Source: Roseateles oligotrophus (GTDB lineage: Bacteria; Pseudomonadota; Gammaproteobacteria; Burkholderiales; Burkholderiaceae_C). Taken from it: a stretch of DNA of 64,000 nt. Of this stretch, positions 1 through 64,000 are shown piece by piece. The DNA lies in contig NZ_JACHLP010000006.1 in the NCBI RefSeq assembly GCF_014204525.1, forward strand, positions 62,001 to 126,000, written 5' to 3'. The notes beneath the pieces are model-generated. The model did not search any database, was not told where the DNA came from, and saw only the letters and a program-made list of their open reading frames with translations. Made by a program: the position numbers and the translations under genes. How positions within the stretch are numbered: the first letter of the stretch is position 1; each line of letters starts with the position of its first letter.

Positions 1-539
1 AGCGCATGGCCCAGTCCTTTGCGAAATCTGCCCTGGAACTGCCCCAGCAGTTGAGCGTCAAGATGGCGGCCCATGAGCTCGACGAGGCGGTGCTGCTGGC
101 GCATAGCTTCAAGGGCTTGGCCGCTACGCTGGGCGCGCAGCGCCTGGCCGAGCTGGGCGCCGAGGGCGAGGCCACACTCAAGCGCGGCGAAACGCTGGGC
201 GCCGACTGGCTGGCCGCGCTGGAACAGCAGCTCGTGCCCGCCTGTGCCGCGCTGCTGCAGCTGGCGCAGGCGCTGATGGCGCTCAAGTCCGGTGACAGGC
301 CCAAGGCCACCGCCGCCGGCCTTGGCGACGCGGCCGAGTTCAAGGCCGCGATGGCGAGCTTGCTGACGCTGTTGCAGGACTGGGATATGGGGGCCACCGA
401 GGCCTTCAGCGCCTTGCGCGAGCGGCATGCCGAGCGGCTTCAGCCCGAAATGCCGGCCATCGAGCAGGCGATCTCCATTCTCAACTTCGAGCAGGCGCTC
501 GGCTTGTGCCGGGCCTGCCTGGCGCGGGTATCCGCATGA
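1..539 (+). CDS. Hpt (histidine phosphotransfer) domain protein, C-terminal part; 5' end outside window
   Basis: The reading frame is open to the left edge, so the true start probably lies outside the window; the first ATG seen is at 6. About 33 residues after that ATG comes HSFKGLAATLGA, the classic Hpt motif in which the histidine accepts phosphate in a multistep phosphorelay. The rest is Ala/Leu-rich helix, as expected of a four-helix Hpt bundle followed by a C-terminal extension. Its stop overlaps the start of the following response regulator/diguanylate cyclase, so the two are translationally coupled and the Hpt protein is a plausible phosphodonor for that regulator (inference). Most likely this is the tail of a hybrid sensor kinase; a free-standing Hpt protein is possible. 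Confidence 0.75.
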   Translation, partial: RMAQSFAKSALELPQQLSVKMAAHELDEAVLLAHSFKGLAATLGAQRLAELGAEGEATLKRGETLGADWLAALEQQLVPACAALLQLAQALMALKSGDRPKATAAGLGDAAEFKAAMASLLTLLQDWDMGATEAFSALRERHAERLQPEMPAIEQAISILNFEQALGLCRACLARVSA

Positions 540-1501
540 TGATGAATTCAAGCTACCGACCCTCTGGCGGCCCCGATCTGAGCCTGCTGGGCCCGCCCAA
601 GCGGCGCTCGCGCCTGCTGATCGTGGACGACCAGCCCATCAATATCCAGGTGCTCTACCAGGTCTTCGCCTCGGAGTACCAGGTGATGGTGGCGACCTCC
701 GGCCCGCAGGCCCTGGAGATGTGCCGGGACAAGAGCCCCGACCTGGTCCTGCTGGACGTGCAGATGCCGGGCATGAATGGCTACGAGGTCTGCCGCCAGA
801 TCAAGGCCGACGCCAATCTGCGCGATCTGCCGGTGATTTTTGTCACCGTGCACAGCGATGCCAAGGAAGAGACCTTTGGCCTGGAGCTGGGGGCGGTGGA
901 CTATATCGCCAAGCCCTTCAATCCGGCCGTGGTGCGGGCGCGGGTCAAGGCCCATCTGCAGCTCAAGCTGCAGGGCGATCTGCTGCGCCACCTGTCCTTC
1001 ATCGATGGCCTGACCGGCGTCTACAACCGGCGCTATTTCGACGAGTGCTGCGAGCAGGAGTTCCAGCGCGCTCTGCGCAATGCCAACGAGATCGGCCTGC
1101 TGATCATCGATGTCGATTTCTTCAAGCGCTACAACGACCACTACGGCCATCTGGCCGGCGACGAGGCCTTGCGCCAGGTGGCGGCGATCCTGAATATGCA
1201 GCTGAAGCGCCCGGGCGATTTCGTCAGCCGTTTTGGCGGCGAGGAGTTTGCCTGTGTGCTGCCCGAGACCGATCTGGAGGGCGCGCGCGGCCTGGCCCAG
1301 GAGGTGCTGGACGCCGTGCGCATGGCCCATATCGCCCATGCCAGCTCCGATGTCGGCCCCTTTCTGACCATCAGCGTGGGCTGTGCCGTGATGCGGCCGC
1401 AAAGCGGGCGGGCGGCGGCCGAGCTGATCAGCGCGGCCGACGAGCAGCTCTATCTGGCCAAGTCCAAGGGCCGCGGCTGCGTCAGCTGCGTGCAGCTCTG
1501 A
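536..1501 (+). CDS. Response regulator with GGDEF output domain (diguanylate cyclase)
   Basis: About 321 aa from the ATG at 536, the first of three consecutive ATG codons, overlapping the upstream stop. Residues about 27-135 form a receiver domain with the acidic pair DD31-32, phospho-acceptor D74 (LLDVQMPG) and K126 (AKPF). Residues about 155-320 form a GGDEF domain with the signature GGEEF at 234-238, and RPGD at 225-228 sits exactly five residues before it as an RxxD inhibitory site. This is therefore a WspR/PleD-like cyclase: phosphorylation should activate synthesis of c-di-GMP from two GTP, with product feedback. An in-frame GTG at 506 would add ten residues but lies inside the upstream gene. 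Cytoplasmic; no membrane segment. Confidence 0.9.
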   Translation: MMMNSSYRPSGGPDLSLLGPPKRRSRLLIVDDQPINIQVLYQVFASEYQVMVATSGPQALEMCRDKSPDLVLLDVQMPGMNGYEVCRQIKADANLRDLPVIFVTVHSDAKEETFGLELGAVDYIAKPFNPAVVRARVKAHLQLKLQGDLLRHLSFIDGLTGVYNRRYFDECCEQEFQRALRNANEIGLLIIDVDFFKRYNDHYGHLAGDEALRQVAAILNMQLKRPGDFVSRFGGEEFACVLPETDLEGARGLAQEVLDAVRMAHIAHASSDVGPFLTISVGCAVMRPQSGRAAAELISAADEQLYLAKSKGRGCVSCVQL

Positions 1502-1525
1502 CGGGCCGAGCGCCGAGCGAGGGGC

Positions 1526-2728
1526 TCACATCTCCACGCCGGGTTCGGCCACCAGCAGGCCGCGGCCGGCGTGCTTGGCCTCGTAGAGGGCGATCTCGGC
1601 GCGGCGCATCAAATCGTCCACGCTGCGGTCTCCGTGGCGCAGCTTGGCCCAGCCGGCGCTGAAGTTCAGCCCAAAACCTAACTCGTTCCTGGCGCGTGCC
1701 GCCAGCGCCGTGCGCAGGCGCTGGTCCAGGGCTTGCGGGCCCAGGGCCTCGCAGCGCGCCATCAGCACGCCGAACTCCTCGCCGCCGACCCGGCCGGCCA
1801 GATCGCCCAAGCGCATCTGCGCCTGCAGGCAGCTGCCAAACAAGGCCAGCGCGCGGTCGCCGCCTTCGGTGCCGTGCAGGGCGTTGATTTCCTTCAGGCG
1901 GTCGATGTCCAGCACCATCAGGGCCAGCGGCTCCTGGTGGCGGCGGGCCATGGAGATCATGTCCACCGAGCGCGCCAGAAAGGCGCGGGCGTCGATCAGG
2001 CCGGTCAGTCCATCGGTCTGGGCCAGGCGGGCCAGCTCGGTCTCGATCTCGTTGCGCCAGGCCAGCACCAGGGCCAGCAGGCCGGCCAGCAAGGCCCAGT
2101 GCAGGGACAGGGCGAGGGCGCTGTTGATGGTGGCCGGGCCCAGCGGGCTGAGCAGCCGCGGGTCCAGCAAGCCCTGGCCGGCGCGCAGCAGGCTGAGCAG
2201 GAAGACCGGCAGCAGGGCGGCCAGCAGCAGCAGGCGCCAGCGACGGTTGTCCAGGCCCGGCGCCACATCGGGCCGCCGCTGCAGCAGCATGCCGGGCTCC
2301 AGCGTGCTGCGCTCGGGCCGGGCCAGCACCAGGCCTAGCATCACCAGCTGCAGGGCCAGCCAGCCATGGGCCCAGGCGACGCGAAACGTGCTGTCCTCGA
2401 ACTGCAGGGCGTAGACCAGGGGCATCAGCAGCGGCGCCAGCAGCAGCAGGGCGCGGCCGGGCATGGGGCGCAGCCACAGGCACAGGGCCCACCAGAGCAG
2501 GCTCAGGCTGGCGCTGAAGCCCAGCATGGCCAGGCTCAGCAAGAGGCGTTCATGGCCGAACTCCGAGCCGGCCAGCAGCAGCCAGGAGACGGCTTGCAAG
2601 AGCCAGAACAGCAGGGCGCGACGGCTGCCCGCACTGGTCTGCCAGCCGGTCAGGGCCAGCATCAGGCCGGCCGAGGCCAGGGCCTGGATCAGCAGCAGAT
2701 TGAACAGGGTGGGGTTGTCGAAGCTCAT
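1526..2728 (-). CDS. Membrane-anchored GGDEF diguanylate cyclase
   Basis: 400 aa. The N-terminal half (about residues 5-225) contains six or seven hydrophobic segments resembling a 7TM/MASE-like sensory module, although no specific family is recognised. The C-terminal half is a GGDEF domain with GGEEF at about 315-319 and a preceding RLGD I-site at the correct five-residue spacing, so an active, feedback-inhibited cyclase is expected. One oddity is that the usual DxLTGLxNRR entry motif reads DGLTGLIDAR, with Asn changed to Asp and the double Arg broken up. It lies 33 bp downstream of amn on the same strand and may be cotranscribed with it. Function is inferred from the catalytic motifs; the signal sensed is unknown. 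Confidence 0.88.
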   Translation of the reverse strand: MSFDNPTLFNLLLIQALASAGLMLALTGWQTSAGSRRALLFWLLQAVSWLLLAGSEFGHERLLLSLAMLGFSASLSLLWWALCLWLRPMPGRALLLLAPLLMPLVYALQFEDSTFRVAWAHGWLALQLVMLGLVLARPERSTLEPGMLLQRRPDVAPGLDNRRWRLLLLAALLPVFLLSLLRAGQGLLDPRLLSPLGPATINSALALSLHWALLAGLLALVLAWRNEIETELARLAQTDGLTGLIDARAFLARSVDMISMARRHQEPLALMVLDIDRLKEINALHGTEGGDRALALFGSCLQAQMRLGDLAGRVGGEEFGVLMARCEALGPQALDQRLRTALAARARNELGFGLNFSAGWAKLRHGDRSVDDLMRRAEIALYEAKHAGRGLLVAEPGVEM

Positions 2729-2761
2729 GGTGGTGCGGCAGAGTGACAGGCTGATTCTCGG

Positions 2762-4291
2762 CTACTGGAAGGCGACCTCGGCAAAGCTTCTGAGCTTGCG
2801 GCTGTGCAGCTGGCCCAGGGGATTGGCGCGCAGCAGCTCCAGCGCGCGCAGGCCGATGCGCAGATGCTGGTCGACCCGGGCGCGGTAGAACTGGTCGGCC
2901 ATGCCGGGCAGCTTGATTTCGCCGTGCAGGGGCTTGTCGCTCACACACAGCAGAGTGCCGTAGGGCACGCGGAAGCGGAAGCCGTTGGCGGCGATGGTGG
3001 CGCTCTCCATGTCCAGGGCGATGGCGCGGCTCTGGCTGAAGCGGCGCTCGGGCCCGCCCTGGCGGTCATTGGGCAGCAGCTCCCAGTTGCGGTTGTCGGT
3101 CGAGGCCACGGTGCCGGTGCGCAGGATGCGCTTGAGCTCGAAGCCGCTGAGCTGGGTCACCTCGGCCACCGCCTGTTCCAGCGCCTGCTGCACCTCGGCC
3201 AGGGCCGGGACGGGCACCCACAGCGGCAATTCCTCGTCCAGCACATGGTCCTCGCGCACATAGGCATGGGCCAGCACGTAATCGCCCAATTGCTGGGTAT
3301 TGCGCAGGCCGGCGCAATGGCCCAGCATCAGCCAGGCATGGGGGCGCAGCACGGCGACGTGGTCGCTCATGGTCTTGGCATTGGCGGGGCCGACGCCGAT
3401 ATTGATCATCGTGACGCCGCTGCGGTCGCGCCGCAGCAGGTGGTAGGCCGGCATCTGCGGCAGGCGCGGCGGCGGCTGGCCCGTGGCGCCCAGCAGGGCG
3501 AGCTCGGCCGCGCCGAGGCCGGCTCTTGGGGTGATGACGTTGCCGGGCTCGACAAAGGCGATGCAGTCGTCCATCGCGTCGGGTCGGGCCGGGTCGGCGG
3601 CTTGCTGCATCAGGGCGCGGCCCATGCTGATGAACTCGTCGATATAGAACTGGTAGTTGGTGAAGAGCACGAAGTTCTGGAAGTGCTCGGCCGCCGTGCC
3701 GGTGTAGTGGCGCAGGCGGTGCAGGGAGTAGTCCACCCGCGGCGCGGTGAACAGGGCCAGGGGCTGGGGCTCGCCGGGCCGGGGCTCGTGGGTGCCGTTG
3801 GCGATGCCGTCGTCCATGGCGGCGAGGTCGGGCAGGTCGAAGACGTCGCGCAGCCGGCGGCGGCGCTCGGGCGTCAGATGGCCCTCGATATGCTCATGCT
3901 CGCAGAGCGCGAAGTGCAGGGGGATGGGCTGGTGGCTGCTGCCGATTTCCAGCGTCACGCCGTGGTTGCGCATCAGCAGCTCGAACTGGGTCTTGAAGTA
4001 ATCTGCAAACAGATCGGGGCGGGTGAGGGTGGTCTCGAAAGTGCCCGGTCCGGCCACAAAGCCGTAGGCCAGGCGCGAGTCGCCGTGCGTGCCGACGGGG
4101 CTGCGCAGGCGCACAAAGGGGTAGCAGGCGCGCACTCTTTGCGCGCCGAAGTCCTCGCCGTCGACAAAGCGCTGCAAGGACTGGCGCAGATGCAGCAAGC
4201 TGGCGGCATAGATTTGTCGGGCCTGCTCCAGGGCCGCTTCGGGCGCGCTGAAATGCTGGGGGGCGAAGAAGGGCGGGGTCAAAAAACTCAT
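2762..4291 (-). CDS. amn: AMP nucleosidase
   Basis: 509 aa, close to the roughly 480-aa E. coli enzyme, which hydrolyses AMP to adenine and ribose 5-phosphate. The N-terminal Amn-specific domain is recognisable (for example RVRACYPFVRL and HYTGTAAEHFQNFVLFTNYQ), and the C-terminal half is a nucleoside-phosphorylase fold with MINIGVGPANAKT, LMLGHCAGLR and ALDMESATIAANGFRFRVPY, the last holding the Met-Glu pair that contacts ribose in this superfamily. The ATG at 4291 is preceded by a GGAGA ribosome site about ten bases upstream. It is divergent from the CorA-like gene across a roughly 107-bp promoter region and lies upstream of a diguanylate cyclase on the same strand, which suggests but does not prove a link between purine-nucleotide and c-di-GMP metabolism. 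Confidence 0.92.
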   Translation of the reverse strand: MSFLTPPFFAPQHFSAPEAALEQARQIYAASLLHLRQSLQRFVDGEDFGAQRVRACYPFVRLRSPVGTHGDSRLAYGFVAGPGTFETTLTRPDLFADYFKTQFELLMRNHGVTLEIGSSHQPIPLHFALCEHEHIEGHLTPERRRRLRDVFDLPDLAAMDDGIANGTHEPRPGEPQPLALFTAPRVDYSLHRLRHYTGTAAEHFQNFVLFTNYQFYIDEFISMGRALMQQAADPARPDAMDDCIAFVEPGNVITPRAGLGAAELALLGATGQPPPRLPQMPAYHLLRRDRSGVTMINIGVGPANAKTMSDHVAVLRPHAWLMLGHCAGLRNTQQLGDYVLAHAYVREDHVLDEELPLWVPVPALAEVQQALEQAVAEVTQLSGFELKRILRTGTVASTDNRNWELLPNDRQGGPERRFSQSRAIALDMESATIAANGFRFRVPYGTLLCVSDKPLHGEIKLPGMADQFYRARVDQHLRIGLRALELLRANPLGQLHSRKLRSFAEVAFQ

Positions 4292-4398
4292 GCGCAGAGT
4301 CTCCTCGGTTTGCCCTCATTGTGGCGTGCCAAAGACGGGACTTTTTCGCCGTACTTTGTCCTAGGATGAGAGCTCACCCATCCTTGCACAGGAATGCC

Positions 4399-6069
4399 AT
4401 GGCCACGACCGAATCCGTGCCGCTCGCGCCGACCTTGGTGCGCCGCATGCATCAAATCCTGCTGTGGCCGCTGCGCCTGATGCCGGTGGGTGATGAGCCT
4501 GGCGCGCCGCGCCGCCCCTGGGAGTTGCTGCCCCCCTTCGGCCCGGCCAGCCCCTGGCGGGAGCTGGCCGATGAGTACACCGGCGACCCTCGGCATTTCC
4601 ACGAGCGCCACTACCAGGAGTTCGTCACCTTCCTGCCATTTGTGCAGCGCTTTCTCTATGGCGATGGCAGTGCCGCGTCGGCCCGGGCCAGTGAGGGGGT
4701 CGGCCTGAAGGTGTTTCGTCGCCACGATGTGGCGAGCCTGCGCTTGCGCCTTGACCTGGAGGCCGAGCCGCTGACGCTGGAGGTGGTGCACGTCGATCTG
4801 TACTTCTTCTTTGACGTGGATGTGGTGATGCTCAATGTCGAGCTGGCCTGCAGCGAGCTGGACTTGGCCCAGGCGCAGGAGCTGCTGTACCGCCTGGGCC
4901 GTGCCTACCCTTCCGGCTGGGATGCTCGCGGCCTGCCCTTGCACAGCCTGGCAAGCGCCGAATGGCTGGATGCGCAAGGCCGGGTGCTGGCGGCCTCTGA
5001 TGCCTTCGAGCGCGAGCGTTTCTTGTCGCATGTGCATGAGCACCGGGCGCCGCGCATTGCCGAGCACTGGGACTTCATGCTGCGGCCCTTGGTGCCGGAC
5101 CGCAGCGAGCGCTCGGGCCCGCTGCGCTACCGCCAGATCGAGTACTACCGCATGCCCTTGATGGCCTGGCTGGCGCTGGACGATCCCGGCGCTCTGTCGC
5201 GTGCCGACTTCGTGCGCCTGGGGCTGGTGACGGGGCCGGGCGAGTCAGGCGGCTGCGGCGCAGCCGCCGAGCTGCCCTTCAGCGAGGCCTATCTGCAGGA
5301 CTTTGAGCGCAGGCATTGCTATGACCGCTTCTGGCGCCGGGGCGGTGCGGCGCCGCAGACGCGCTATCTGTGTACCGGTCATTCCCTGATCGTGCTGGGG
5401 CGCGCCGATGCGCCCTTTTTTGTCTGCCGCGATCGTGGGGTGCTGGCGCAGTTCAGGCATCAGCACTTCCTGCTTTTTTTGATCGCCCATTTTCAGAAGG
5501 CCTCGCTGCTGATGTTCTCCGACCGCCTGGTGGAAGCCTTGCGGCGCTTGAATGTGCAGGACCCGGACAATGTGCGCCGCTTCAAACGCGCCATCCGCAG
5601 CGCTTTCGAGGGCTTTTTGCGCTTCACCCATCGCTACTGGTTTCATGAGGTGGCCGAGCAGGCGCAGGCGCGCGCGCTGTTTCGCATGTGTGCCGACCAT
5701 CTGGGCCTGGACGGCCTGCACAACGAAGTGAAGTCGCGCGTCACCGATATGAGCGCCTATCTGGAAACCGACAGCATACGCCGCCAGGCTAACACCGTGG
5801 TCAGGCTGACCGTGGTCACCATCTTCGGCCTGGTCGGCACCATCACCACCGGCTTTCTGGGCATGAATCTATTGGCCGAGGCCGAGGCGCCGCTGAGCCG
5901 TCGGGTCTGGATCTTTTCGCTGGCCTTGCTGGCGACCCTGGTCTTGACGGTTTACACCATGGTCAAGTCAAAACGCCTGTCTGATTTTCTGGATGCGCTG
6001 TCGGACGAGCGCCTGTCGGCCTGGGGCAAGTGCAAGGCCTTGCTGGCGGTGTGGAAGCCGGGGCCTTGA
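4399..6069 (+). CDS. CorA-like divalent metal ion transporter with large N-terminal domain
   Basis: About 556 aa from the ATG at 4399, which has AGGA five bases upstream; in-frame ATGs at 4321 and 4366 are possible but have poorer context. The C-terminal 80 residues hold two membrane helices, and the first ends with GMN (residues about 488-490), the selectivity-filter signature of the CorA Mg2+/Co2+ channel superfamily. The cytosolic part of more than 450 residues is much larger than that of classical CorA (about 316 aa total) and contains long helices, such as FKRAIRSAFEGFLRFTHRYW, leading into the pore helix. The charged outer loop after GMN (AEAEAPLS) differs from the common MPEL-type loop, so the ion transported cannot be stated. 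Inner membrane; probably monocistronic. Confidence 0.75.
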   Translation: MATTESVPLAPTLVRRMHQILLWPLRLMPVGDEPGAPRRPWELLPPFGPASPWRELADEYTGDPRHFHERHYQEFVTFLPFVQRFLYGDGSAASARASEGVGLKVFRRHDVASLRLRLDLEAEPLTLEVVHVDLYFFFDVDVVMLNVELACSELDLAQAQELLYRLGRAYPSGWDARGLPLHSLASAEWLDAQGRVLAASDAFERERFLSHVHEHRAPRIAEHWDFMLRPLVPDRSERSGPLRYRQIEYYRMPLMAWLALDDPGALSRADFVRLGLVTGPGESGGCGAAAELPFSEAYLQDFERRHCYDRFWRRGGAAPQTRYLCTGHSLIVLGRADAPFFVCRDRGVLAQFRHQHFLLFLIAHFQKASLLMFSDRLVEALRRLNVQDPDNVRRFKRAIRSAFEGFLRFTHRYWFHEVAEQAQARALFRMCADHLGLDGLHNEVKSRVTDMSAYLETDSIRRQANTVVRLTVVTIFGLVGTITTGFLGMNLLAEAEAPLSRRVWIFSLALLATLVLTVYTMVKSKRLSDFLDALSDERLSAWGKCKALLAVWKPGP

Positions 6070-6077
6070 GCCGGCCA

Positions 6078-7451
6078 CTATCGTCGCGGCAGCCGCACGC
6101 TGACGCACAGGCCGGGCGCCGCCGCATCGGCCCGGGCCGCTGCCAGGTTTAGCGTGGCCTGATGGCGGGCCGCCGCCCGCTCCACGATGGCCAGGCCCAG
6201 GCCGCTGCCCGGCTGGTTGAGCCCGGGCAGGCGGAAGAAGCGCTCGAACACCTTGGCATGCATGTCCGCGGCAATGCCCGGCCCCTGGTCGCGCACGCTC
6301 AGCGTGACGCTGTCCGGCAGGGCGCTGATGCTCACCTGCACCAGGCTGCCGGGCGGCGAGTATTTGACGGCGTTGTCGACCAGATTGTCGATCAGGGCCC
6401 CCAGGCTTTCGCGGTGCATGGGCAGCTCGCATTGCTCGGGCGCCAGCAACTCCAGCTCGATGCCGCGCGCCAGCGCCAGCTCGCTGGCCAGCACGATGCG
6501 ATCACGCGTTAGGCTGACCAGGTCGTGGCGGCGCAGCTCGCTGCTCTCGGTGTCGGCGCCGCTGCGGGCCAGGGCCAGCAATTGCTGCACGGTGTGGTTG
6601 GCGCGCTGCACGCCCTCGCCCAGGCGGCGCAGGGATTCCTCGCGGCGCTGCGGGCTGGCCTGGCTTTGCAGCGTCTCGGCATTGAGCTGGATCACGGCCA
6701 GCGGGGTCTTCAACTCGTGCGCGGCGTCGAGCAGGAATTCGCGCTCGCGTTCCAGGCGCTGCTGCAGGCGGGCCATCAGCTGATTGACGGCCGTGACCAC
6801 CGGCGCCAGCTCGGTGAAGGGCGAGGGCGGCAGGGCATTCAGCTCGGTGGCCGAGCGCCGCGCGATCTGCGCGCCGATGCGGCGCAGCGGCGCGAAGCCC
6901 GCGCGCAAGAGGAACCAGGCGATCAGCAGCATCAGCGGCAGGCTGTAGAACAGCGGGCGGGCGTAGTAGCTCAGGCCATCGGCGCTGAAATGCCAGTCGC
7001 CCGGCACCTCCTGCCAGCGCCTGACGATCAGGCCTTGCTCGGGCGCGCGCGCCTCGATATAGAGCCAGCGCGCGTCGCTGGCGTAGTGTTGCTCGTCCGG
7101 GGTCAGGCGATCGCCCATCTCGGGCGGGCCCTGGCGGTGCAGCAGGCGCTCGCCCTGCCACACATGCTGGGCGATGATGGGGGGCTCGTAGCCGATCTCC
7201 TGCCACTCCTGCTCGCGCAAATGCTCCAGCTCGGCCAGCGCGGCGCTCAGGCCTTCGGGTTGCTCGGCCCACTGCCGGGCCTGCACGCGGGCCAGCTCGG
7301 CCCACAGGCGGTTGGCGGCCTGGCCGTTGCGGGCGTGCACCACGCTGACCTCGTGGAACTCGCGCAGCATCAGCCCGCACCAGCTCAGCAAGGCCACGGC
7401 GGCAAAGGCACCGAAGGTACGGCGGAACAGCGATTTGCGCGCCGCTCCCAT
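6078..7451 (-). CDS. Two-component sensor histidine kinase (QseC/PmrB type)
   Basis: About 457 aa from the ATG at 7451; the longer open frame to 7724 lies inside the response-regulator gene and is rejected. There is an N-terminal membrane helix (about 12-30), a periplasmic sensor region of about 135 residues, and a second helix (about 167-184). The HisKA dimerisation helix carries the phospho-histidine H245 in AAHELKTPLAV, followed by the ATPase N box (LIDNLVDNAVKYS) and G boxes (DQGPGIAADM, GSGLGLAIV). The start codon overlaps the stop of the response regulator (ATGA), giving coupled regulator-kinase translation. The stimulus is unknown; divalent cations, polymyxin or quinones are known for relatives but cannot be assigned here. 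Confidence 0.9.
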   Translation of the reverse strand: MGAARKSLFRRTFGAFAAVALLSWCGLMLREFHEVSVVHARNGQAANRLWAELARVQARQWAEQPEGLSAALAELEHLREQEWQEIGYEPPIIAQHVWQGERLLHRQGPPEMGDRLTPDEQHYASDARWLYIEARAPEQGLIVRRWQEVPGDWHFSADGLSYYARPLFYSLPLMLLIAWFLLRAGFAPLRRIGAQIARRSATELNALPPSPFTELAPVVTAVNQLMARLQQRLEREREFLLDAAHELKTPLAVIQLNAETLQSQASPQRREESLRRLGEGVQRANHTVQQLLALARSGADTESSELRRHDLVSLTRDRIVLASELALARGIELELLAPEQCELPMHRESLGALIDNLVDNAVKYSPPGSLVQVSISALPDSVTLSVRDQGPGIAADMHAKVFERFFRLPGLNQPGSGLGLAIVERAAARHQATLNLAAARADAAAPGLCVSVRLPRR

Positions 7452-8116
7452 CAGGCCCGCTCCAGCACGAAGCCGACACCGCGCACGGTGCGCACATAGC
7501 CTTCGCCGATCTTTTTGCGCAGATTGAAGATGTGCACATCGAGCGCATGGCTGTCGGCATTGGGCATGGCGCGCGCCTCCAGCTCGCGCCTTGTCACCAC
7601 GCGGTCGGGCAGCTTGAGCAGGGTCAGCAGGATGGAGAACTCGGTGGGCGACAGATTGATGGCCTGGCCATGCCGGCTCAGCACCATGCGGCGCTCGTCC
7701 AGGGCCAGGTCCTTGAAGCGCCATTCCTGCCCCTCGCCCTCGCTGCTCAACAGGCCGGCGCGCCGCGCCACCGCGCGCAAGCGGGCCAGCAGCTCCGGGC
7801 CGGCGAAGGGCTTGACCAGATAGTCGTCGGCGCCGCTGTCCAGGCCGTGCAGCCGGTCTTCGATGCCGCTGCGGGCGGTGATCACCACGATGGGCAGCTG
7901 CGGCCTGGCTTGGCGCATCAGGCGCAGCAGATCCAGGCCATTGCCATCGGGCAGGCCCAGGTCCAGCACCAGGGCGTCAAAGCCTTGCTGCTGCTCCAGC
8001 CAGTAGCGGGCCTCGGTCAGGCGTCGCACCCAGACCACTTCATGGCCACCGTCCTGCAACAGCGCCTGCACCGAATGACCCAGCTCCAGGTCGTCTTCCA
8101 CCAGACAGATTCGCAT
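7451..8116 (-). CDS. OmpR-family response regulator (QseB/PmrA type)
   Basis: About 221 aa. The ATG at 8116 (MRICLVEDD) is chosen over a TTG at 8134 because the receiver domain begins at once with the acidic VEDD. The receiver (1-115) has phospho-acceptor D52 (LVLDLGLPDG), T/S in VITARS, and K in VKPF. A winged-helix DNA-binding domain follows (about 130-220), ending with ALDVHIFNLRKKIG and VRTVRGVGFVL, which is diagnostic of the OmpR/PhoB group. It precedes and overlaps its kinase gene. Three 11-bp-spaced TTAAT-like repeats lie just upstream (8142-8169), which suggests autoregulation and possible control of the divergent chitinase-TonB receptor genes. Confidence 0.9.
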   Translation of the reverse strand: MRICLVEDDLELGHSVQALLQDGGHEVVWVRRLTEARYWLEQQQGFDALVLDLGLPDGNGLDLLRLMRQARPQLPIVVITARSGIEDRLHGLDSGADDYLVKPFAGPELLARLRAVARRAGLLSSEGEGQEWRFKDLALDERRMVLSRHGQAINLSPTEFSILLTLLKLPDRVVTRRELEARAMPNADSHALDVHIFNLRKKIGEGYVRTVRGVGFVLERA

Positions 8117-8141
8117 AGCTAGGGACTCTACCAAGTTCGGC

Positions 8142-8169
8142 GTTAATGCGGTCTTAATACGGTATTAGG
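8142..8169. promoter_or_regulatory. Triple direct repeat, likely binding box of the OmpR-type regulator
   Basis: GTTAAT at 8142, CTTAAT at 8153 and ATTAGG at 8164 recur with an exact 11-bp period, one helical turn, separated by GCGGT and ACGGT. This matches the known PmrA/QseB-type box (two CTTAAT-like half sites five bases apart). It lies 26 bp upstream of the response-regulator start and about 77 bp upstream of the divergent chitinase-like gene. Binding is inferred from position and family. Confidence 0.5.
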
Positions 8170-8245
8170 GAAGATGCGTTAAACGGCCCGGGAATTTAAA
8201 GCCAGTTTGATACCAATAGCCGCCCGATCCCGCAGGAAAGGTCTT

Positions 8246-9007
8246 ATGTCGCGCTCCACGCACTGCCGCCATGGGCGGGTTTTCACTCTGCCCTTGCTGC
8301 TGGCCCTGCTGTTGGGGGCTTGTGCCCAGCCCCATGTGGCAGCGAAGACCGAGACGGCCGAGGCCGCCGGGGAAGGGCAGCAGTTCCTGCCCAGCGAGGC
8401 GCAGTTCGAACAGCTATTCCCGCAGCGTTTACCCTTCTACAGCTATGCGGGCTTTGTGGCGGCGGCGCGCTCGTTCAGCGGCTTTGCCGCGCAAGGCCCG
8501 GCCGAGCTGAGGCGGCAGGAGATGGCGGCCTTTCTGGCCAATATCGCCCATGAGTCCGATTCGCTGAAGGCCGTGCGCGAATATAACCAAGCCAACTACG
8601 ACCATTACTGCAGCCTGGCCGAGGGCCGGAGCTGTGCGCCCGGCCAGCAGTATTACGGCCGTGGCCCGATTCAGCTCAGCTGGAACTACCAATACCTGGC
8701 CGCCGGCCAGGCTCTGGGCGAAGACCTCTGGGCCGAGCCCGACCGGGTGGCGCGCGAGCCCAAGCTGGCCTGGCAGACCGCCATCTGGTACTGGATGAGC
8801 CAGCCCGGCCCGGCCAGCGTCCCGGCCCACCAGGCCATGGTGGCGGGCGCCGGCTTTGGCGCCAGCATTCGCGCCATCAACGGCGCGCTGGAGTGCGACC
8901 AGGCCGCCGACTCCGCGGCCGCCCGGCAGATCGCCCGCCGCATCGATTTCTACCGCCGCGCCGCGGCCCTGTTCAACGTCCCGCCAGGCCCGCGCCTGGG
9001 CTGCTGA
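8246..9007 (+). CDS. GH19 chitinase-like lipoprotein
   Basis: About 253 aa from the ATG at 8246, with AGGAAAGG immediately upstream; the longer frame from 8207 lacks this. The N-terminus is a lipoprotein signal with lipobox LLGAC (Cys26), so the protein is predicted to be lipid-anchored. The body matches glycoside hydrolase family 19: MAAFLANIAHESDSLKAV supplies the general-acid Glu of the HE pair, VREYN a candidate second carboxylate, and YYGRGPIQLSWNYQYLAAG is the family signature. GH19 enzymes cleave chitin or, in some bacteria and phages, peptidoglycan; which applies here cannot be told. It is followed 32 bp later by a TonB-dependent receptor and a NagX-like protein, favouring a chito-oligosaccharide role (inference). 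Confidence 0.82.
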   Translation: MSRSTHCRHGRVFTLPLLLALLLGACAQPHVAAKTETAEAAGEGQQFLPSEAQFEQLFPQRLPFYSYAGFVAAARSFSGFAAQGPAELRRQEMAAFLANIAHESDSLKAVREYNQANYDHYCSLAEGRSCAPGQQYYGRGPIQLSWNYQYLAAGQALGEDLWAEPDRVAREPKLAWQTAIWYWMSQPGPASVPAHQAMVAGAGFGASIRAINGALECDQAADSAAARQIARRIDFYRRAAALFNVPPGPRLGC

Positions 9008-9039
9008 ATTCGCCCACAAAAACCAGGAGACCATCGACC

Positions 9040-11700
9040 ATGAATGCATCTTCCCGACGCGCTTGCCGCATGCGCCCCGGCGCCATCGCTTTGGCCATCA
9101 GCAGCTGGCTGGCCATGGCCCCGTCCGCCTGGGCACAGCAGCAGGCGCCAGCGCCGGCCGATAAAGTGGACAAGACCGAGCTGCCCACCGTCACCGTCAC
9201 GGCCACCCGCATGAGTTCGGGCCTGCTGCAAACGCCGGTGTCGGTGACGGCCATTACGCAGGACAAGCTGAGCCGCGAGGGCGTCACCGATGTGCGCGGC
9301 CTGGCCGGCACGGTGCCCAATCTGCAGATCGCCACCGGCGCCGATTCGGGGGTGCAGATCGCCATCCGCGGCATCAGCTCCAATAACTTCACCGAGATCG
9401 GCGACCCCGCCGTGGGCCTGCATGTGGGCGGGCTTTACTCGCCGCGGCCGCAGGGCGCGATGGCCCTGATGTTCGATCTGGATCAGGTGGAGGTCTTGCG
9501 CGGCCCGCAGGGCACGCTGTTCGGCCGCAACTCCACCGCCGGCAGCATCAACATCATTCCGGCCAAGCCCGAGTTCGGGCAGAGCTATGGCAGCGCCGAG
9601 CTGGACCTGGGCAAGTACAACAAGCGCCAGCTCAATCTGATCCAGAACATCGGCCTGAGCGACAACTTCGCCCTGCGCGCCACCGTGATGCTGCTCAAGC
9701 GCGACAGCTGGCTGAACCAGTCGCAGGACTTCACCGACGTCCATATGCCCGAGCACGGCTTTGTGGCCGATGGCATCCCCGATGTGGACCAGCGCTACAA
9801 CAGCAAGGTCAGCAAGGCCGATGCCTATAACAACAAGAACGAGTGGGCCGCGCGCCTGAGCGGGCGCTGGAAGATCAGCGCCGACCTGGAGGCGATGCTG
9901 AGCTATGAGAAGTTCAAGAACAATGGTGCCGGCGACATCGGCTTGAAGGACTGCGCCCAGGCCGCCGGCACGCGCTTCGCCTGCGCGGGCGGCCAATGGG
10001 ATGTCAGCATCAATGTGCCGGGCAAGATCGATATGTCCATCGACACGCTGCGTGGCGGTATGAACTGGAACCTCGGCAAGCACAGCAGCCTGGAATACAA
10101 CTTTGCCTACGCCGACCAGCGCCGCTCGCAGCAGGGCGATGACGACTCCGGCTATCACCGCCTCTCCAGCCAGGTCACGGCGCAGTGGCCGGTGGGCCCG
10201 GACGGCGACTGGGGCAGCTGGCCGCTGCGGGACGACACCTCGCGCACGCTGAGCTCAAAATACCTCTCGCTGGTGCAGGAGCTGCAGTTCAAGCAAAAGA
10301 GCGACAAGCTGCAGTACGTGCTGGGTGCTTTCTGGATGCGCGAGAAGAATGCCATCGACTATGCGCAGGAGCAGCTGGTCAACGCACCTTACGGTTATCC
10401 GATCAGCCAGTACTACCAGCAGCCCAACCGGCAGATCGACGCCAAGGCCCTCTTCGGCCAGATGGACCTGAAATTCGCCAATAGCTGGACCGCCACGCTG
10501 GGCGGGCGCTACAGCTATGACAGCAAGACCGACAAGGGCGGCAAGGTCTATGGCGGCGAATGGGACAGCACCTCGCCGGCCTACTTCAACGGCCTGTTCG
10601 ATCCGGGCCTGCCCGGCACGCCGGGCTTCAAACCGCCGAGCAGCAGCCATCTGACGACCGGCATGGGGCCTCTGGCCGGCACCGGCGCCTATGCCAAATA
10701 TCGGCCGCCGGCGCAGAACGACAACGCCATGTCCTGGGGCAAGTTCACCTATCGCCTGGGCCTGATGAATCAGCTCACGCCGCAGGACATGGTCTTCACC
10801 TCGCTGTCGACCGGCTACAAGGCGGGCGGCTTTGGCGACAAGGACGACCGCTGCGGCGGCTTCCAATGCGCCGAGGGTCCATCGCCGCAACTCACCTTCT
10901 TTGCCTACAAGCCCGAGACGGTCAGCAATCTGGAGTTCGGCTACAAGGGCTTGATGCTGAACAAGCGCCTGTCGCTGTCGGCCACGGCCTTCTTCAGCCG
11001 CTACAAGGATATGCAGGTCACCGACACCTTCTTCGCCGCCAAGGTCAAGCCCGAGCGCGACTGCACGGCCAATACCGTGGGCTGCGACATCGTGCAGAAG
11101 TGGCAGACCATCAATGTCGGCACGGTCGAGATCCCGGGCCTGGAGCTGGAGCTGGACTACAAGCCCTGGGCCGGCGCGCGCCTGGGCGGCTTCTTCACCT
11201 ATATCAACTCCAAGATCAAGGACTACCCCGCCTTCAGCGACACCTGGAACTGCGACTACCGGCGCGAGAACGGTGCGCCCGCCTGCCCGCCGGCCTATAG
11301 CGGCAGCGACCCCACGCTGGTGGGGCGCAATGTCTACGACATCACCGGCAACCATTTGCCGATGTCGCCCAAGTACAGCCTAGGCCTGAACTTTTCGCAG
11401 AGCTTCAACTTCGACGGCGGCTATGTGCTGACGCCCTGGGTCGCGCTGAAGTGGCAGGACAAGATGTACTTCAGCCTGCGCAATCTGGACAACCCGCATA
11501 TCTCCGACGCGCAAAAAGCCTTCACCAAGATCGATGCCTCGATCAAGCTGGTCTCGCCCAAGAACTGGCATCTGGAAGCCTATGTCTACAACCTCACTGA
11601 CCAGTGGACCAAGAACGCCGCGGCCGATGGCGGCGGCTTTGTGAAGGCAATGTGGAGCGAGCCGCGCATGTACGGCTTGCGCGTGGGCATCGACTACTGA
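9040..11700 (+). CDS. TonB-dependent outer-membrane receptor
   Basis: About 886 aa from the ATG at 9040 with AGGAGA ten bases upstream. A signal peptide ending near AWAQQQ is followed by the TonB-box-like TVTVTATR, then a plug domain with VEVLRGPQGTLFGRNSTAG and a long beta-barrel. Extracellular loops are rich in Lys, Asn and Tyr, and some contain Cys pairs (DDRCGGFQCAEG and CDYRRENGAPACP). The last residues (VGIDY) resemble an outer-membrane insertion signal. It acts in energised uptake of a large or scarce substrate. The preceding chitinase-like lipoprotein and the directly overlapping NagX-like gene suggest amino-sugar oligomers, but nothing in the barrel itself proves that. Confidence 0.9.
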   Translation: MNASSRRACRMRPGAIALAISSWLAMAPSAWAQQQAPAPADKVDKTELPTVTVTATRMSSGLLQTPVSVTAITQDKLSREGVTDVRGLAGTVPNLQIATGADSGVQIAIRGISSNNFTEIGDPAVGLHVGGLYSPRPQGAMALMFDLDQVEVLRGPQGTLFGRNSTAGSINIIPAKPEFGQSYGSAELDLGKYNKRQLNLIQNIGLSDNFALRATVMLLKRDSWLNQSQDFTDVHMPEHGFVADGIPDVDQRYNSKVSKADAYNNKNEWAARLSGRWKISADLEAMLSYEKFKNNGAGDIGLKDCAQAAGTRFACAGGQWDVSINVPGKIDMSIDTLRGGMNWNLGKHSSLEYNFAYADQRRSQQGDDDSGYHRLSSQVTAQWPVGPDGDWGSWPLRDDTSRTLSSKYLSLVQELQFKQKSDKLQYVLGAFWMREKNAIDYAQEQLVNAPYGYPISQYYQQPNRQIDAKALFGQMDLKFANSWTATLGGRYSYDSKTDKGGKVYGGEWDSTSPAYFNGLFDPGLPGTPGFKPPSSSHLTTGMGPLAGTGAYAKYRPPAQNDNAMSWGKFTYRLGLMNQLTPQDMVFTSLSTGYKAGGFGDKDDRCGGFQCAEGPSPQLTFFAYKPETVSNLEFGYKGLMLNKRLSLSATAFFSRYKDMQVTDTFFAAKVKPERDCTANTVGCDIVQKWQTINVGTVEIPGLELELDYKPWAGARLGGFFTYINSKIKDYPAFSDTWNCDYRRENGAPACPPAYSGSDPTLVGRNVYDITGNHLPMSPKYSLGLNFSQSFNFDGGYVLTPWVALKWQDKMYFSLRNLDNPHISDAQKAFTKIDASIKLVSPKNWHLEAYVYNLTDQWTKNAAADGGGFVKAMWSEPRMYGLRVGIDY

Positions 11701-13082
11701 TGTTCGGACTCCAGCTGCGCGCCGGCCGCATCGCCAGCATCGACATTTTTCGCGCCCTGACGGTGCTGGTGATGATCACCGTCAATGAGTGGCACCGGGT
11801 CGGCGATCTGCCGGCCTGGATGCGGCATATGCCGGCCGATGCCGATGCGATGAGCTTTGTCGACGGGGTCTTCCCGGCCTTTTTATTCATCGTCGGCATG
11901 TCCATCCCCTTCGCCTTGCAGCAGCGCCTGCAGGCGGGCGATACGCCGCGCCAGCTCTTGCTGCATGTGCTGCAACGCGGTCTGGGCCTGGTCTTGATCG
12001 GTGTCTTCATGGTCAATGCGGAAGAGGGCTTCCATGCCGCCTCCATGCCGCTGCCAATCGCCTTGTGGGCGCTGCTGAGCTATTTGGCCGCCTTCGCGTT
12101 GTGGGGCTCGCTGCGCGGCGGGCCGGCGCTGGCGGGCGGCTGGCGCCTGGCCGGCGTGGCGCTGTTTGCTTTGCTGGCCTGGCTTTACCGCGGCGGGCCC
12201 GACGGCAGCGGCGGCATGAGGACGCAGTGGTGGGGCATTCTGGGTCTGATCGGCTGGGCCTATCTGCTGGGCTGCGCGGCGCTGCTGCTGTGCCGCGCCC
12301 GTGTCGCCGGCCTCTTGCTGGCCCTGGGCCTGTGCCTGGCCTACTTCGCCCTGCAGCGCCAGCCCCTGGTGCAGGGCAGTGGCTGGCTGCGTCTGCTGTT
12401 CAGCCAGGACGGCCATGCCGTGCACGGCGCGCTGGTGATCAGCGGCAGCATCACGGCCCTGCTCTTCTTCGACCAGGGCCGCGCCCGCAGCCTAGGAGTC
12501 TGTCGGGCTTGGGTCGCCGACAGTGGGAATCGGCCCCAGCGAGGCCAGTTTTTGCCGGATTTGCAGCCCCATAGCCCAGCTATGGGGCAAGAAGCCGGTG
12601 AAAAATGGACCGCTGCGGTCGATTTCCCGCCGGCGATTCCCAAGTCCGACAGACTCCTAGTGCAGCGCCTGGGCCTGGCCCTGCTGTTTGCCGCCGCGCT
12701 GGCCTTGCTGGCGGCGCTGCTGCGGCCGGCCTTCAAGATCTCCAAGATCTACGCCACGCCCAGCTGGGCGCTTTACAGTGCGGCGGCCTGTGTGCTGATC
12801 TTTGCCGCTTTGTCTCTGTGGCTGGCCTGGCGGCAGCGTGTCGGTGCCGGCGCGGCGGCCGCGCCACGGCGCTCCGGCTTGCTGGACGCGGTGGCTGCCA
12901 ACCCCTTGCTGGCCTATCTGACGCCTTTTGTCGTCGAGGCGCTGATGCAGCTGCTGCAATGGCCCTGGCCCGCCTTCACACGCAGCGCGCCCTGGGGCGT
13001 CGTGTTCGGCATGGCCTATGCCGTGGCGGTGGCGGCCTTCGTCAAATTCATCGCGGCGCGCGGGGTGCGCTTGCGTATCTAG
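11700..13082 (+). CDS. DUF5009/NagX-like membrane protein (heparan-alpha-glucosaminide acetyltransferase superfamily), with inserted segment
   Basis: About 460 aa; the ATG at 11700 overlaps the receptor's TGA (TGATG), implying coupled translation. It opens with RIASIDIFRALTVLVMITVNEW, the hallmark of the DUF5009/DUF1624 acyltransferase superfamily, with the conserved SIDxxRG-like stretch degenerate to SIDIFRA, and has about ten membrane helices. Family members called NagX sit in chitin/GlcNAc utilisation loci; some relatives transacylate glucosamine. Residues about 265-320 are not membrane protein: they are the in-frame translation of a 169-bp palindromic element (separate entry), placed between two helices. 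Without it the protein would be about 405 aa, normal for the family. Whether the product still works is unknown. Confidence 0.75.
   Translation: MFGLQLRAGRIASIDIFRALTVLVMITVNEWHRVGDLPAWMRHMPADADAMSFVDGVFPAFLFIVGMSIPFALQQRLQAGDTPRQLLLHVLQRGLGLVLIGVFMVNAEEGFHAASMPLPIALWALLSYLAAFALWGSLRGGPALAGGWRLAGVALFALLAWLYRGGPDGSGGMRTQWWGILGLIGWAYLLGCAALLLCRARVAGLLLALGLCLAYFALQRQPLVQGSGWLRLLFSQDGHAVHGALVISGSITALLFFDQGRARSLGVCRAWVADSGNRPQRGQFLPDLQPHSPAMGQEAGEKWTAAVDFPPAIPKSDRLLVQRLGLALLFAAALALLAALLRPAFKISKIYATPSWALYSAAACVLIFAALSLWLAWRQRVGAGAAAAPRRSGLLDAVAANPLLAYLTPFVVEALMQLLQWPWPAFTRSAPWGVVFGMAYAVAVAAFVKFIAARGVRLRI
12492..12660. mobile_element. MITE-like palindromic element inserted in frame in the nagX-like gene
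   Basis: 169 bp bounded by near-perfect inverted repeats: the first 22 bases (CTAGGAGTCTGTCGG...) match the reverse complement of the last 22 with a single mismatch. Nested inside are further inverted pairs (GGGAATCG / CGATTCCC) and a central hairpin CCCCATAG-CCCAG-CTATGGGG, so the whole unit folds on itself. It has no ORF of its own. If the CTAG at each end is a 4-bp target duplication, as made by IS5-family transposases at YTAR sites, the net insertion is 165 bp, exactly 55 codons, explaining the preserved reading frame. No other copy was seen in the window. Confidence 0.75.
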
Positions 13083-13118
13083 ACTTCCTTTCTGTTCAAT
13101 TTCCAGCCCTTTCTGATC

Positions 13119-14258
13119 GTGAATCTTCTGCCAGCCAGTGCCAGGCCTTGCCATGCTTATGTGGGTAGTTATGCTCCCCATGGCCAGGGCATCTACCGTT
13201 TCGCCCTGAGTGGCGCCGAGGCCGATCTGCAAAGCCTGGGTGGGCCGGACCTGGCGCCCAACCCCAGCTTTCTGCGCTTCAATGCCGATCACTCCATGCT
13301 TTATGTGGCCAACGAGCATGAGGACTTCCAGGGCCGCTTGTCCGGCTCGGTGAGCGTCTACCGGCGCGATGCCGCCAGCGGCGCGCTGAGCCTGGCCGGC
13401 TGCGTGGCCTCGGGCGGGGCGCGGCCGGTGCATCTGAGCCTGGACGCGCAAGAGCGCCATCTCTTCGTCGCCAACTACGGCTGCGGCACCCTGGCCGTGC
13501 TGGCCCTGGACGCGGCGGGCGGCCTGGGCCAGCAGCTCGATCAGCAAAGCCCGGCCCAGTTCAAGACCCTGCAGCCCTACACCGCGTTGGCGCGGCAAGC
13601 GCCGCCCGGCAGCTTTGCGCTGAGCGACCACGACGGGCCGCATGCCCACCAGGCCGGGCTGGATCCGACCGGCCAGTTCCTGCTGAGCACCGAGCTGGGG
13701 CTGGACCAGATCATCAGCTGGCGCTTCGACGCGCGCAGCGGCCGCCTGTCGGCGCCGCGCTGCCATGCCAGCTCGCTCGGCGCCGGGCCGCGCCAGCTGT
13801 GTTTTCATCCGCGCGACGCAGGGCTGTGCTATGTGCTCAACGAGGCCTCGTCCACCCTGAGCTGGTGGCGTTTCGACGCGGCGGCGGGTGGCGTGCTGCG
13901 GCTGCTGGGTGAGCTCAGCACCTTGCCGGCCGGTTTTGCCGGCACCAGCTTCGCCTCCGAGCTGCAGTTCAGCCCCGACGGCCGCTGGCTGCTGTGCCTG
14001 AACCGCCTGCACGACTCTATTGCTGTCTTTGCGCTCGACGCCGCCGGCCGCCCGCAGCTGCTGGGCCATGAGTGGACGCGCGGCAGCTACCCACGCAGCG
14101 GCACCTTTGACCCGAGCGGCCGCTACTTCTTCGTCTGCAATCAGCGCAGCGACCACCTGGCCGTGTTCCGCCTCGGCGAGCGCGGCAGCGGCCTGCAGTT
14201 CAGCGGCCGCTATCTCGCCGTCCCAAGCCCGGCGCAGCTGGTGTTTGCCGGCCACTGA
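13119..14258 (+). CDS. Lactonase family beta-propeller protein (6-phosphogluconolactonase-like)
   Basis: 379 aa with a GTG start at 13119; the domain begins at once with HAYVGSYAPHGQGIYRF, so this or a nearby start is right. The repeated blades (NPSFLRFNADHSMLYVANE, FVANYGCGTLAVLALD, GPRQLCFHPRDAGLCYVLNE, SGTFDPSGRYFFVCNQ) are those of the YbhE/Pgl seven-bladed propeller lactonase family (PF10282). The DHDGPHAHQAG segment carries the conserved histidines and is characteristic. Such enzymes hydrolyse sugar lactones such as 6-phosphogluconolactone. No signal peptide is evident, so it is probably cytoplasmic. It lies 36 bp after the nagX-like gene on the same strand and may belong to the same sugar-related operon. 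Confidence 0.82.
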   Translation: MNLLPASARPCHAYVGSYAPHGQGIYRFALSGAEADLQSLGGPDLAPNPSFLRFNADHSMLYVANEHEDFQGRLSGSVSVYRRDAASGALSLAGCVASGGARPVHLSLDAQERHLFVANYGCGTLAVLALDAAGGLGQQLDQQSPAQFKTLQPYTALARQAPPGSFALSDHDGPHAHQAGLDPTGQFLLSTELGLDQIISWRFDARSGRLSAPRCHASSLGAGPRQLCFHPRDAGLCYVLNEASSTLSWWRFDAAAGGVLRLLGELSTLPAGFAGTSFASELQFSPDGRWLLCLNRLHDSIAVFALDAAGRPQLLGHEWTRGSYPRSGTFDPSGRYFFVCNQRSDHLAVFRLGERGSGLQFSGRYLAVPSPAQLVFAGH

Positions 14259-14393
14259 GTCCGGCGGCCCAGGCGGGGGGAGGACGCAAGAAAACAAATA
14301 CCGGCTTTGCTAAAGCTGGGGACTCTGACAAGCGCGCTACATATGCGCTGCCTACAGTGGGGCAAGTTTCAACCCCTTCAGAGACCTTTCCCC

Positions 14394-15479
14394 ATGAACA
14401 ACAAGACTCTTGTTTCGACCGCGGCCTTGCTGATGTCGGCCGGCCTGGCCCAGGCCCAGCAATCCAGCGTGACCGTCTACGGCCTGATCGACGCCGCCCT
14501 GCAGACCACCAATGCGGCGGCCGTGTCCCCCGGCGTCAGCGGCACGCAGCATCGCCTCAGCTCGGGCGGCATCCAGGGCAGCCGTTATGGCTTCAAGGGC
14601 AGCGAGGACCTGGGCGGCGGCCTCAAGGCCGTGTTCGATCTGGAGAACCAGTTCGACGTCAGCACAGGCCAGAACAAGAGCAGCTCGCAAGCCTTCTCCC
14701 GCAAGGCCGATGTGGGCATCAGCGGCGACTTCGGCCGCCTGACCGCGGGCCGCCACACCATTTTTTCCTACGATGTGCAGGACGAACTGGACCCCGTGCA
14801 ATTCGCCAACTTCACGCCGCTGGGCAATAGCGGCGATGCGCCGGTCGCCAAGTTCGCCGACTACCAGGTGCTCAACGCCCGCCGCGACAACTCCGTCAAA
14901 TACAGCTTCAGTGCCGGCGGCCTGAGCGCCGGCCTGATGTATGCCTTTGGCGAAGTGGCTGGCAATAGCAGTGCCAACAGCAGCCTGGGCGGCAAGCTGG
15001 GCTATGCGGGCGCGGGCTTCAAGGTCTTGGCCTCGGTCGACCAGGTCAAGGATGCCAAGGGCGCCAAGGCTCTGGGCAGCACCCTCGGCGCCACCTATAC
15101 CTACGGCGATGTCACCGGTTTTGTGGGTTATGTGCAGGTCAAGAACGACTTCCAGGCCGCCGGCGGCTATGGCCAGACCAACTCGGTGTGGTGGTTGGGC
15201 GCGCGTTATGCCCCGCTGCCGGCCCTGGCCCTGCACCTGGGTTATTACGATCAGAAGCAGAGTGACACGACGACCGCCGCCGGCCTTGCCCAGCCCACGG
15301 CCGATGGCAAGGCGCAGACCCTGTCCTTGCTGGCCGACTACACCTTGTCCAAGCGCAGCGACGTCTACTTCTCGCTGCAGAACAGCTGGCTCAAGGACGG
15401 CATGGTCGCCGCCATGTCCCCCAGCGGCCGCCGCGACCAGGTGGCATCGGCCTTGTTGGGGATTCGGCATAAGTTCTAA
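14394..15479 (+). CDS. Outer-membrane porin (Gram-negative Porin_4 type)
   Basis: About 361 aa from the ATG at 14394; the longer open frame from 14307 precedes the signal peptide and is rejected. The signal MNNKTLVSTAALLMSAGLAQA is followed by QQSSVTVYGLIDAAL, the invariant first strand of betaproteobacterial trimeric porins, and the chain ends in IRHKF with C-terminal Phe, the barrel-assembly signal. Internal hallmarks include GSRYGFKGSEDLGGGLKAVFDLENQF and the loop-3 region after GRHTIFSYD. It provides diffusion of small hydrophilic solutes. It is 135 bp after the lactonase gene and could have its own promoter there, but no convincing -35/-10 pair was identified. Confidence 0.93.
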   Translation: MNNKTLVSTAALLMSAGLAQAQQSSVTVYGLIDAALQTTNAAAVSPGVSGTQHRLSSGGIQGSRYGFKGSEDLGGGLKAVFDLENQFDVSTGQNKSSSQAFSRKADVGISGDFGRLTAGRHTIFSYDVQDELDPVQFANFTPLGNSGDAPVAKFADYQVLNARRDNSVKYSFSAGGLSAGLMYAFGEVAGNSSANSSLGGKLGYAGAGFKVLASVDQVKDAKGAKALGSTLGATYTYGDVTGFVGYVQVKNDFQAAGGYGQTNSVWWLGARYAPLPALALHLGYYDQKQSDTTTAAGLAQPTADGKAQTLSLLADYTLSKRSDVYFSLQNSWLKDGMVAAMSPSGRRDQVASALLGIRHKF

Positions 15480-15510
15480 GGCCTGAGCGGGCAGCGGGTT
15501 TAGGGCGGCG

Positions 15511-15545
15511 AACAAAACTCTCCTGGCGTTGTTTCGCCGTCTTGC
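15511..15545 (+). repeat. 35-bp dispersed motif, copy 1
   Basis: This sequence begins AACAAAACTCTCCTGGCG and recurs on the opposite strand at 56131-56165, differing at about three positions. Each copy can form a small GGCG...CGCC hairpin after the CTCCT. It lies just downstream of the porin gene and at the edge of the cassette island; the other copy is next to a dispersed repeat element. Function is unknown. Confidence 0.6.
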
Positions 15546-15546
15546 C

Positions 15547-15781
15547 CTACCCGGCGGCCTCCTTGGCCGCCTGTCTCGAATTCACAAATTGTTCTAGCGC
15601 TTCAAGCTGCTCAAGTCGGCGTTTGAGCGCGTGGCTAGGTGTCATTTGCACTGGCGTTGCCAATGCTTCCCGCCTTCCTGTGCCGATGGTGCTCAGCCAG
15701 CGCCTTCGCGAGTTCAGTAAACGGAACCGAGAAGACAAGCGTCCAGCGGCGTCGGTGCAGTTGAAGGGGTCTTGGAGGCAT
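15547..15781 (-). pseudogene. Possible frameshifted cassette gene of unknown function
   Basis: Two minus-strand frames join if a one-base frameshift near 15645 is allowed. The first, from the ATG at 15781, reads MPPRPLQLHRRRWTLVF then LAKALAEHHRHRKAGSI and stops; the second continues TPSHALKRRLEQLEALEQF to a stop at 15547. The second part is strongly helical. No family is recognised. The position, just after a degenerate attC-like stretch at 15800-15857 and with the same orientation as the other cassette genes, suggests a decayed cassette. The coding status is weakly supported. Confidence 0.3.
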
Positions 15782-15799
15782 GAAGGAGCGGGGTGTGAA

Positions 15800-15857
15800 G
15801 ACTAAGGTTCGAATTCGGCGTCCGTCGAAGGCAATCCGCTTGAATGATGGGCTAGCT
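15800..15857 (-). other. Degenerate attC-like site
   Basis: On the minus strand, CATCATTCAAGCGGATTGCC and CGAATTCGAACCTTAG resemble the left and right halves of integron attC sites, but the core RYYYAAC/GTTRRRY boxes are corrupted (AACCTTAG in place of AACGTTRGG). It lies between the stop of the 123-aa cassette gene and the next cassette-like reading frame, where an attC is expected. Confidence 0.35.
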
Positions 15858-15925
15858 TGCTCACAGGTCAACAAGATTGAAATTTGAATATGCGAGACAC
15901 AGCCGCAGTGGGATTTGATATGCGC

Positions 15926-16297
15926 TCACCTACCGAGCGCTGAGTAAATGACGAACGCTCCTGCTGCAAAGCCGACGACGCCTGCAGGACGAAAGACGGT
16001 CTTAAACGATGCGGATCGAACCGCAAAATCGCGATGGCGGGAGGAGCCAGCCAATAGCAAGAACGCGCCGACAGCGACAAGGACATAGCCGGCGAAAACG
16101 AACACTGGCGGATGCAGAGTCTGCTCCGCGAAGAAGACAAGCGCACCGCCTGCGAGAACTCGGGTAATGATTTCGGCGGCGTGAAAGTAGGGCTTCTGCG
16201 CGAAAGCCAGGATTCCGGCCGCCCATGCATCCGGGCTAGCCATCATCAAGCAGCTAAGGGATATCGTCAGCAAGCCGATGGCAGCGATGACATACAT
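15926..16297 (-). CDS. Small integral membrane protein of unknown function, cassette-borne
   Basis: 123 aa with four hydrophobic segments (roughly residues 1-20, 43-60, 63-83, 105-120) and short polar loops. The sequence does not identify a family. The ATG at 16297 lies 14 bases after an attC site (16311-16384) and the gene points away from it, the arrangement of a promoterless integron cassette gene. Base composition is more A+T-rich than that of the flanking core genes. The role is unknown. Confidence 0.6.
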   Translation of the reverse strand: MYVIAAIGLLTISLSCLMMASPDAWAAGILAFAQKPYFHAAEIITRVLAGGALVFFAEQTLHPPVFVFAGYVLVAVGAFLLLAGSSRHRDFAVRSASFKTVFRPAGVVGFAAGAFVIYSALGR

Positions 16298-16310
16298 GTG
16301 AATTCCCGAG

Positions 16311-16384
16311 GCCTAGCAACGAATGAGGTAAGCGGCGCTGACCGGCTTCATCGCGCAGCGTCCGTGTTGACCGATGGGTTGGGC
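16311..16384 (-). other. Integron attC recombination site
   Basis: Read on the minus strand it begins GCCCAACCCATCGGTCAAC (R'' core GCCCAAC at 16378-16384), contains the imperfectly complementary arms CGGACGCTG and CAGCGCCGC, and ends TTACCTCATTCGTTGCTAG, where the R' core is degenerate (GTTGCTA in place of GTTRRRY). It begins 13 bases after the stop of the 237-aa gene and ends 14 bases before the next start, exactly the placement of attC between cassettes. Confidence 0.65.
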
Positions 16385-16397
16385 ATATGACGCATGG

Positions 16398-17111
16398 CTA
16401 CTGACACCAATTGTCCTTTTGCGCTGGATCAGCTGCGTCGCAATAGAGGGAGATTTCGTTCAAGAAATAAGCCCTTTTGGACGGAAGCCTCTTCCAAGAA
16501 ACCTCAGGCTTGAAGTCCCTAAAGTCATTCAGTCCTGTCGTTATCTTTCTTTTGCCCGTCAGATAATTGGTGCTGTACTCGGATCTGTCACCCGTGCTAC
16601 GGGAGGACTCAGAGCGGTCATAACCAATAAGTTGAAACCGAGTGCCCTGAGTGCGGAAAGTGAACTTTTCGTTCACCACGCCATAGCTACCGCAGCTTCG
16701 CCAATCTTGCAGTTCGATGACGAGATTGCCTTTCGCAATCGAGACACCACCGTTCTCTAGTGGATCCGCCAAGCAGTCCATGTCTTCAGCACTTTCGCTC
16801 GGGAGCAGATCATCCCTGCGCAGGACTTCTTTCAAGCCACTGGATGACCGCAGGAGAATGATGAGACGGCGTGGATTCAAATTTAGGATGTTCGGCCCAA
16901 GGGACCCCTCTGGCTTCTTCTTGAAATTGGCAGGATTGGTTTCTTCAATGACAAGCACCACGTCATCAATTCCGTCGCGGTTCAGGTCTCCTATGTTTTT
17001 GGTGTTGACCTTCCAGCCACTTGGCACCCACTGGGCAAGCTCGTCAGGGGGCGCTGCGAAAGACGGTGCTGCCAGGAAGGCCAGCAGCAGAAGATACTGG
17101 GATTTCAACAT
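16398..17111 (-). CDS. Secreted protein with FG-GAP/dockerin-like calcium motif, cassette-borne
   Basis: 237 aa with an N-terminal signal peptide (MLKSQYLLLLAFLAAPSFA) and no membrane segment, so periplasmic or secreted. Residues about 40-55 read GDLNRDGIDDVVLVIE, the D-x-N-x-D-G calcium-binding loop typical of FG-GAP or dockerin-like repeats, and two cysteines occur near CDAADPAQKDNWC. No enzyme family is recognised. The gene lies between two attC sites (17151-17220 upstream, 16311-16384 downstream), starting about 40 bases after the first, and is therefore the best-defined cassette in the array. It is noticeably less GC-rich than the core genes. Confidence 0.7.
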   Translation of the reverse strand: MLKSQYLLLLAFLAAPSFAAPPDELAQWVPSGWKVNTKNIGDLNRDGIDDVVLVIEETNPANFKKKPEGSLGPNILNLNPRRLIILLRSSSGLKEVLRRDDLLPSESAEDMDCLADPLENGGVSIAKGNLVIELQDWRSCGSYGVVNEKFTFRTQGTRFQLIGYDRSESSRSTGDRSEYSTNYLTGKRKITTGLNDFRDFKPEVSWKRLPSKRAYFLNEISLYCDAADPAQKDNWCQ

Positions 17112-17150
17112 CAGAGAACCTCAGAGAGCCTACGGCGGGATATTTCAGCT

Positions 17151-17220
17151 GCCCAACGTTTAAATTGAGCGGACCAGCCAACAGAGCTGGCGCAGATCCG
17201 CTTGAATGCAAGGTTGGGGC
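17151..17220 (-). other. Integron attC recombination site (well preserved)
   Basis: On the minus strand: CCCCAAC (R''), TTGCATTCAAGCGGATC (L'' arm), a hairpin GCCAGC-TCTGTT-GGCTGG, GGTCCGCTCAATTTAAAC (L' arm) and GTTGGGC (R' core, 17151-17157). R' and R'' are complementary except at one base, and AGCGGA pairs with TCCGCT, giving the cruciform hallmark of attC. It separates the 87-aa gene from the 237-aa gene. Confidence 0.85.
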
Positions 17221-17225
17221 GCAGT

Positions 17226-17489
17226 TCACGAAAACTCATGCATCTCTCCTGCCGGGTACTTCGACCACCTAGCAAAGTCTTCATCGGAGTGCGTCGCAAG
17301 TGCAGCATCAGACTCGTCGCGAATGTTCCAGGCGTAGTTGAGGTGGTGATACGCATGCTCCAAATCGATCTGGAGCTCGCACTCTTCGTACTCCGGATTG
17401 AGCAGGGACTTCTCAATTTCCTCGAGCTGCTCTCTCGCTTCGGCAATGTTCTGAAGGATGATCTCGCGCTGCCTCACCTTGCGCTCCAA
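17226..17489 (-). CDS. Small coiled-coil protein, probably 5'-truncated cassette gene
   Basis: 87 aa if translation begins at the TTG at 17489; there is no internal ATG until the last five residues, so either TTG is used or the original start was lost when IS1182-type DNA joined at about 17490. The sequence ERKVRQREIILQNIAEAREQ and onward is highly charged and helical (a probable coiled coil), followed by YHHLNYAWNIRDES, which looks like a genuine folded segment. No family is recognised. A well-formed attC follows its stop within a few bases, so it is a cassette gene. Confidence 0.55.
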   Translation of the reverse strand: MERKVRQREIILQNIAEAREQLEEIEKSLLNPEYEECELQIDLEHAYHHLNYAWNIRDESDAALATHSDEDFARWSKYPAGEMHEFS

Positions 17490-17640
17490 CGAGGCTGTCC
17501 AATAGTCCCAAATCCACCGCCACCCTCACCCCGGAGGGCGACTGAAGCCTTGCAAAGGCGAGTTTCTGGGTTCATCGGTGAATTTGATTTTGTGCGCCGC
17601 AGGTTCGGCTCCTGAGTGATTGTGCAGGCTCTTGCCTGCC

Positions 17641-18276
17641 TTACTGAAACCCGGTTTGCCCGTAGCTCGTTCTTTGCAGCTTCTCGATGTTGTGCACCAT
17701 GCAGTACAAGCTCCACGGCGTCCTGACCTTGGCTTGCCCGCGCAGGTTCAGACGATTCATCCGCTTGTTGTGCCGCAGGTTCGCAAACACCGGCTCGACG
17801 GTACCGATGCGCTGGCTGTACAGCTGCCGGCCTCGGGGTGAGTCGATGGCCTGGCGCATGCGTTCGCTGGGGTGACTGAGGTCTTTGGGCCTGGGGAAGA
17901 AGCGGGTGACTTGTCGGCCTCGCTCGTCGTTGGCACCCTTTTTGGATCGCCTTCTCTTCAGGCATTGCCCGCGTAGCGGACAAGCTGCGCAGTCGCTGGC
18001 TTGGGCGATGTAGGTCTGATACGGGTGCCCGCTGGCCGAGACATGCACACGGCCTTTTCGGCTCAATCTCAATACTTGGCCTGCCGGGCAGGTGGCGGTG
18101 TTGTCTTCATCATTGAAGCTGAAGTCCTTGGGTCTGAAGAACTTGATCTCTGGGGGCTCGCCGCTGGCCTTCTTCTCCGACAAGGGGTCAGGTTTTTCCC
18201 TGTGTTTATCTCGGCTTTCAAAGCGCTCATCGCGTTTGCGCATCTTGACCTGCACTGAACGGAAATCAGCTGTCAT
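17641..18276 (-). pseudogene. IS1182-family transposase, C-terminal remnant
   Basis: About 210 residues corresponding to the C-terminal part of an IS1182-family DDE transposase: the cysteine-rich TCPAGQVL ... CAACPLRGQCL segment, the basic linker, and RIGTVEPVFANLRHNKRMN with the conserved Glu, then WSLYCMVHNIEKL. The N-terminal half with the first catalytic Asp residues is missing: upstream of 18276 the frame runs into an unrelated membrane-protein gene, so the copy is dead. The 3' flank runs to about 17490 (GGACAGCC), where the 87-aa cassette gene is cut. It marks a past insertion and deletion inside the cassette array. Confidence 0.85.
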
Positions 18277-18479
18277 TTTCTTGGAAAAACATCGCGAAGC
18301 CGTTTGAGCCCCTTGAGGTTGAATTGACGAAGTACTTTGGGAGCTGAAATCACGGTCGCGATTATGAAAGCCAAGAATGCCAGCCACACAACATTGCCCA
18401 GTCCACTGTCAGGAATGAAAACAAAGGCAGCGATAGTCGCAACTGCAACGAACTTCACGATTCCATTCAGCGATGGCAT
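18273..18479 (-). CDS. Small two-helix membrane protein of unknown function, cassette-borne
   Basis: 68 aa with two hydrophobic helices (about residues 8-22 and 29-45) followed by a basic tail. Its start lies 17 bases after a half attC-like sequence (18482-18502), and its stop overlaps the first ATG of the transposase remnant, so its own attC was probably lost when the IS remnant was joined. No family is recognised, and the 3' end may be altered by the junction. Confidence 0.45.
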   Translation of the reverse strand: MPSLNGIVKFVAVATIAAFVFIPDSGLGNVVWLAFLAFIIATVISAPKVLRQFNLKGLKRLRDVFPRK

Positions 18480-18481
18480 GG

Positions 18482-18502
18482 CGGGCGAATGAGGGGTTAG
18501 GC
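18482..18502 (-). other. Half attC-like site (R'' side)
   Basis: On the minus strand GCCTAAC (18496-18502) includes the stop codon of the 172-aa gene and is followed by CCCTCATTCG, the start of many attC sites. The matching GTTRRRY half is not found before the next gene start, so the site is incomplete. Confidence 0.5.
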
Positions 18503-19015
18503 CGCTGGCGCACGAAAGGGGAACGGATAGGGTACAGCCAGTTCTTCATAGGTTTGACCAATGATCGGCGAATGATCATCGCTTACGTGAACTAGGCAGA
18601 AGAAGCGGCGGCCCACAGCCAGCTGACGGAGGCTGTGCTCCGAAGCGATTGCCAGGAAGCCGGTGGACCAAGCCTTGTCTTCTTGAATCGCCTTGTCAAA
18701 TGCGACCAAGTCTAGAACGAGCCCACCAGTCGGCTGGATCTCAAAGTGAAAACCGTCATGCAAGGCAGCGAGATTACGAGAGCTTCCTTGAAGAGAGTAC
18801 CCAAACTCCTGCTCCCAGGCTAGCAATCGGCCCAACTCAGCGACTACCGGTGAGATGCCTTCGTGAAAGCTCAGATGAATACGTTGATAGGCATTTTTCT
18901 CCAGCCACGAAGCGGCGCCTGCCAGACTTTTATGCTCAACGGACGCCAGTCCGCGGCCAAAAATGATGGCGAAGGTATCGAGGCGGCTCCAGTCGAGTTC
19001 AGTAAACGACGCCAT
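18497..19015 (-). CDS. Barstar-like protein (putative immunity/inhibitor), cassette-borne
   Basis: 172 aa, no signal peptide. The central part reads SSRNLAALHDGFHFEI, then GLVLDLVAFDKA and, after a helix, RRFFCLVHVSDD. This order (N-x-x-ALxD, a hydrophobic strand ending in an acidic residue, helix, strand) fits the barstar fold that inhibits barnase-type ribonucleases; in barstar the equivalent reads NLDALWDCL then LVLEW. The match is by pattern and length, so it is tentative. No ribonuclease partner is seen nearby. The gene is bracketed by attC-like halves (GTTAGGC before the start, GCCTAAC at the stop), marking it as a gene cassette. Solitary immunity-like genes are common cassette cargo. 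Confidence 0.55.
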   Translation of the reverse strand: MASFTELDWSRLDTFAIIFGRGLASVEHKSLAGAASWLEKNAYQRIHLSFHEGISPVVAELGRLLAWEQEFGYSLQGSSRNLAALHDGFHFEIQPTGGLVLDLVAFDKAIQEDKAWSTGFLAIASEHSLRQLAVGRRFFCLVHVSDDHSPIIGQTYEELAVPYPFPFRAPAA

Positions 19016-19040
19016 GACAATGTCTTAAGAGACCTATGAG

Positions 19041-19075
19041 GCCTAACGAATGAAAGGGACTACCCCGTCCCGAAC
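19041..19075 (-). other. Half attC-like site (R' side)
   Basis: On the minus strand the sequence ends with CTTTCATTCGTTAGGC (GTTAGGC core at 19041-19047), preceded by a GGGAC...GTCCC hairpin. This is the canonical right end of an attC, lying 26 bases before the 172-aa gene start. The left half cannot be recognised. No attI or integrase gene follows. Confidence 0.55.
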
Positions 19076-19155
19076 TAGCCGCGTTGCGTCAAACGGCAAC
19101 TGAGTGCCACGATGAGAAGTACGGTGTCTCATCAACTTACTCGGAAGGGGAAATC

Positions 19156-19200
19156 ATGGCCATTCTGACTGTTGGTATCGACCTCGCCAAGAACGTGTTT
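19156..19200 (+). pseudogene. IS110-family transposase, 5' fragment
   Basis: Fifteen codons, MAILTVGIDLAKNVF, match the invariant N-terminus of IS110-family (DEDD) transposases, including the first catalytic Asp. A GGAAGGGG ribosome-binding site precedes the ATG. After codon 15 the similarity ends abruptly in unrelated DNA (GGAGCCTGTCCGAATTTCC), so this is a truncated leftover at the outer edge of the cassette island. Confidence 0.75.
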
Positions 19201-19255
19201 GGAGCCTGTCCGAATTTCCGTGGATCTCAGCTCGGAGGCCGTCGTTGAGCGACCT

Positions 19256-21352
19256 TCAGCGCAGCCATAGCGATCTGAGGCTGATTTGCTGGGCGATGTC
19301 TTCGCACATAAAGCTCAGCTTGTTGCCCGTATCCAAGACAGGCCAGTCGTTACTCGAACAAAAGCCTTCGGTGCGGAAGACCTGCGGCTGCAAAGCACTC
19401 AAGGGGCGACCGTCCAGCGAGTAAATCAAAACTTCGGCCGAGCCAATCTGGCTTTCGCTCGGGGTCAAATTGATGTTGCTAGCGCGGCTCAGCACGAGGT
19501 GCTCGGCGCCTGCCAGCCTCAACTGGTAGTCGTCGGCGGCAAGGTAGAGGGGCGGGCCTGCTTGCTTTATCGTCTCGCCGCTGGCCAGTTTGGGTAGGCC
19601 TTGTGAGTCCAGCTGGAACAAAAATTTGCCTGGGTTTCCCGTGGGCTTGTAGATGGCGCCGATGAACAAGGGGCCGCCTCGCATGGCCGTGAATTTGAGA
19701 TTTGGATCGGCATAGTTGCTGACCAGGGTGCGCGTTAGCAAGCCGCTCGGCCCCAGCGCGGGATTCAGCACGGAAACCTGCAAATCACTGACCACGCCCG
19801 CCGAACTGGGCTTTTGCCAAACGACGTAGGGGCGCCCTTCGAAGACCGCCAGGCGGGCAAAGAAGCCCTGGGCGTTAATGCCTGGCTCAATGTAGAGCTG
19901 GACCGCCTCTCCCAGCGGCTGGCCGGTCACGCGATCGAAACCGCGTAGCCACAAACGAGACTCATAGCGGAAGTCACCAGGTTTGCTGTCGGCCGTTCTG
20001 CTGATGAGCGTCCAAACCAACCACAGCTGCCGGCCGTCGATTGCCTTCTCAAGCTTGTCGCCCTCGATGGCAGTGGGGTCACCCAGGCGAAGGTCTATGG
20101 TCTGCGGAGCTGTGCTGTCGGCGGAGCGCCCTTGCAGGTCAAAGTTGCGAAGTTGGATGGGATCGAATCCACCCTCTCGAATGCTCAGCAAGCCCTCCGC
20201 GTGCCCCAGCAATGTGCCGCCTGCTTGCTGTAGTTCATTTGATAGGAGCGCAGCGTCCAATGCACCTTGTGGGCTCAGGTGAATCAGCAGTGCCTTTTCA
20301 TAGGAGTAGTTCCCATTGACGAGGAATGCACCGCCGCCTGCCCGCAGGGCTAAATTCGACGTCGAACTCAGGGTTTGGCCGGGCGTGCCCGGGAAGTCAG
20401 CAGGTAAGCGCAGCGGAACCAGGTCGGTAAACCCCAGGCCGCGGTCCTTGGCCTGGAAGCTACTGAGTTGCTCGGTGTAGACGCGCCGCAGCCCATTGGT
20501 GTCGGGCACTTCTTCGATGGTCTGGCGCACGATGCCCAGGCTCTGCACATACCAGACCTTGGCCCTGGCCTCGACCACCGGTGCCTCGATCTTGCTCAGG
20601 GTGAGCTTGGCGCGGGCGCGGATGAAGGTGTCAACGCGCACGCTGTCGAGGGGGCCGAAACGTTGCGACGGCAGAACTTCTGATCCGACCACACGGGCAT
20701 AGACGGCCACTTCCACTGCGTCGTTCTTGCCGTCGCCGTCCAGGTCTTTGGGGAGCTCGATCAGGGTTGAGTCCAGCAAGGTGTACTGATCGCCAGCGCG
20801 AACGGGCGAGCGCAGCTCGGGCCATTGAATCGATTGCGGTTTGCCATTGCCCGCCAGGTCCAGCAACTCGATGCTGCGAATCTCCTGGCCGCTGAGCAGC
20901 AGTTCTTTGCTGCTGCTGCCTTTGTTGCCGGCATTGCTGGCCTGTTCGACCACCCCGTCGCCGCTGCGCAGCAGGTGCTTGACCGTGTTCTGGTAACTCT
21001 CGATAGGGCCGAAGCTGCTGCCGTCGGCGCGTACCCGAGTGCTTTCCCCCTGGTACAGCCAGGCGGCATCGACCTGCAAAGGCCGCAGCTGGATGGCCGC
21101 CGTGGACAAGACTTCGGCTGGTGTTGGCGCCGGCGGAATCAGGCTGGCTGGAGCTGGAGCTGGGGGTGCCGGAGCCGGCGTGCTGCTGGAGTTGCCACCT
21201 CCGCCTCCGCATGCCGCCAGCAGCAGGGCGAGTGCAATCGCGGTCGGAGGGCCTAAAACGCCGGCTGGCTTTTTTGAGCTTGTTGTGCGTGCCCCGCTTG
21301 TCGCCTCAGCGAGGGGGCTGAGGCTCGATGGGCTTATGGTTGTCGTCTGCAT
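19256..21352 (-). CDS. Large secreted lipoprotein of unknown function
   Basis: About 698 aa from the ATG at 21352, with GGAG about six bases upstream; the longer frame to 21442 is rejected. A long basic N-region leads to IALALLLAACGGGGG, a lipobox followed by a glycine tether, then a Pro/Ala/Ser linker, so the protein is lipid-anchored and probably exposed. The mature part has beta-rich repeats and a segment KDLDGDGKNDAVEVAVY that is a calcium-loop or EF-hand-like motif. No catalytic family is recognised. Downstream on the same strand there is only the IS110 fragment; upstream is another GGGGG lipoprotein gene in the same orientation, which may be functionally related. Confidence 0.7.
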   Translation of the reverse strand: MQTTTISPSSLSPLAEATSGARTTSSKKPAGVLGPPTAIALALLLAACGGGGGNSSSTPAPAPPAPAPASLIPPAPTPAEVLSTAAIQLRPLQVDAAWLYQGESTRVRADGSSFGPIESYQNTVKHLLRSGDGVVEQASNAGNKGSSSKELLLSGQEIRSIELLDLAGNGKPQSIQWPELRSPVRAGDQYTLLDSTLIELPKDLDGDGKNDAVEVAVYARVVGSEVLPSQRFGPLDSVRVDTFIRARAKLTLSKIEAPVVEARAKVWYVQSLGIVRQTIEEVPDTNGLRRVYTEQLSSFQAKDRGLGFTDLVPLRLPADFPGTPGQTLSSTSNLALRAGGGAFLVNGNYSYEKALLIHLSPQGALDAALLSNELQQAGGTLLGHAEGLLSIREGGFDPIQLRNFDLQGRSADSTAPQTIDLRLGDPTAIEGDKLEKAIDGRQLWLVWTLISRTADSKPGDFRYESRLWLRGFDRVTGQPLGEAVQLYIEPGINAQGFFARLAVFEGRPYVVWQKPSSAGVVSDLQVSVLNPALGPSGLLTRTLVSNYADPNLKFTAMRGGPLFIGAIYKPTGNPGKFLFQLDSQGLPKLASGETIKQAGPPLYLAADDYQLRLAGAEHLVLSRASNINLTPSESQIGSAEVLIYSLDGRPLSALQPQVFRTEGFCSSNDWPVLDTGNKLSFMCEDIAQQISLRSLWLR

Positions 21353-21456
21353 TTTTGGCTCCGCTCTCCTCGAAGCGGATAGCATAGCCAGCGAATGCAA
21401 GGGAAGCGGTGGGCGACTCGACCGGCCCGCGTGACTATTCACCTGCTGGGGCTCGG

Positions 21457-21564
21457 CGCCGATTCAAGCGCGTCGAGCCTCAGGCCGACGGCAGCCTGCG
21501 CATCGATGTGCAGACCGGCGGGCGCCGGGTGCTGCGCCTGCGCAGAGGCGGCGACTGCCGCTGA
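21457..21564 (+). pseudogene. C-terminal gene fragment of unknown origin
   Basis: Between the two minus-strand lipoprotein genes the plus strand holds a coding-like frame ending in ADGSLRIDVQTGGRRVLRL, then a short basic tail and a stop at 21562-21564. The codons have the GC-rich third positions of real genes, but no start or upstream domain is present. It looks like the 3' tail of a gene whose body has been lost; the identity is unknown. Confidence 0.3.
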
Positions 21565-21566
21565 TC

Positions 21567-22907
21567 TCAGCGCACCGTGTAGCTGAGGCGCTGGCCAGGC
21601 AGGCCGGAGGCCGTGCCCAGAGTGGCTTCGTAGCGGCCGGCGGGCTGGGCGGGCAGGTCGACCCGGATGCGGCCGTTGTCCAGCAGTTTGATCGCCGTCG
21701 GTGTCAGCGTGCCGAAGCTCAGCAGCTGGGGCAGGGCCCTGCCGATCTCGCCGAAGCCGGTACCCAGCAGGATCAGGCTGCCGGCCCGGCCGGCCTGCAG
21801 CGCGCTGTCGTCCACCGTGTCGATTTGCGTCAGGCGCTTGATCAGCCGGAAGCTGACCGTGCGGGCCGGAACGCCATGGCTGAACTCGAAGTTCACCGCG
21901 GCCAGATGGCTCTCCTGGTTGGCCAGCTTGTCGAAGGCTTCGGGCACCAGGCGCCAGATCAGGGCGGTCCGGGAGGCCTGCTCCAGGCGCAGCCAGGGGG
22001 TGCTGGTGCTGGCCGTCCAGCTCAGGCCCTCGGGCGTCTTGGCGGTCGGCATGATGCGCATGCTGGCGCCGGGCGTTTCCGACAGGCTGCGCAGCGCGAA
22101 GCTGGGCGTGTACAGCACGACGACCTGGGATTCGACCGTGGCCTTGACGCGCAGGAAGTGGGCGGGGCGCTCGACCCCGACCGGGCTGATCTTGACCTCA
22201 GCCCGGTATTCGCCGCGCGTCAGCCCGGCAGCCGGCTGCAGCAGCAGCGTGTCGCCCTGGGCGCGGTGTTGTAGCCAGTCGGTCCCGCCGGGCTGCTCAA
22301 GGAGCTGGTAAATCCAGCCGCTGGCCCGGGTGGGCAGACCGATCTTCACGCTGGTGGCGGCCGCCTGATCCTCGGTGCTGCTGCTGAATTCGACCCTATC
22401 CTCGCTCACCTCGAAGCCCGGCGTGACGCTGTGCTGGTAGCGCAGGGTTTGCGGCGAGCCGGCCAGGTGGCGCTGGCACAGCGGGTCGTGGCAGGCGCTG
22501 AGCGTCCAAGTGCCGCTGTACTGGCCGGGCGCGAGGTCGCTGCGCAGTCGCAGCTTGGCTCGGGCCTGGCTGCTGCCGCTTTGCCAGCTCACCGGCGAGG
22601 CGGTCTCGACCGCTTCGCCTTCGGCGACGGCCGTGAAATGGACGCTGGCATTGCTGGCCAGGCCGCTGAGGCCCAGGCTCAGTTCGTGATCCACCGGCGC
22701 TGCCTGTGGGCTGCGCTCGGTCTCGCTGTTGATGGCGCTGGCCGCGATGCTCAGCCGGGCTTCGGCCGGCGACGGCGTGACCGGTGCGGGCGGGGTGGTG
22801 GGCGTGGCGGTGTCGCTCCCGCCACCACCGCCGCAGGCCTGCAACAGGCCCGCCAGTAGCAGACCCAGGGCCGTGCCCATCCAGTTTCGATCTGCCGATG
22901 ATTTCAT
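21567..22907 (-). CDS. Surface/periplasmic lipoprotein with BACON- and IPT-like domains
   Basis: About 446 aa from the ATG at 22907, preceded by GAGGGGGG. The lipobox LLQACGGGGG is followed by a Thr/Pro linker and Ig-like beta-sandwich repeats. Segments such as PGGTDWLQHRAQGDTLLLQP and STPWLRLEQASRTALIW resemble BACON domains, and GRAGSLILLGTGFGEIG near residue 390 resembles an IPT/TIG domain. Such proteins often bind glycans or act in surface adhesion, but no catalytic residue is visible. It lies 215 bp upstream of the second lipoprotein gene on the same strand. Confidence 0.7.
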   Translation of the reverse strand: MKSSADRNWMGTALGLLLAGLLQACGGGGGSDTATPTTPPAPVTPSPAEARLSIAASAINSETERSPQAAPVDHELSLGLSGLASNASVHFTAVAEGEAVETASPVSWQSGSSQARAKLRLRSDLAPGQYSGTWTLSACHDPLCQRHLAGSPQTLRYQHSVTPGFEVSEDRVEFSSSTEDQAAATSVKIGLPTRASGWIYQLLEQPGGTDWLQHRAQGDTLLLQPAAGLTRGEYRAEVKISPVGVERPAHFLRVKATVESQVVVLYTPSFALRSLSETPGASMRIMPTAKTPEGLSWTASTSTPWLRLEQASRTALIWRLVPEAFDKLANQESHLAAVNFEFSHGVPARTVSFRLIKRLTQIDTVDDSALQAGRAGSLILLGTGFGEIGRALPQLLSFGTLTPTAIKLLDNGRIRVDLPAQPAGRYEATLGTASGLPGQRLSYTVR

Positions 22908-23094
22908 CCCGCCCCCCTCTGCCATTGAATCTCGCGCCAGGCCTCGTAGCCTTGCTAGGGTGCGGATCCTATGCTGGCCCCGCAGTGCGCAGATGAAGCG
23001 CTCATTAAAGTTGGGCGGGGCGTGCGGCGTGTAAACGGGAAGCCCCCCCAAGGGGCAATGCCCGGCAGGGGCCTGGCAGTGAATGCGAGGAGGT

Positions 23095-26000
23095 TTACAT
23101 GCTGCGCCGGTACTGCCCGCCCACTTCGAACAGCGCCGAGGTGATCTGGCCCAGGGAGCAGACGCGTACCGCGTCCATCAACACCTCGAACACGTTTTTG
23201 TTGTCAATGACGGCCTGCTGCAGCCGCGCCAGCATGGGGCCGCTGGTGGCTTTGTTGCGGCTGTGGAAATCGGCCAGGCGGCTGAGCTGGGACTGCTTTT
23301 CCTCGTCGGTGGAGCGGGCCAGCTCGATGCTCTCGGGCACGGTGTCGCCATGCGGGTTGCGGAAGGTGTTGACGCCGATGATGGGGTACTCGCCGGTGTG
23401 CTTGAGCATCTCGTAGTGCATGCTCTCTTCCTGGATCTTGCTGCGCTGGTAGCCGGTCTCCATGGCGCCCAGCACGCCGCCGCGCTCGGCGATTTTCTCG
23501 AACTCAGCGAGCACCGCTTCTTCCACCAGCTCGGTCAGTTCCTCGATGATGAAAGCGCCTTGCGAGGGGTTCTCATTCTTGGCCAGGCCCCATTCGCGGT
23601 TGATGATGAGCTGGATGGCCATGGCGCGCCTAACGCTTTCTTCGGTCGGCGTGGTGATGGCCTCGTCAAAGGCATTGGTGTGCAGGCTGTTGCAGTTGTC
23701 GTAGATGGCGATCAAGGCCTGCAGCGTGGTGCGGATGTCGTTGAACTGGATCTCCTGGGCATGCAGGCTGCGGCCCGAGGTCTGGATGTGGTACTTGAGC
23801 TTTTGGGACCGTTCGTTGGCGCCGTATTTGTCGCGCATGGCCACGGCCCAGATGCGGCGGGCCACGCGGCCCAGCACGGTGTATTCCGGGTCCATGCCGT
23901 TGGAGAAAAAGAAGCTCAGATTGGGCGCGAAGTCATCGATGTGCATGCCGCGCGCCAAGTACGCTTCCACAAAGGTGAAGCCGTTGGAGAGCGTCAGCGC
24001 CAGTTGCGAGAGCGGGTTGGCGCCGGCCTCGGCGATGTGATAACCGCTGATCGAGACGGAGTAGAAATTGCGCACATTGTGGTGGACGAAATACTCGGCG
24101 ATATCGCCCATCACCTTGAGTGAGAACTCGGTGGAGAAGATGCAGGTGTTCTGGCCCTGGTCTTCCTTCAGGATGTCGGCCTGCACCGTGCCGCGCACAT
24201 TGGCCAGCACCCAGTCCTTGATCTTGGCTGCCTCATCAAACGTGGGTTCGCGGCCGTTGTCTGCCTTGAACTTGGCCAGGTTCTGGTCGATGGCCGTGTT
24301 CATGAACATGGCGAGGATCGAGGGCGCCGGCCCATTGATGGTCATGCTGACCGAGGTCGTCGGGCTGCAGAGGTCGAAGCCCTCGTACAGCACCTTCATA
24401 TCGTCCAGCGTGGCGATGCTGACGCCGGAGTTGCCGACCTTGCCGTAGATGTCAGGCCGCGGCGCGGGGTCGGCGCCGTAGAGCGTGACCGAGTCGAAGG
24501 CGGTGGACAGGCGCTTGGCCGGCATGCCTTCGCTGACCAGCTTGAAGCGGCGGTTGGTGCGGAAGGCGTCGCCCTCGCCGGCGAACATGCGGGTGGGGTC
24601 CTCGCCCTCGCGCTTGAAGGCGAACACGCCCGCGGTGTAGGGGAAGCTGCCGGGCACGTTCTCCAGCAGCAGCCATTTCAGCAATTCGCCATGGCATTCG
24701 TAGCCGGGCAAGACCACCTTCTTGATCTTGGTGCCGGAGAGGCTGGTGTGGACGAGGTTGGTGCGTATCTCCTTGTCGCGGATCTTCACCACATACTCGT
24801 CGCCGGCATAGGCTTTCTGCATGTCCGGCCATTGCTTGAGCAGTTGGCGGGCGGCGCCGTCCATGCGGGCCTCGCGTTCGGTGGCCAGCTCGCCCAGGGC
24901 CTCGCGGGCCCGGTGTTTTTCTGCGTTAGCTTCCGCCAGCATGCGCGCGCTGGCGCTCAGTTGCTGGATCTCGCGCGCCAGCGTTGCTTGCTGGCGGGCA
25001 CGCTTTTTGTAGCCGCGCACGGTGTCGGAAATCTCGGCCAGATAACGCGCTCGTGCGGCGGGCACCACCGGGGTCTGGTGGGTGCTGTGGCGGGTGTTGA
25101 CCAGGGGCAGGCGGCCCTCGCCCAGATGCAGGCCCAGCTGGGCCAGGCGCGGCTTGAGGGCCTGGTAGAGGGCGGTGACGCCGTCGTCGTTGAAGCGGCT
25201 GGCCATGGTGCCGAAGACGGGCATTTCTTCCGGCCGGGTGGTGAAGGCTTCTTTATTGCGCTGCACCTGCTTGGCCACATCGCGCAAGGCGTCGAGCGAA
25301 CCCTTGCGATCGAATTTGTTGATGGCGACGAATTCGGCGAAGTCCAGCATATCGATTTTCTCGAGCTGGCTGGCGGCGCCGAACTCGGGCGTCATCACAT
25401 ACATGGGCACGTCCACATGCGGGACGATGGCGGCATCGCCCTGGCCTATGCCCGAGGTTTCCACCACGATCAGATCGAAGCCCGCCAGCTTGGCGGCGGC
25501 GATCACATCGGGCAAGGCCTTGGAGATTTCGCTGCCGAAGTCGCGGGTGGCGAGGCTGCGCATGAACACCCGGGCGCCTTGCGCCCAGGGGCCGATGGCA
25601 TTCATGCGGATGCGGTCGCCCAAGAGCGCGCCGCCGCTCTTGCGGCGCGAGGGGTCAATGGAAATAAGGGCCACTCGCAGCGCATCGCCCTGGTCCAGGC
25701 GCAGGCGGCGGATCAGCTCGTCGGTCAGGCTGCTCTTGCCCGCGCCGCCGGTGCCGGTGATGCCCAGCACGGGGGTCTGGATGGTTTTGGCGGCTTCTTG
25801 CAGCTGTGTCAGCAGGGCGGTGTCGGCTTTCCCGTTCTCCAGCGCCGTGATCAGCTGGGCCAGGGCGCGCCAGGCGGCCTCGCCATGGCCTTGGATCGCG
25901 TCCAGGCTCTTGGGGGCGAGGCTGCTGAAGTCCTGGTCGGCCTTCATCACCATCTCGCCAATCATGCCGGCCAAGCCCATGCGCTGGCCGTCCTCGGGGC

Positions 26001-26385
26001 TGAAGATGCGCACGCCATGCTCGCGCAGATCGCGGATCTCGGCCGGCACGATCACGCCGCCGCCGCCGCCAAAGACCTGGATCTGCTCGCCGCCGCGCGC
26101 CTTCAGCAGGTCCACCATGTATTTGAAGTACTCCACATGGCCGCCCTGGTAGGAGCTGATGGCGATGCCCTGGGCGTCTTCCTGCAGCGCGGCGGTGACG
26201 ACCTCATCCACCGAGCGGTTATGGCCCAGGTGGATCACCTCGGCCCCCATGCCTTGCAGGATGCGCCGCATGATGTTGATGGCCGCGTCATGCCCGTCGA
26301 ACAAGCTGGCGGCGGTGACAAAACGCACTTTGTGCGTGGGGCGGTACTCGGCCAGGGCTTTGTACTCGGCGGACAGATCGGTCAT
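23095..26385 (-). CDS. icmF: Fused isobutyryl-CoA (acyl-CoA) mutase, adenosylcobalamin-dependent
   Basis: About 1096 aa from the ATG at 26385, with TGGAGAC upstream. Order of parts: an N-terminal cobalamin-binding domain (about 20-150) with LFDGHDAA, holding the lower-ligand H32, and ISSYQGGH; a central MeaB-like G-protein chaperone (about 200-420) with P-loop GTGGAGKSS (K217) and NKFD; and a C-terminal (beta/alpha)8 mutase domain with FSISGYHI-like [12 protein letters not shown] and [11 protein letters not shown]. This is the IcmF architecture, which interconverts isobutyryl-CoA and n-butyryl-CoA (or pivalyl/isovaleryl-CoA in variants) and reloads its own cofactor. The substrate pocket cannot be assigned by eye. 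A strong palindrome 111 bp upstream (26497-26526) is a likely operator. Probably monocistronic. Confidence 0.93.
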
Positions 26386-26496
26386 GGCTTGTCTCCAGGA
26401 AGGGCGCGGCTGCGGTGCTCTGTGTTGTTTGCGCAAACAAAGGGGGCAGGCGTGCTCCGCAACTTTGTAGCAGCAAGACGGGCCCGATTCTAGGGC

Positions 26497-26526
26497 TTGA
26501 TTGACGTTAACGTAAACGTCAATCAA
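26497..26526. promoter_or_regulatory. Perfect 12-bp inverted repeat, candidate operator of icmF
   Basis: TTGATTGACGTT, a six-base spacer AACGTA, then AACGTCAATCAA, an exact inverted repeat. It lies between icmF (start 26385, minus) and the plus-strand gene at 26613. The ACGTTAACGTAAACGT core resembles sites reported for branched-chain acyl-CoA catabolism regulators of the LiuR/TetR kind, recalled from family knowledge. Which regulator binds is unknown; no regulator gene adjoins. Confidence 0.65.
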
Positions 26527-26612
26527 GCGTCAATTGTGCGCGGCAGGCGGGGCTGCGCAGCGCGGGGTCGGCTTGTCACATGCATGCAACCCTGGGCGTG
26601 CAAGATCCGGCG

Positions 26613-27092
26613 ATGGAGACATTGCTCAAACCCCAGAAAACCGAGGTCGCCCGTCATGTCCTGCTGCACGAGCGCAGCCGCCTCACGCCGGCTCTGCGCG
26701 CCCTGCTGATCACCGTGGACGGGCGGCGCGATGTGCAGGCCTTGTCCAGCCTGGCCCAGGGCCTGGGCCTGCCGCCGGATGCCCCCCAGCAATTGCGCGC
26801 CGCCGGTCTCATCACCTGGCGCTGCGAGCGCGAACTGGCCGAGGCCGCCCGCCGCGCCCAAGCCCTGGTGCGGGCCAAATTCTTCGCCATGGACCTGGCG
26901 GAACGCTTTCTGCTCGGCAAGGACGAGGCCTTGCGCGCCAGCGTGCGCGAGGTGGATAGCGAGGCCAGCTTGCAAGCCTGGCTGGACATGGCGGCTGGGC
27001 AGATCGCCCTGACGGACGCCGGGGTGGCGCGCGCGGCGCAGTTTTTGCAGCTGGTGCGGGCCTGCATGGACGGAGCGGCTGCGGGCGACTGA
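26613..27092 (+). CDS. Conserved hypothetical protein (KTE...VDGRR type)
   Basis: About 159 aa from the ATG at 26613; an ATG at 26580 would add eleven residues. It opens with a short helix ending TEVARHVLLHERSRL, then ALRALLITVDGRRDVQALSS, a wing-like region and a long alanine-rich helical C-terminus. Proteins opening this way are frequent in Burkholderiales and look like small winged-helix-type domains, but I know of no assigned function. No signal peptide or membrane segment. It diverges from icmF across the palindrome at 26497, so both may share regulation. Confidence 0.6.
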   Translation: METLLKPQKTEVARHVLLHERSRLTPALRALLITVDGRRDVQALSSLAQGLGLPPDAPQQLRAAGLITWRCERELAEAARRAQALVRAKFFAMDLAERFLLGKDEALRASVREVDSEASLQAWLDMAAGQIALTDAGVARAAQFLQLVRACMDGAAAGD

Positions 27093-27191
27093 GCCGGGCC
27101 AGCGCCCGCGCGAAAACCAGCTTGGCGGCGCCCGCGGCAAGGCCCAGAATCGGCCGGCACTGTCTTCTCATCAGCCTGGAGTGTTCAAGCC

Positions 27192-27674
27192 ATGAAGCCC
27201 GCCAAAAACACCATCTGCCTCTGGTTCGACGGCGAGGCCGAAGCGGCGGCGAACTTTTACGCCAAGACCTTTCCCGACTCCTCCGTCGATGCGATTCACC
27301 GCGCGCCGAGTGACTACCCCGCGGGCAAGCAGGGCGATGTGCTGACGGTGGAGTTCAGCGTCATGGGGCTGCGCTGTCTGGGGCTCAACGGCGGCCCTGG
27401 CATCCGGCACAGCGAGGCCTTTTCATTCCAGGTGTCGACCGAGACCCAGGCGGAAACCGATAGCCTGTGGGCCGCCATCATTGGCGGTGGCGGCGTGGCC
27501 AGCGCCTGCGGCTGGTGCAAGGACAAATGGGGCATCTCCTGGCAGATCACCCCGCGGGCCTTGATCGAGGCCATCACCGATCCCGACCCCGCCGCCGCCA
27601 AACGGGCCTTCGAAGCCATGATGCAGATGGGCAAGATCGATATCGCGGTGCTTGAAGCGGCGCGCCGGGGCTAG
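27192..27674 (+). CDS. VOC-family protein (PhnB/YjdN-like, '3-demethylubiquinone-9 methyltransferase' domain)
   Basis: 160 aa. NTICLWFDGEAEAAANFYAKTF at the N-terminus and GGVASACGWCKDKWGISWQI in the second half are diagnostic of the PF06983 branch of the vicinal-oxygen-chelate superfamily; the two beta-alpha-beta-beta-beta modules fit the length. The historical methyltransferase name is misleading: no SAM site exists and the substrate is unknown. Cytoplasmic. It has its own short leader and lies 60 bp before the histidine-phosphatase gene; a 30-bp motif shared with another promoter region intervenes. Confidence 0.85.
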   Translation: MKPAKNTICLWFDGEAEAAANFYAKTFPDSSVDAIHRAPSDYPAGKQGDVLTVEFSVMGLRCLGLNGGPGIRHSEAFSFQVSTETQAETDSLWAAIIGGGGVASACGWCKDKWGISWQITPRALIEAITDPDPAAAKRAFEAMMQMGKIDIAVLEAARRG

Positions 27675-27688
27675 CGCCGCCCCGCGGT

Positions 27689-27718
27689 TGATGGGGCGCA
27701 TCAGGTTTTCTGATTGGC
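27689..27718 (+). promoter_or_regulatory. 30-bp shared upstream motif, copy 1
   Basis: It begins TGATGGGGCGCATCA and continues with GTTTTCTGATTGGC after one base; it contains the inverted pairs TGATG...CATCA and ATCAG-GTTTT-CTGAT. A second copy at 30211-30240 matches at 27 of 30 positions. Both lie upstream of plus-strand genes (17 and 66 bp before the starts), so a transcription-factor site or a promoter element is likely. Confidence 0.5.
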
Positions 27719-27734
27719 CTTGGCGGCCGCGCTC

Positions 27735-28439
27735 ATGCAGGATGCCGGGACTCCCGCAACTCCAACCAGACCGCCGCCCGTGAACAACGCCAGCACCCAG
27801 ATCCTTGCCCTGCGCCATGGCGAAACCGAGTGGAACAGCCTGGGCCGCTATCAGGGCCAGACCGATATTCCCCTGAATGAGCAGGGCCTGCTGCAAGCCC
27901 GGCAGGCCGCACAGGCCCTGGCTTCGACGCCGCTACATGCCATCTACAGCAGCGACCTGGCCCGCGCCCTGCAAACCGCCCAGGTACTGGCCGAGTGCCA
28001 GCGGCTGCCGCTGCAGATCGAGCCGGGTTTGCGCGAGCAGCATTTCGGGGTGTTCCAGGGCCTGAGTTCCGACGAGATCCTGCGGCGCTGGCCGCAGGCG
28101 CATGCGCGCTGGCATGCGCGCGAAGCCGATTTCGGGCCCGAGGGCGGCGAGAGCCGCAGCGCCTTCAACACCCGCTGCATGGCGGCCATCGAAGGCCTGG
28201 CCCGGCGCCATCGCGGGCAAACCATCGCCCTGGTCTGCCATGGCGGCGTGCTGGACTGCCTGTACCGCGCCGCCGCCGGCCTGGGCCTGAGCGCACCGCG
28301 CGCCTGGCCGCTGGAGAACGCCGCGCTCAGCCGCCTCCAGCATGGCCCGCAGGGCTTCACCCTGCTGGACTGGGGCAGTACCGCGCACCTGAGCGCCAGC
28401 GCACGCGACGAACTGCCCGAGAAATTCCCCGCGCCCTGA
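27735..28439 (+). CDS. Histidine phosphatase superfamily protein (phosphoglycerate mutase-like)
   Basis: About 234 aa from the ATG at 27735; a GTG at 27780 just before the domain is an alternative, giving 219 aa. The catalytic RHGETEWN lies near residue 28, with SSDLARALQTA, the acid Glu in REQHFGVFQGLS and the second catalytic His in LVCHGGVLD. This is the cofactor-dependent phosphoglycerate mutase-like branch (GpmB, CobC, acid phosphatases); the strong EGGES motif after the second helix suits a small-molecule phosphatase, but the substrate cannot be stated. It ends before a perfect palindrome that serves as a two-way terminator. Confidence 0.87.
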   Translation: MQDAGTPATPTRPPPVNNASTQILALRHGETEWNSLGRYQGQTDIPLNEQGLLQARQAAQALASTPLHAIYSSDLARALQTAQVLAECQRLPLQIEPGLREQHFGVFQGLSSDEILRRWPQAHARWHAREADFGPEGGESRSAFNTRCMAAIEGLARRHRGQTIALVCHGGVLDCLYRAAAGLGLSAPRAWPLENAALSRLQHGPQGFTLLDWGSTAHLSASARDELPEKFPAP

Positions 28440-28460
28440 ATCAGCGGCCCTCCCGTCAAG

Positions 28461-28506
28461 AATGGGGTCAGAGTCAATTAATCAATTAATTGACTCTGAC
28501 CCCATT
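28461..28506. terminator. Perfect 22-bp-arm palindrome between convergent genes (likely bidirectional terminator)
   Basis: AATGGGGTCAGAGTCAATTA plus AT, a two-base CA gap, then its exact reverse complement; T-runs flank it on the plus-strand side (ATTTTTCTG). It lies between the convergent histidine-phosphatase and phospholipase-D genes. The GGGGTCAGAGTC core is the type seen in dispersed REP-like hairpins of many proteobacteria (family knowledge, recalled). Confidence 0.75.
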
Positions 28507-28529
28507 TTTCTGCTGACCCCATTTTTCTG
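28496..28529 (+). repeat. Tandem 17-bp duplication
   Basis: CTGACCCCATTTTTCTG occurs twice head to tail (28496-28512 and 28513-28529), the first copy overlapping the right arm of the palindrome. It looks like slippage or a partially duplicated REP-type end. Confidence 0.8.
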
Positions 28530-28541
28530 GAAGCAGGAAAT

Positions 28542-30125
28542 TCAAAGCAAGCCATCAATTGGCAGCAGGGACAGCAGGCCCAGGCCCAGGCCTTGCAGCA
28601 GGCCCATGCCGGGTTCTTTGTCATGCACGATCAAGCCTTGCTCGGTCTGCTCCAGCCATTGCAGGGTCTGGCCATCGTCGGCCAGGCGCAGGCGGTAGGC
28701 TTGCCGGCTCAGTTCCTGGTCGAAGAAGCCGCTCAGCCGGCCGGCCAGGGCAGGGCTGTCCAGCACCAGACCCAGTTCGGTATTGAGCAGGGCCGAGCGG
28801 GGGTCGAAATTGAAGGAGCCGACGAATAGGCGCCGACCATCCACCGCAAAAGTCTTGGCATGCAGGCTGGCCGAGGATGAGCCGGTGATGCCGCCGCTGC
28901 CGCGGGCGGCCCGCTCGGCCTGGCCGGCATGGGGCTTGAGTTCGAACAGCTGCACGCCGGCGCGCAACAGCGTTTGCCGCCACTTCATATAGCCGGCGTG
29001 GACGGCGGCCACATCGCTGGCCGCCAGGGCATTGGTCAGCACCCGCACGCGGATGCCGCGCCGGCTCAGCGCCGTCAGGGCCGCCGTGCCCGCCTGGCCG
29101 GGCACGAAATAGGGCGAGACCAGGTCCAAGCCCTGCACGGGCTCACCCAGGGTCTTGAGCAGGGCGGGCAGCAGCAAGGTTTCGTGGTTCAGCGCATCGG
29201 GCGCGGCCAGGGTCTTGGCCGGGTCGTCTTGCAGCAAGGTGGCGGCCACCCAGTCCAGTGGCAGCTGGCCGTCCTCCAACTGGCGCAGCAGCGGGGTGGC
29301 TTGCAGGGCGGCGAGATAGGCTTGCGTGCGCGCTTGCGCATGCAGGCTGGCGAAGCGGTCCGGCAGGGTCTGGCTATCCTGGGCCGCGGCGGCGGGCAGG
29401 AGCTGGCTGGCCGGGTAGGCCGAGGCGCTGTGCCAATAACGTTCAAACGAAGCGGTGATCTGCGGCACGGCCGCGCCCACGGCCAGCACATCCAGGTCGG
29501 CGAAGGCGAGGTGCTCGCCGGCGCCAAAGTACTCGTCGCCGATATTGCGGCCGCCGACGATGCTGGCCTGGCCATCCGCCGTCATGGACTTGTTGTGCAT
29601 GCGGCGGTTGCTGCGCTGGAAGTCCAGCAGGTAGTTGAGCACCCGCGCCTGCCGGTACAGCATGGGGTTGTAGAGGCGCAGCTCGATCTGGGGGTGGGCG
29701 TCCAGGGCGGCCAGCAGCGTGTCCAGGCCGGCGGTATTGTTGTCGTCCAGCAGCAGGCGCACATGCACGCCGCGCTCGGCCGCCTGCCACAGGGCTTGCA
29801 GCAGCAGGGTGCCGGCGGCGTCGGCGCGCCAGATGTAGTACTGCAGGTCCAGTGTGTGCTGGGCCTGGGCGGCCAGCAGGGCGCGCGCCACCAGGGCCTC
29901 GTGCTCGCCGGCCAGGGCCAGCACGCCGGTCTTGCCGGGGTGGGCGGCGGCCAGGGGGCCCAGCAGCTGGCCCAAGCGGGACTCGGCACCGCTGCGCGGG
30001 GCCGGCGGGCCGATGCCGGTTTCGCGCAGCGGGGGCAGCTGCCTGCAGGCCGACAGCCCCAGCAGGCACAGGAGCAGCAGGATCAAGATCAGGATCAGCG
30101 GCGAGGGGCAGGTCGTCCTGGGCAT
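28542..30125 (-). CDS. Phospholipase D-family lipoprotein (cardiolipin synthase-like)
   Basis: About 527 aa from the ATG at 30125. Signal peptide with lipobox GLSAC (Cys27). Two HxKxxxxD motifs: H177-x-K179-xxxx-D184 (MHNKSMTADG, followed by GGRN) and H422-x-K424-xxxx-D429 (LHAKTFAVDG, then GSFNFDPRS). This duplicated HKD architecture and the DLQYYIW segment match the ClsC/YmdC type, which joins phosphatidylethanolamine and phosphatidylglycerol to make cardiolipin, or related phospholipases. The lipid anchor is unusual for bona fide cardiolipin synthases, which carry membrane helices, so a periplasmic phospholipase is also possible. It diverges from the ABC-transporter operon. Confidence 0.85.
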   Translation of the reverse strand: MPRTTCPSPLILILILLLLCLLGLSACRQLPPLRETGIGPPAPRSGAESRLGQLLGPLAAAHPGKTGVLALAGEHEALVARALLAAQAQHTLDLQYYIWRADAAGTLLLQALWQAAERGVHVRLLLDDNNTAGLDTLLAALDAHPQIELRLYNPMLYRQARVLNYLLDFQRSNRRMHNKSMTADGQASIVGGRNIGDEYFGAGEHLAFADLDVLAVGAAVPQITASFERYWHSASAYPASQLLPAAAAQDSQTLPDRFASLHAQARTQAYLAALQATPLLRQLEDGQLPLDWVAATLLQDDPAKTLAAPDALNHETLLLPALLKTLGEPVQGLDLVSPYFVPGQAGTAALTALSRRGIRVRVLTNALAASDVAAVHAGYMKWRQTLLRAGVQLFELKPHAGQAERAARGSGGITGSSSASLHAKTFAVDGRRLFVGSFNFDPRSALLNTELGLVLDSPALAGRLSGFFDQELSRQAYRLRLADDGQTLQWLEQTEQGLIVHDKEPGMGLLQGLGLGLLSLLPIDGLL

Positions 30126-30210
30126 GCAAAAAAGAATAGCACGCAGCCCGCCGCAAGAGCGCTTGTGCGGCAGGCGAGCCAGCGGCCGAGTCCGGGACAA
30201 CCCTTGGCTC

Positions 30211-30240
30211 TGATGAGCCGCATCATGTTTTCTGATTGGC
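30211..30240 (+). promoter_or_regulatory. 30-bp shared upstream motif, copy 2
   Basis: TGATGAGCCGCATCATG followed by TTTTCTGATTGGC; differs from the copy at 27689-27718 at three positions and keeps the TGATG...CATCA inverted pair. It lies 66 bp before the substrate-binding-protein gene in the divergent region with the phospholipase-D gene. Confidence 0.5.
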
Positions 30241-30305
30241 GGGCCCGGGCCGGCTGGGGCACCATGCAGCCTCGGATTCAGACCCTCGATGAGGAGACAC
30301 AAGAG

Positions 30306-31640
30306 ATGAAGATCTGCACAAGCAAACTGAGCCTGTCCGCCCTGGTGGCGGCCACCCTGGCCACCGGCAGCGCCCTGGCCGGCACGGTCACCGTGGTGAC
30401 CTCCTTCCCCAAGGAGTTGACCCAGGCCTACAAGACGGCCTTCGAGAAGGCCAACCCCGAGATCAAGCTGGAGATTCTCAACAAGAGCACGGTGCAGGGC
30501 CTGGCTTATGTGCGCGAGCTGCCCCTGGGCCAGCGGCCCGACATCTTCTGGGCCTCGGCGCCCGATGCCTTCGAGGTGCTGTCCGGCCAGAAGCTGCTGG
30601 AAAACGTCAGCGCCCAGGCCAACAAGACCGTGCCCGCCAAGGTGGGCAACTACCCCATCAACGACCCCGATGGCCAGTACCTGGGCCAGGCCCTGGCCGG
30701 CTATGGCCTGATGTGGAACACCCGCTATATGGCCGCCAACAAGCTGCCCGCGCCCAAGCAGTGGTCCGACCTGATGAAACCGGTGTACTTTGGCCATGCC
30801 GCCATGAGCTCGCCCTCGCGCTCGGGCACCACCCATCTGACCGTCGAGACCATGTTGCAGGGCGAGGGCTGGGAGAAGGGCTGGAACCAGCTGCTGCAGA
30901 TCTCGGGCAATAGCGCCGCCATCACCGAGCGCAGCTTCGGCGTGCCCGATGGGGTCAACAACGGCCAGTTCGGCATCGGCCTGGTGATCGACTTCTTCGG
31001 CCTGGCCGGCAAGTACTCGGGCTTCCCGGTGGAATTTGTCTATCCCGATGTGACCTCGGTGGTGCCGGCCAATATCGGCCTGATCAAGGGCAGCAAGAAC
31101 CCGGACGAGGCGCGCAAGTTCATCGCCTACAGCGTCTCGCTGGAAGGCCAGCAGCTGCTGCTGGACCCCAAGATCTCGCGCCTGCCCGTGCTGCCGCCGG
31201 CGCAGATGGGCGGCAAGGTGCCGGCCGGCTACCCCGACCCCTTCGAGATCGCCAAGCGTGCCAAGGTGCACTTCGACTCCGACCTCTCCGAGGCGCGCTA
31301 CAACGTCGTGTCCTCGCTGTTCGACCAGACCATCACCTTCCGCCACAAGGAGCTGAAGGCGGCCACCCAGGCCATCCATGCCGCCGCGGCCGCCCTGGCC
31401 AAGAAGCCCAACCCGCGCGGCCAAGCCTTGTTGCAGCAGGCGCGCGACCTGGCCTTCACCCCCATCGTCGGCGCCGATATGGCGGCCGACAAAAACTTCC
31501 TGCTGCTGTTCACGGCGAATAAAAAGGATGCAGCCGTCAACAAGCAGGTGACCGGCCTGGAAGATCGCTGGAGCACCAAGGCGCGCGAGAACTATGCCCG
31601 CGCCAAGGACTTTGCCGAGCAGGCCATAACGGCACGTTAA
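30306..31640 (+). CDS. ABC transporter periplasmic substrate-binding protein (Fe3+/phosphonate family)
   Basis: About 444 aa from the ATG at 30306 with GAGGAGA upstream. The signal peptide ends near GSALAG. TVTVVTSFPKELTQAYKTAF at the mature N-terminus and YGLMWNTRY, SGTTHLTVETML and NNGQFGIGLVIDFF match the FbpA/PhnS-type binding-protein fold. It is about 100 residues longer than FbpA, with a C-terminal extension of alanine-rich helices, as in the 2-aminoethylphosphonate/phosphoglycerate-type relatives. It delivers substrate to the permease and ATPase encoded next. The substrate is not readable: the paired Tyr residues that bind iron in FbpA are not evident. Confidence 0.85.
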   Translation: MKICTSKLSLSALVAATLATGSALAGTVTVVTSFPKELTQAYKTAFEKANPEIKLEILNKSTVQGLAYVRELPLGQRPDIFWASAPDAFEVLSGQKLLENVSAQANKTVPAKVGNYPINDPDGQYLGQALAGYGLMWNTRYMAANKLPAPKQWSDLMKPVYFGHAAMSSPSRSGTTHLTVETMLQGEGWEKGWNQLLQISGNSAAITERSFGVPDGVNNGQFGIGLVIDFFGLAGKYSGFPVEFVYPDVTSVVPANIGLIKGSKNPDEARKFIAYSVSLEGQQLLLDPKISRLPVLPPAQMGGKVPAGYPDPFEIAKRAKVHFDSDLSEARYNVVSSLFDQTITFRHKELKAATQAIHAAAAALAKKPNPRGQALLQQARDLAFTPIVGADMAADKNFLLLFTANKKDAAVNKQVTGLEDRWSTKARENYARAKDFAEQAITAR

Positions 31641-31650
31641 TACGGCATCG

Positions 31651-31670
31651 GCGGGGCGCAGAAGCCCCGC
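31651..31670 (+). terminator. Intercistronic hairpin after the substrate-binding-protein gene
   Basis: GCGGGGC-GCAGAA-GCCCCGC, a perfect 7-bp stem without a T-run, 11 bp after the stop. Such hairpins stabilise the upstream message and reduce read-through, giving more binding protein than membrane components. Confidence 0.5.
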
Positions 31671-31736
31671 TTCGATCCGCCCCTCCCTCCTTCATTTTTT
31701 GCGGCGGCCCGCCCGGGCCGTGCGTAAGGATCCGCC

Positions 31737-33524
31737 ATGTCCACTGCAAGTGTCGGCAGCGCGCCCTCCAAAGGCCTGCGCCTGCCATCTTTTGACCAAG
31801 TCCGGCCCGGCGCCTGGATCGCCGGCGGCCTGGTGCTGGCCTTCTTGCTGCTCTTTCTGGTGTTGCCCGTGGGCAAGGTGTTCTACACCGCCTTCGTCGA
31901 CGCCGATGGCGGCCTGACCCTGGGTCATTTCGGCAACTTCTTCGAGCAAGGCCTGATGCGCGAGGCCTTCTTCAACAGCCTTTACGTGGCCAGCATGTCG
32001 GCCGTGTTCGCGGCCCTGATCGCCGTGCCCCTGGCCTATTTCACGGTGCGCTTCCAGTTCCGCGGCGCACTGATGATCCAGACCCTGGGTGTGCTGCCGC
32101 TGATCATGCCGCCCTTTGTGGGCGCGGCCGCCATGCAGCTGATCTTCGGCCGCTCGGGCACGATCAACCTGCTGCTGCAAGAGCACTTCGGCATCAGCAT
32201 TCCCATCATGGAAGGCTTGAACGGCGTCATCTTCGTCGAGGCCATTCATTACTTCCCCTTCATCCTGATGAACCTCACCGTGGCCCTGCGCAATATCGAC
32301 GGCGCCATGGAAGAGGCCGCGCTCAACCTCGGTTGCACCGGCATGCGCTTGTTCTGGCGCGTGATCTTCCCGTTAGCTATGCCGGGTTTTGTGGCCGGCG
32401 CCTCGCTGGTCTTCGTCAAGGTGTTTGACGACCTGGGCACGCCCCTGGTGCTGGGTCAGACCAATATGCTGGCGCCGCAAGCCTATCTGCGCATCACCCA
32501 GGTGGGCCTGGAGGATCCGATGGGTTATGTGATCAGCGTCATCATGATCGTGTTCTCCATCACGGCCATGGCGCTCTCGGCCAAGGCCCTGGCCGGCAAG
32601 GACTACTCCACCATCCAGAAGGGTGGCGCCAGCATCGCCAAGCGCGAGCTGACCACCTGGGGCTCCATCGCCGCCTACGGCTGGATCTTCCTGGTGCTGC
32701 TGATCGTGCTCAGCCCCCATCTGGGCGTGCTGCTGCTGTCCTTCGCCAAGGTCTGGAGCTTCTCGCCCCTGCCGGACGCCTACACCGTCGAGCATTACCA
32801 GACCGTGTTCGCCGACGCCAGCGGCATGATGGGCAATACCTTGCTGTACTGCGGCCTGGCGGCAACGCTGGACGTGGTGCTGGGCGTGACCATCGCCTAT
32901 CTGATGCTGCGCACCACGCTGCCGGCGCGCAAATGGCTGGACTGGATCGCCACCGCCTCGCTGGCCGTGCCCGGCATCGTGCTGGCCATCGGCTATCTGC
33001 GCCTGTTCAAGGGCGTCACCGTGCCCGGCACCGACACGCTCGTCACCAGCACCTGGATCGTCATCATGCTGGCCTACGCCGTGCGTCGCCTGCCCTATGC
33101 CTTGCGCTCCTGCGTGGCGGCCTTGCAGCAGGTGCATGTGTCGCTGGAGGAGGCGGCCGAGAGCCTGGGGGCCACCAAGCTGCGCACCATCCAGCGCGTG
33201 GTCGTGCCGCTGATGGCCGGTGGCATTCTGGCCGGCTTCGTCACCAGCTTCATCACGGCGGCGGTGGAGCTGTCGGCCACCATCCTGCTGTCCTCGGCCG
33301 AGTCGCAAGCACCCATGAGCTACGGCATCTATCTGTATATGCAGAGCATTGCCGGCCGCGGCCCCGGCGCCGCCCTGGGCGTGCTGGCCATCGTGGTGGT
33401 GGCCCTGGGCACCTATCTCTCGCATCTGGTGGTGGAGCGCACGGCCAAGCGCTTCGAGTCCCGCCCGGTGGACGAGGTCTTGCCACCTTTGCCTGACGCC
33501 GCCAAGCCCGCGAACACAATCTGA
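31737..33524 (+). CDS. ABC transporter permease, two fused domains (FbpB/PhnU-PhnV type)
   Basis: 595 aa with about twelve membrane helices in two homologous halves. Each half carries the EAA loop that docks the ATPase: EEAALNLGCTGMRLFWRVIF (about residues 185-205) and EEAAESLGATKLRTIQRVVV (about 475-495). The fused arrangement is typical of Fe3+, phosphonate and thiamine importers. Inner membrane. It is followed 17 bp later by its ATPase gene. Confidence 0.9.
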   Translation: MSTASVGSAPSKGLRLPSFDQVRPGAWIAGGLVLAFLLLFLVLPVGKVFYTAFVDADGGLTLGHFGNFFEQGLMREAFFNSLYVASMSAVFAALIAVPLAYFTVRFQFRGALMIQTLGVLPLIMPPFVGAAAMQLIFGRSGTINLLLQEHFGISIPIMEGLNGVIFVEAIHYFPFILMNLTVALRNIDGAMEEAALNLGCTGMRLFWRVIFPLAMPGFVAGASLVFVKVFDDLGTPLVLGQTNMLAPQAYLRITQVGLEDPMGYVISVIMIVFSITAMALSAKALAGKDYSTIQKGGASIAKRELTTWGSIAAYGWIFLVLLIVLSPHLGVLLLSFAKVWSFSPLPDAYTVEHYQTVFADASGMMGNTLLYCGLAATLDVVLGVTIAYLMLRTTLPARKWLDWIATASLAVPGIVLAIGYLRLFKGVTVPGTDTLVTSTWIVIMLAYAVRRLPYALRSCVAALQQVHVSLEEAAESLGATKLRTIQRVVVPLMAGGILAGFVTSFITAAVELSATILLSSAESQAPMSYGIYLYMQSIAGRGPGAALGVLAIVVVALGTYLSHLVVERTAKRFESRPVDEVLPPLPDAAKPANTI

Positions 33525-33541
33525 CACGAGTGAGTCAAGCC

Positions 33542-34627
33542 ATGAAAAAAGTTCCCGTTCAATGCCGCAATATCCGCCTCTCCTACGGCGAGACCGAGGT
33601 GCTCAAGGACGTCAATCTGGACATCGAGCCCGGTGAGTTCTTCGCCCTCTTGGGCCCCTCGGGCTCGGGCAAATCCACCTTGCTGCGCCTGATCGCCGGT
33701 TTCAACCGCCACCAGCAGGGCCAGCTCTTGATCGACGGCCAGGACGTCAGCGCCAAGGCGCCCTGGGAGCGCAATGTGGGCATGGTGTTTCAGAGTTATG
33801 CCCTGTGGCCGCATCTGTCGGTGTGGGACAACGTGGCCTTCGGCCTGGTCGAGCGCAAGGCGCCCAAGCAGGTCATCAAGGAGAAGGTGGGCGCGGCGCT
33901 GGAGCTGGTCAGCCTGTCGCAATACGCGGAGCGCCGGCCCAGCCAGCTCTCCGGCGGCCAGCAGCAGCGCGTGGCCCTGGCCCGCACCCTGGTGATCGAA
34001 CCCCAGGTGCTGCTGCTGGACGAGCCCCTGTCCAATCTGGACAAGACCCTGCGCGTGCAGATGCGCCAGGAGTTGCTGGCCATGCAGCGCCGCCTGGGCC
34101 TGACCACCATCTTCGTCACCCACGACCAGGAAGAGGCGATGACGACCGCAGATCGCATGGCCGTGCTGGACAAGGGCGGGGTCCAGCAGGTGGGCGCGCC
34201 CGCCACCCTGTACGATTACCCGGTGAACCCCTTCGTCGCCAATTTCGTCGGAACCATGAATCTGCTCTCGGGCAAGGTGCGCTCGCGCCGTGGCGACAAG
34301 CTAACTTTGGATGTGGACGGTGTTGGCGAGCTGGCCTTCCCCCTGCACACCGACGCCCCGGAGTCCGACACCATCCAGGTCAGCTTCCGCCCGCACTCGC
34401 TGCGCGTGGAGGTGGCTGATGCGGCACAGGACGCGCGTTATGTCTGGGTGCCAGGCACGGTGGAGGCCAGCGAGTTCCTGGGCGAATTCACCCGCTACCG
34501 CGTGCAGGTGGGCAAGCAAAGCCTGTCGGTGGATCACCCCCACCATGTGGGCCTGTCCAAGTTCCCGGTGGGTGGGGCGGTCAATCTGGGCATCGAGCCC
34601 TCCCAGGTTCGCCTGTTCGGCGCCTGA
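33542..34627 (+). CDS. ABC transporter ATP-binding protein (Fe3+/phosphonate type)
   Basis: About 361 aa from the ATG at 33542; an in-frame GTG at 33530 would add four residues. Walker A GPSGSGKST (38-46), Q-loop VFQSYALWPHLSV, ABC signature LSGGQQQRVALAR, Walker B VLLLDEPLSNLD and the switch histidine in THDQEEAM. The C-terminal 120 residues form a TOBE/OB regulatory domain (IQVSFRPHSLRVEV), placing it in the CUT1/FbpC/PotA group. It energises the upstream permease and ends 21 bp before the LysR gene. Confidence 0.93.
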   Translation: MKKVPVQCRNIRLSYGETEVLKDVNLDIEPGEFFALLGPSGSGKSTLLRLIAGFNRHQQGQLLIDGQDVSAKAPWERNVGMVFQSYALWPHLSVWDNVAFGLVERKAPKQVIKEKVGAALELVSLSQYAERRPSQLSGGQQQRVALARTLVIEPQVLLLDEPLSNLDKTLRVQMRQELLAMQRRLGLTTIFVTHDQEEAMTTADRMAVLDKGGVQQVGAPATLYDYPVNPFVANFVGTMNLLSGKVRSRRGDKLTLDVDGVGELAFPLHTDAPESDTIQVSFRPHSLRVEVADAAQDARYVWVPGTVEASEFLGEFTRYRVQVGKQSLSVDHPHHVGLSKFPVGGAVNLGIEPSQVRLFGA

Positions 34628-34648
34628 GGCCGCCGGGCCGCGCTCGCC

Positions 34649-35527
34649 ATGGAGTTGCATCAGATCCGCGCCTTTGTCGCCGTGGCCCGGGTGGGCCACG
34701 TCACCAAGGCTGCCGAAGTGCTGTGCGTGACCCAGCCCGCCGTCACCGCCCAGATCAAGGGTTTGGAGTCCAGCCTGGGCGTGGCCTTGTTTGACCGCGG
34801 GGCGGGCCGCATGAGCCTGACCCGTGCCGGCGAGAAGCTGCTGCCCCAGGCCGAAACCCTGCTGGCCGCCGCGGCCGAGCTGAAGGGCTCGGCCCGCAGC
34901 ATGCAGGGCGAGCTGAGCGGCCGGGTGGACCTGGGCCTGCCGGCCGAGTCGGCCGAGTTCCTGCGCACCGGCGCGCTGTCGGTGCTGGTGCAGCGCGACC
35001 TGCCCTTGATCGAGTTGCACACCCATACCCAGGCCGTCGGCCATTTGCTGGACCAGGTGCGCGGCGGCGGCCTGGCGGCGGCCTTCACCATCAGCGTCCA
35101 TCCGCCGCGCGATCTGCAATGGCTGGCCCTGCGCTCGGTCAGCTACCGCATCGCCATCCCGCTGCGCCTGGCCGCCGAGATGCAGCGCGGCGGCTGGCGG
35201 GTGCTGGCCGGCCTGCCCTGGGTGGACGGCAGCGTGGACTCGCATGTGCACCAGTTGCTGCGCGGCCTGTTCGAGCAGCAAGGCCTGGCCCCCAATGTGG
35301 TGATGCGCAGCGACGACAGCGGCCATCTGGACAGCTTTGTGCGCGCCGGCAGCGCCTGCGCCCTGCTGCGCGAGGAGGTGGCCGTGCCCGGCGTGGAGCG
35401 CGGCGACTGGATGGTCTGGGGCCATGCACGGGTGGACGCCAAGCTCTACTTCAGCAGCGCCGCCGAGCGCGCCAGCGACCCCCTGGTGGTGGCGCTGAAC
35501 TCGGCGGTGCAGGCGGTGTGGGCTTGA
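34649..35527 (+). CDS. LysR-family transcriptional regulator
   Basis: 292 aa. The N-terminal winged HTH reads MELHQIRAFVAVARVGHVTKAA ... TQPAVTAQIKGLE, and an effector-binding domain follows from about residue 90. It begins 21 bp after the ATPase gene in the same orientation, so it is probably cotranscribed with the ABC transporter and likely senses that substrate. Unlike most LysR genes it is not divergent from its presumed target; a candidate site is the 30-bp motif at 30211-30240 with ATCA-N7-TGAT symmetry. Confidence 0.9.
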   Translation: MELHQIRAFVAVARVGHVTKAAEVLCVTQPAVTAQIKGLESSLGVALFDRGAGRMSLTRAGEKLLPQAETLLAAAAELKGSARSMQGELSGRVDLGLPAESAEFLRTGALSVLVQRDLPLIELHTHTQAVGHLLDQVRGGGLAAAFTISVHPPRDLQWLALRSVSYRIAIPLRLAAEMQRGGWRVLAGLPWVDGSVDSHVHQLLRGLFEQQGLAPNVVMRSDDSGHLDSFVRAGSACALLREEVAVPGVERGDWMVWGHARVDAKLYFSSAAERASDPLVVALNSAVQAVWA

Positions 35528-35530
35528 GGA

Positions 35531-35632
35531 TCAGGCTCGCCGCAACTCCTCGCGAATGGTCTTGCGCACCAGCACTTCAATCGACTCGGCCTGGATGGCC
35601 TGCTTCAGCGCCTCGTTGATCAGGGTTTGATA
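35531..35632 (-). pseudogene. CopG/BrnA-type antitoxin, C-terminal fragment
   Basis: The frame ends YQTLINEALKQAIQAESIEV and LVRKTIREELRRA, the C-terminal helix region of BrnA/CopG-type ribbon-helix-helix antitoxins (GYQTLIN is the hallmark). Upstream of Tyr (35632) the sequence changes at once into the dispersed repeat (35633 onward), so the N-terminal DNA-binding strand is gone. No BrnT-like toxin is seen. Confidence 0.65.
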
Positions 35633-36036
35633 CGCGCGCCAAGCGCACGCAGCGACAGCTGCGGCGCTATCGAGGCGACGCGCAGCGAGCCGTGTGGGCT
35701 TCGCATTCCCCGTGTTGCCTGGGCTGCGGTGCTTGGCTTTGGCGGGCGTCGCGAAGCGACTTCGTGAACTGACTTCGCGCCCCCTGTTTGAACGGAGCGT
35801 AGCGGAGAGAGTTGGGCGCGGCCCGGCAAAGGCGAGTGCCGCAGCGGACCCCGAAGGGGCCAGGCATTCGGGGCGGTTTCTTTGCCTTCTTTCTTGGGCG
35901 CCCAAGAAAGAAGGTCGCCTGCCGGGGCGAACTCCCGGCTGGGCCTAGGCAGAGGGTGAGGCTGCAAACAATCAGCACCTCCCACTCCAAGAACGAGACA
36001 CTGATAAGTTCACACAAAAATCAACCACTGCACTAG
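35633..36036 (+). repeat. Dispersed repeat family, copy A (404 bp)
   Basis: Nearly identical along its whole length to 55695-56099 (copy B) and related in inverse orientation to 55405-55690 (copy C). At its centre lies a perfect palindrome, CCTTCTTTCTTGGGC / GCCCAAGAAAGAAGG (35885-35914). Minus-strand ORFs through it read RPSREFAPAGDLLSWAPKK, a spurious 'hypothetical protein' theme I recall as widespread in Burkholderiales; they are not treated as genes. Confidence 0.85.
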
Positions 36037-36149
36037 CCTGAAGTTTTATCTTCACGAGGCCTTGTGGTCAGGTTGAGCGCGGCAAGCTCAGGCAACGGTA
36101 TGCCTAAGCGATGGTCTGAGGACAGCCAGCTTGGCTGAAGGCTAGGGGT

Positions 36150-36425
36150 TCAGCCTGTCGCCCATCCTGCAGCCCATCGGGCCGTCTTGCCAACAAGGAA
36201 AATGGCGACCAACGCAATCAGGCTCGTAAAGAAGATCGTGAAGAATGACCGCGTCTTGTTGCCTGGCGACTGGCTTGATCTGCTTTGCAGTTCGACGCTC
36301 AGGAAACTCACCAGCCATACGCCGCCGACGATCATGATGGGCGTTACTTCAATCGATCTGTCAGAGAACGGCATGGCGATTGCTGAAATCATCGCAAGAA
36401 ACATGAATGGGGAATGCGGCTTCAC
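36150..36425 (-). CDS. Small integral membrane protein of unknown function
   Basis: 91 aa from a GTG at 36425, or about 84 aa from the ATG at 36404. Three hydrophobic segments (about residues 8-20, 28-45, 62-83) with a Ser/Arg-rich loop between the second and third (SRSSQSPGNKTRS). No family is recognised. The GTG overlaps the TGA that ends the decayed FixJ-like reading frame upstream (GTGA). It lies in the low-GC patch between a dispersed repeat and broken regulator and toxin-antitoxin genes. Confidence 0.45.
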   Translation of the reverse strand: MKPHSPFMFLAMISAIAMPFSDRSIEVTPIMIVGGVWLVSFLSVELQSRSSQSPGNKTRSFFTIFFTSLIALVAIFLVGKTARWAAGWATG

Positions 36426-36600
36426 TTGATGGGTTCCAGGTTTGACTTTTCCGGCAAGCCCAGTAGCGTCGCCAGCTCAACCGCAGATCGTACCAATAAC
36501 TTCTAAAATACCCGGTCTCGATGAGTCTCGATGCTGCGCGCCGAGACATGCAATTCGTCGGCAGTCACTTTGTTGAGCTTGCCGGCGGAGACGCGAGCGC
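36422..36600 (-). pseudogene. Decayed FixJ/NarL-type response regulator, HTH end only
   Basis: Reads SAGKLNKVTADELHVSARS and IETHRDRVF, a TAG stop, then KLLVRSAVELATLLGLP to a TGA at 36422. The intact neighbour DctR reads AAGKLNKVIADELHVSVRT ... RVFAKLGVRSAAEVATLL, so the alignment runs straight through the in-frame stop. The receiver domain and the first HTH helices are missing above 36600. It has a different C-terminal tail from DctR, so it is a decayed paralogue or older duplicate. Confidence 0.75.
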
Positions 36601-36690
36601 AAGGCAAGCATGGGCAGACGGGACGTGGGTCCGCTTGCCCAAGGTACTGGCAGAATTTTGTTGGCAAGAGCCAGCAACTGGCGTTGACCC

Positions 36691-36966
36691 ATGCGGCGGT
36701 CCACCAGCGGAAGGAACACCCTGACCACCGTGCAAATCACCTTGCCTGATCAACTGGCCCAGGAGGCGCAACGCGCCGGGCTGCTGGCACCGGCGCGCTG
36801 GGAAAAATGGTTGCGCGATCAGCTCAGGGAGAGACAGGTCGATGAGTTGTTCTCTGCCCTGGATCGCATGGCTGGAGTTGACGAGCCGGCTGAGATGTCG
36901 CCTGAGAACGTGGCCCGAGACATCGCCGCCATGCGCGCCGAGCGGCGACTGAAGAGTGCGAGGTGA
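36691..36966 (+). CDS. Antitoxin of a PIN-domain toxin-antitoxin pair
   Basis: Up to 91 aa from the ATG at 36691. The conserved part begins TTVQITLPDQLAQEAQRAGL, the ribbon-like N-terminus of antitoxins paired with PIN toxins, then WEKWLRDQLRERQVDELF and a C-terminal acidic/basic tail that would wrap the toxin. The usual start of this family falls at 36721, where the codon is CTG instead of ATG; either the upstream ATG or the GTG at 36730 is used. Its stop overlaps the toxin start (TGATG), the standard coupled arrangement. Confidence 0.65.
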   Translation: MRRSTSGRNTLTTVQITLPDQLAQEAQRAGLLAPARWEKWLRDQLRERQVDELFSALDRMAGVDEPAEMSPENVARDIAAMRAERRLKSAR

Positions 36967-37082
36967 TGGTTCACGCCCCGCGTCTGGTGCTGGATACGAA
37001 TGTGCTCGCCTCAGCCTTTTTATGGGGCGGTGTGCGCATTGTCAGCGTCAGCGAGGCCTTGCGAATCATTGATTCCGTCTGA
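36966..37082 (+). pseudogene. PIN-domain toxin, internally deleted (38 codons left)
   Basis: The N-terminus MVHAPRLVLDTNVLASAFLW carries the first PIN catalytic Asp (LDTN), but after WGG the frame jumps to VRIVSVSEALRIIDSV, which looks like the C-terminal strand and helix of the same family. About 100 residues including the other acidic metal ligands are missing, so RNase activity must be lost. Both ends and the reading frame are kept, which points to an internal deletion. Confidence 0.75.
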
Positions 37083-37105
37083 CCAGGGCGGCATGCCGGC
37101 TGCCC

Positions 37106-37723
37106 TCATCCCTGCGCCAGCAGCGTCGCCACCTCCGCCGCCGAGCGCACGCCTAACTTGGCAAATACGCGGGCTCGATGAACCTCGATGGTGCGCACCG
37201 AGACATGCAGCTCGTCGGCGATCACCTTGTTGAGTTTGCCGGCGGCCACGCGCTGCATGACCTCGGTCTCGCGCTCGGTCAGGCTGGCCAGGCGGGCCTG
37301 GCGTTCGGCCGCCTGGGCGCCGCCCTCCTGCATGGCCGCGTCCACCGCCAGGGCTTGCTCGATGCGGTCGGCCAGGGCGTTGTCGCTGTAAGGCTTTTCG
37401 AGAAAGTCGAAAGCGCCTTTCTTCAGCGCCTCCACCACCATGGGGATGTCACCATGGCCGGTCAGGAAAAGCACCGGGTTGCGCAGGCGCCGCGCCAGTA
37501 ACTCGTCATGCAAACGGGTGCCGGACATGGGCTCCATGCGCACGTCCAGCATGAAGACGCCGCGCGGCGCGGCGGCGCCGGCAGGCCTGGCGTCCAGCAT
37601 GGCCAGCAGGGCAGGGCCGCTGTCAAAGGCTTGCACGGCCAGGCCGCGCGAGCCGAGCAGAAAGCTCAGGGCATCGCGCACATCGGGGTCGTCGTCGACC
37701 AAAAAAATCGGGCTGGTATTCAT
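37106..37723 (-). CDS. dctR: FixJ-family response regulator of C4-dicarboxylate transport
   Basis: About 205 aa from the ATG at 37723. Receiver domain with DDD10-12, phospho-acceptor D60 (VFMLDVRMEPMSG), T in LFLTGHGD, and K in LEKPY. The LuxR-type HTH (about residues 140-200) reads LTERETEVMQRVAAGKLNK ... TIEVHRARVFAKLGV. Its start overlaps the stop of the sensor kinase gene by four bases (ATGA). With DctS and the divergent dctPQM operon this is the DctSR system known from Rhodobacter and betaproteobacteria, switching on uptake of succinate, malate and fumarate when they are present outside. Confidence 0.88.
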   Translation of the reverse strand: MNTSPIFLVDDDPDVRDALSFLLGSRGLAVQAFDSGPALLAMLDARPAGAAAPRGVFMLDVRMEPMSGTRLHDELLARRLRNPVLFLTGHGDIPMVVEALKKGAFDFLEKPYSDNALADRIEQALAVDAAMQEGGAQAAERQARLASLTERETEVMQRVAAGKLNKVIADELHVSVRTIEVHRARVFAKLGVRSAAEVATLLAQG

Positions 37724-39732
37724 GGCAGTGTTTCTGCGGGGGGCTGCAGCGGGCGCAGCGGCAGGCTGAAGGAGAAGATGGCCCCGCCCTCGGCGGCGTC
37801 TTGCGCGTCCAGCACGCCCTGGTGGGCTTCGATGATGGAGCGGCAGATGGCCAGGCCCATGCCCATGCCATCGCCCTTGGTGCTGAAGAAGGGGGCGCAC
37901 AGGGTCTCGGCCTTGCGGCCTTGCAGGCCCGGGCCGTTGTCGATCACGTCCACCCGCAGGAAGTCGGGGCCGCCGGCCTCCAGGCGGGCGATCAGGCGGC
38001 TGCGCACCTGGATGCGCCGCTGCTGCGCGCGGGCCTGCAGCGAATCACCGGCATTGCGCACCAGATTGATCACCACCTGCTCCACCAGCACCGCGTCGGC
38101 CAGCAGCGGGGGCAGGTCGGGCGCCAGCTGCAGGCTCAGCTCGATCTGGCTGCGCCGCTGCTCCTTGCGCAGCAGGGCCACGGCGTCGCTGACGATCTGG
38201 TTGAGCGAGCAGGCCTCGTGCTGGGGTTCGCGCCGGGTCAGGAATTCGCGGATGCGCTGCACCACCCGGCCGGCTTGCGCCGCCTGCGCGCCCAGGCGCT
38301 TGAGCGCACCCAAGACCAGGGCATCGTCCACGCCCAGCTTGGCGAGTGAGTTGATGATGCCGGCGTTGTAGCTGGCAATCGCCGTCAGCGGCTGGTTCAG
38401 CTCGTGCGCCAGGGTGGAGGCCACCTCGCCCAGCATGGTCAGGCGGGCGTGGTGGGCCAGGGTGTCGATCTGCCGGCGCTCGCGCTCCTCCAGCCGCTTC
38501 TTGGCGCTGATGTCGATGATGGAGCCCATCCAGCCGATCTGCAGGCCGCGCGCATCCACCAGGGGCGACTCGAACACCATCACGTCCAGCACCCGGCCGT
38601 CCTGGTGGCGCCAGCGCGCCTCATAGCCTTCGCGCGGGGCGTGGCCGGCCAGGTTGCGGCGGTTGCGCTGCATCACCTCGTCCAGGGCCTCGGGCGGCCA
38701 GTAAGGCATGGGCGGGCTCAGGCCCACCAGCTGTTCGGCGCTCAGGCCCACCATCTCGCAGAAGGTGCGGTTGACGTAGAGCAAGCGGCCTTGCGCATTG
38801 CGGGCGCGCAGGCCGACCAGGGCCGAGTCTTCCATGGCCTGCCGCCAGGCGGCCTGCTCGCGCCAGGCGGTCTCGGCGCGCGAGGTCTGGCGCAGCTGGC
38901 GGCGCAAAAGCCAGCTGGCCACGCCGATCAGGGGCAGGAAGCCGGCGATCAGGATCAGGGCCAGGGGCTTGATGGTGGTGGGCTGGGGGTCGCGCAGGGT
39001 CAGCTCAAGTGCGGCGTCACTGAGGGCGGCCTCGGTGTTCTCGGGCCGCTCGGTCAGCGGGCTGGCGCGGAAGGGGCCGGCAAAGTTGACCCGGTAGCTG
39101 GGCTGCTCGCCCTGGGCCGCGCGCAGCGGGGTTTCGGTGATGGAGGCGATCACCTGGTCGGCGCTGTCCACCATCTGCACATCGTATTTGCGCGCCAGCC
39201 ACCAGGGCACGCCGCGTTTGAGCAGCAGGGCCGGTGCATAGCGCAGCACCAGGGTGCCGCCGGCACCCTGCGGCCCCACCGTTGCGCTGAGGTGCAGGGA
39301 CAGGCCCTCGTCATCGCCCTCCACCCTGTGCTCGTGCGGTTCCGGCACCTGGGCCAGCACGCGGTTGTGCTTGTCCAGCCAGGTGACCGACAGCCACAGC
39401 CGGCGCAGGCCGGCATTCATCTCCGGGTGGCGGGCCAGGGACTCGGCCGTGGCGGGCAGCTCGTGCAAGGCCTCGGCCAGATCGCGCAGATGTTCGCTCT
39501 CCTCCTTCAGCTTGGCGCGCAGCTGGGCCTCGGTGCTGAGGGCGTCGGAGATCAGGGTCTGGCGCTGCAGCTCACGCTCCTCGATCTCGTTGCTGCGGGC
39601 CCAGGCCAGCACCCCGGCGACGAAGATCAGGGAAAGCACCAGGGGCAGGCTCCACAGCACGCGCCGCCACCAGGCCTCGGGGCGGTGCACCGGGCTGGGC
39701 GCCTGATTCAGCGGGGGCGGGGGCAGGGACAT
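37720..39732 (-). CDS. dctS: Sensor histidine kinase of C4-dicarboxylate transport
   Basis: 670 aa. Two N-terminal membrane helices (about 25-45 and 275-295) enclose a periplasmic sensor region of about 230 residues with a double-PDC/Cache-like appearance; next come a PAS domain (about 315-430, RNAQGRLLYVNRTFCEMVGL), a HisKA helix with phospho-histidine H443 (STLAHELNQPLTAI) and an ATPase domain (INLVRNAGDSL, DNGPGL, GMGMGLAICRSI). The order and the HELNQPL motif match DctS. It is divergent from dctPQM across about 140 bp containing a TGTGGA-AG-TCCACA palindrome. Confidence 0.88.
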   Translation of the reverse strand: MSLPPPPLNQAPSPVHRPEAWWRRVLWSLPLVLSLIFVAGVLAWARSNEIEERELQRQTLISDALSTEAQLRAKLKEESEHLRDLAEALHELPATAESLARHPEMNAGLRRLWLSVTWLDKHNRVLAQVPEPHEHRVEGDDEGLSLHLSATVGPQGAGGTLVLRYAPALLLKRGVPWWLARKYDVQMVDSADQVIASITETPLRAAQGEQPSYRVNFAGPFRASPLTERPENTEAALSDAALELTLRDPQPTTIKPLALILIAGFLPLIGVASWLLRRQLRQTSRAETAWREQAAWRQAMEDSALVGLRARNAQGRLLYVNRTFCEMVGLSAEQLVGLSPPMPYWPPEALDEVMQRNRRNLAGHAPREGYEARWRHQDGRVLDVMVFESPLVDARGLQIGWMGSIIDISAKKRLEERERRQIDTLAHHARLTMLGEVASTLAHELNQPLTAIASYNAGIINSLAKLGVDDALVLGALKRLGAQAAQAGRVVQRIREFLTRREPQHEACSLNQIVSDAVALLRKEQRRSQIELSLQLAPDLPPLLADAVLVEQVVINLVRNAGDSLQARAQQRRIQVRSRLIARLEAGGPDFLRVDVIDNGPGLQGRKAETLCAPFFSTKGDGMGMGLAICRSIIEAHQGVLDAQDAAEGGAIFSFSLPLRPLQPPAETLP

Positions 39733-39784
39733 GGCTTCAGTCTAGCGGCGGGCTCGGGCGGCCGACCCCGCGCCTGGGGGTGTA

Positions 39785-39798
39785 TGTGGAAGTCCACA
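39785..39798. promoter_or_regulatory. Palindrome in the dctS-dctP intergenic region, candidate DctR site
   Basis: TGTGGA-AG-TCCACA, a perfect 6-bp inverted repeat 52 bp from the dctS start and 73 bp before the dctP start. Its position suits a FixJ-type activator; binding is inferred. Confidence 0.4.
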
Positions 39799-39870
39799 AC
39801 TACCGCCGCGGGGAGGGCGCTTCCAAAATGCGGCCGACAAGACCTTCCCCACAAGACCGGAGACAAGACC

Positions 39871-40917
39871 ATGAGCAAGAACGTTTCGACATCGGCCCGC
39901 CGCCTGAGCCTGTCCGCCCTGGTGGCCGCGGCCACCGGCTCCCTGCTGATGCTGGCCGCGCCGCTGACGGCCCAGGCCCAGGCCCCCATCGTCATCAAGT
40001 TCAGCCATGTGGTGGCGCCCGACACGCCCAAGGGCAAGGGCGCGCAGCGCTTCAAGGAACTGGCCGAGCAGCGCACGGCCGGCAAGGTCAAGGTCGAGGT
40101 CTACCCGAACAGCCAGCTCTACAAGGACAAGGAAGAGCTGGAGGCGCTGCAGCTGGGCTCGGTGCAGATGCTGGCGCCCTCGCTGGCCAAGTTCGGCCCG
40201 CTGGGCGCCAAGGAATTCGAGGTCTTCGACCTGCCCTTCATCTTCAAGGACGAGGCCTCCTTCCGCGCCGTCACCGAGGGCGCGGTGGGCGCCGAGCTGT
40301 TCAAGAAGCTGGAGCCCAAGGGCATCAAGGGCCTGGCCTACTGGGACAACGGCTTCCACATCATGAGCGCCAACAAGCCCCTGCACTCGGTGGCCGACTT
40401 CAAGGGCATGAAGATGCGCATCCAGTCCAGCAAGGTGCTGGACGCGCAGATGCGCGCACTGGGCGCCATCCCGCAGGTGATGGCCTTCAGCGAGCTCTAC
40501 CAGGCCCTGCAATCCGGCGTGGTGGACGGCACCGAGGGCGTGCCGAGCAATTTCTACACCCAGCGCGTCTACGAGGTGCAGAAGCACATCACGTTGTCCA
40601 ACCACGGCCATCTGGCCTACGCCCTGATCGTCAACAAGAAGTTCTGGGACGGCCTGCCGGCCGACATCCGCGCCCAGCTGGAGAGCGCCATCAAGGACTC
40701 CACCACCTACGCCAACGCCATCGCCCAGACCGAGAACGCCACCGCCCTGGACAAGATCAAGGCCAGCGGCAAGACCACCATCTACACCCCGACGGCGGCC
40801 GAGCTGGCCGAGTGGAAGAAGGCCCTGATCCCCGTGCACAAGGAGATGGAGTCGCGCGTGGGCAAGGCCACCATTGAGGCCACCTACAAGGCGGCCGGCT
40901 TCAGCCTGCCGAAGTAA
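39871..40917 (+). CDS. dctP: TRAP transporter substrate-binding protein
   Basis: About 348 aa from the ATG at 39871 with GGAGA upstream. The signal peptide ends near LTAQAQA. Hallmarks: IKFSHVVAPDTPKGKGAQRF, VEVYPNSQLYKDKEELEALQ, GMKMRIQSSKVLDAQMRALG with the carboxylate-binding Arg of TRAP receptors, and GVVDGTEGVPSNFYTQRVYE. It binds C4-dicarboxylates in the periplasm and passes them to DctQM, driven by an ion gradient rather than by ATP. The first gene of a three-gene operon, it is followed by a strong hairpin. The long plus-strand frame from 38404 is only the antisense of dctS. Confidence 0.92.
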   Translation: MSKNVSTSARRLSLSALVAAATGSLLMLAAPLTAQAQAPIVIKFSHVVAPDTPKGKGAQRFKELAEQRTAGKVKVEVYPNSQLYKDKEELEALQLGSVQMLAPSLAKFGPLGAKEFEVFDLPFIFKDEASFRAVTEGAVGAELFKKLEPKGIKGLAYWDNGFHIMSANKPLHSVADFKGMKMRIQSSKVLDAQMRALGAIPQVMAFSELYQALQSGVVDGTEGVPSNFYTQRVYEVQKHITLSNHGHLAYALIVNKKFWDGLPADIRAQLESAIKDSTTYANAIAQTENATALDKIKASGKTTIYTPTAAELAEWKKALIPVHKEMESRVGKATIEATYKAAGFSLPK

Positions 40918-40933
40918 ACGGCCAGGCCAGCAG

Positions 40934-40955
40934 TGCCCGGGCCGCGGCCCGGGCA
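40934..40955 (+). terminator. Intercistronic hairpin after dctP
   Basis: TGCCCGGGCC-GC-GGCCCGGGCA, a perfect 10-bp stem 17 bp after dctP and 45 bp before dctQ, without a T-run. Likely stabilises dctP mRNA and limits read-through to dctQM. Confidence 0.6.
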
Positions 40956-40999
40956 TCACAACAACAAAAACAGGACGGGCCCTCGGCCTGAGCCCCATC

Positions 41000-41572
41000 A
41001 TGATCAATCGCATCCTCGACCACCTGGAGGAATGGCTCATCGCCTTCCTCATCGGTGCGGCCACTTTTGTGATCTTTCTGGCCGTCGTGCACCGCTACCT
41101 CTCCGGCGTGCCGCTGATTCAGGACTACACCGTCCGCATCAATATGAGCTGGGCGCAAGAGCTGTGCATCTTCATGTTCGTCTGGATGGCCAAGTTCGGC
41201 GCCGCCTACGGCGTGCGCACCGGCATCCACGTCGGCGTGGACGTGGTGCTGCGCAAACTCAAGGGCAGGTCCTACAAGGCTCTGGTGCTGTTCGGCCTCC
41301 TGGCCGGCGCCTTGTTCACCGGCACGGTGGCGGCCCTGGGCGGCAACTTCGTCTGGCATATCGCGCAGACCGACCAGACCTCGGCCGATCTGGAAGTGCC
41401 GATGTGGTGGGTCTATGCCTGCGTGCCCCTGGGCTCCTCGCTGATGAGCTACCGCTTCCTGCAGGTGGCCTGGCATTTCTACCAGACCGGTGAGCTGCCC
41501 CACCACGACCATGCCCATGTGGAAGGCATAGAAGAAGAACCCGCAGCCGCAGCCCCAGGAGCCAAAGCATGA
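41000..41572 (+). CDS. dctQ: TRAP transporter small membrane subunit
   Basis: About 190 aa from the ATG at 41000; the open frame to 40874 overlaps dctP. Four membrane helices (about 14-36, 51-70, 90-112, 130-150) with the family signature NMSWAQELCIFMFVWMAKFG and GIHVGVDVVLR. It ends in an Ala/Glu-rich tail. It forms the membrane complex with DctM; its stop overlaps the dctM start (ATGA). Confidence 0.9.
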   Translation: MINRILDHLEEWLIAFLIGAATFVIFLAVVHRYLSGVPLIQDYTVRINMSWAQELCIFMFVWMAKFGAAYGVRTGIHVGVDVVLRKLKGRSYKALVLFGLLAGALFTGTVAALGGNFVWHIAQTDQTSADLEVPMWWVYACVPLGSSLMSYRFLQVAWHFYQTGELPHHDHAHVEGIEEEPAAAAPGAKA

Positions 41573-42849
41573 ATGCCTCCATCATTTTCATCTTGCTGAT
41601 CCTGCTGATGCTGACCGGCATGCCGATCAGCATCTCGCTGGGCCTGACCGTCCTGACCTTTCTCTTCACCATGACCCAGGTGCCCATCGAATCGGTGGCC
41701 CTGAAGCTGTTCACCGGCATCGAGAAGTTCGAGATCATGGCGATCCCCTTCTTCATCCTGGCCGGCAACTTCCTGACCCACGGCGGGGTGGCGCGGCGCA
41801 TGATCCGCTTCGCCTCCAGCATGATTGGCCACTGGCATGGGGGCTTGGGCCTGGCCGGCGTGATGGCCTGCGCCCTGTTCGCCGCCGTGTCGGGCTCCTC
41901 GCCCGCCACCGTCGTGGCCATCGGCTCGGTGATCCTGCCGGCCATGGTCAAGCAGGGCTTCCCGAACAAGTTCGGCGCCGGCATCCTGACCACCTCGGGC
42001 TCGCTAGGCATCCTGATCCCGCCCTCCATCGCCATGGTGATGTATTCGGTCTCCACCAACACCTCGGTGGGTGCCATGTTCATCGCCGGCGTGGTGCCGG
42101 GCCTGATGCTGGCCGCGGCCCTGGGTTTCACCACCTGGTTCATCGCCCGCAAGAACAGCTACCCCCGCCTGCCCAAGGCCAGTTGGGGCGAGCGCTGGAC
42201 GGCCTTCCGCGAAAGCGTCTGGGGTTTGCTGCTGATCGTCGTCGTGATGGGCGGCATCTACAGCGGTGTCTTCACGCCCACCGAGGCGGCGGCGATGGCG
42301 GCGGTCTATGCCTTCATCGTGGCCGTCTTCATCTACAAAGACCTGCCACTCAAGCGCCTGCCCAAGGTGCTGCTGGACTCCGCCAGCATGAGCGCCATGC
42401 TGCTCTACATCATCACCAATGCCGTGCTGTTCAGCTTCCTGATGACCAGCGAGGGCGTGCCCCAGGCCATGGCGGACTGGATGATCAACCAGGGCTTTGG
42501 CCCGGTCGCCTTCCTCTTGGTGGTCAATGTGCTCTTGCTGCTGGCTGGCAATGTGATGGAGCCCTCCAGCATCATCCTGATCCTGGCCCCCATCCTGTTC
42601 CCGGTGGCGGTGAAGTTAGGCATCGACCCCATCCACTTCGGTATCCTGATCGTGGTGAATATGGAAGTGGGCATGTGCCATCCGCCGGTGGGCCTGAATC
42701 TCTACGTGGCCTCGGGCATCACCAAGATGGGCATCTCCGAGCTGACCGTGGCCGTCATGCCCTGGCTGCTGACCATGCTGGGCTTCCTGCTGCTGGTCAC
42801 CTATGTGCCTGCGATCTCGCTGTGGCTGCCGAATCTGTTGATGAAGTGA
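41569..42849 (+). CDS. dctM: TRAP transporter large membrane subunit
   Basis: 426 aa with about twelve membrane helices. Family marks: TGMPISISLGL, IPFFILAGNFLTHGGVARRM, FAAVSGSSPATVVAIGSV, TSGSLGILIPPSIAMVMYS and the C-terminal NMEVGMCHPPVGLNLYVAS. It carries the substrate- and Na+-binding sites of the DctPQM importer. The end, ISLWLPNLLMK, is repeated in decayed form at 47263-47302 beyond the NACHT gene. A rho-independent terminator follows. Confidence 0.93.
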   Translation: MNASIIFILLILLMLTGMPISISLGLTVLTFLFTMTQVPIESVALKLFTGIEKFEIMAIPFFILAGNFLTHGGVARRMIRFASSMIGHWHGGLGLAGVMACALFAAVSGSSPATVVAIGSVILPAMVKQGFPNKFGAGILTTSGSLGILIPPSIAMVMYSVSTNTSVGAMFIAGVVPGLMLAAALGFTTWFIARKNSYPRLPKASWGERWTAFRESVWGLLLIVVVMGGIYSGVFTPTEAAAMAAVYAFIVAVFIYKDLPLKRLPKVLLDSASMSAMLLYIITNAVLFSFLMTSEGVPQAMADWMINQGFGPVAFLLVVNVLLLLAGNVMEPSSIILILAPILFPVAVKLGIDPIHFGILIVVNMEVGMCHPPVGLNLYVASGITKMGISELTVAVMPWLLTMLGFLLLVTYVPAISLWLPNLLMK

Positions 42850-42878
42850 GGCTCAGCCGCGCAGGCTGAAGTCCGAAA

Positions 42879-42904
42879 AACCTGGGGCTTGCTCCGGGTT
42901 TTTT
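42879..42904 (+). terminator. Rho-independent terminator of dctPQM
   Basis: AACCTGGGGC-TT-GCTCCGGGTT (10-bp stem with two G-T wobbles) running into TTTTTT, 29 bp after the dctM stop. Confidence 0.8.
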
Positions 42905-42961
42905 GCGGAAGGATTGGTGCGAATAGCGCCGGGGTCGGTTCTTGTTGAATAGGAAATCGCA

Positions 42962-45900
42962 CTATTCTTCGCGTGGAGAGAGGTCGATCACCAGACCAAA
43001 AGTCCGGCCATTCCGGTCAGCGGGCATGTCCGTTGTGAACAAGGCAGCAGCCTGCTCCGCGCTCTGAGGTCGTGCCCCTGAAGGATGGTTCTTCACCGCA
43101 TACCCAAACCACAGCACAAGGTATATCCCGATCCCGGCCGCAGCTGGATTTTTTGTGTAGCGTGCCTCAAGTTGGTCCCACCAGGCGGACCAGACGGTTG
43201 TGTGATTTTCCTTTTTGATCTCAACCGGCACGACCACAAGTTCCCCTCGAATCAATGTGCTGCCCTGAAGATCTGCCCGCTTGTCTGCAGCGCTTGGAAC
43301 CTCTTTCTCAAGGGTAACGTTCTGAAGTTGCAACTGCGGGCGAATCAGCCCCAGTAGCACATCGCGGCATTCGTTCTCACCGCGTGGCTTTCTGCCGCCC
43401 CGGCCGTCTGGTTCCCAGAACAGGTCCAACTGATTGGGGTTGGAGTCTCGGATGCGCTGAGCTAGACGCGTCATCTGATCCAGTATCAGGATGGCCATAT
43501 CACGAGCATTTGCCGGAGCCCGATTCGCCAGAACTTCCGCCACTTGTGGGAGTGGTGGAGCAAAAAATGTACAAGCTCTGCGCAAAAGGCGTTGCTCGCC
43601 AATGCACCAGTCAAGTTCAGAGGCCCAAGGTGACATGCAGGCCAGTTGTCGAAGCCGGCCAAGCTCGGTGGCCGCTTGTTTGCTCGATATGCGAGCCAAC
43701 ACCATTAGCGAGTTGTAAATAGTTCGGTGCTCTCGCTCAGATGGGGCGTTCGGTTCGTGATAGAGAGGATCTCCACAAGCAACGGCGCAGTCGGCGAGCA
43801 ATTCAGCAAGCCATCCGAGCACTTCAGGTCGTCGCTGTGCCAAGCCCGTCCAATCTGCCTCTTGCGTCTGTATTGCTTTTCTGATGGTCAGGGCAATGTC
43901 TGCGTCGACGTCTGCGAGTGTGCGCAGCGCTATGAGGTGCAGTTCGGGATCAAATTCGATGGACGCTGTATGCAGGGCAATGCAGAACTCCACCGATATG
44001 GTCCTGCCTGCAAGGAGTTTGCTGAGAATGTTTGACCAATCACTGAGAGCCAGATGCCGGCGAGCTGCGCTTACCAAGGCCTCATTGAAAAGGCGCATTT
44101 GGTCCGGCGATGGGGTGTTTGGAATGGCATTGAGCAGGACGGGCAAGAGCTCGCGGACGAATGCTTGTGGAGCTTCTTGTTTGCGCAGAAAGTAGTAGGT
44201 GCTGAGCTGCGGCGTCGGATGCGCAATATCCCTCTCCGCCAGGGGACGAAGAATGCGCAATACATCCGCTGACCGATGTGCATACAGTGCCGTCAACCAA
44301 TTGGCCTGTCTGCCATGCGCGTCAACCAGCTGACAGCCGATCAAGGCCTCAAGCGTCGGCTCAGACCAGGCCCTGATGACTTCCGGATTGGCTTCAAAAA
44401 GAAGTTCTGCGGCGAGCAAACAGACATAGCTCAACCAGAGGCGCTTCCCTTCGGCGTGTGTGACTTTGATTTCGTCTAAGGTCGGGAGATCATCTCTCGA
44501 TAGTGCAGCGCATATGCCCTTGATCGCACGCCAGGCTTCTTCCGGTGTGCCACCCAGGTAGTTGCTGACTCGCGCAATGGCGTCGTTGCCGGCGACGCCG
44601 TGCAGTTCTTTCTTGTAGGCCAGGGAAATTTCCCCCATCAACCAGAGTTCACCTGCCCCATCAAAAACAGCTGGAAGCAAGGGCAGGATCCTTGCACGGT
44701 GTTCTGATAGTCGGAGTGAGCTTGCTCTGGCGACTCTTTGCGTTCGAAGATGATCCCTTCCTCGCCAATCGTCAAGCCGGCAAGAGGTAGATTCTTCGAC
44801 CCAGGACGTCGCTTCAGGCCACCGTGTCGAGTTCGCCTCTACCCAACTCCAGACATCGTCCAGATCAATGGCAAAGGTATCGAGCGGGTGCGTTGCCACA
44901 TGTGCGGCCTGTACAACCCAGTGTCGTGCCAGTTCTAGGTCATCGGTTCTGGAGGCCTGCAGCAGCAGCCATCGATACCAGTTTCTCGGGCGCCTAGCTC
45001 TGTGTAGGCGTGAGTCAATCTCCCATATGCGACGCATGGCCGCGTCTAAACTCTTTGACCCATTTGCGCTGCTTAACAACAGGGCTTTCATGCGCCGCGG
45101 CCGGGCAGTCAACCATTCGTCAATACTTTGTTGTTTAGCATCGTCCGTTTCGACACTGCCGTAGCGACTCAGCCTCAGCCCGAACCATTCATGTAACTGC
45201 TTGTCGCTGGCATCGTCACCAATCCCCTGCAAAGCCCGCAATAGCAACTTGCATGCGATCTCTGCCAAGGTGTCGGAAAACCGGGAACTGCTTTGGTCGC
45301 TGTTGACTTCGGGCAACTTGATCAAAGCTAGAGCTGTCGCCATGGCCTCCGGTATCTGGTCGTCAGGCATTTTTTCGACGTAGTCGTCGGCCCAGAACAT
45401 GTGATAGTTACCAATCAGATTGGTAGCCTTCGCGGCGTGCAGGTGGCGCAGTGCGATGGGTGCAGGAATGCTGTTGGGATAGGCCTCGGCAAGGATGTGA
45501 CCGACCAGTTCGTCGTCTTCATCAGCGAACTTTCCCACGCGGAAATCTTCAAGGACAGATGCCGTCTCCTCGGCGTTGTAGTTTATGCACCTGAGCCATG
45601 CCGATGCAGCCATACGGCGTGTGCGAGAAAAATGGGTGGCATCCTCCAGAGCGGCCCGCATATCTTGTGCCAAATCGGGCAGAGCGTCACCATGAATGAC
45701 GGCATCAATCACACATTCTAGAAGCGCTTCATGAGCCAAGTCTCGATCAGGGCGTTGGAGCAGATGTCTCAATTCCGGAACCATATCGCTGGTTCCCAAG
45801 GCACCAAAAGGATGAGCTAGCCAGAGCCCATTTCGGAACCATGGGAAGCGGATGGCCTCTCGTCCTAGCGCTCCAAGAATCAGTGTCTTTTCAGCGGTGC

Positions 45901-47050
45901 TGAAGTCTCTTACGTCCCCGTATAGCACCAGACCTACCGGGTCAGTCTGGATGAGAAGTTCGCGCTCGGTCAGGCAATGTACGGTAAGCCAGCCATGCAG
46001 GCCACGCAAGGAGTCAACGACACCTCCATCTTCCCCGGTCATGAGGGCAAGAAGCCGACGAATTGGCAGCCCGCGTTCCATTACGAGTTTTGCGAGGGCT
46101 TTGCCGCCCAAATACTCGGCGATGGTTCTGTGCCAGGGGGCGTAGCGCTCGCCTTCTGCACCAAACAGCTTTGTCCCCAGTGTCGCTGACAGGAGTTTGG
46201 CGTCGAGTTCCAGAGAGATCGGAATATCGGCAACCAAAGCGCCTCCTTCACCACAATCGCCGGGGTCTTTTGTGATGTAGGAAATGTCTGCAAGTAGCAG
46301 CAACGCGGACAGCTTGCCTGCTGCCTCTTGAAGCAGGTCTTCGGCTATCAGTCCATGCTGACAGGAGTCTCTGTGTCGTGTGTTGTGCTCCTGAGCCATT
46401 TGTTTGCACGCAAGTGCATAAACGGCTGAGCGGCTTTTCGGCCATTGGCCTCGGCAAACGACGCTGGACAGTAGTTTGAGCAGCAGTGGGCTTCCCAGCA
46501 ATGCTCCTAGATCGTGCCGGTGGGCTTCTTCAAAGAATTCGTTGATCGCGTTGTCGCCGGACTGCAGCCATGTGCCGAGCAAAGTACGAATATCGGATTC
46601 GCTCAGTCGATCCAATCGAAGCTCACGTACATTGCCGGAGGGGGCAACCAAGGATAAATCTTGAGCCCCTCCCTGGAGCCAATCCGCTTCACGGCATGAC
46701 AGGCGAAAGCGAGGTTTGCCGAGTTCCGCCAGCCTGGTGCGTATTTCATCCAGTGGGGCCGAACTGTTACCAAGAACAGCGCGTCGTTCGTCCAGCGCAT
46801 CTATAAAAAGAGTCTTCCCCGCGCACATGGCGCTTGTCGAAACACACAAGAAGTCTCTGGCAGTGAAGTACAACGCGCTATTCCCCAGCGCTTCCGCCTC
46901 TTGCCGGAAGACAGAAGTCTTGCCGGAGCCCGGTTCACCCAACAGAACATAGGAATCAAGGTCGCGAAACGAGGCCATCGGGGCGGACTCGCTCCCCTGA
47001 TCCTCGATTTTGAAAGTGGCTGTGCGAAACAGTGGAATGAGGTCAAGCAT
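42962..47050 (-). CDS. NACHT/STAND-like NTPase with C-terminal PD-(D/E)XK nuclease-like domain (candidate antiphage protein)
   Basis: 1362 aa, with no signal peptide or membrane helix. Walker A GEPGSGKT (38-45, K44) comes almost at the N-terminus, then Walker B LFIDALDE (81-88), FRLSCREADW and a NACHT-like winged region ending YAPWHRTIAEYLGGKALAK, the usual FxHxTFxEYLAA position. About 800 residues of degenerate helical (HEAT/TPR-like) repeats follow. The last 130 residues fit a PD-(D/E)XK nuclease: E in GENECRDVLLGLI, D1260 (KRADLQG), E1277-I-K1279 (VPVEIKKE), then an amphipathic helix with WDQLEARY. The layout (sensor switch, helical repeats, nuclease) is that of antiviral STAND proteins, except that the nuclease is C-terminal where Avs proteins carry it N-terminally. 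It is lower in GC than its neighbours and no partner gene is present, so it would be a single-gene system (inference). Confidence 0.75.
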   Translation of the reverse strand: MLDLIPLFRTATFKIEDQGSESAPMASFRDLDSYVLLGEPGSGKTSVFRQEAEALGNSALYFTARDFLCVSTSAMCAGKTLFIDALDERRAVLGNSSAPLDEIRTRLAELGKPRFRLSCREADWLQGGAQDLSLVAPSGNVRELRLDRLSESDIRTLLGTWLQSGDNAINEFFEEAHRHDLGALLGSPLLLKLLSSVVCRGQWPKSRSAVYALACKQMAQEHNTRHRDSCQHGLIAEDLLQEAAGKLSALLLLADISYITKDPGDCGEGGALVADIPISLELDAKLLSATLGTKLFGAEGERYAPWHRTIAEYLGGKALAKLVMERGLPIRRLLALMTGEDGGVVDSLRGLHGWLTVHCLTERELLIQTDPVGLVLYGDVRDFSTAEKTLILGALGREAIRFPWFRNGLWLAHPFGALGTSDMVPELRHLLQRPDRDLAHEALLECVIDAVIHGDALPDLAQDMRAALEDATHFSRTRRMAASAWLRCINYNAEETASVLEDFRVGKFADEDDELVGHILAEAYPNSIPAPIALRHLHAAKATNLIGNYHMFWADDYVEKMPDDQIPEAMATALALIKLPEVNSDQSSSRFSDTLAEIACKLLLRALQGIGDDASDKQLHEWFGLRLSRYGSVETDDAKQQSIDEWLTARPRRMKALLLSSANGSKSLDAAMRRIWEIDSRLHRARRPRNWYRWLLLQASRTDDLELARHWVVQAAHVATHPLDTFAIDLDDVWSWVEANSTRWPEATSWVEESTSCRLDDWRGRDHLRTQRVARASSLRLSEHRARILPLLPAVFDGAGELWLMGEISLAYKKELHGVAGNDAIARVSNYLGGTPEEAWRAIKGICAALSRDDLPTLDEIKVTHAEGKRLWLSYVCLLAAELLFEANPEVIRAWSEPTLEALIGCQLVDAHGRQANWLTALYAHRSADVLRILRPLAERDIAHPTPQLSTYYFLRKQEAPQAFVRELLPVLLNAIPNTPSPDQMRLFNEALVSAARRHLALSDWSNILSKLLAGRTISVEFCIALHTASIEFDPELHLIALRTLADVDADIALTIRKAIQTQEADWTGLAQRRPEVLGWLAELLADCAVACGDPLYHEPNAPSEREHRTIYNSLMVLARISSKQAATELGRLRQLACMSPWASELDWCIGEQRLLRRACTFFAPPLPQVAEVLANRAPANARDMAILILDQMTRLAQRIRDSNPNQLDLFWEPDGRGGRKPRGENECRDVLLGLIRPQLQLQNVTLEKEVPSAADKRADLQGSTLIRGELVVVPVEIKKENHTTVWSAWWDQLEARYTKNPAAAGIGIYLVLWFGYAVKNHPSGARPQSAEQAAALFTTDMPADRNGRTFGLVIDLSPREE

Positions 47051-47244
47051 CGGAAATGGCGAGTGATTCTGGCGTTATGCAAAGCCAAGAGCAGCGAGAC
47101 CCCCTAGTGTCATCGACCATGGATAGGCTGGAAGCAGTCTAAAGCGTAGGCTCAGTTGAGCGGCGGCCTGCGCCACCTGCCCAGGTGCAACTGGGCACAA
47201 CCTGCATGAGTGCCGCGCGCCTCCCCGTTGATGGCCAATATGCT

Positions 47245-47302
47245 CTTGCTACCTGTGTGTCGGCGATCTCGCTGTGGCTGTCCAATCTGCCAATGAAGCA
47301 GG
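47245..47302 (+). pseudogene. Decayed copy of the dctM 3' end
   Basis: This stretch aligns with 42793-42850, the end of dctM: GCGATCTCGCTGTGGCTG is identical at 42811-42828 and 47263-47280, and the flanks translate as ISLWLSNLPMK versus ISLWLPNLLMK. The stop is lost and nothing of the rest of dctM is present. It lies on the far side of the NACHT gene in the same orientation as dctM, so the two bracket a 4.4-kb segment. The remaining DNA between 47051 and 47329 holds no gene. Confidence 0.7.
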
Positions 47303-47329
47303 GTAGGGCGGCGGCGCAGCAGAAAGGTT

Positions 47330-47764
47330 TCAGCGCTCGTACAGCAGCATCTCGGGGCTGGCCTTGTTGCAGGGCTGCTGGCATTGCCAGCGCTGCTGCT
47401 CGCTTTTCTCCGTCCAGACGCTGCCCTGGGTTTTGACCAGGAGGTAGCGGCTGCCGTAGAGCGGCGACTCGCGATTGCCGTCGCACCAGATCGCCCGTGG
47501 GAAGTCGCTGCGGCGGTGGCAGACCTCTTTGACCCAGCGCGCCGTGCCGGCCCCGGTCGGCAACTGCACCTGGCCCAACAGGTCTTGCACCTTGGGGTCG
47601 GTCTTGCTGGGCCGCATCTCGTCCACGATCAGGCTGGTGACAGCCTGGCCCTGTGCGTTCAGCCCGTTGAAGGAACCCCAGCGTGGGGCGAGTTCGGCCG
47701 CTGTCACTGCGCTGGCCAGCAGGGCCAGCGCCAGGCCGCCCATCCATGGGTTTGCCCTGCGCAT
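47330..47764 (-). CDS. Small secreted protein of unknown function
   Basis: About 144 aa from the ATG at 47764. The signal peptide runs to about SAVTAAEL, so it is periplasmic or secreted. Four cysteines (in KEVCHRR, IWCDGN, RWQCQQPC) could form two disulphides. The segment VWTEKSEQQRWQCQQ is polar and no family is recognised. Its start overlaps the stop of the 167-aa gene upstream (ATGA), so the two are an operon. Confidence 0.65.
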   Translation of the reverse strand: MRRANPWMGGLALALLASAVTAAELAPRWGSFNGLNAQGQAVTSLIVDEMRPSKTDPKVQDLLGQVQLPTGAGTARWVKEVCHRRSDFPRAIWCDGNRESPLYGSRYLLVKTQGSVWTEKSEQQRWQCQQPCNKASPEMLLYER

Positions 47765-48267
47765 CAAAAGGGCTCGCTGCCTTCACGAATCTCCACACCC
47801 AGCAGCTCGCTGCATTGCTGCACCGTGGCGGCGCTGTCGCTGCGGGTGATCCAGCCGGCGTAGCAATCGCCCTCGGTGTCCCAGTTCCACAGCGTCAGGC
47901 CCTGGGCGGCCAGCTCGGCGTGAGCGCGCTGCATCAGCTCGGGCACATCGTGCTCGTCCAGAAAATCCTCGTCCAGCGCGTCCTCGACGCCAAAGCTCAG
48001 GCTGGCGCCCCAGCCCTGGGCCAGCTGCTGCAGGCATTGCACAAAGGACTCGCTGTCCTTCCAGTCGACAAAAAAGCCGCTCTGCCAGTCGATCGCTTCC
48101 TTGAGGGTCCAGAGCGCGCCCTCCTCGTCTTCCTCCGTCGCCGCCTCGGCATAGGCGCTGCGGTGGGCTTGGGCCAGGGCGGGCTGGGCCGCGATGACGG
48201 CGATGAGCCGCTCAATGGCTGCCGGGATGGCGGGGCTGTCTTGCTGCGTGGCCGTGCTGCTGCTCAT
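47764..48267 (-). CDS. Conserved hypothetical cytoplasmic protein (DUF6630-like)
   Basis: About 167 aa from the ATG at 48267; the longer frame lies over the divergent promoter. The sequence is acidic and helical, with WTLKEAIDWQSGFFVDWKDS in the middle and LTLWNWDTEGDCYAGWITRS near the end, a pattern I associate with DUF6630-type proteins, though not firmly. No catalytic motif is visible. It overlaps the following secreted-protein gene and diverges from the TetR-RND operon. Confidence 0.55.
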   Translation of the reverse strand: MSSSTATQQDSPAIPAAIERLIAVIAAQPALAQAHRSAYAEAATEEDEEGALWTLKEAIDWQSGFFVDWKDSESFVQCLQQLAQGWGASLSFGVEDALDEDFLDEHDVPELMQRAHAELAAQGLTLWNWDTEGDCYAGWITRSDSAATVQQCSELLGVEIREGSEPF

Positions 48268-48409
48268 GCTTGAATCTTTGCTCCATGTAATTTGCAAGTT
48301 AATGCAGTATCCGCTGCCCGTCTCTGGGGCGGCAGCTCCGCCGGCTTGAAAAGTCCTGCCAGCGCACACCGTTCGCCAATCGCCCAATTTCCCGCGCCCG
48401 CGCAGGGGA

Positions 48410-48429
48410 TTAATCAATCGATTGATTAA
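48410..48429. promoter_or_regulatory. Perfect 20-bp palindrome, operator of the TetR-RND operon
   Basis: TTAATCAATCGATTGATTAA, 18 bp before the tetR start codon and thus over or next to its promoter. Size, symmetry and position fit autoregulation by the adjacent TetR-family protein. Confidence 0.75.
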
Positions 48430-48447
48430 ATTCCCTAAGATGGCGCG

Positions 48448-49116
48448 ATGCCAGACACCAAGCCTCTTCAAGACACCGGCCCAAGCCGCAAGACCCGTCT
48501 CTTGCGCGCGGCCGCCAGCGTCTTTGCCGCCAAGGGTTTTGAGCGCGCCAGCACGCGCGAGATCTGCCAGGCCGCCGGCGTCAATATCGGCCTGATCGCC
48601 TATTACTTCGGCGACAAGCTGGGGCTTTACCGTGCGCTGATGGAGCAGCCGGTGGCCGATGTCATGGCCCGCATGCCGCCGCCCGATGCGGCGCTGCCGC
48701 TGCAGCCCTGGCTGCGCGGCTTTTACACCGCTTTTCTGACGCCGCTGCGCGATGGCGACGAGGCCATGTCCCAGCTGATGCGCTTGTGCGCGCGCGAGAC
48801 CCTGGAGCCCAGCGCCGTCTATCTGGAGATCTGCCAGCAAAGCATCGCGCCGCACCACCATGCCCTGGTCGCCATGCTGGCGCAGCGCTGCGGCGTGGCC
48901 GAGGTGGACGCGGAGCTACACCAGCTCGGCTTCGCCCTGGTGGCCCTGGTTTTTGACTACTGGATGTCGGCCGACTATATGGAGGCCGTGGTGCCCGGCC
49001 TGGTTTACGGGCCCGAAGCCTTTGAGCGCATCCTGCACCGCCTGGTCGGCTATGGCCAGGCCCTGATCGAACACGAGATCGCCCTGCGCCAGGGCAAGGA
49101 GAAAAAGCATGGCTGA
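48448..49116 (+). CDS. TetR-family repressor (CecR/YbiH type) of the efflux operon
   Basis: 222 aa. The N-terminal HTH is RKTRLLRAAASVFAAKGFER, then STREICQAAGVNIGLIAYYF. The C-terminal domain, with MRLCARETLEPSAVYLEI, matches the DUF1956/CecR group whose members control RND and ABC drug efflux. A perfect palindrome precedes the gene. Its 3' end overlaps the next gene (outer-membrane channel) by 8 bp, so repressor and pump share one transcript and the system is self-limiting. Confidence 0.9.
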   Translation: MPDTKPLQDTGPSRKTRLLRAAASVFAAKGFERASTREICQAAGVNIGLIAYYFGDKLGLYRALMEQPVADVMARMPPPDAALPLQPWLRGFYTAFLTPLRDGDEAMSQLMRLCARETLEPSAVYLEICQQSIAPHHHALVAMLAQRCGVAEVDAELHQLGFALVALVFDYWMSADYMEAVVPGLVYGPEAFERILHRLVGYGQALIEHEIALRQGKEKKHG

Positions 49117-50566
49117 ACAACCGGGGCGGCGGCGCATTATTGCGCTGTTCAAAATTACTGCCGCTTGTTTAACTGGTTATTTGAGCGGATGTGCGTTGAG
49201 CCCGATGCCGGCCAGTGCGGCCCGCGCGGCCGCAGCGCCGGCGGCTTGGGTCGCGCCCCTGCCGGCGCCGGTCGCGGCGGCTGAGGCCCCCGCCGCAGTG
49301 CCGGCCTGGTGGGGCCGCTTCGACGACCCGGCACTGGCCGCCCTGGTCGAGCAGACCCTGGCCGCCAACCCCGGCCTGCAGCAGGCGCAGGCGCGCATCC
49401 AGCAGGCGCGCGCCCTGGCCCAGCAGGCCGGCAGCGCCCGCAGCCCCGACCTGCAGCTGAACGGCCTGGCCCAGACCCAGCGCCTGGCCCTGGCCGAGGG
49501 CGTGCCCCGCCAGCGCCTGGCCCAGCTGAACCTGGAGGCGGGCTGGGAGATCGATCTGTTCTCCCGCGTGCGCCTTGGGGCCGAGGCCGCCGGTGCGCGC
49601 CTGCAGGTCAGCGCCTTCGACGCCCAGGCCATGCGCCTGGCCCTGGCGGCCGAACTGGCGCGCCAGTTCATCGCCCTGCGCGCCTGTGAACGCCAGACCC
49701 AGATCGCGGCCGAGGACGCCCAGGCCGCCATCCGCCTGGCTGCCTGGAGCGCCGACAAGCAGGCCGTGGGCCTGGAGAGCGCCGCCGCCAGCACCCTGCT
49801 GCGTGCCGCAGCCGCCGAAGGCCAGAGCCGCCAGTTGGCCCAGCAGGCCGAGTGTGAGGTGCAGATCAAGGCCCTGGTGGCCCTGAGCGATCGGCCCGAG
49901 CCGGCGCTGCGCGCCCTGCTGGCCGCTGGTCATGCGCGCCTGCCGGTGCTCAGCGGCGGCGGCCTGAGCGTCCACGCCCTGCCGGCCCAGACCCTGGCCC
50001 AGCGCCCCGACCTGGCCGCCGGCGAGGCCCAGCTGCGTGCCGCCTGGGCCGAGCGTGGTGCCGCCGAGGCTGGGCGTTACCCCCAGCTGCGCCTGGGCGG
50101 CTCCATCACCCTGGCGGCCTTGCAGCTGGCGGGTGGCCCGCGCGCGGAGGGCAGCGGCTGGAGCTTTGGCCCCAGCCTGACGCTGCCGCTGTTTGACGGC
50201 GGCGCCCGCCGCGCCGAGGCCCAGGCCGCCCAAGCCCGTTTCGACGAGGCCCAGGCCGGCTATCGAGGCCTGGTCTTGCAGGCCGTGCGCGAGGTGGAGG
50301 AGGCGCTGGTGCGCCTGGACGCCGCCGGGGCGCGCAGCCAGCACGCCCAGGCCAGCGCGGCCGGCTACACGGCCGCCGCCCAGGCCAGCCAGGAAAGCTG
50401 GCGCGCCGGCCTGAGCGGCGCGCCCGAGCTGGAACAGTTGCGCCGCCAGGCCTTGGCCGCCCAGGCCGCCCTGGTGGCCCTACAGGCCGAGCGCCTGAGT
50501 GCCTGGATCGCCCTCTACAAGGCCGCGGGCGGCGGCTGGCAAGCCGACGCCGCCGCCATCGATTGA
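49109..50566 (+). CDS. Outer-membrane efflux channel lipoprotein (NodT/OprM family)
   Basis: 485 aa. Lipoprotein signal with YLSGCAL. PAWWGRFDDPALAALVEQTL at the start of the mature region and the duplicated coiled-coil/beta segments (LAQLNLEAGWEIDLFSRVRL; FGPSLTLPLFDGGARRAEA) are the OEP repeats of TolC-like trimers. It forms the exit duct of the tripartite pump encoded with it. Very Ala- and Gln-rich. It starts inside the tetR gene, 8 bp before its end. Confidence 0.9.
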   Translation: MAEQPGRRRIIALFKITAACLTGYLSGCALSPMPASAARAAAAPAAWVAPLPAPVAAAEAPAAVPAWWGRFDDPALAALVEQTLAANPGLQQAQARIQQARALAQQAGSARSPDLQLNGLAQTQRLALAEGVPRQRLAQLNLEAGWEIDLFSRVRLGAEAAGARLQVSAFDAQAMRLALAAELARQFIALRACERQTQIAAEDAQAAIRLAAWSADKQAVGLESAAASTLLRAAAAEGQSRQLAQQAECEVQIKALVALSDRPEPALRALLAAGHARLPVLSGGGLSVHALPAQTLAQRPDLAAGEAQLRAAWAERGAAEAGRYPQLRLGGSITLAALQLAGGPRAEGSGWSFGPSLTLPLFDGGARRAEAQAAQARFDEAQAGYRGLVLQAVREVEEALVRLDAAGARSQHAQASAAGYTAAAQASQESWRAGLSGAPELEQLRRQALAAQAALVALQAERLSAWIALYKAAGGGWQADAAAID

Positions 50567-50588
50567 ACCCATTCATCTGAGACTCACC

Positions 50589-51707
50589 ATGACGCTAACT
50601 GTTTATCAACGCGGCATAGCACTCTTTGCCGCAAGCCTGCTCGTCGGCCCAGCCGCCGCCGACCCCGCGCCCAAGGCCAAGCCGGCCCTGACGGTGCAAG
50701 TCATCAGCCCGCAGAGCGCCGAGTGGGCGCAGACCCTGGCCGCCAAGGGTTCGGTGGCGGCCTGGGCCGAGGCGCAGGTGGGGGCCGAGCTGGCCGGCCT
50801 GCGCCTGGCCGAGCTGCGCGCCCAGGTGGGCGATGCGGTCAAGCGCGGCCAGCTGCTGGCGCGCCTGAACAGCGAGAGCGTGCAGGCCGAGCTGGCCCAG
50901 TCGCAAGCCGCCCTGGCCGAGGCTCGCGCGCAGCTGGCCGGTGCGGCCAGCGATGCCACGGCCGCGCGAGCCCTGCAGGCCAGCGGCAGCACGGCGCTGA
51001 GCGCCCAGCAGCTGCAGCAGCTGCTGACCCAGGAGGCGACGGCGCAAGCCCGCTTGGCGGCCGCCAAGGCCCGGGTGGATAACGATCAACTCAGGCTGAG
51101 CCAGACCCGCATCCTGGCGCCGGATGACGGCGTCATCACGGCGCGCGCGGCCCAGCTGGGCATGGTGGTGCAGCCGGGCCAGGAGCTGTTCCGCTTGCAG
51201 CGCCAGAACCGCCTGGAGTGGCGCGCCGAACTGCCGGCCGAGAGCCTGGGCCAGCTGCGCCCCGGCCAGCCGGTGCTGGTGCAGGGCGCCCAGGGTCAGA
51301 GCATTGCGGCCCGGCTGCGCGTGGTGGCGCCCAGCGTGGACCCGCAGACCCGGCTGGGCCTGGTCTATGTGGACCTGCCGCCCAGCGCTGCCGCTGCCGG
51401 CCTGCGCGCGGGCAGCTTTGCGCGCGGCGAGTTCAAGCTGGGGGCCAGCGCGGCTTTGAGCCTGCCGCAGAGCGCGGTGCTGCAGCGCGATGGCTTCAGC
51501 TATGTGTTCCGCGTCGGCGCCGACCAGCGGGTGCAGCAGCTCAAGGTCAGCACCGGCCGCCGCCTGGGCGAGCGCATCGAGCTGGCCGCCGGCTTGGGTG
51601 CCGACGCCCGCGTGGTCGCCAGCGGCGTGGGTTTTTTGCGTGATGGCGACAGCGTCAAGGTGGTGGCTGCTGCGGCCGCTCCGGCCACCGCGCCTGCCAA
51701 GCCCTGA
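50589..51707 (+). CDS. RND efflux periplasmic adaptor (membrane fusion protein)
   Basis: About 372 aa from the ATG at 50589. A signal peptide runs to about AAADP. Order: lipoyl half (GAELAGLRLAELRAQVGDAV), alpha hairpin (about 100-165), second lipoyl half with LSQTRILAPDDGVITARAAQ, then beta-barrel and membrane-proximal domains (DGFSYVFRVGADQRV). It links the inner-membrane pump to the outer channel. It starts 22 bp after the channel gene and ends 14 bp before the pump gene. Confidence 0.9.
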   Translation: MTLTVYQRGIALFAASLLVGPAAADPAPKAKPALTVQVISPQSAEWAQTLAAKGSVAAWAEAQVGAELAGLRLAELRAQVGDAVKRGQLLARLNSESVQAELAQSQAALAEARAQLAGAASDATAARALQASGSTALSAQQLQQLLTQEATAQARLAAAKARVDNDQLRLSQTRILAPDDGVITARAAQLGMVVQPGQELFRLQRQNRLEWRAELPAESLGQLRPGQPVLVQGAQGQSIAARLRVVAPSVDPQTRLGLVYVDLPPSAAAAGLRAGSFARGEFKLGASAALSLPQSAVLQRDGFSYVFRVGADQRVQQLKVSTGRRLGERIELAAGLGADARVVASGVGFLRDGDSVKVVAAAAAPATAPAKP

Positions 51708-51721
51708 GCCGAGGTGATGCC

Positions 51722-54700
51722 ATGCTGAACGTCTCGTCCGCCTCCATCCGCAACCCCATCCCCGCCATCCTGCTCTTCATGCTGCTGAGCCTGGGGGGCT
51801 TGCTGGGCTTTCACTGGATGAAGATCCAAAACTTCCCCGACATCGACCTGCCCACCATCGTCGTCACCGCGACCCTGCCCGGTGCCGGCCCGGCCCAGCT
51901 GGAAAGCCAGGTGGCGCGCAAGATCGAGAATCAGATCGCCACGCTGCAAGGCGTCAAGCATGTCTACACCACGCTGCAGGACGGCGTGGTCAGCATGATG
52001 GTGGAGTTCCGCCTGGAAAAAACCACCCAGCAGGCGCTGGACGAGGTGCGCGATGCCGTGGCCCGCGTGCGCTCCGACCTGCCCGCCGAGCTGCGCGACC
52101 CGGTGATCGCCAAGCTGGAGCTGGCCGGCTTGCCCATGCTGACCTATACCGTCGCGTCTGCACGTTTGGATGAGGAGGCCTTGAGCTGGCAGGTGGATAA
52201 CAAGATAGCCAAGCGCATGCTGGCCGTGCAGGGCGTGGGCGCCGTGACCCGGGTGGGCGGCGTCAGCCGCGAGCTGCGGGTGGAGCTGGACCCGGCCCGC
52301 CTGCTGGCCCTGAACATCAGTGCCGCCGCCGTGTCCCAGCAGCTGCGCCTGGTGCAGCAGGAGGCTTCGGGCGGCCGGTCCGATATCGGCGGCGCCGAGC
52401 AGTCGCTGCGCATCCTGGCCACCGTGCAGACGGCGCAGGAGCTGGCCGCCATGGACGTGGCCCTGCCCGACGGCCGCAGCGTGCGCCTGGACCAGCTCGC
52501 CAGCGTGCAGGACACGGTGGCCGAGCCGCGCTCCGCCGCCTTGCTGAATGGTCGGCCGGTGGTGGGCTTCGAGATCAGCCGTACCCGCGGTGCCGGCGAG
52601 GTGGAGGTGGCCCGTGGCGTGCGCGCCGCGCTGGAAGAGCTGCGCGCCAGCCACCCCGAGCTGCAGTTCGAGGAGGCCTTCAGTTTCGTTGAGCCGGTGC
52701 AGGAGAACTACGACGGCTCGATGATCCTGCTCTACGAGGGCGCCGTGCTGGCCATCATCGTCGTGTGGTTCTTTCTGCGCGACTGGCGCGCCACGCTGGT
52801 GGCGGCCACGGCCCTGCCGCTGTCCGTCATCCCGACCTTTGGCCTGATGTATCTGCTGGGCTTCTCGCTCAATATCGTCACCCTGCTGTCGCTGTCCCTG
52901 GTGGTGGGCATTCTGGTGGACGATGCCATCGTCGAGATCGAGAACATCATGCGCCATCTGGCCATGGGCAAGACGCCTTACCAGGCCGCCATGGAGGCGG
53001 CCGACGAGATCGGCCTGGCCGTCATCGCCACCACCTTCACGCTGATCGCCGTCTTCCTGCCCACCGCTTTTATGAGTGGGGTGCCGGGCAAGTTCTTCGT
53101 GCAATTCGGCTGGACGGCGGCGTTGGCCGTGTTCTTCTCCCTGGTGGTGGCGCGCATGCTCACGCCCATGATGGCCGCCTATATTTTGAAGCCCTCCGCC
53201 AAGCCCCATGCCGAGCCGCGCTGGTTGGGCGTCTATATGGGCTGGGCGCGCTGGTGCCTGCGCCACCGGCTGGCCACGCTGGCCGCGACGGCGGCCTTCA
53301 CCGCAGGCTCGCTGGGCCTGGTGGGCCTGCTGCCCACCGGCTTTTTGCCGCCCGATGATTTGAGCCAGACCCAGGTCACCGTCACCCTGGCGCCCGGCGC
53401 CACCTTGCAGGAGAGCAGCGCCTTGGCCGAGCAGGCGCGCCGCATCGTGGCCGCCCACCCCCATGTCAAACGGGTTTACACGACGATAGGCGGTGGCAAC
53501 TCGGGCGGCGACCCCTTCGCCCTGGGCGGCGGCGCCTCGGTGGGCACGGCCACGCTGACGCTGGCCATGACGCCCAGGACCGAGCGCAGCGGCATCAGCA
53601 AGCAGCGCATCGAGAGCGAGCTGCGCGAGGCGCTGGAGCAATTGCCAGGTGCCCGCGTCAAGGTGGGCTTCGGCGGCTCGGCCGAGAAATATGTGCTGGT
53701 GCTGGCCGGCGAGGACGGCGAGGTGCTGGCCCAGCACGCGACCCTGGTGGAGCGCGAGCTGCGCGCCATCCCGGGCATAGGCGGTGTGTCATCCAGCGCC
53801 GCGCTGACTCGGCCCGAGCTGATCGTGCGGCCCGATTTCGCCCGCGCCGCCGACCTGGGCGTCAGCGCCGCGGCCATCGCCGAGACCTTGCGCGTGGCCA
53901 CGGCCGGCGACTATGAGCAAGGCCTGGCCAAGCTCAATCTGAGCCAGCGCCAGGTGCCCATCGTCGTGCGCCTGCCGGCCGCCGCGCGTGCCGACCTGGC
54001 CCTGCTCGGCCAACTGCCGGTGCCGGGCCGCGCCGGGTTGGTGCCGCTGGCCAGCGTGGCAAGCCTGGAAATCAATAACGGGCCTGCGCAGATCAACCGT
54101 TATGACCGCCTGCGCAACGTCAACTTCGAGATCGAGCTGAACCAGCAGCCCCTGGGCGAGGTGGCCAAACAGGCCCAAGCCCTGCCCAGTCTGCAAAACC
54201 TGCCGCCCGGCGTGATCCAGACGGCGGTGGGCGATGCCGAGGCCATGGCCGAGCTGTCCGCCAGCTTCGGCCTGGCCATGCTGACCGGCGTGCTCTGCAT
54301 CTACATCGTGCTGGTGCTGCTGTTCAAGGACTTTGTGCAGCCGGTGACCATCCTGGCGGCCCTGGTGCTGTCGGTGCCCGGCGCCTTTGTGGCGCTCTAC
54401 ATCACGCAGACGGCGCTCTCCATGCCTTCGATGATAGGCCTCATCATGCTGATGGGCATCGCCACCAAGAACTCCATCCTGCTGGTCGATTACGTGGTGA
54501 TGGCGCGGCGCGACCATGGCATGGGCCGCTTTGACGCCATCCTCGACGCCTGCCACAAGCGCGCCCGCCCCATCGTCATGACCACCATCGCCATGGGCGC
54601 TGGCATGTTGCCCATCGCGCTGGGCATAGGCGTGGACCCGAGCTTCCGCGCCCCCATGGCCATCGTCGTCATCGGCGGCCTGATCACCTCCACCTTTTTG

Positions 54701-54820
54701 AGCCTGCTGGTGATCCCGGTGTTGTTCAGCTATGTGGACGATGCGATTGCCTGGGTCGCGCGCCGCGGCCGTGCTGCGATGATGGGCGGCGATCAACCAG
54801 AGACCACGAGCCCATCATGA
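51722..54820 (+). CDS. RND efflux pump, inner-membrane transporter (HAE1-like)
   Basis: 1032 aa with two homologous halves, each with a helix, a large periplasmic porter domain and five to six helices. Hallmarks: IQNFPDIDLPTIVVTATLPG, the TM4 motif VVGILVDDAIVEIEN with the proton-relay Asp pair, and SMPSMIGLIMLMGIATKNSI with the TM10 Lys. It exports drugs or toxic organics using proton motive force; the substrate range is not predictable by eye. It is cotranscribed with the adaptor and with an FKBP isomerase whose start overlaps its stop (ATGA). Confidence 0.93.
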   Translation: MLNVSSASIRNPIPAILLFMLLSLGGLLGFHWMKIQNFPDIDLPTIVVTATLPGAGPAQLESQVARKIENQIATLQGVKHVYTTLQDGVVSMMVEFRLEKTTQQALDEVRDAVARVRSDLPAELRDPVIAKLELAGLPMLTYTVASARLDEEALSWQVDNKIAKRMLAVQGVGAVTRVGGVSRELRVELDPARLLALNISAAAVSQQLRLVQQEASGGRSDIGGAEQSLRILATVQTAQELAAMDVALPDGRSVRLDQLASVQDTVAEPRSAALLNGRPVVGFEISRTRGAGEVEVARGVRAALEELRASHPELQFEEAFSFVEPVQENYDGSMILLYEGAVLAIIVVWFFLRDWRATLVAATALPLSVIPTFGLMYLLGFSLNIVTLLSLSLVVGILVDDAIVEIENIMRHLAMGKTPYQAAMEAADEIGLAVIATTFTLIAVFLPTAFMSGVPGKFFVQFGWTAALAVFFSLVVARMLTPMMAAYILKPSAKPHAEPRWLGVYMGWARWCLRHRLATLAATAAFTAGSLGLVGLLPTGFLPPDDLSQTQVTVTLAPGATLQESSALAEQARRIVAAHPHVKRVYTTIGGGNSGGDPFALGGGASVGTATLTLAMTPRTERSGISKQRIESELREALEQLPGARVKVGFGGSAEKYVLVLAGEDGEVLAQHATLVERELRAIPGIGGVSSSAALTRPELIVRPDFARAADLGVSAAAIAETLRVATAGDYEQGLAKLNLSQRQVPIVVRLPAAARADLALLGQLPVPGRAGLVPLASVASLEINNGPAQINRYDRLRNVNFEIELNQQPLGEVAKQAQALPSLQNLPPGVIQTAVGDAEAMAELSASFGLAMLTGVLCIYIVLVLLFKDFVQPVTILAALVLSVPGAFVALYITQTALSMPSMIGLIMLMGIATKNSILLVDYVVMARRDHGMGRFDAILDACHKRARPIVMTTIAMGAGMLPIALGIGVDPSFRAPMAIVVIGGLITSTFLSLLVIPVLFSYVDDAIAWVARRGRAAMMGGDQPETTSPS

Positions 54821-55239
54821 GCAAACTCACACGCGGCGCCGCCGCCCTTCTCAGCTACCTGGCCCTGCTGGGCGCGGCCCCGGCCTTGCAGGCCGCGCCT
54901 CTCACCACGGCTTCCGGCCTGGTCTACGAGGAGCTGAAGGCCGGCAAGGGTGCCCACCCGACGGCGGCCGACAAGGTCAAGGTCCATTACGTGGGCCGTT
55001 TCCTCGACGGGCGCGAGTTCGACAGCTCGCTCAAGCGCGGCCAGCCGGCCGAGTTCCCGCTGGGCAAAGTCATCAAATGCTGGACCGAGGGCGTGCAGCT
55101 GATGCAGGTCGGCAGCAAGGCCCGCCTGCATTGCCCGGCCGCCCTGGCCTATGGCGAGCGCGGCGCGGGTGGCGGCGAGATCCCGCCCAACACGCCTCTT
55201 GTGTTCGAGGTGGAACTGCTGGGCATCAGCAAGCCTTGA
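54817..55239 (+). CDS. FKBP-type peptidyl-prolyl cis-trans isomerase, exported
   Basis: 140 aa with a signal peptide (cleavage near LQAAP), then a single FKBP domain: VKVHYVGRFLDGREFDSSLK, VIKCWTEGVQLMQVGSKARL, LAYGERGAGGGEIPPNTPLV and FEVELLGI. The aromatic/acidic active-site set (Y, D, W, Y) is present. It acts on proline bonds in periplasmic proteins. The 4-bp overlap with the pump gene ties it to the efflux operon; it may help fold the adaptor or the outer channel (inference). One Cys pair (KCW, HCP) is unusual for the family. Confidence 0.9.
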   Translation: MSKLTRGAAALLSYLALLGAAPALQAAPLTTASGLVYEELKAGKGAHPTAADKVKVHYVGRFLDGREFDSSLKRGQPAEFPLGKVIKCWTEGVQLMQVGSKARLHCPAALAYGERGAGGGEIPPNTPLVFEVELLGISKP

Positions 55240-55404
55240 GGCATGGAGCGGCTAACAAAGCTCAGCGCAGCTGATCCTGGCTTGTGCAGTGTTCGACGCT
55301 GTTTGAAACTTAAGAGCATGTTGCTGAATTCGGTCGGACGGCGAATGTCAGTTAGGTTTAACGCCCTGTCGAGGCGGTGCGTAGCGCCATCACCTAATTT
55401 TCTT

Positions 55405-55690
55405 TCTCGACGGCCCAGCCGGGAGTTCGCCCCGGCAGGCGACCTCCTTTCTTTGCTTCGCCAAAGAAAGGAGGCAAAGAAAGGCGACCCGAAGCCTGGC
55501 CCCTGACGGGGTGCGTTGCGGTGCTCAGCTTCGCTGGGCCGCGCCCAACTCACTGCGCTACGCTCCGTTCAGACAAGGGGCGCGAGTCAGACAACGAAGT
55601 CGCTGCGCGACGCCCAGCGAAGCTTGCGCTCCTCACCCAGGCTCAACGGGACCGAGCCCCGTCACGCCTCGCTACGCATCGGCTTGAGGG
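55405..55690 (-). repeat. Dispersed repeat family, copy C (inverted, diverged)
   Basis: On the minus strand it resembles copies A and B (CCCAGCCGGGAGTTCGCCCC on the plus strand is the complement of their AACTCCCGGCTGGG). Its central hairpin CCTCCTTTCTTTG / CAAAGAAAGGAGG (55443-55474) has different bases but keeps perfect pairing. It is head to head with copy B. The stretch 55240-55404 before it contains no recognisable gene. Confidence 0.7.
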
Positions 55691-55694
55691 GCTG

Positions 55695-56099
55695 CGCGCG
55701 CCAAGCGCCTGCAGCGTTAGCTGCGGCGCTTGTCGAGGCGACGCGCAGCGAGCCGTGTGGCCTCCGAGTTCCCCGTGTTGCCTGGGCTGCGGTGCTTGGC
55801 TTTGTCGGGCGGCGCGAAGCGCCATCGTGCACTGACTTCGCGCCCCCTGTTTGAACGGAGCGTAGCGGAGAGAGTTGGGCGCGGCCCGGCAAAGACGAGT
55901 GCCGCAGCGGACCCCGCAGGGGCCAGGCATTCGGGGCGGTTTCTTTGCCTCCTTTCTTGGGCGCCCAAGAAAGGAGGTCGCCTGCCGGGGCGAACTCCCG
56001 GCTGGGCCTAGGCAGAGGGTGAGGCTGCAAACAATCAGCACCACCTACTCCAAGAACGAGGCACTGATAAGTTCACACAAGAATCAAACACTGCACTAG
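55695..56099 (+). repeat. Dispersed repeat family, copy B (405 bp)
   Basis: Matches 35633-36036 almost throughout, starting CGCGCGCCAAGCGC and ending CACTGCACTAG. The central palindrome CCTCCTTTCTTGGGC / GCCCAAGAAAGGAGG (55948-55977) differs from copy A at one position on each arm, and the changes compensate. ORFs within it are spurious. Confidence 0.85.
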
Positions 56100-56130
56100 G
56101 CGCGCCGTCGAAGACAGTACAGCTGGTGCG

Positions 56131-56165
56131 GCGAGACGGCGTAACGACGCCAGGAGAGTTTTGTT
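56131..56165 (-). repeat. 35-bp dispersed motif, copy 2
   Basis: The reverse complement of this stretch matches 15511-15545 (AACAAAACTCTCCTGGCG...). It forms GGCGT-CGTT-ACGCC-type pairing and lies just downstream of the zinc-ribbon gene on the minus strand, where a terminator could act. Confidence 0.6.
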
Positions 56166-56173
56166 AGTCGCGC

Positions 56174-56497
56174 TTATTTGAAGAGCCTGCTCAGCCAGGA
56201 CTTCTTGCGTTTGTAGTGGCCGCGCTGGGAAGCGTAGGGCCGCTGCAGCTTGTTCAAGGCCAGCTTGAGCAAGCGCTCCAGCACCCATCCGGCCAGGCCT
56301 TTGCCGGCGCTGCCCTGCCGGCCTTGGCCTGGGTAGGGGCCATAGCCGCCCGGCCCCGCTTGCGGCCGGCCCGCCAGCAAGCGTTCCAACTCCCCCTTGG
56401 CCAGCCAATGGCCACCGCATTGGATGCATGAGTTCAGGCGGGCGCCTTGGCGTTCGAAGAAGCGCAGGGAGACGTGGTAGCAGTTGGGGCAGTTCAT
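56174..56497 (-). CDS. Small zinc-ribbon (zf-TFIIB-like) protein
   Basis: 107 aa. [18 protein letters not shown] with CxxC, then [19 protein letters not shown] with CxxCGGxW, is the PF13453 zinc-ribbon signature: four cysteines binding one zinc. A Gly/Gln-rich linker leads to a basic tail ([16 protein letters not shown]) that may contact nucleic acid or membrane. Function in the family is unknown. The ATG at 56497 starts directly at the motif. Confidence 0.8.
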
Positions 56498-56648
56498 GGG
56501 CAGGCGTGATGGGTCTGGGCTTGAGGGTTTTGGCCTTGCATAGCTTGGCAGGGCGCAGATGGGGTTTGGCTCGGGCCCTGCAAGTGCCGCAGCGCCAGGG
56601 CTGGGCGAGCAGCGTGCGGTGAGCGTTTTTGGCTGCGCTCCTTGGCGG

Positions 56649-56790
56649 ACTCAATGGTTTTGCACCAGCGTTTTGCGGCATTGCCCGGCCCGCGTTTGGC
56701 CGGTATTTGGGGGTCTCAATGGTTTTGCCGGCGTTTTTGGGCCCGGCCTCGTTTTTTCAGGGACGGTCTCGATGGTTTTGAACGCGTTTT
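56649..56790 (+). repeat. Three degenerate direct repeats of about 55-65 bp in a gene-free stretch
   Basis: TCAATGGTTTTG (56651), TCAATGGTTTTG (56716) and TCGATGGTTTTG (56769), each followed within a few bases by GCGTTTT(T/G). The region 56498-56958 otherwise holds no gene I can support, only T-rich G/T stretches and a hairpin at 56834-56867. Confidence 0.55.
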
Positions 56791-56833
56791 TGGGCCTGTT
56801 CTGCCCTGTTTTTGAGCCGGTTTTTCCAATGCC

Positions 56834-56867
56834 AAAGGCCCACCGGATTTGCAGCCGGCGGGCCTTT
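56834..56867. terminator. Hairpin downstream of the ABC permease/peptidase gene
   Basis: AAAGGCCC-A-CCGG ... CCGG-C-GGGCCTTT, a 12-bp stem with one mismatch and an 8-base loop, 92 bp beyond the minus-strand stop at 56959. No long T-run on either side, so termination strength is uncertain. Confidence 0.5.
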
Positions 56868-56958
56868 GTTTGCGGGCATTTGTCGCGCAGTCGGAAAGCC
56901 GCTTTTTCTGAAAGTCAGCAGCCCTTACTTTCCGCCTGCCTTGTTGTCTGCCAAGTCG

Positions 56959-59900
56959 TCAGCGCAGCTCGACCTTGACCAGGTTGTCGTCCGAGTTGCG
57001 GTCCAGCACCAGGTTGTAGGGGTCGGCGCCGACAAAGGCCGGGGCCCGGTCCAGCAGCAGGCGGATCTCCTGCCGGCCGGTCTTCAGCGCCTGCCTTTCC
57101 ATGCGCAGCACGGCGGCCTGGCTGAAGCCCTTCTTGCCCGGCTCCGCGCTGAAGGCGCCGATGTCCAGGGCCTCGCTTTGCAGCGGCACTTCGGTCTCGT
57201 GGCCCTTGCCATCGGCGTAGAACTTTTTTGCCTCGACCGTGAAGCCCACCTCGAACCTGCCGTCGGCACGCTTCTGGGCCCAGGCCTGGCTGGCCTTGAT
57301 GTCGTAGAGCGTGATGCGCTCGAACAGGTCGGCGATCAGCTGCTCATGCTGGGGGCCGGCCTCGGCGCGCAGCAGGCGCAGGAAGTCGCGGCTGTCGGCA
57401 TAGGGCGCGGGCTTGAAGGCGAACTCGGCCAGCAGCTTGCGCAGGGCGCGGTTGACGACGTCTTCACCCACCGCCTCCTTCAGCGCATACATGGCCACGG
57501 CGCCCTTGCGGTAGTGGATATAGGGCTGGTTCTCCACCCGGGCCAGGGGCAGCTCCTCCACCAGTTCGCTGGCGCGCGAGCGCAGATAGCTGTCCAGCTC
57601 GTACTTCAGGAATTTGCGGATCTGCGCACGGCCGTAAAGCTTCTCCATCACCAGCAGGGCGGAGTACTGGGCAAAGGTTTCGCTGAGCAGGGTCATGCCC
57701 TGCTTGTTGGCGCCGTTGATCTGGTGGGCCCACCACTGGTGCGCGATCTCGTGGGCCGTCACCATCGTGACGAGATCCACTTTTTCCTCGCTGTCCTCGT
57801 CCTTGAAGTCCTGGATGAAGCCGATGGCCTCGGAGTAAGGCATGGTGCCGGAGAAGGCCTGGGCAAAGCGCTCGTAGGCGGGGAACTCCAGGATGCGCGC
57901 ATGGCTGAATTGGTAGGGGCCGAAGGCGCGGCTATAGACCTCCAGAGAAGCCTTCATCGCAGCCAGCATGCGGCCCACATTGTGCGCATGCGGCGGGTGG
58001 TAGAAGACCTGCAGGGCCACGGGCTTGCCCTGCGGGCTTACCCAGTTTTCCTGTTGGATCTGGTAGCGCGCCGATTGCAGGGAGAAGAAGTTGGCCACCG
58101 GCGCCTCGCTGCGCGTTTCCAGCGTGCGGCGTGCGCCCGGGCCGCTGCCGCTGATGCGGTCGCTGATGATGCGGCCGGGCGCCACCGGGGTCTGGTCGGC
58201 ATCGGTCGTCAGAGTGATGTGGGCGCTGACCCAGTCGCTGTCGCGGCGCAGATAGTTGTGGGCGCGAGCGCTCTCGTCCTCCAGCTTGGCCACCCGCTGT
58301 TCGGGCGGCAGGCCGTACTTTCTGCGCTTGGCCCGGTCGTCCAAAAAGTAGCGGCGCTGCACGCCCAGACCTGGGGTGAGCATGGCGTGATTGACGAAGC
58401 TGCCATTGGCCACGATCTGCGTCAGTGGGCGGTCGTTCACAAAGCCCTTTTCTTCCAGCAGGGTGCGAAAGCGCAGGCTGCGGCGTTCGCCCGGCTGCAT
58501 GGGCGTGGCCAGGCGGTAGATGCGGTAGTCAAAGCGCTTCAGGTCTTGCTCCAGCCTGGCACCGTCCAGTTCCAGGGCCTGCATCTGCAGGCCCCGCATC
58601 CAGGCGATATGCACCTGGCTGATGGGCTGGCCGCTGCGGTTCTCCAGCACATAGCTGCCCTGGGTCTCGGCACGGGTCTGGCGGGGGAAGAGATCCACCT
58701 GCAACTCCAGCTCGGCGATGGTGGGCTGGGGCAGCTCGGCGTAGGGCAGCAGGGTTTTTTCGTAATCGGCCTGTCTTTGTTCGGCGGCCGGGGCGGGCTC
58801 GTACTCGTTCAGCACATGGGTGTTGTAGAACACCCAGGCGCCGCAGCCCAGCCAGGCCAGGCTGCTCGCCCCCAGCAGCAGGCCGGCGCGGCCCCTGAGG
58901 CGGTGGCGCAGGGCTTGCAGGCGGGGGCGCAAGCGGGTCTCCGCACCGCGCCGCCACAGCAGATGCGTCAGCGCCAGCAGCACGGCGCCAAAGGCCAGCC
59001 AATAGGCTTGCAGCCAGGCGCGGCCTATCCAGAAGCGGCCCATGGCATTCATGTCCGACAAGGGCACGGCGGGCGCTTCGCCAAAGGTGTAGAGCTTGTC
59101 TTCAAAACCCAGCGTGGCCATCACCATGGTGGCGACCGTGAAGACCAGCATCAGGGCCCAGCCCACATATTTGTGGGGTGACAGGGCTTGAACAAAGACC
59201 GACAGAATCGCCAGCAACAAGGCCGCGATCAGGCCCGGCAGCACAAGCCATAGCAGATAGCCCAGGGGCTGCAGATCGAAGTAGCCTTTGGCCAATTGCA
59301 AAGCCATGCCGGCGGCCGAGGCCACCAGATAGCAGCCCAGCAGCACGCCGCTGATGGCCAGGACCTTGGGCGCCAGAAAAGCCCAGTTGGGCGCGGCGCT
59401 GGCGTCGACGATCTCGTGCATGCGGCGCTCGCGGTCACGCCAGACCAACTCGCCCGCATAGTAGACGGCGATCAGTACGAGGATGAAGCTGAAGCCGCCT
59501 TCCAGCACCGTCACCACCGAGCGGGTGACGGGGAAGTAGCTGACGCCACGCTCCGTGGCGCTGATCAGCAAGGAAGCCAGCGCATTGAAAAGGCCTATGG
59601 CCAGCAAGACGAAGAAGGCCGGGCTGCGAAACACAAAAGCCATGTCGAAGCGAGCCAGGGCCAGGAATTGGGCCAGGCCGGTGCCGCGCCCTCGCTTGGG
59701 TGCTGCCAGGGGCTTGAGTTGAGGCGGCGGCTCGTTCGTGGTCTTTGCCTTCTTTGGGTGAGACCGCGTACGTTTGGGCTCGAAGCTGAACAGGCGGTAG
59801 GCCAGGGCAAAGAGGGCCGCGGCGGCGGCCAGCCAGATCAATCGGTTTTGCAGCAGCAGGCCTTGCAGCGGGGGCAGCAGGCTGTTGCGCTCGACCGTGG

Positions 59901-60570
59901 TCCAGTACTTGGTGGCCTGGCCCAGGGCACCGATGCCGAAGGGGTCGCTGAGCGCCGCCAAGGTGTTGAAGGCCGGGTCGCGCAGCAGGGCGCGCGAGGC
60001 GCCGAACAGCACCAAAAAGGCCACGGTGCCCACATAGCTCCACATCATCGAACGGGTCACGGTGGCCAGGGCGAAAAAGCCTGCGCCCAGCACCAAGAGC
60101 GTGGGCAAGCCCATCACCAGGCTGGCGTAGAGGTAGTGGCTGAGCACCAGGGGGCCGATCTGCTCGGCATCCTGCCAAGGCATCAGGGAGCCGATGGCAA
60201 AAGCCAGGGGCACGGCCAAGGTCACGAGAAAGGCCACGGCCATGGCGCCGATGAAGCGGCCCAAAAGATAGTCGAACTTGCGGATGCGGGTGGCACGCAA
60301 GAGCGGGGCGAAGCCGCTTTCTTCATCGCGCAGCACCACATTGGCGACAAAGGCGGTGACGATGAAGATGGCCATCACATGCATGGTGGCCATGGTCTGC
60401 AGCAAGGCGTAGGGTGCGTTCAGATGGGTGCTGCCCCTGGGGCCGCCGATCTGGATATTGGGCGAGGTGACGGCGCCAAAAGTCAGCAGGAAAAAGATCA
60501 GAAAGCTCAATACAAAGAGTGGCGAGCGCAGTTGGTAGCGCGCCTCGAAGGCGGCGATTTTCCTCAGCAT
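56959..60570 (-). CDS. ABC-2 type permease fused to M1-family metallopeptidase
   Basis: 1203 aa. The N-terminal half has about a dozen membrane helices in two blocks (about 1-260 and 300-570) like an ABC-2 permease; the C-terminal half (about 600-1200) is an M1 gluzincin peptidase with HEIAHQWW (H940, E941, H944) and third ligand E964 in LLSETFAQYSA, and a downstream catalytic Tyr candidate in NQPYIHYRKGA. This permease-peptidase fusion is a recognised but poorly characterised family encoded next to an ABC ATPase, as here (10 bp upstream). It is likely to pump or process peptides across the inner membrane; the peptidase would face the periplasm. Confidence 0.85.
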   Translation of the reverse strand: MLRKIAAFEARYQLRSPLFVLSFLIFFLLTFGAVTSPNIQIGGPRGSTHLNAPYALLQTMATMHVMAIFIVTAFVANVVLRDEESGFAPLLRATRIRKFDYLLGRFIGAMAVAFLVTLAVPLAFAIGSLMPWQDAEQIGPLVLSHYLYASLVMGLPTLLVLGAGFFALATVTRSMMWSYVGTVAFLVLFGASRALLRDPAFNTLAALSDPFGIGALGQATKYWTTVERNSLLPPLQGLLLQNRLIWLAAAAALFALAYRLFSFEPKRTRSHPKKAKTTNEPPPQLKPLAAPKRGRGTGLAQFLALARFDMAFVFRSPAFFVLLAIGLFNALASLLISATERGVSYFPVTRSVVTVLEGGFSFILVLIAVYYAGELVWRDRERRMHEIVDASAAPNWAFLAPKVLAISGVLLGCYLVASAAGMALQLAKGYFDLQPLGYLLWLVLPGLIAALLLAILSVFVQALSPHKYVGWALMLVFTVATMVMATLGFEDKLYTFGEAPAVPLSDMNAMGRFWIGRAWLQAYWLAFGAVLLALTHLLWRRGAETRLRPRLQALRHRLRGRAGLLLGASSLAWLGCGAWVFYNTHVLNEYEPAPAAEQRQADYEKTLLPYAELPQPTIAELELQVDLFPRQTRAETQGSYVLENRSGQPISQVHIAWMRGLQMQALELDGARLEQDLKRFDYRIYRLATPMQPGERRSLRFRTLLEEKGFVNDRPLTQIVANGSFVNHAMLTPGLGVQRRYFLDDRAKRRKYGLPPEQRVAKLEDESARAHNYLRRDSDWVSAHITLTTDADQTPVAPGRIISDRISGSGPGARRTLETRSEAPVANFFSLQSARYQIQQENWVSPQGKPVALQVFYHPPHAHNVGRMLAAMKASLEVYSRAFGPYQFSHARILEFPAYERFAQAFSGTMPYSEAIGFIQDFKDEDSEEKVDLVTMVTAHEIAHQWWAHQINGANKQGMTLLSETFAQYSALLVMEKLYGRAQIRKFLKYELDSYLRSRASELVEELPLARVENQPYIHYRKGAVAMYALKEAVGEDVVNRALRKLLAEFAFKPAPYADSRDFLRLLRAEAGPQHEQLIADLFERITLYDIKASQAWAQKRADGRFEVGFTVEAKKFYADGKGHETEVPLQSEALDIGAFSAEPGKKGFSQAAVLRMERQALKTGRQEIRLLLDRAPAFVGADPYNLVLDRNSDDNLVKVELR

Positions 60571-60580
60571 GTTTCGCTCC

Positions 60581-61480
60581 TCAGGCCTGGGCTGGTGCCT
60601 GCGCCCTGGCCTTGCGTGCCTGGGTCAGGGTGGCGAAGTAGAGGTCCTCCAGATCAGCGCTCACGGCTTCGAAACCGTCGCCGGGCGACTGATCGGCCAG
60701 CACATGGATGCGGGTCTGGCCGCCGCGCAGGCGGTTGGAAATCACCTGGTGATCTTGCTGATAACGCGGCAAGTCAGCGCTGCGAATATTGCGCCGCCAG
60801 ACGCGCCCGGCCAGGCCGAGGGTCAGGTCTTGCGGGGCGCCGGTCTGCAGAATGCGGCCGCCGGCCAGGATGGCCATGCGCGGGCAGAGGTCGGCCACGT
60901 CCTCGACGATATGGGTGGACAGAATCACCACCACCTGCTCGCCGATGGCGACCAGCAGATTGTTGAAGCGGTTGCGCTCCTCGGGGTCCAGGCCGGCGGT
61001 GGGCTCATCGACGATGATGAGCTGGGGCTGGCCGATCAAGGCCTGGGCCACGCCAAAGCGCTGGCGCATGCCGCCCGAGTAGCCGGCCACGGCCTTGTTG
61101 CGCACCTCCCAGAGATTGACCTGGGCCAGCAAGGTCTCCACCGTGTCCTTCCGCACACCCCGGTCGACCACGCCCTTGAGCACGGCCAGATGGTCCAGCA
61201 ACTCATAGGCCGAGACGCGCGGGTAGACGCCGAAGTCCTGCGGCAGATAGCCCAGCGTGGCGCGCAGGCGCTCGGGGGCTTTCAGCACATCGATATCGCC
61301 AAACTGGATGCTGCCCTGGCTGGGCGTCTGCAGGCTGGCGATGCAGCGCATCAGGCTGGACTTGCCCGCGCCGTTCGGCCCCAAGAGGCCGAACATGCCT
61401 TTGGGGATTTGCAGATTGACGTCGGCGAGGGCTTGGGTGCCGTTGGCATAGGTGTGGCTCAGGGCCTGGATGGTGAGCAT
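60581..61480 (-). CDS. ABC transporter ATP-binding protein
   Basis: 299 aa. Walker A GPNGAGKSS (34-42), Q-loop YLPQDFGVYPRVS, signature YSGGMRQRFGVAQAL, Walker B LIIVDEPTAGLDPEE and switch His in STHIVEDV. A C-terminal extension (about 215-299) is of the kind seen in ABC-2 exporters and natural-product immunity pumps. It is the first gene of a two-gene operon with the permease/M1 peptidase, separated by 10 bp. Confidence 0.92.
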   Translation of the reverse strand: MLTIQALSHTYANGTQALADVNLQIPKGMFGLLGPNGAGKSSLMRCIASLQTPSQGSIQFGDIDVLKAPERLRATLGYLPQDFGVYPRVSAYELLDHLAVLKGVVDRGVRKDTVETLLAQVNLWEVRNKAVAGYSGGMRQRFGVAQALIGQPQLIIVDEPTAGLDPEERNRFNNLLVAIGEQVVVILSTHIVEDVADLCPRMAILAGGRILQTGAPQDLTLGLAGRVWRRNIRSADLPRYQQDHQVISNRLRGGQTRIHVLADQSPGDGFEAVSADLEDLYFATLTQARKARAQAPAQA

Positions 61481-61592
61481 GGCGTCCGTTTCTTTGGGTG
61501 CAGAAGACGGGGCGCAGTGTGCTCAGCCAGCCGCCGCCAGGCCAGGCGCATGCGAGCAACGGTAGAAAGGCTGGGATGAGCTGCAGCGGGGG

Positions 61593-63785
61593 CTAGCGCA
61601 AGACCCTGTTTTGCAGCCCTTGCCGCAGCGCCTGCTCAAAGGCCCGCACCACGGCCACATCCTGGTCGGCCCGAGGCGCTGCCGCGGCCAGGGCCTGGCG
61701 GCGGGCTTGGCTGGCCGCGGCCGGCTCCTGGGCCAGGGCCAGGGCCTTGGCGATGTAGTCGGCCCGGCTGTTCACCACGCCGTCCGCCATGTCCACCTTG
61801 CGCAGCAGGCCGGCGGCCAGGCGCTGGCGCATCTGGGGGCCTTCCCAAGTGACGATGGGAATGCCTTCGCGCAAGGCCTTCCAGGCCGTGGTGTAGCCAG
61901 AGAAGGCGGGGCAGTCGAGGAAGACGTTGCAGCGCTGCAAGGCCAGCCTGAACTGGCCCTCGTCCAGCCGGGGCAGGAAGCGCACAAAGTCCTGCGCATC
62001 CAGGCCTTGCTGGGCAAAGGCGGCGGCCAGGCGCTCGCGCAAGATTTCGGTGGCTTCGTCCTGCCCGGCGTCCACCGGAATCGCGAAGCGGCAGGCGCCC
62101 AGGCGGCGGGCGATCTCGGGGTAGAGCGTGTCGTGCTCCGGGTCGAACTTGAGCAGGCTTTGCGGGATCAGAAAAACCGGCGCGCCCGCGGCATCGGCCA
62201 GCAGCGCGTCCAGGGCCGCGCTGGGCCGGGCCTGCACCTCGTAGGCCTGGGTGCAGCAGCCGCTGCCGGGCAGCTGGATCAGGGTCTCGCTGTAATGGCT
62301 TTGGGCGTCCGCGGGCTCGATCAGCTCACCCGAGAAGAACAGGTCGATTGCGGCGATGCCGGTCGTGATGGGGTGGCCCCAGCCGGCCGCCTGCAGCGGC
62401 GCCAGCCTTTGCTGGGCCAGGCGGTAGCAGAGCGTGTCCATGCCCAGCTCGGGGTAGAAAAGAACGTCTTGCGCGTCCTGCGCGATCAGGCCGGCCCAGC
62501 CGGCGCCCTCGGTCAGCGAGGCGGCATCGCGCCAATGCGGAACGGCGGCTTTGGCGAAGCGGGTTTCGGCATCCTCAAGAGCGCCGAGGTGGTAGATCGT
62601 GACTTCAAACATCTGCGGGTCCAGATGCTGGATCAAGCTCTTGAGCACGATGTCCCAGACGGAGTGGCGGCGGATATGGGCCGAAACAATGCCCAGGCGC
62701 AGGGGGGCGCTTGGATTGCGGGGCGGCAGGGCCCTGGCCTCGGGGGCGCTCAGCGCGGCAAAGCGCTGTAGGCGCTCCCGGTGATTGCCCGGCCGGTAGG
62801 CCAGGGCAAAGGGCAGGGTGAGCAGGTTGAACGGCCCCGGCCTGGCCGCGCGCCAGGGTTCTAGCATGGCCAGGCCGGCGTCGAAATTTGTCAGTGCTTG
62901 TGCGGCGTCAGCAGCGCTGCCCACCATTTTGGGCAGGGCGAACACCAGCTCGGCCAGGCGGTAGGCGGCGCTGTTCGGGGCCGCGGCGCTGCAGCGGCCC
63001 AGCAGGGGCTGCATCGCCTTGAACTTGCTTTGCCTGTGCAGCACCAGCAGCAGATTGCACAAGGCGTCGGCCGACTGGGGTTGTAGTGTGAGGGCGCGCT
63101 CGAAGGCTTGCTCGGCCTCGGCCAGGCGCTGCTGGCTGTGCAGCAGGCTGCCCAGGGCGTTGTGGGCCTCGGCCAGCTTGGGGGCCCGCTGCAGCAGCTG
63201 GCGCAGCAACTGCTCGGCCTGCGCCAACTGGCCCAGATCGCTGAGGGCGAGGGCGTAGTTGTAGAGCACGTCCAAACGCTGCGGTTCAGCGGCAAGAACT
63301 TCCTGGTAGAGCGGTATGGCCTCCTTCAAGCGCCCCAGCTCGCGCCAGACATTGGCCAGATTGCTGCGGGTGGAGAGGCTGGCCGGGCGCAGGCGCAGCG
63401 AGGTTTGCAGCGCGGCCGCCGCCTCTTCCAGGCGGCCGGCGCGCCGCAGGGCCACGCCGAGGAAATCGTGGGCGCCGGGTTTTTGGGGGGCCAGATCCAC
63501 GCAGCGCTGGCAGGCGGCCAGGGCGTCTTTTTGCTGGATCAGCAGCACCCGGGCCAGCGAGAGCCAGGCCGGCAGAAAGCGCGGTAGCTTCTCGATCTGC
63601 GCGCGCGCCGCCGCTTCCAGCTCGGCCTGCGCGCCGCCGGCCTCCAGCGCGCCCAGCAGGCCGCGGTTGGCATCCTCGCGCAGCGGGAACTGCTGCAGCA
63701 GTTCGCGGTAGAGGGCGGCGGCTTCGGTGGGCCGACCTTGTTGTTCCAGTTGGGCGGCTTTGCGCAGCAGGGAGGCGGGGTTCAT
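61593..63785 (-). CDS. TPR protein with O-GlcNAc transferase-like (GT41/SPINDLY-type) domain
   Basis: 730 aa. The N-terminal 280 residues are TPR repeats (for example LAEAHNALGSLLHSQQRLAE and KPGAHDFLGVALRRAGRLEE). From about residue 365 comes LRLGIVSAHIRRHSVWDIVL, the start of the GT41 catalytic fold, then AAGWGHPITTGIAAIDLFFS and CPAFSGYTTAWKALREGIPIVTWEG, matching the OGT C-terminal lobe. Bacterial relatives glycosylate surface proteins or flagellin. The usual HPVS/HPxT site reads GHPITTG, so nucleotide-sugar binding is plausible. Cytoplasmic; no partner substrate gene adjoins. Confidence 0.82.
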   Translation of the reverse strand: MNPASLLRKAAQLEQQGRPTEAAALYRELLQQFPLREDANRGLLGALEAGGAQAELEAAARAQIEKLPRFLPAWLSLARVLLIQQKDALAACQRCVDLAPQKPGAHDFLGVALRRAGRLEEAAAALQTSLRLRPASLSTRSNLANVWRELGRLKEAIPLYQEVLAAEPQRLDVLYNYALALSDLGQLAQAEQLLRQLLQRAPKLAEAHNALGSLLHSQQRLAEAEQAFERALTLQPQSADALCNLLLVLHRQSKFKAMQPLLGRCSAAAPNSAAYRLAELVFALPKMVGSAADAAQALTNFDAGLAMLEPWRAARPGPFNLLTLPFALAYRPGNHRERLQRFAALSAPEARALPPRNPSAPLRLGIVSAHIRRHSVWDIVLKSLIQHLDPQMFEVTIYHLGALEDAETRFAKAAVPHWRDAASLTEGAGWAGLIAQDAQDVLFYPELGMDTLCYRLAQQRLAPLQAAGWGHPITTGIAAIDLFFSGELIEPADAQSHYSETLIQLPGSGCCTQAYEVQARPSAALDALLADAAGAPVFLIPQSLLKFDPEHDTLYPEIARRLGACRFAIPVDAGQDEATEILRERLAAAFAQQGLDAQDFVRFLPRLDEGQFRLALQRCNVFLDCPAFSGYTTAWKALREGIPIVTWEGPQMRQRLAAGLLRKVDMADGVVNSRADYIAKALALAQEPAAASQARRQALAAAAPRADQDVAVVRAFEQALRQGLQNRVLR

Positions 63786-63794
63786 GCGGGCATG

Positions 63795-64000
63795 CTAACC
63801 CGCAGCTAGCCACCTCTCGATCTTGGCCTCCAGCAGGTCCAGCGGCAGGGCGCCGTCCTCCAGCAGCTGGGCATGGAAGTCGGCGTGGCTGAAGCGCTCG
63901 CCCAGGCGTTTCTGGGCCTGTTCGCGCAGCGCCAGCATCTTCAGCTGACCGATCTTGTAGGCCAGGGCCTGGCCGGGCCAGGCCATATAGCGCTCGGTGG
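63795..64000 (-). CDS. DUF885-family protein, C-terminal part; 5' end outside window
   Basis: The frame is open at the right edge. The visible 68 or so residues read YMAWPGQALAYKIGQLKML, then a helix, LGERFSHADFHAQLLEDG and ALPLDLLEAKIERWLAAG, the typical C-terminus of DUF885 proteins (secreted or cytoplasmic peptidase-like, metal-binding). It ends 10 bp before the start of the GT41-like gene on the same strand, so they may be cotranscribed. Confidence 0.8.
   Translation of the reverse strand, partial: TERYMAWPGQALAYKIGQLKMLALREQAQKRLGERFSHADFHAQLLEDGALPLDLLEAKIERWLAAG

Follow-up and report, generated by a model that had tools for sequence, protein, structure and literature searches.

Avs (AVAST) proteins are STAND NTPases with a large sensor, and their effector sits N-terminally. 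The bacterial NACHT proteins bNACHT25 and bNACHT32 are described, in the excerpts available of the source, as carrying a PD-(D/E)XK DNase at the N-terminus as their effector, with sensing assigned to the C-terminal part (PMC12169576). Effectors described for STAND proteins also include C-terminal GT4 and lectin-type domains, and the architecture reported below is absent from the available sections of these descriptions (PMC7159879, PMC8195603). In addition, the excerpted DefensePredictor text mentions NACHT and PD-(D/E)XK systems, there without 'EruA' or 'Eru' alongside phage terms (PMC13092281). NCBIfam (release of June 2026) contains a model, NF058535, that is named "NACHT domain-containing antiphage protein EruA" and covers this whole architecture, and also a related NACHT antiphage model, HyoA (NF058534). 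Literature listings yielded no publication that introduces EruA and no relevant paper on 'Eru' or 'HyoA', and for 'EruA' combined with phage they led to one paper, on an unrelated E. coli regulator.

We analysed a 64-kb stretch of Roseateles oligotrophus DNA (hereafter the window), in which one gene had been predicted to encode an undescribed NACHT-nuclease defence protein. Computation established the order of its domains, their predicted folds, the conservation of catalytic residues, the homology over the full EruA model and the mobile contexts of its relatives.

Results

The locus and its relation to EruA

The gene is located at 42962..47050 on the minus strand, as are all of its features given below, and its frame (47050..42962) is intact, with 1362 residues and no internal stop. 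The insert is adjoined by a TRAP transporter large-subunit gene (41569..42849, plus strand), which we take from its sequence to be dctM-like, and the 3' end of dctM recurs in degenerate form, in direct orientation, at 47233..47298 (plus strand). This copy is identical to the dctM end at 46 of 66 bases, versus 36 of 66 for the next best site in the window. As originally predicted, the GC content of the gene (0.560) is lower than that of its neighbours (0.628 for the dctM-like gene and 0.669 for a DUF6630 gene; 0.654 for the window), and the DNA looks foreign.

Residues 9-1358 of the protein aligned to positions 1-1318 of the 1318 positions of NF058535, with a score of 833.1 bits. Since this is below the equivalog cut-off of 1000, we call the protein EruA-like and not EruA. 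All 12 members of a 12-protein set (A1) matched the same model, and L013 and L014, both over the cut-off, share the N-terminal NACHT and C-terminal nuclease profiles. The proposed antiphage role is probable, and the arrangement can no longer be called undescribed, because EruA spans it end to end. The predicted placement of the effector did hold: the P-loop starts at residue 38 and the nuclease domain covers residues 1190-1358, in contrast to the Avs and classical bNACHT layout with the effector N-terminal to the NTPase, which in the excerpted description is also that of bNACHT25 and bNACHT32 (PMC12169576). Other searches with the window protein gave no PADLOC model match, only a weak AAA match in Pfam, and nothing better than E 1 among PDB sequences. 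A partial HyoA match was found in 11 of the 12 A1 members, whereas the window protein was the sole member without one at 0.001. The C-terminal nuclease profile is present at the HyoA-like loci L136 and L138, as in the window protein, and L135 was without a match to it.

For the wider comparison, relatives were fetched by patterns on the P-loop and a ..CR..ADW stretch, and the window protein (P0001) was aligned with 60 relatives taken from 80 loci (61 sequences). Partial, split or short frames (L057, L065, L067, L071, L073, L081, L102, L107) and weak matches (L112, L113, L115-L124) were left out. Among the 60 relatives, L074, L080, L084 and L088 are not in A3 and L099 is not in A2; A4 omits L074, L084 and L088. 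In a tree of 66 rows, built by a quick method and rooted at the midpoint, the window protein falls in a 24-row group with L054 (support 93, not starred). L054 scored 1067.8 bits against NF058535 and E. coli L125, from another group, scored 1203.9 bits, so that proteins above the EruA cut-off stand on both sides of the tree. The E. coli and Citrobacter members differ from the window protein in belonging to the other clade and in having an LA2681-HEPN gene downstream.

NACHT module and helical repeats

The NACHT module with its winged-helix and helical parts (residues 25-445, 45716..46978) is supported by structure matches to NLRC4, NLRP3 and NOD2. An AlphaFold2 model of residues 1-1100 (pLDDT 87.1) consists of this module and a helical solenoid, and its closest fold match was NLRC4 (Z 23.1, 377 residues aligned, rmsd 4.3), with NLRP3 and NOD2 at Z about 21, Apaf-1 at 12.2 and Avs4 at 9.3. 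Although Avs4 is thus in the fold list, the predicted NACHT fold is much closer to animal NLRs than to Avs. The motifs of NACHT-clade STAND proteins are all present: Walker A (GEPGSGKT, residues 38-45, 46916..46939), Walker B with its D..DE pattern (LFIDALDE, residues 81-88, 46787..46810) and a winged-helix segment with H307 and E312 (APWHRTIAEY, residues 304-313, 46112..46141). These are the positions at which the original prediction had read the two Walker motifs, its FxHxTFxEY-like segment being the one with H307, and its assignment of an N-terminal NACHT-type NTPase agrees with both motifs and fold. In the 61-sequence alignment G41, G43, K44, D84, E88, R120 and H307 are kept in 61 of 61 and D87 in 60 of 61; conservation at the P-loop and the ..CR..ADW stretch is partly built in, because the search patterns used both. 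The Pfam NACHT model (PF05729) gave the window protein 13.4 bits versus a cut-off of 26.7, and at 0.1 it matched 14 of 58 N-terminal segments (best 2.7e-7).

The helical repeats, a putative sensor, follow at residues 446-1110 (43721..45715). A helical-repeat region had been predicted correctly, as the modelled solenoid indicates, but at about 665 residues plus a linker it is shorter than the roughly 800 residues proposed. It is also the least conserved part of the protein, with a mean pairwise identity of 22.9%, versus 36.7% for the NACHT module and 40.3% for the nuclease domain.

The AAA_14-DUF4143 partner gene

Of the 45 informative loci in the window's clade, 39 carry an AAA_14-DUF4143 ATPase gene (PADLOC PDC-S01) 5' of the NACHT gene, mostly overlapping it or separated by a gap within 12 bases. 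Tree statistics predate this count: they rest on the 32 loci labelled at that stage, and the number of 39 was reached with tblastn; L090, unsettled in the tree, was counted with this clade. The partner is near full length in 38 cases and a fragment in one, and in a MAG (L084) the DUF4143 and NACHT proteins are fused in a single frame. The partner shows a separate conserved E...D...ExK pattern, and its mean identity is 55%, versus 35% for the NACHT sensor-nuclease. Partial literature records on DUF4143 with phage led only to Thermus Argonaute work.

No DUF4143-type partner was detected in the 64-kb window (tblastn, 1e-5), and a loose search for a decayed one in 47000-49100 gave a best E of 0.051 among the matches listed, which is chance level. 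Elsewhere in the genome no close partner was found with the L054 partner as sole query (best 33% identity). The original statement that no partner gene is present therefore holds locally. As a description of a one-gene design it does not, because with the partner kept in 39 of 45 clade loci the tree is better explained if the window lineage lost it. These absences, together with the flanking recombination trace (the dctM end copy), are also what speaks for a relic, in which the lineage would have lost the DUF4143 ATPase that its ancestors depended on, leaving a NACHT-nuclease that no longer works or is decaying despite its open frame. We consider this unlikely, since the reading frame is open over all 1362 residues and the catalytic residues have been retained. 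In addition, the nearest relative, L045 (47% identity), is likewise without the DUF4143 gene and has kept the same active-site residues, from which it follows that solo forms persist, and the search detected no DUF4143 gene in the 18 rows of a second clade, where the three enterobacterial members scanned were all over the EruA cut-off.

Genomic contexts of relatives

The closest relative adjoins type I R-M genes and an NYN-OST-HTH gene, and two E. coli islands hold an integrase, a tRNA and an LA2681-HEPN gene beside the EruA-type homologue. Homologues also occur in 25 plasmid records, of which 14 are typed as conjugative. Of six plasmid regions opened, four have SIR2, AbiEi/AbiEii, TrlF or restriction endonuclease genes nearby and two have no such defence-type neighbour. 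The enrichment of defence genes around homologues that the original prediction looked for was not borne out: with the DUF4143 gene set apart, PADLOC gave about a dozen matches among the families listed for the 218 nearest neighbours (25 of 119 and 25 of 85), which does not clearly exceed the control result (no more than 8 matches among 110 genes), the controls being 20 fixed 8-kb stretches in genomes of the window's order rather than in the taxa of all 60 loci.

The plasmid records and integrase-bearing islands, and one homologue locus with a TnsA-like gene adjoining a GlmS-like gene, would fit a protein aimed at plasmids, other mobile DNA or mobile-element competition rather than mainly at phages. 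However, plasmids often carry phage defence, and NCBI curators name the family antiphage, so that we regard such a target as improbable; relatives in one phage record and five viral-contig loci do not separate the two readings.

The C-terminal nuclease domain

The PD-(D/E)XK nuclease domain covers residues 1190-1358 (42977..43483). As the original prediction of such a domain had called for, the C-terminal part (residues 1060-1362) was modelled with AlphaFold2, which gave a PD-(D/E)XK-type fold with an alpha-beta-beta-beta-alpha-beta core (pLDDT 89.2). The fold search returned BamHI as the best match (Z 8.5), followed by Can2 (7.7), BstYI (7.4), PaqCI (7.3), BglII (7.1), McrBC (6.3) and HamA of Hachiman (5.8), where by the tool's own warning Z below 8 may arise by chance. 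Foldseek gave no match to this domain at E <= 0.001. The fold match is therefore moderate, and the case rests on a match list that is mostly PD-(D/E)XK enzymes, together with the conservation of D and ExK within the core. D1260 (43271..43273), a predicted metal ligand, is kept in 61 of 61 sequences, as is E1225 (43376..43378), an acidic residue on the core's first helix. In the ExK of the nuclease centre, E1277-I-K1279 (43214..43222), E1277 is kept in 59 of 61 (exceptions L109 and L099) and K1279 in 60 of 61 (exception L099), so that the three active-site residues named beforehand are indeed conserved; Q1293 and Y1298 are each kept in 60 of 61. Conservation here is independent of the fetching patterns. 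That the domain is no nuclease but a PD-(D/E)XK-like fold that binds DNA or serves as a scaffold, as the moderate Z and the lack of a Pfam family common to more than two of 60 C-terminal segments might suggest, is very improbable given that E1225, D1260, E1277 and K1279 are retained despite 40% mean pairwise identity of the domain.

Discussion

We consider it probable that the window protein is an EruA-like, NLR-type antiphage protein, which most likely senses phage, oligomerises and cuts DNA. In a resting cell, the NACHT module would keep its nucleotide in a closed monomer. The trigger may be a phage product or an infection-altered host factor, read by the fast-changing repeats, and nucleotide exchange would then allow NACHT modules to form a ring or cluster. 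Such clustering could bring the C-terminal PD-(D/E)XK domains together to cut DNA, with phage DNA destroyed or cell division halted as the outcome. In most of the clade, the upstream AAA_14-DUF4143 ATPase, with its PD-(D/E)XK-like pattern, probably takes part, and in the window lineage the partner-less copy would either work alone or be nearing decay.

To our knowledge, what is new here is the DUF4143 operon and not the window gene. We see about an even chance that the clade goes back to an immune system of two genes, so far undescribed, which would combine a slowly changing AAA_14-DUF4143 protein and a fast NACHT sensor-nuclease, each with an ATPase and a PD-(D/E)XK-type centre, with the window gene having shed its partner to work alone and the E. 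coli clade having a HEPN neighbour instead.

Altogether, an NLR-like bacterial receptor with a tail nuclease is now tied to a named antiphage family, the neighbours of which vary between a DUF4143 ATPase, an LA2681-HEPN protein, or neither. A comparison among them could show how an effector at the C-terminus, opposite to the usual layout, is fired by a NACHT sensor, and whether immunity is among the functions of the DUF4143 ATPases, a widespread family with no assigned role.

Family assignment and predicted structure

The gene is a single open frame of 1362 residues at 47050..42962 on the minus strand, and the motifs named in the original prediction are present in its protein sequence at the residues given there. 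Pfam returned weak AAA matches only, all below cut-off, and the PADLOC models did not match the protein. The NCBIfam model NF058535, 'NACHT domain-containing antiphage protein EruA', aligns with it from end to end (E 5.6e-250, 833 bits). Because of this alignment the architecture, which had been put forward as undescribed, is that of an already named family; since the score lies below the curated cut-off of 1000 bits, the window protein is an EruA relative below the equivalog line. No fitting paper on EruA or the related HyoA (NF058534) was found in a literature search that covered few subscription papers.

For the predicted fold of residues 1-1100 (mean pLDDT 87.1, 57-sequence alignment), the best solved matches were animal NLRs, namely NLRC4 (Z 23.1, 377 residues, 4.3 A), followed by NLRP3 and NOD2 (Z about 21). 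Apaf-1 (12.2) and Avs4 (9.3) scored lower, and NLRC4 and NOD2 also took the top ranks in Foldseek. Residues 1060-1362 (pLDDT 89.2, 60 sequences) were predicted to form a helix-strand-strand-strand-helix-strand arrangement. Foldseek was weak on this C-terminal model, with no match at 0.001, and a second alignment of its candidates ranked BamHI high (Z 8.5, 152 residues), together with Can2, BstYI, PaqCI, BglII, MunI, McrBC and HamA. PD-(D/E)XK enzymes predominate in this list, and some unrelated helical proteins match the preceding repeats.

An upstream AAA_14-DUF4143 partner

One genome scan yielded 80 loci, of which 60 with a full-length or nearly full-length gene were retained and 20 dropped. 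Among the nearest neighbours of these 60, an AAA_14-DUF4143 protein directly upstream was the standout cluster, and Pfam confirmed this assignment in 5 of 5 such neighbours scanned. By tblastn the partner was present in 39/60 loci, near full length in 38 and as a 62-residue fragment in one (L078). Most of the near-full-length partners (28/38) reach or run beyond the position listed as the NACHT start, in a few cases because that start is placed too far upstream; nine stop 3-11 bases short, and that of L080 stops 440 bases short. PADLOC names the partner PDC-S01, with matches in 19/100 and up to 15/118 neighbour genes versus 0/110 control genes. The DUF4143 gene apart, defence genes in the neighbourhoods were not clearly above controls. 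At L084, in a Thermoanaerobaculia MAG, partner and NACHT-nuclease share one 1832-residue frame with no stop (8666-14161, plus strand), which is either a natural fusion or an assembly error.

A tree made by a quick method from 66 rows (60 loci and the window protein, plus two proteins from E. coli and three from plasmids) splits the family, with 46 loci on the window's side, including L090, whose placement is unsettled. The earlier statement that no partner gene is present holds for the window copy and fails for its clade, in which the partner occurs at 39 of 45 informative loci, the 46th (L086) having no upstream sequence. It was not found in the other clade (18 rows) or the outlier L114, three of these rows having <800 bases upstream. 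The partner label requires 14 changes on the tree, against a mean of 22.3 when shuffled and fewer than in all 500 shuffles; this statistic used the first, lower partner count of 32. The window protein and its nearest relative, L045 (47%), both lack the partner and are sister to partner-bearing L046, and DUF4143-like matches in the window's own genome are distant only (best 33%).

Partner residues D110, E111, E329, D357, E370 and K372 are each kept in 33/33 sequences, corresponding to Walker B and an E...D...ExK pattern; we take DUF4143 to be a PD-(D/E)XK-type fold. Mean identity is 55.2% for the partner versus 35.3% for the NACHT protein, and was higher for the partner in 496/496 pairs from 32 loci. 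The DUF4143 operon of this clade may be new; on DUF4143 and phage, a literature search that covered few subscription papers gave only a Thermus Argonaute paper.

Genomic context

The window gene is flanked by an intact dctM-like gene (41569..42849, plus strand) and a worn copy of the dctM 3' end (46/66 bases matching, next best place in the window 36/66); an integrase gene was not seen next to the window gene. In a congener (G004), dctM is followed directly by the gene whose window homologue starts at 54817, which makes the intervening 12 kb or so (42.85-54.8 kb) either an addition in the window or a loss in G004. In six other congeners opened, the window sequence was not seen to resume after dctM in this way. 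A match to the window gene was found in 9/198 relatives, own genome counted. The 42850-54816 interval also holds a DUF6630 gene (47767-48276, minus strand), whose protein was found in its own genome only among 18 searched in the genus, and what we presume to be a TetR-RND efflux set. A second low-GC stretch (about 0.56; about 15500-19500) carries unknown small genes and a DDE transposase fragment (17644-18387).

L045, which carries a type I R-M set, sits behind HsdR, an HNH protein, HsdM, HsdS and an NYN-OST-HTH protein. A TnsA-like gene lies upstream, and downstream comes a SIS/GATase protein, presumably GlmS. GlmS is the usual Tn7 attachment gene. Two partner-less members (L045:1553-16314 and L066:1683-8189) adjoin such a GlmS-like gene.

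The Citrobacter homologue was matched in 30 of 5426 E. coli genomes, and both E. coli loci opened (L125, L126) have an integrase and a tRNA near the gene. An LA2681-family HEPN gene lies downstream, at 13 bases in L126 and after one small gene in L125, and the neighbour in Citrobacter shares 96% identity with the one in L126. The two E. coli and the Citrobacter NACHT proteins all exceed the EruA cut-off (1203.9, 1129.8 and 1109.5).

Conservation and proposed function

In the alignment of 61 sequences, E1225 and D1260 are invariant (61/61), E1277 is kept in 59/61, and K1279, Q1293 and Y1298 each in 60/61; the search patterns that fetched the relatives included the P-loop and R120 region, and not these C-terminal residues. 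Among HyoA-like proteins, a 1438-aa congener protein (L135, G004:C29:108000-124000) does not match the C-terminal nuclease profile, whereas L136 and L138 do. Pairwise identity averages 40.3% over the nuclease, 36.7% over the NACHT part and 22.9% over the helical part; this last, low value would fit a putative sensor under changing pressure. We consider it probable that the window protein is an EruA-like NACHT receptor with a C-terminal nuclease, its role being most likely antiphage.
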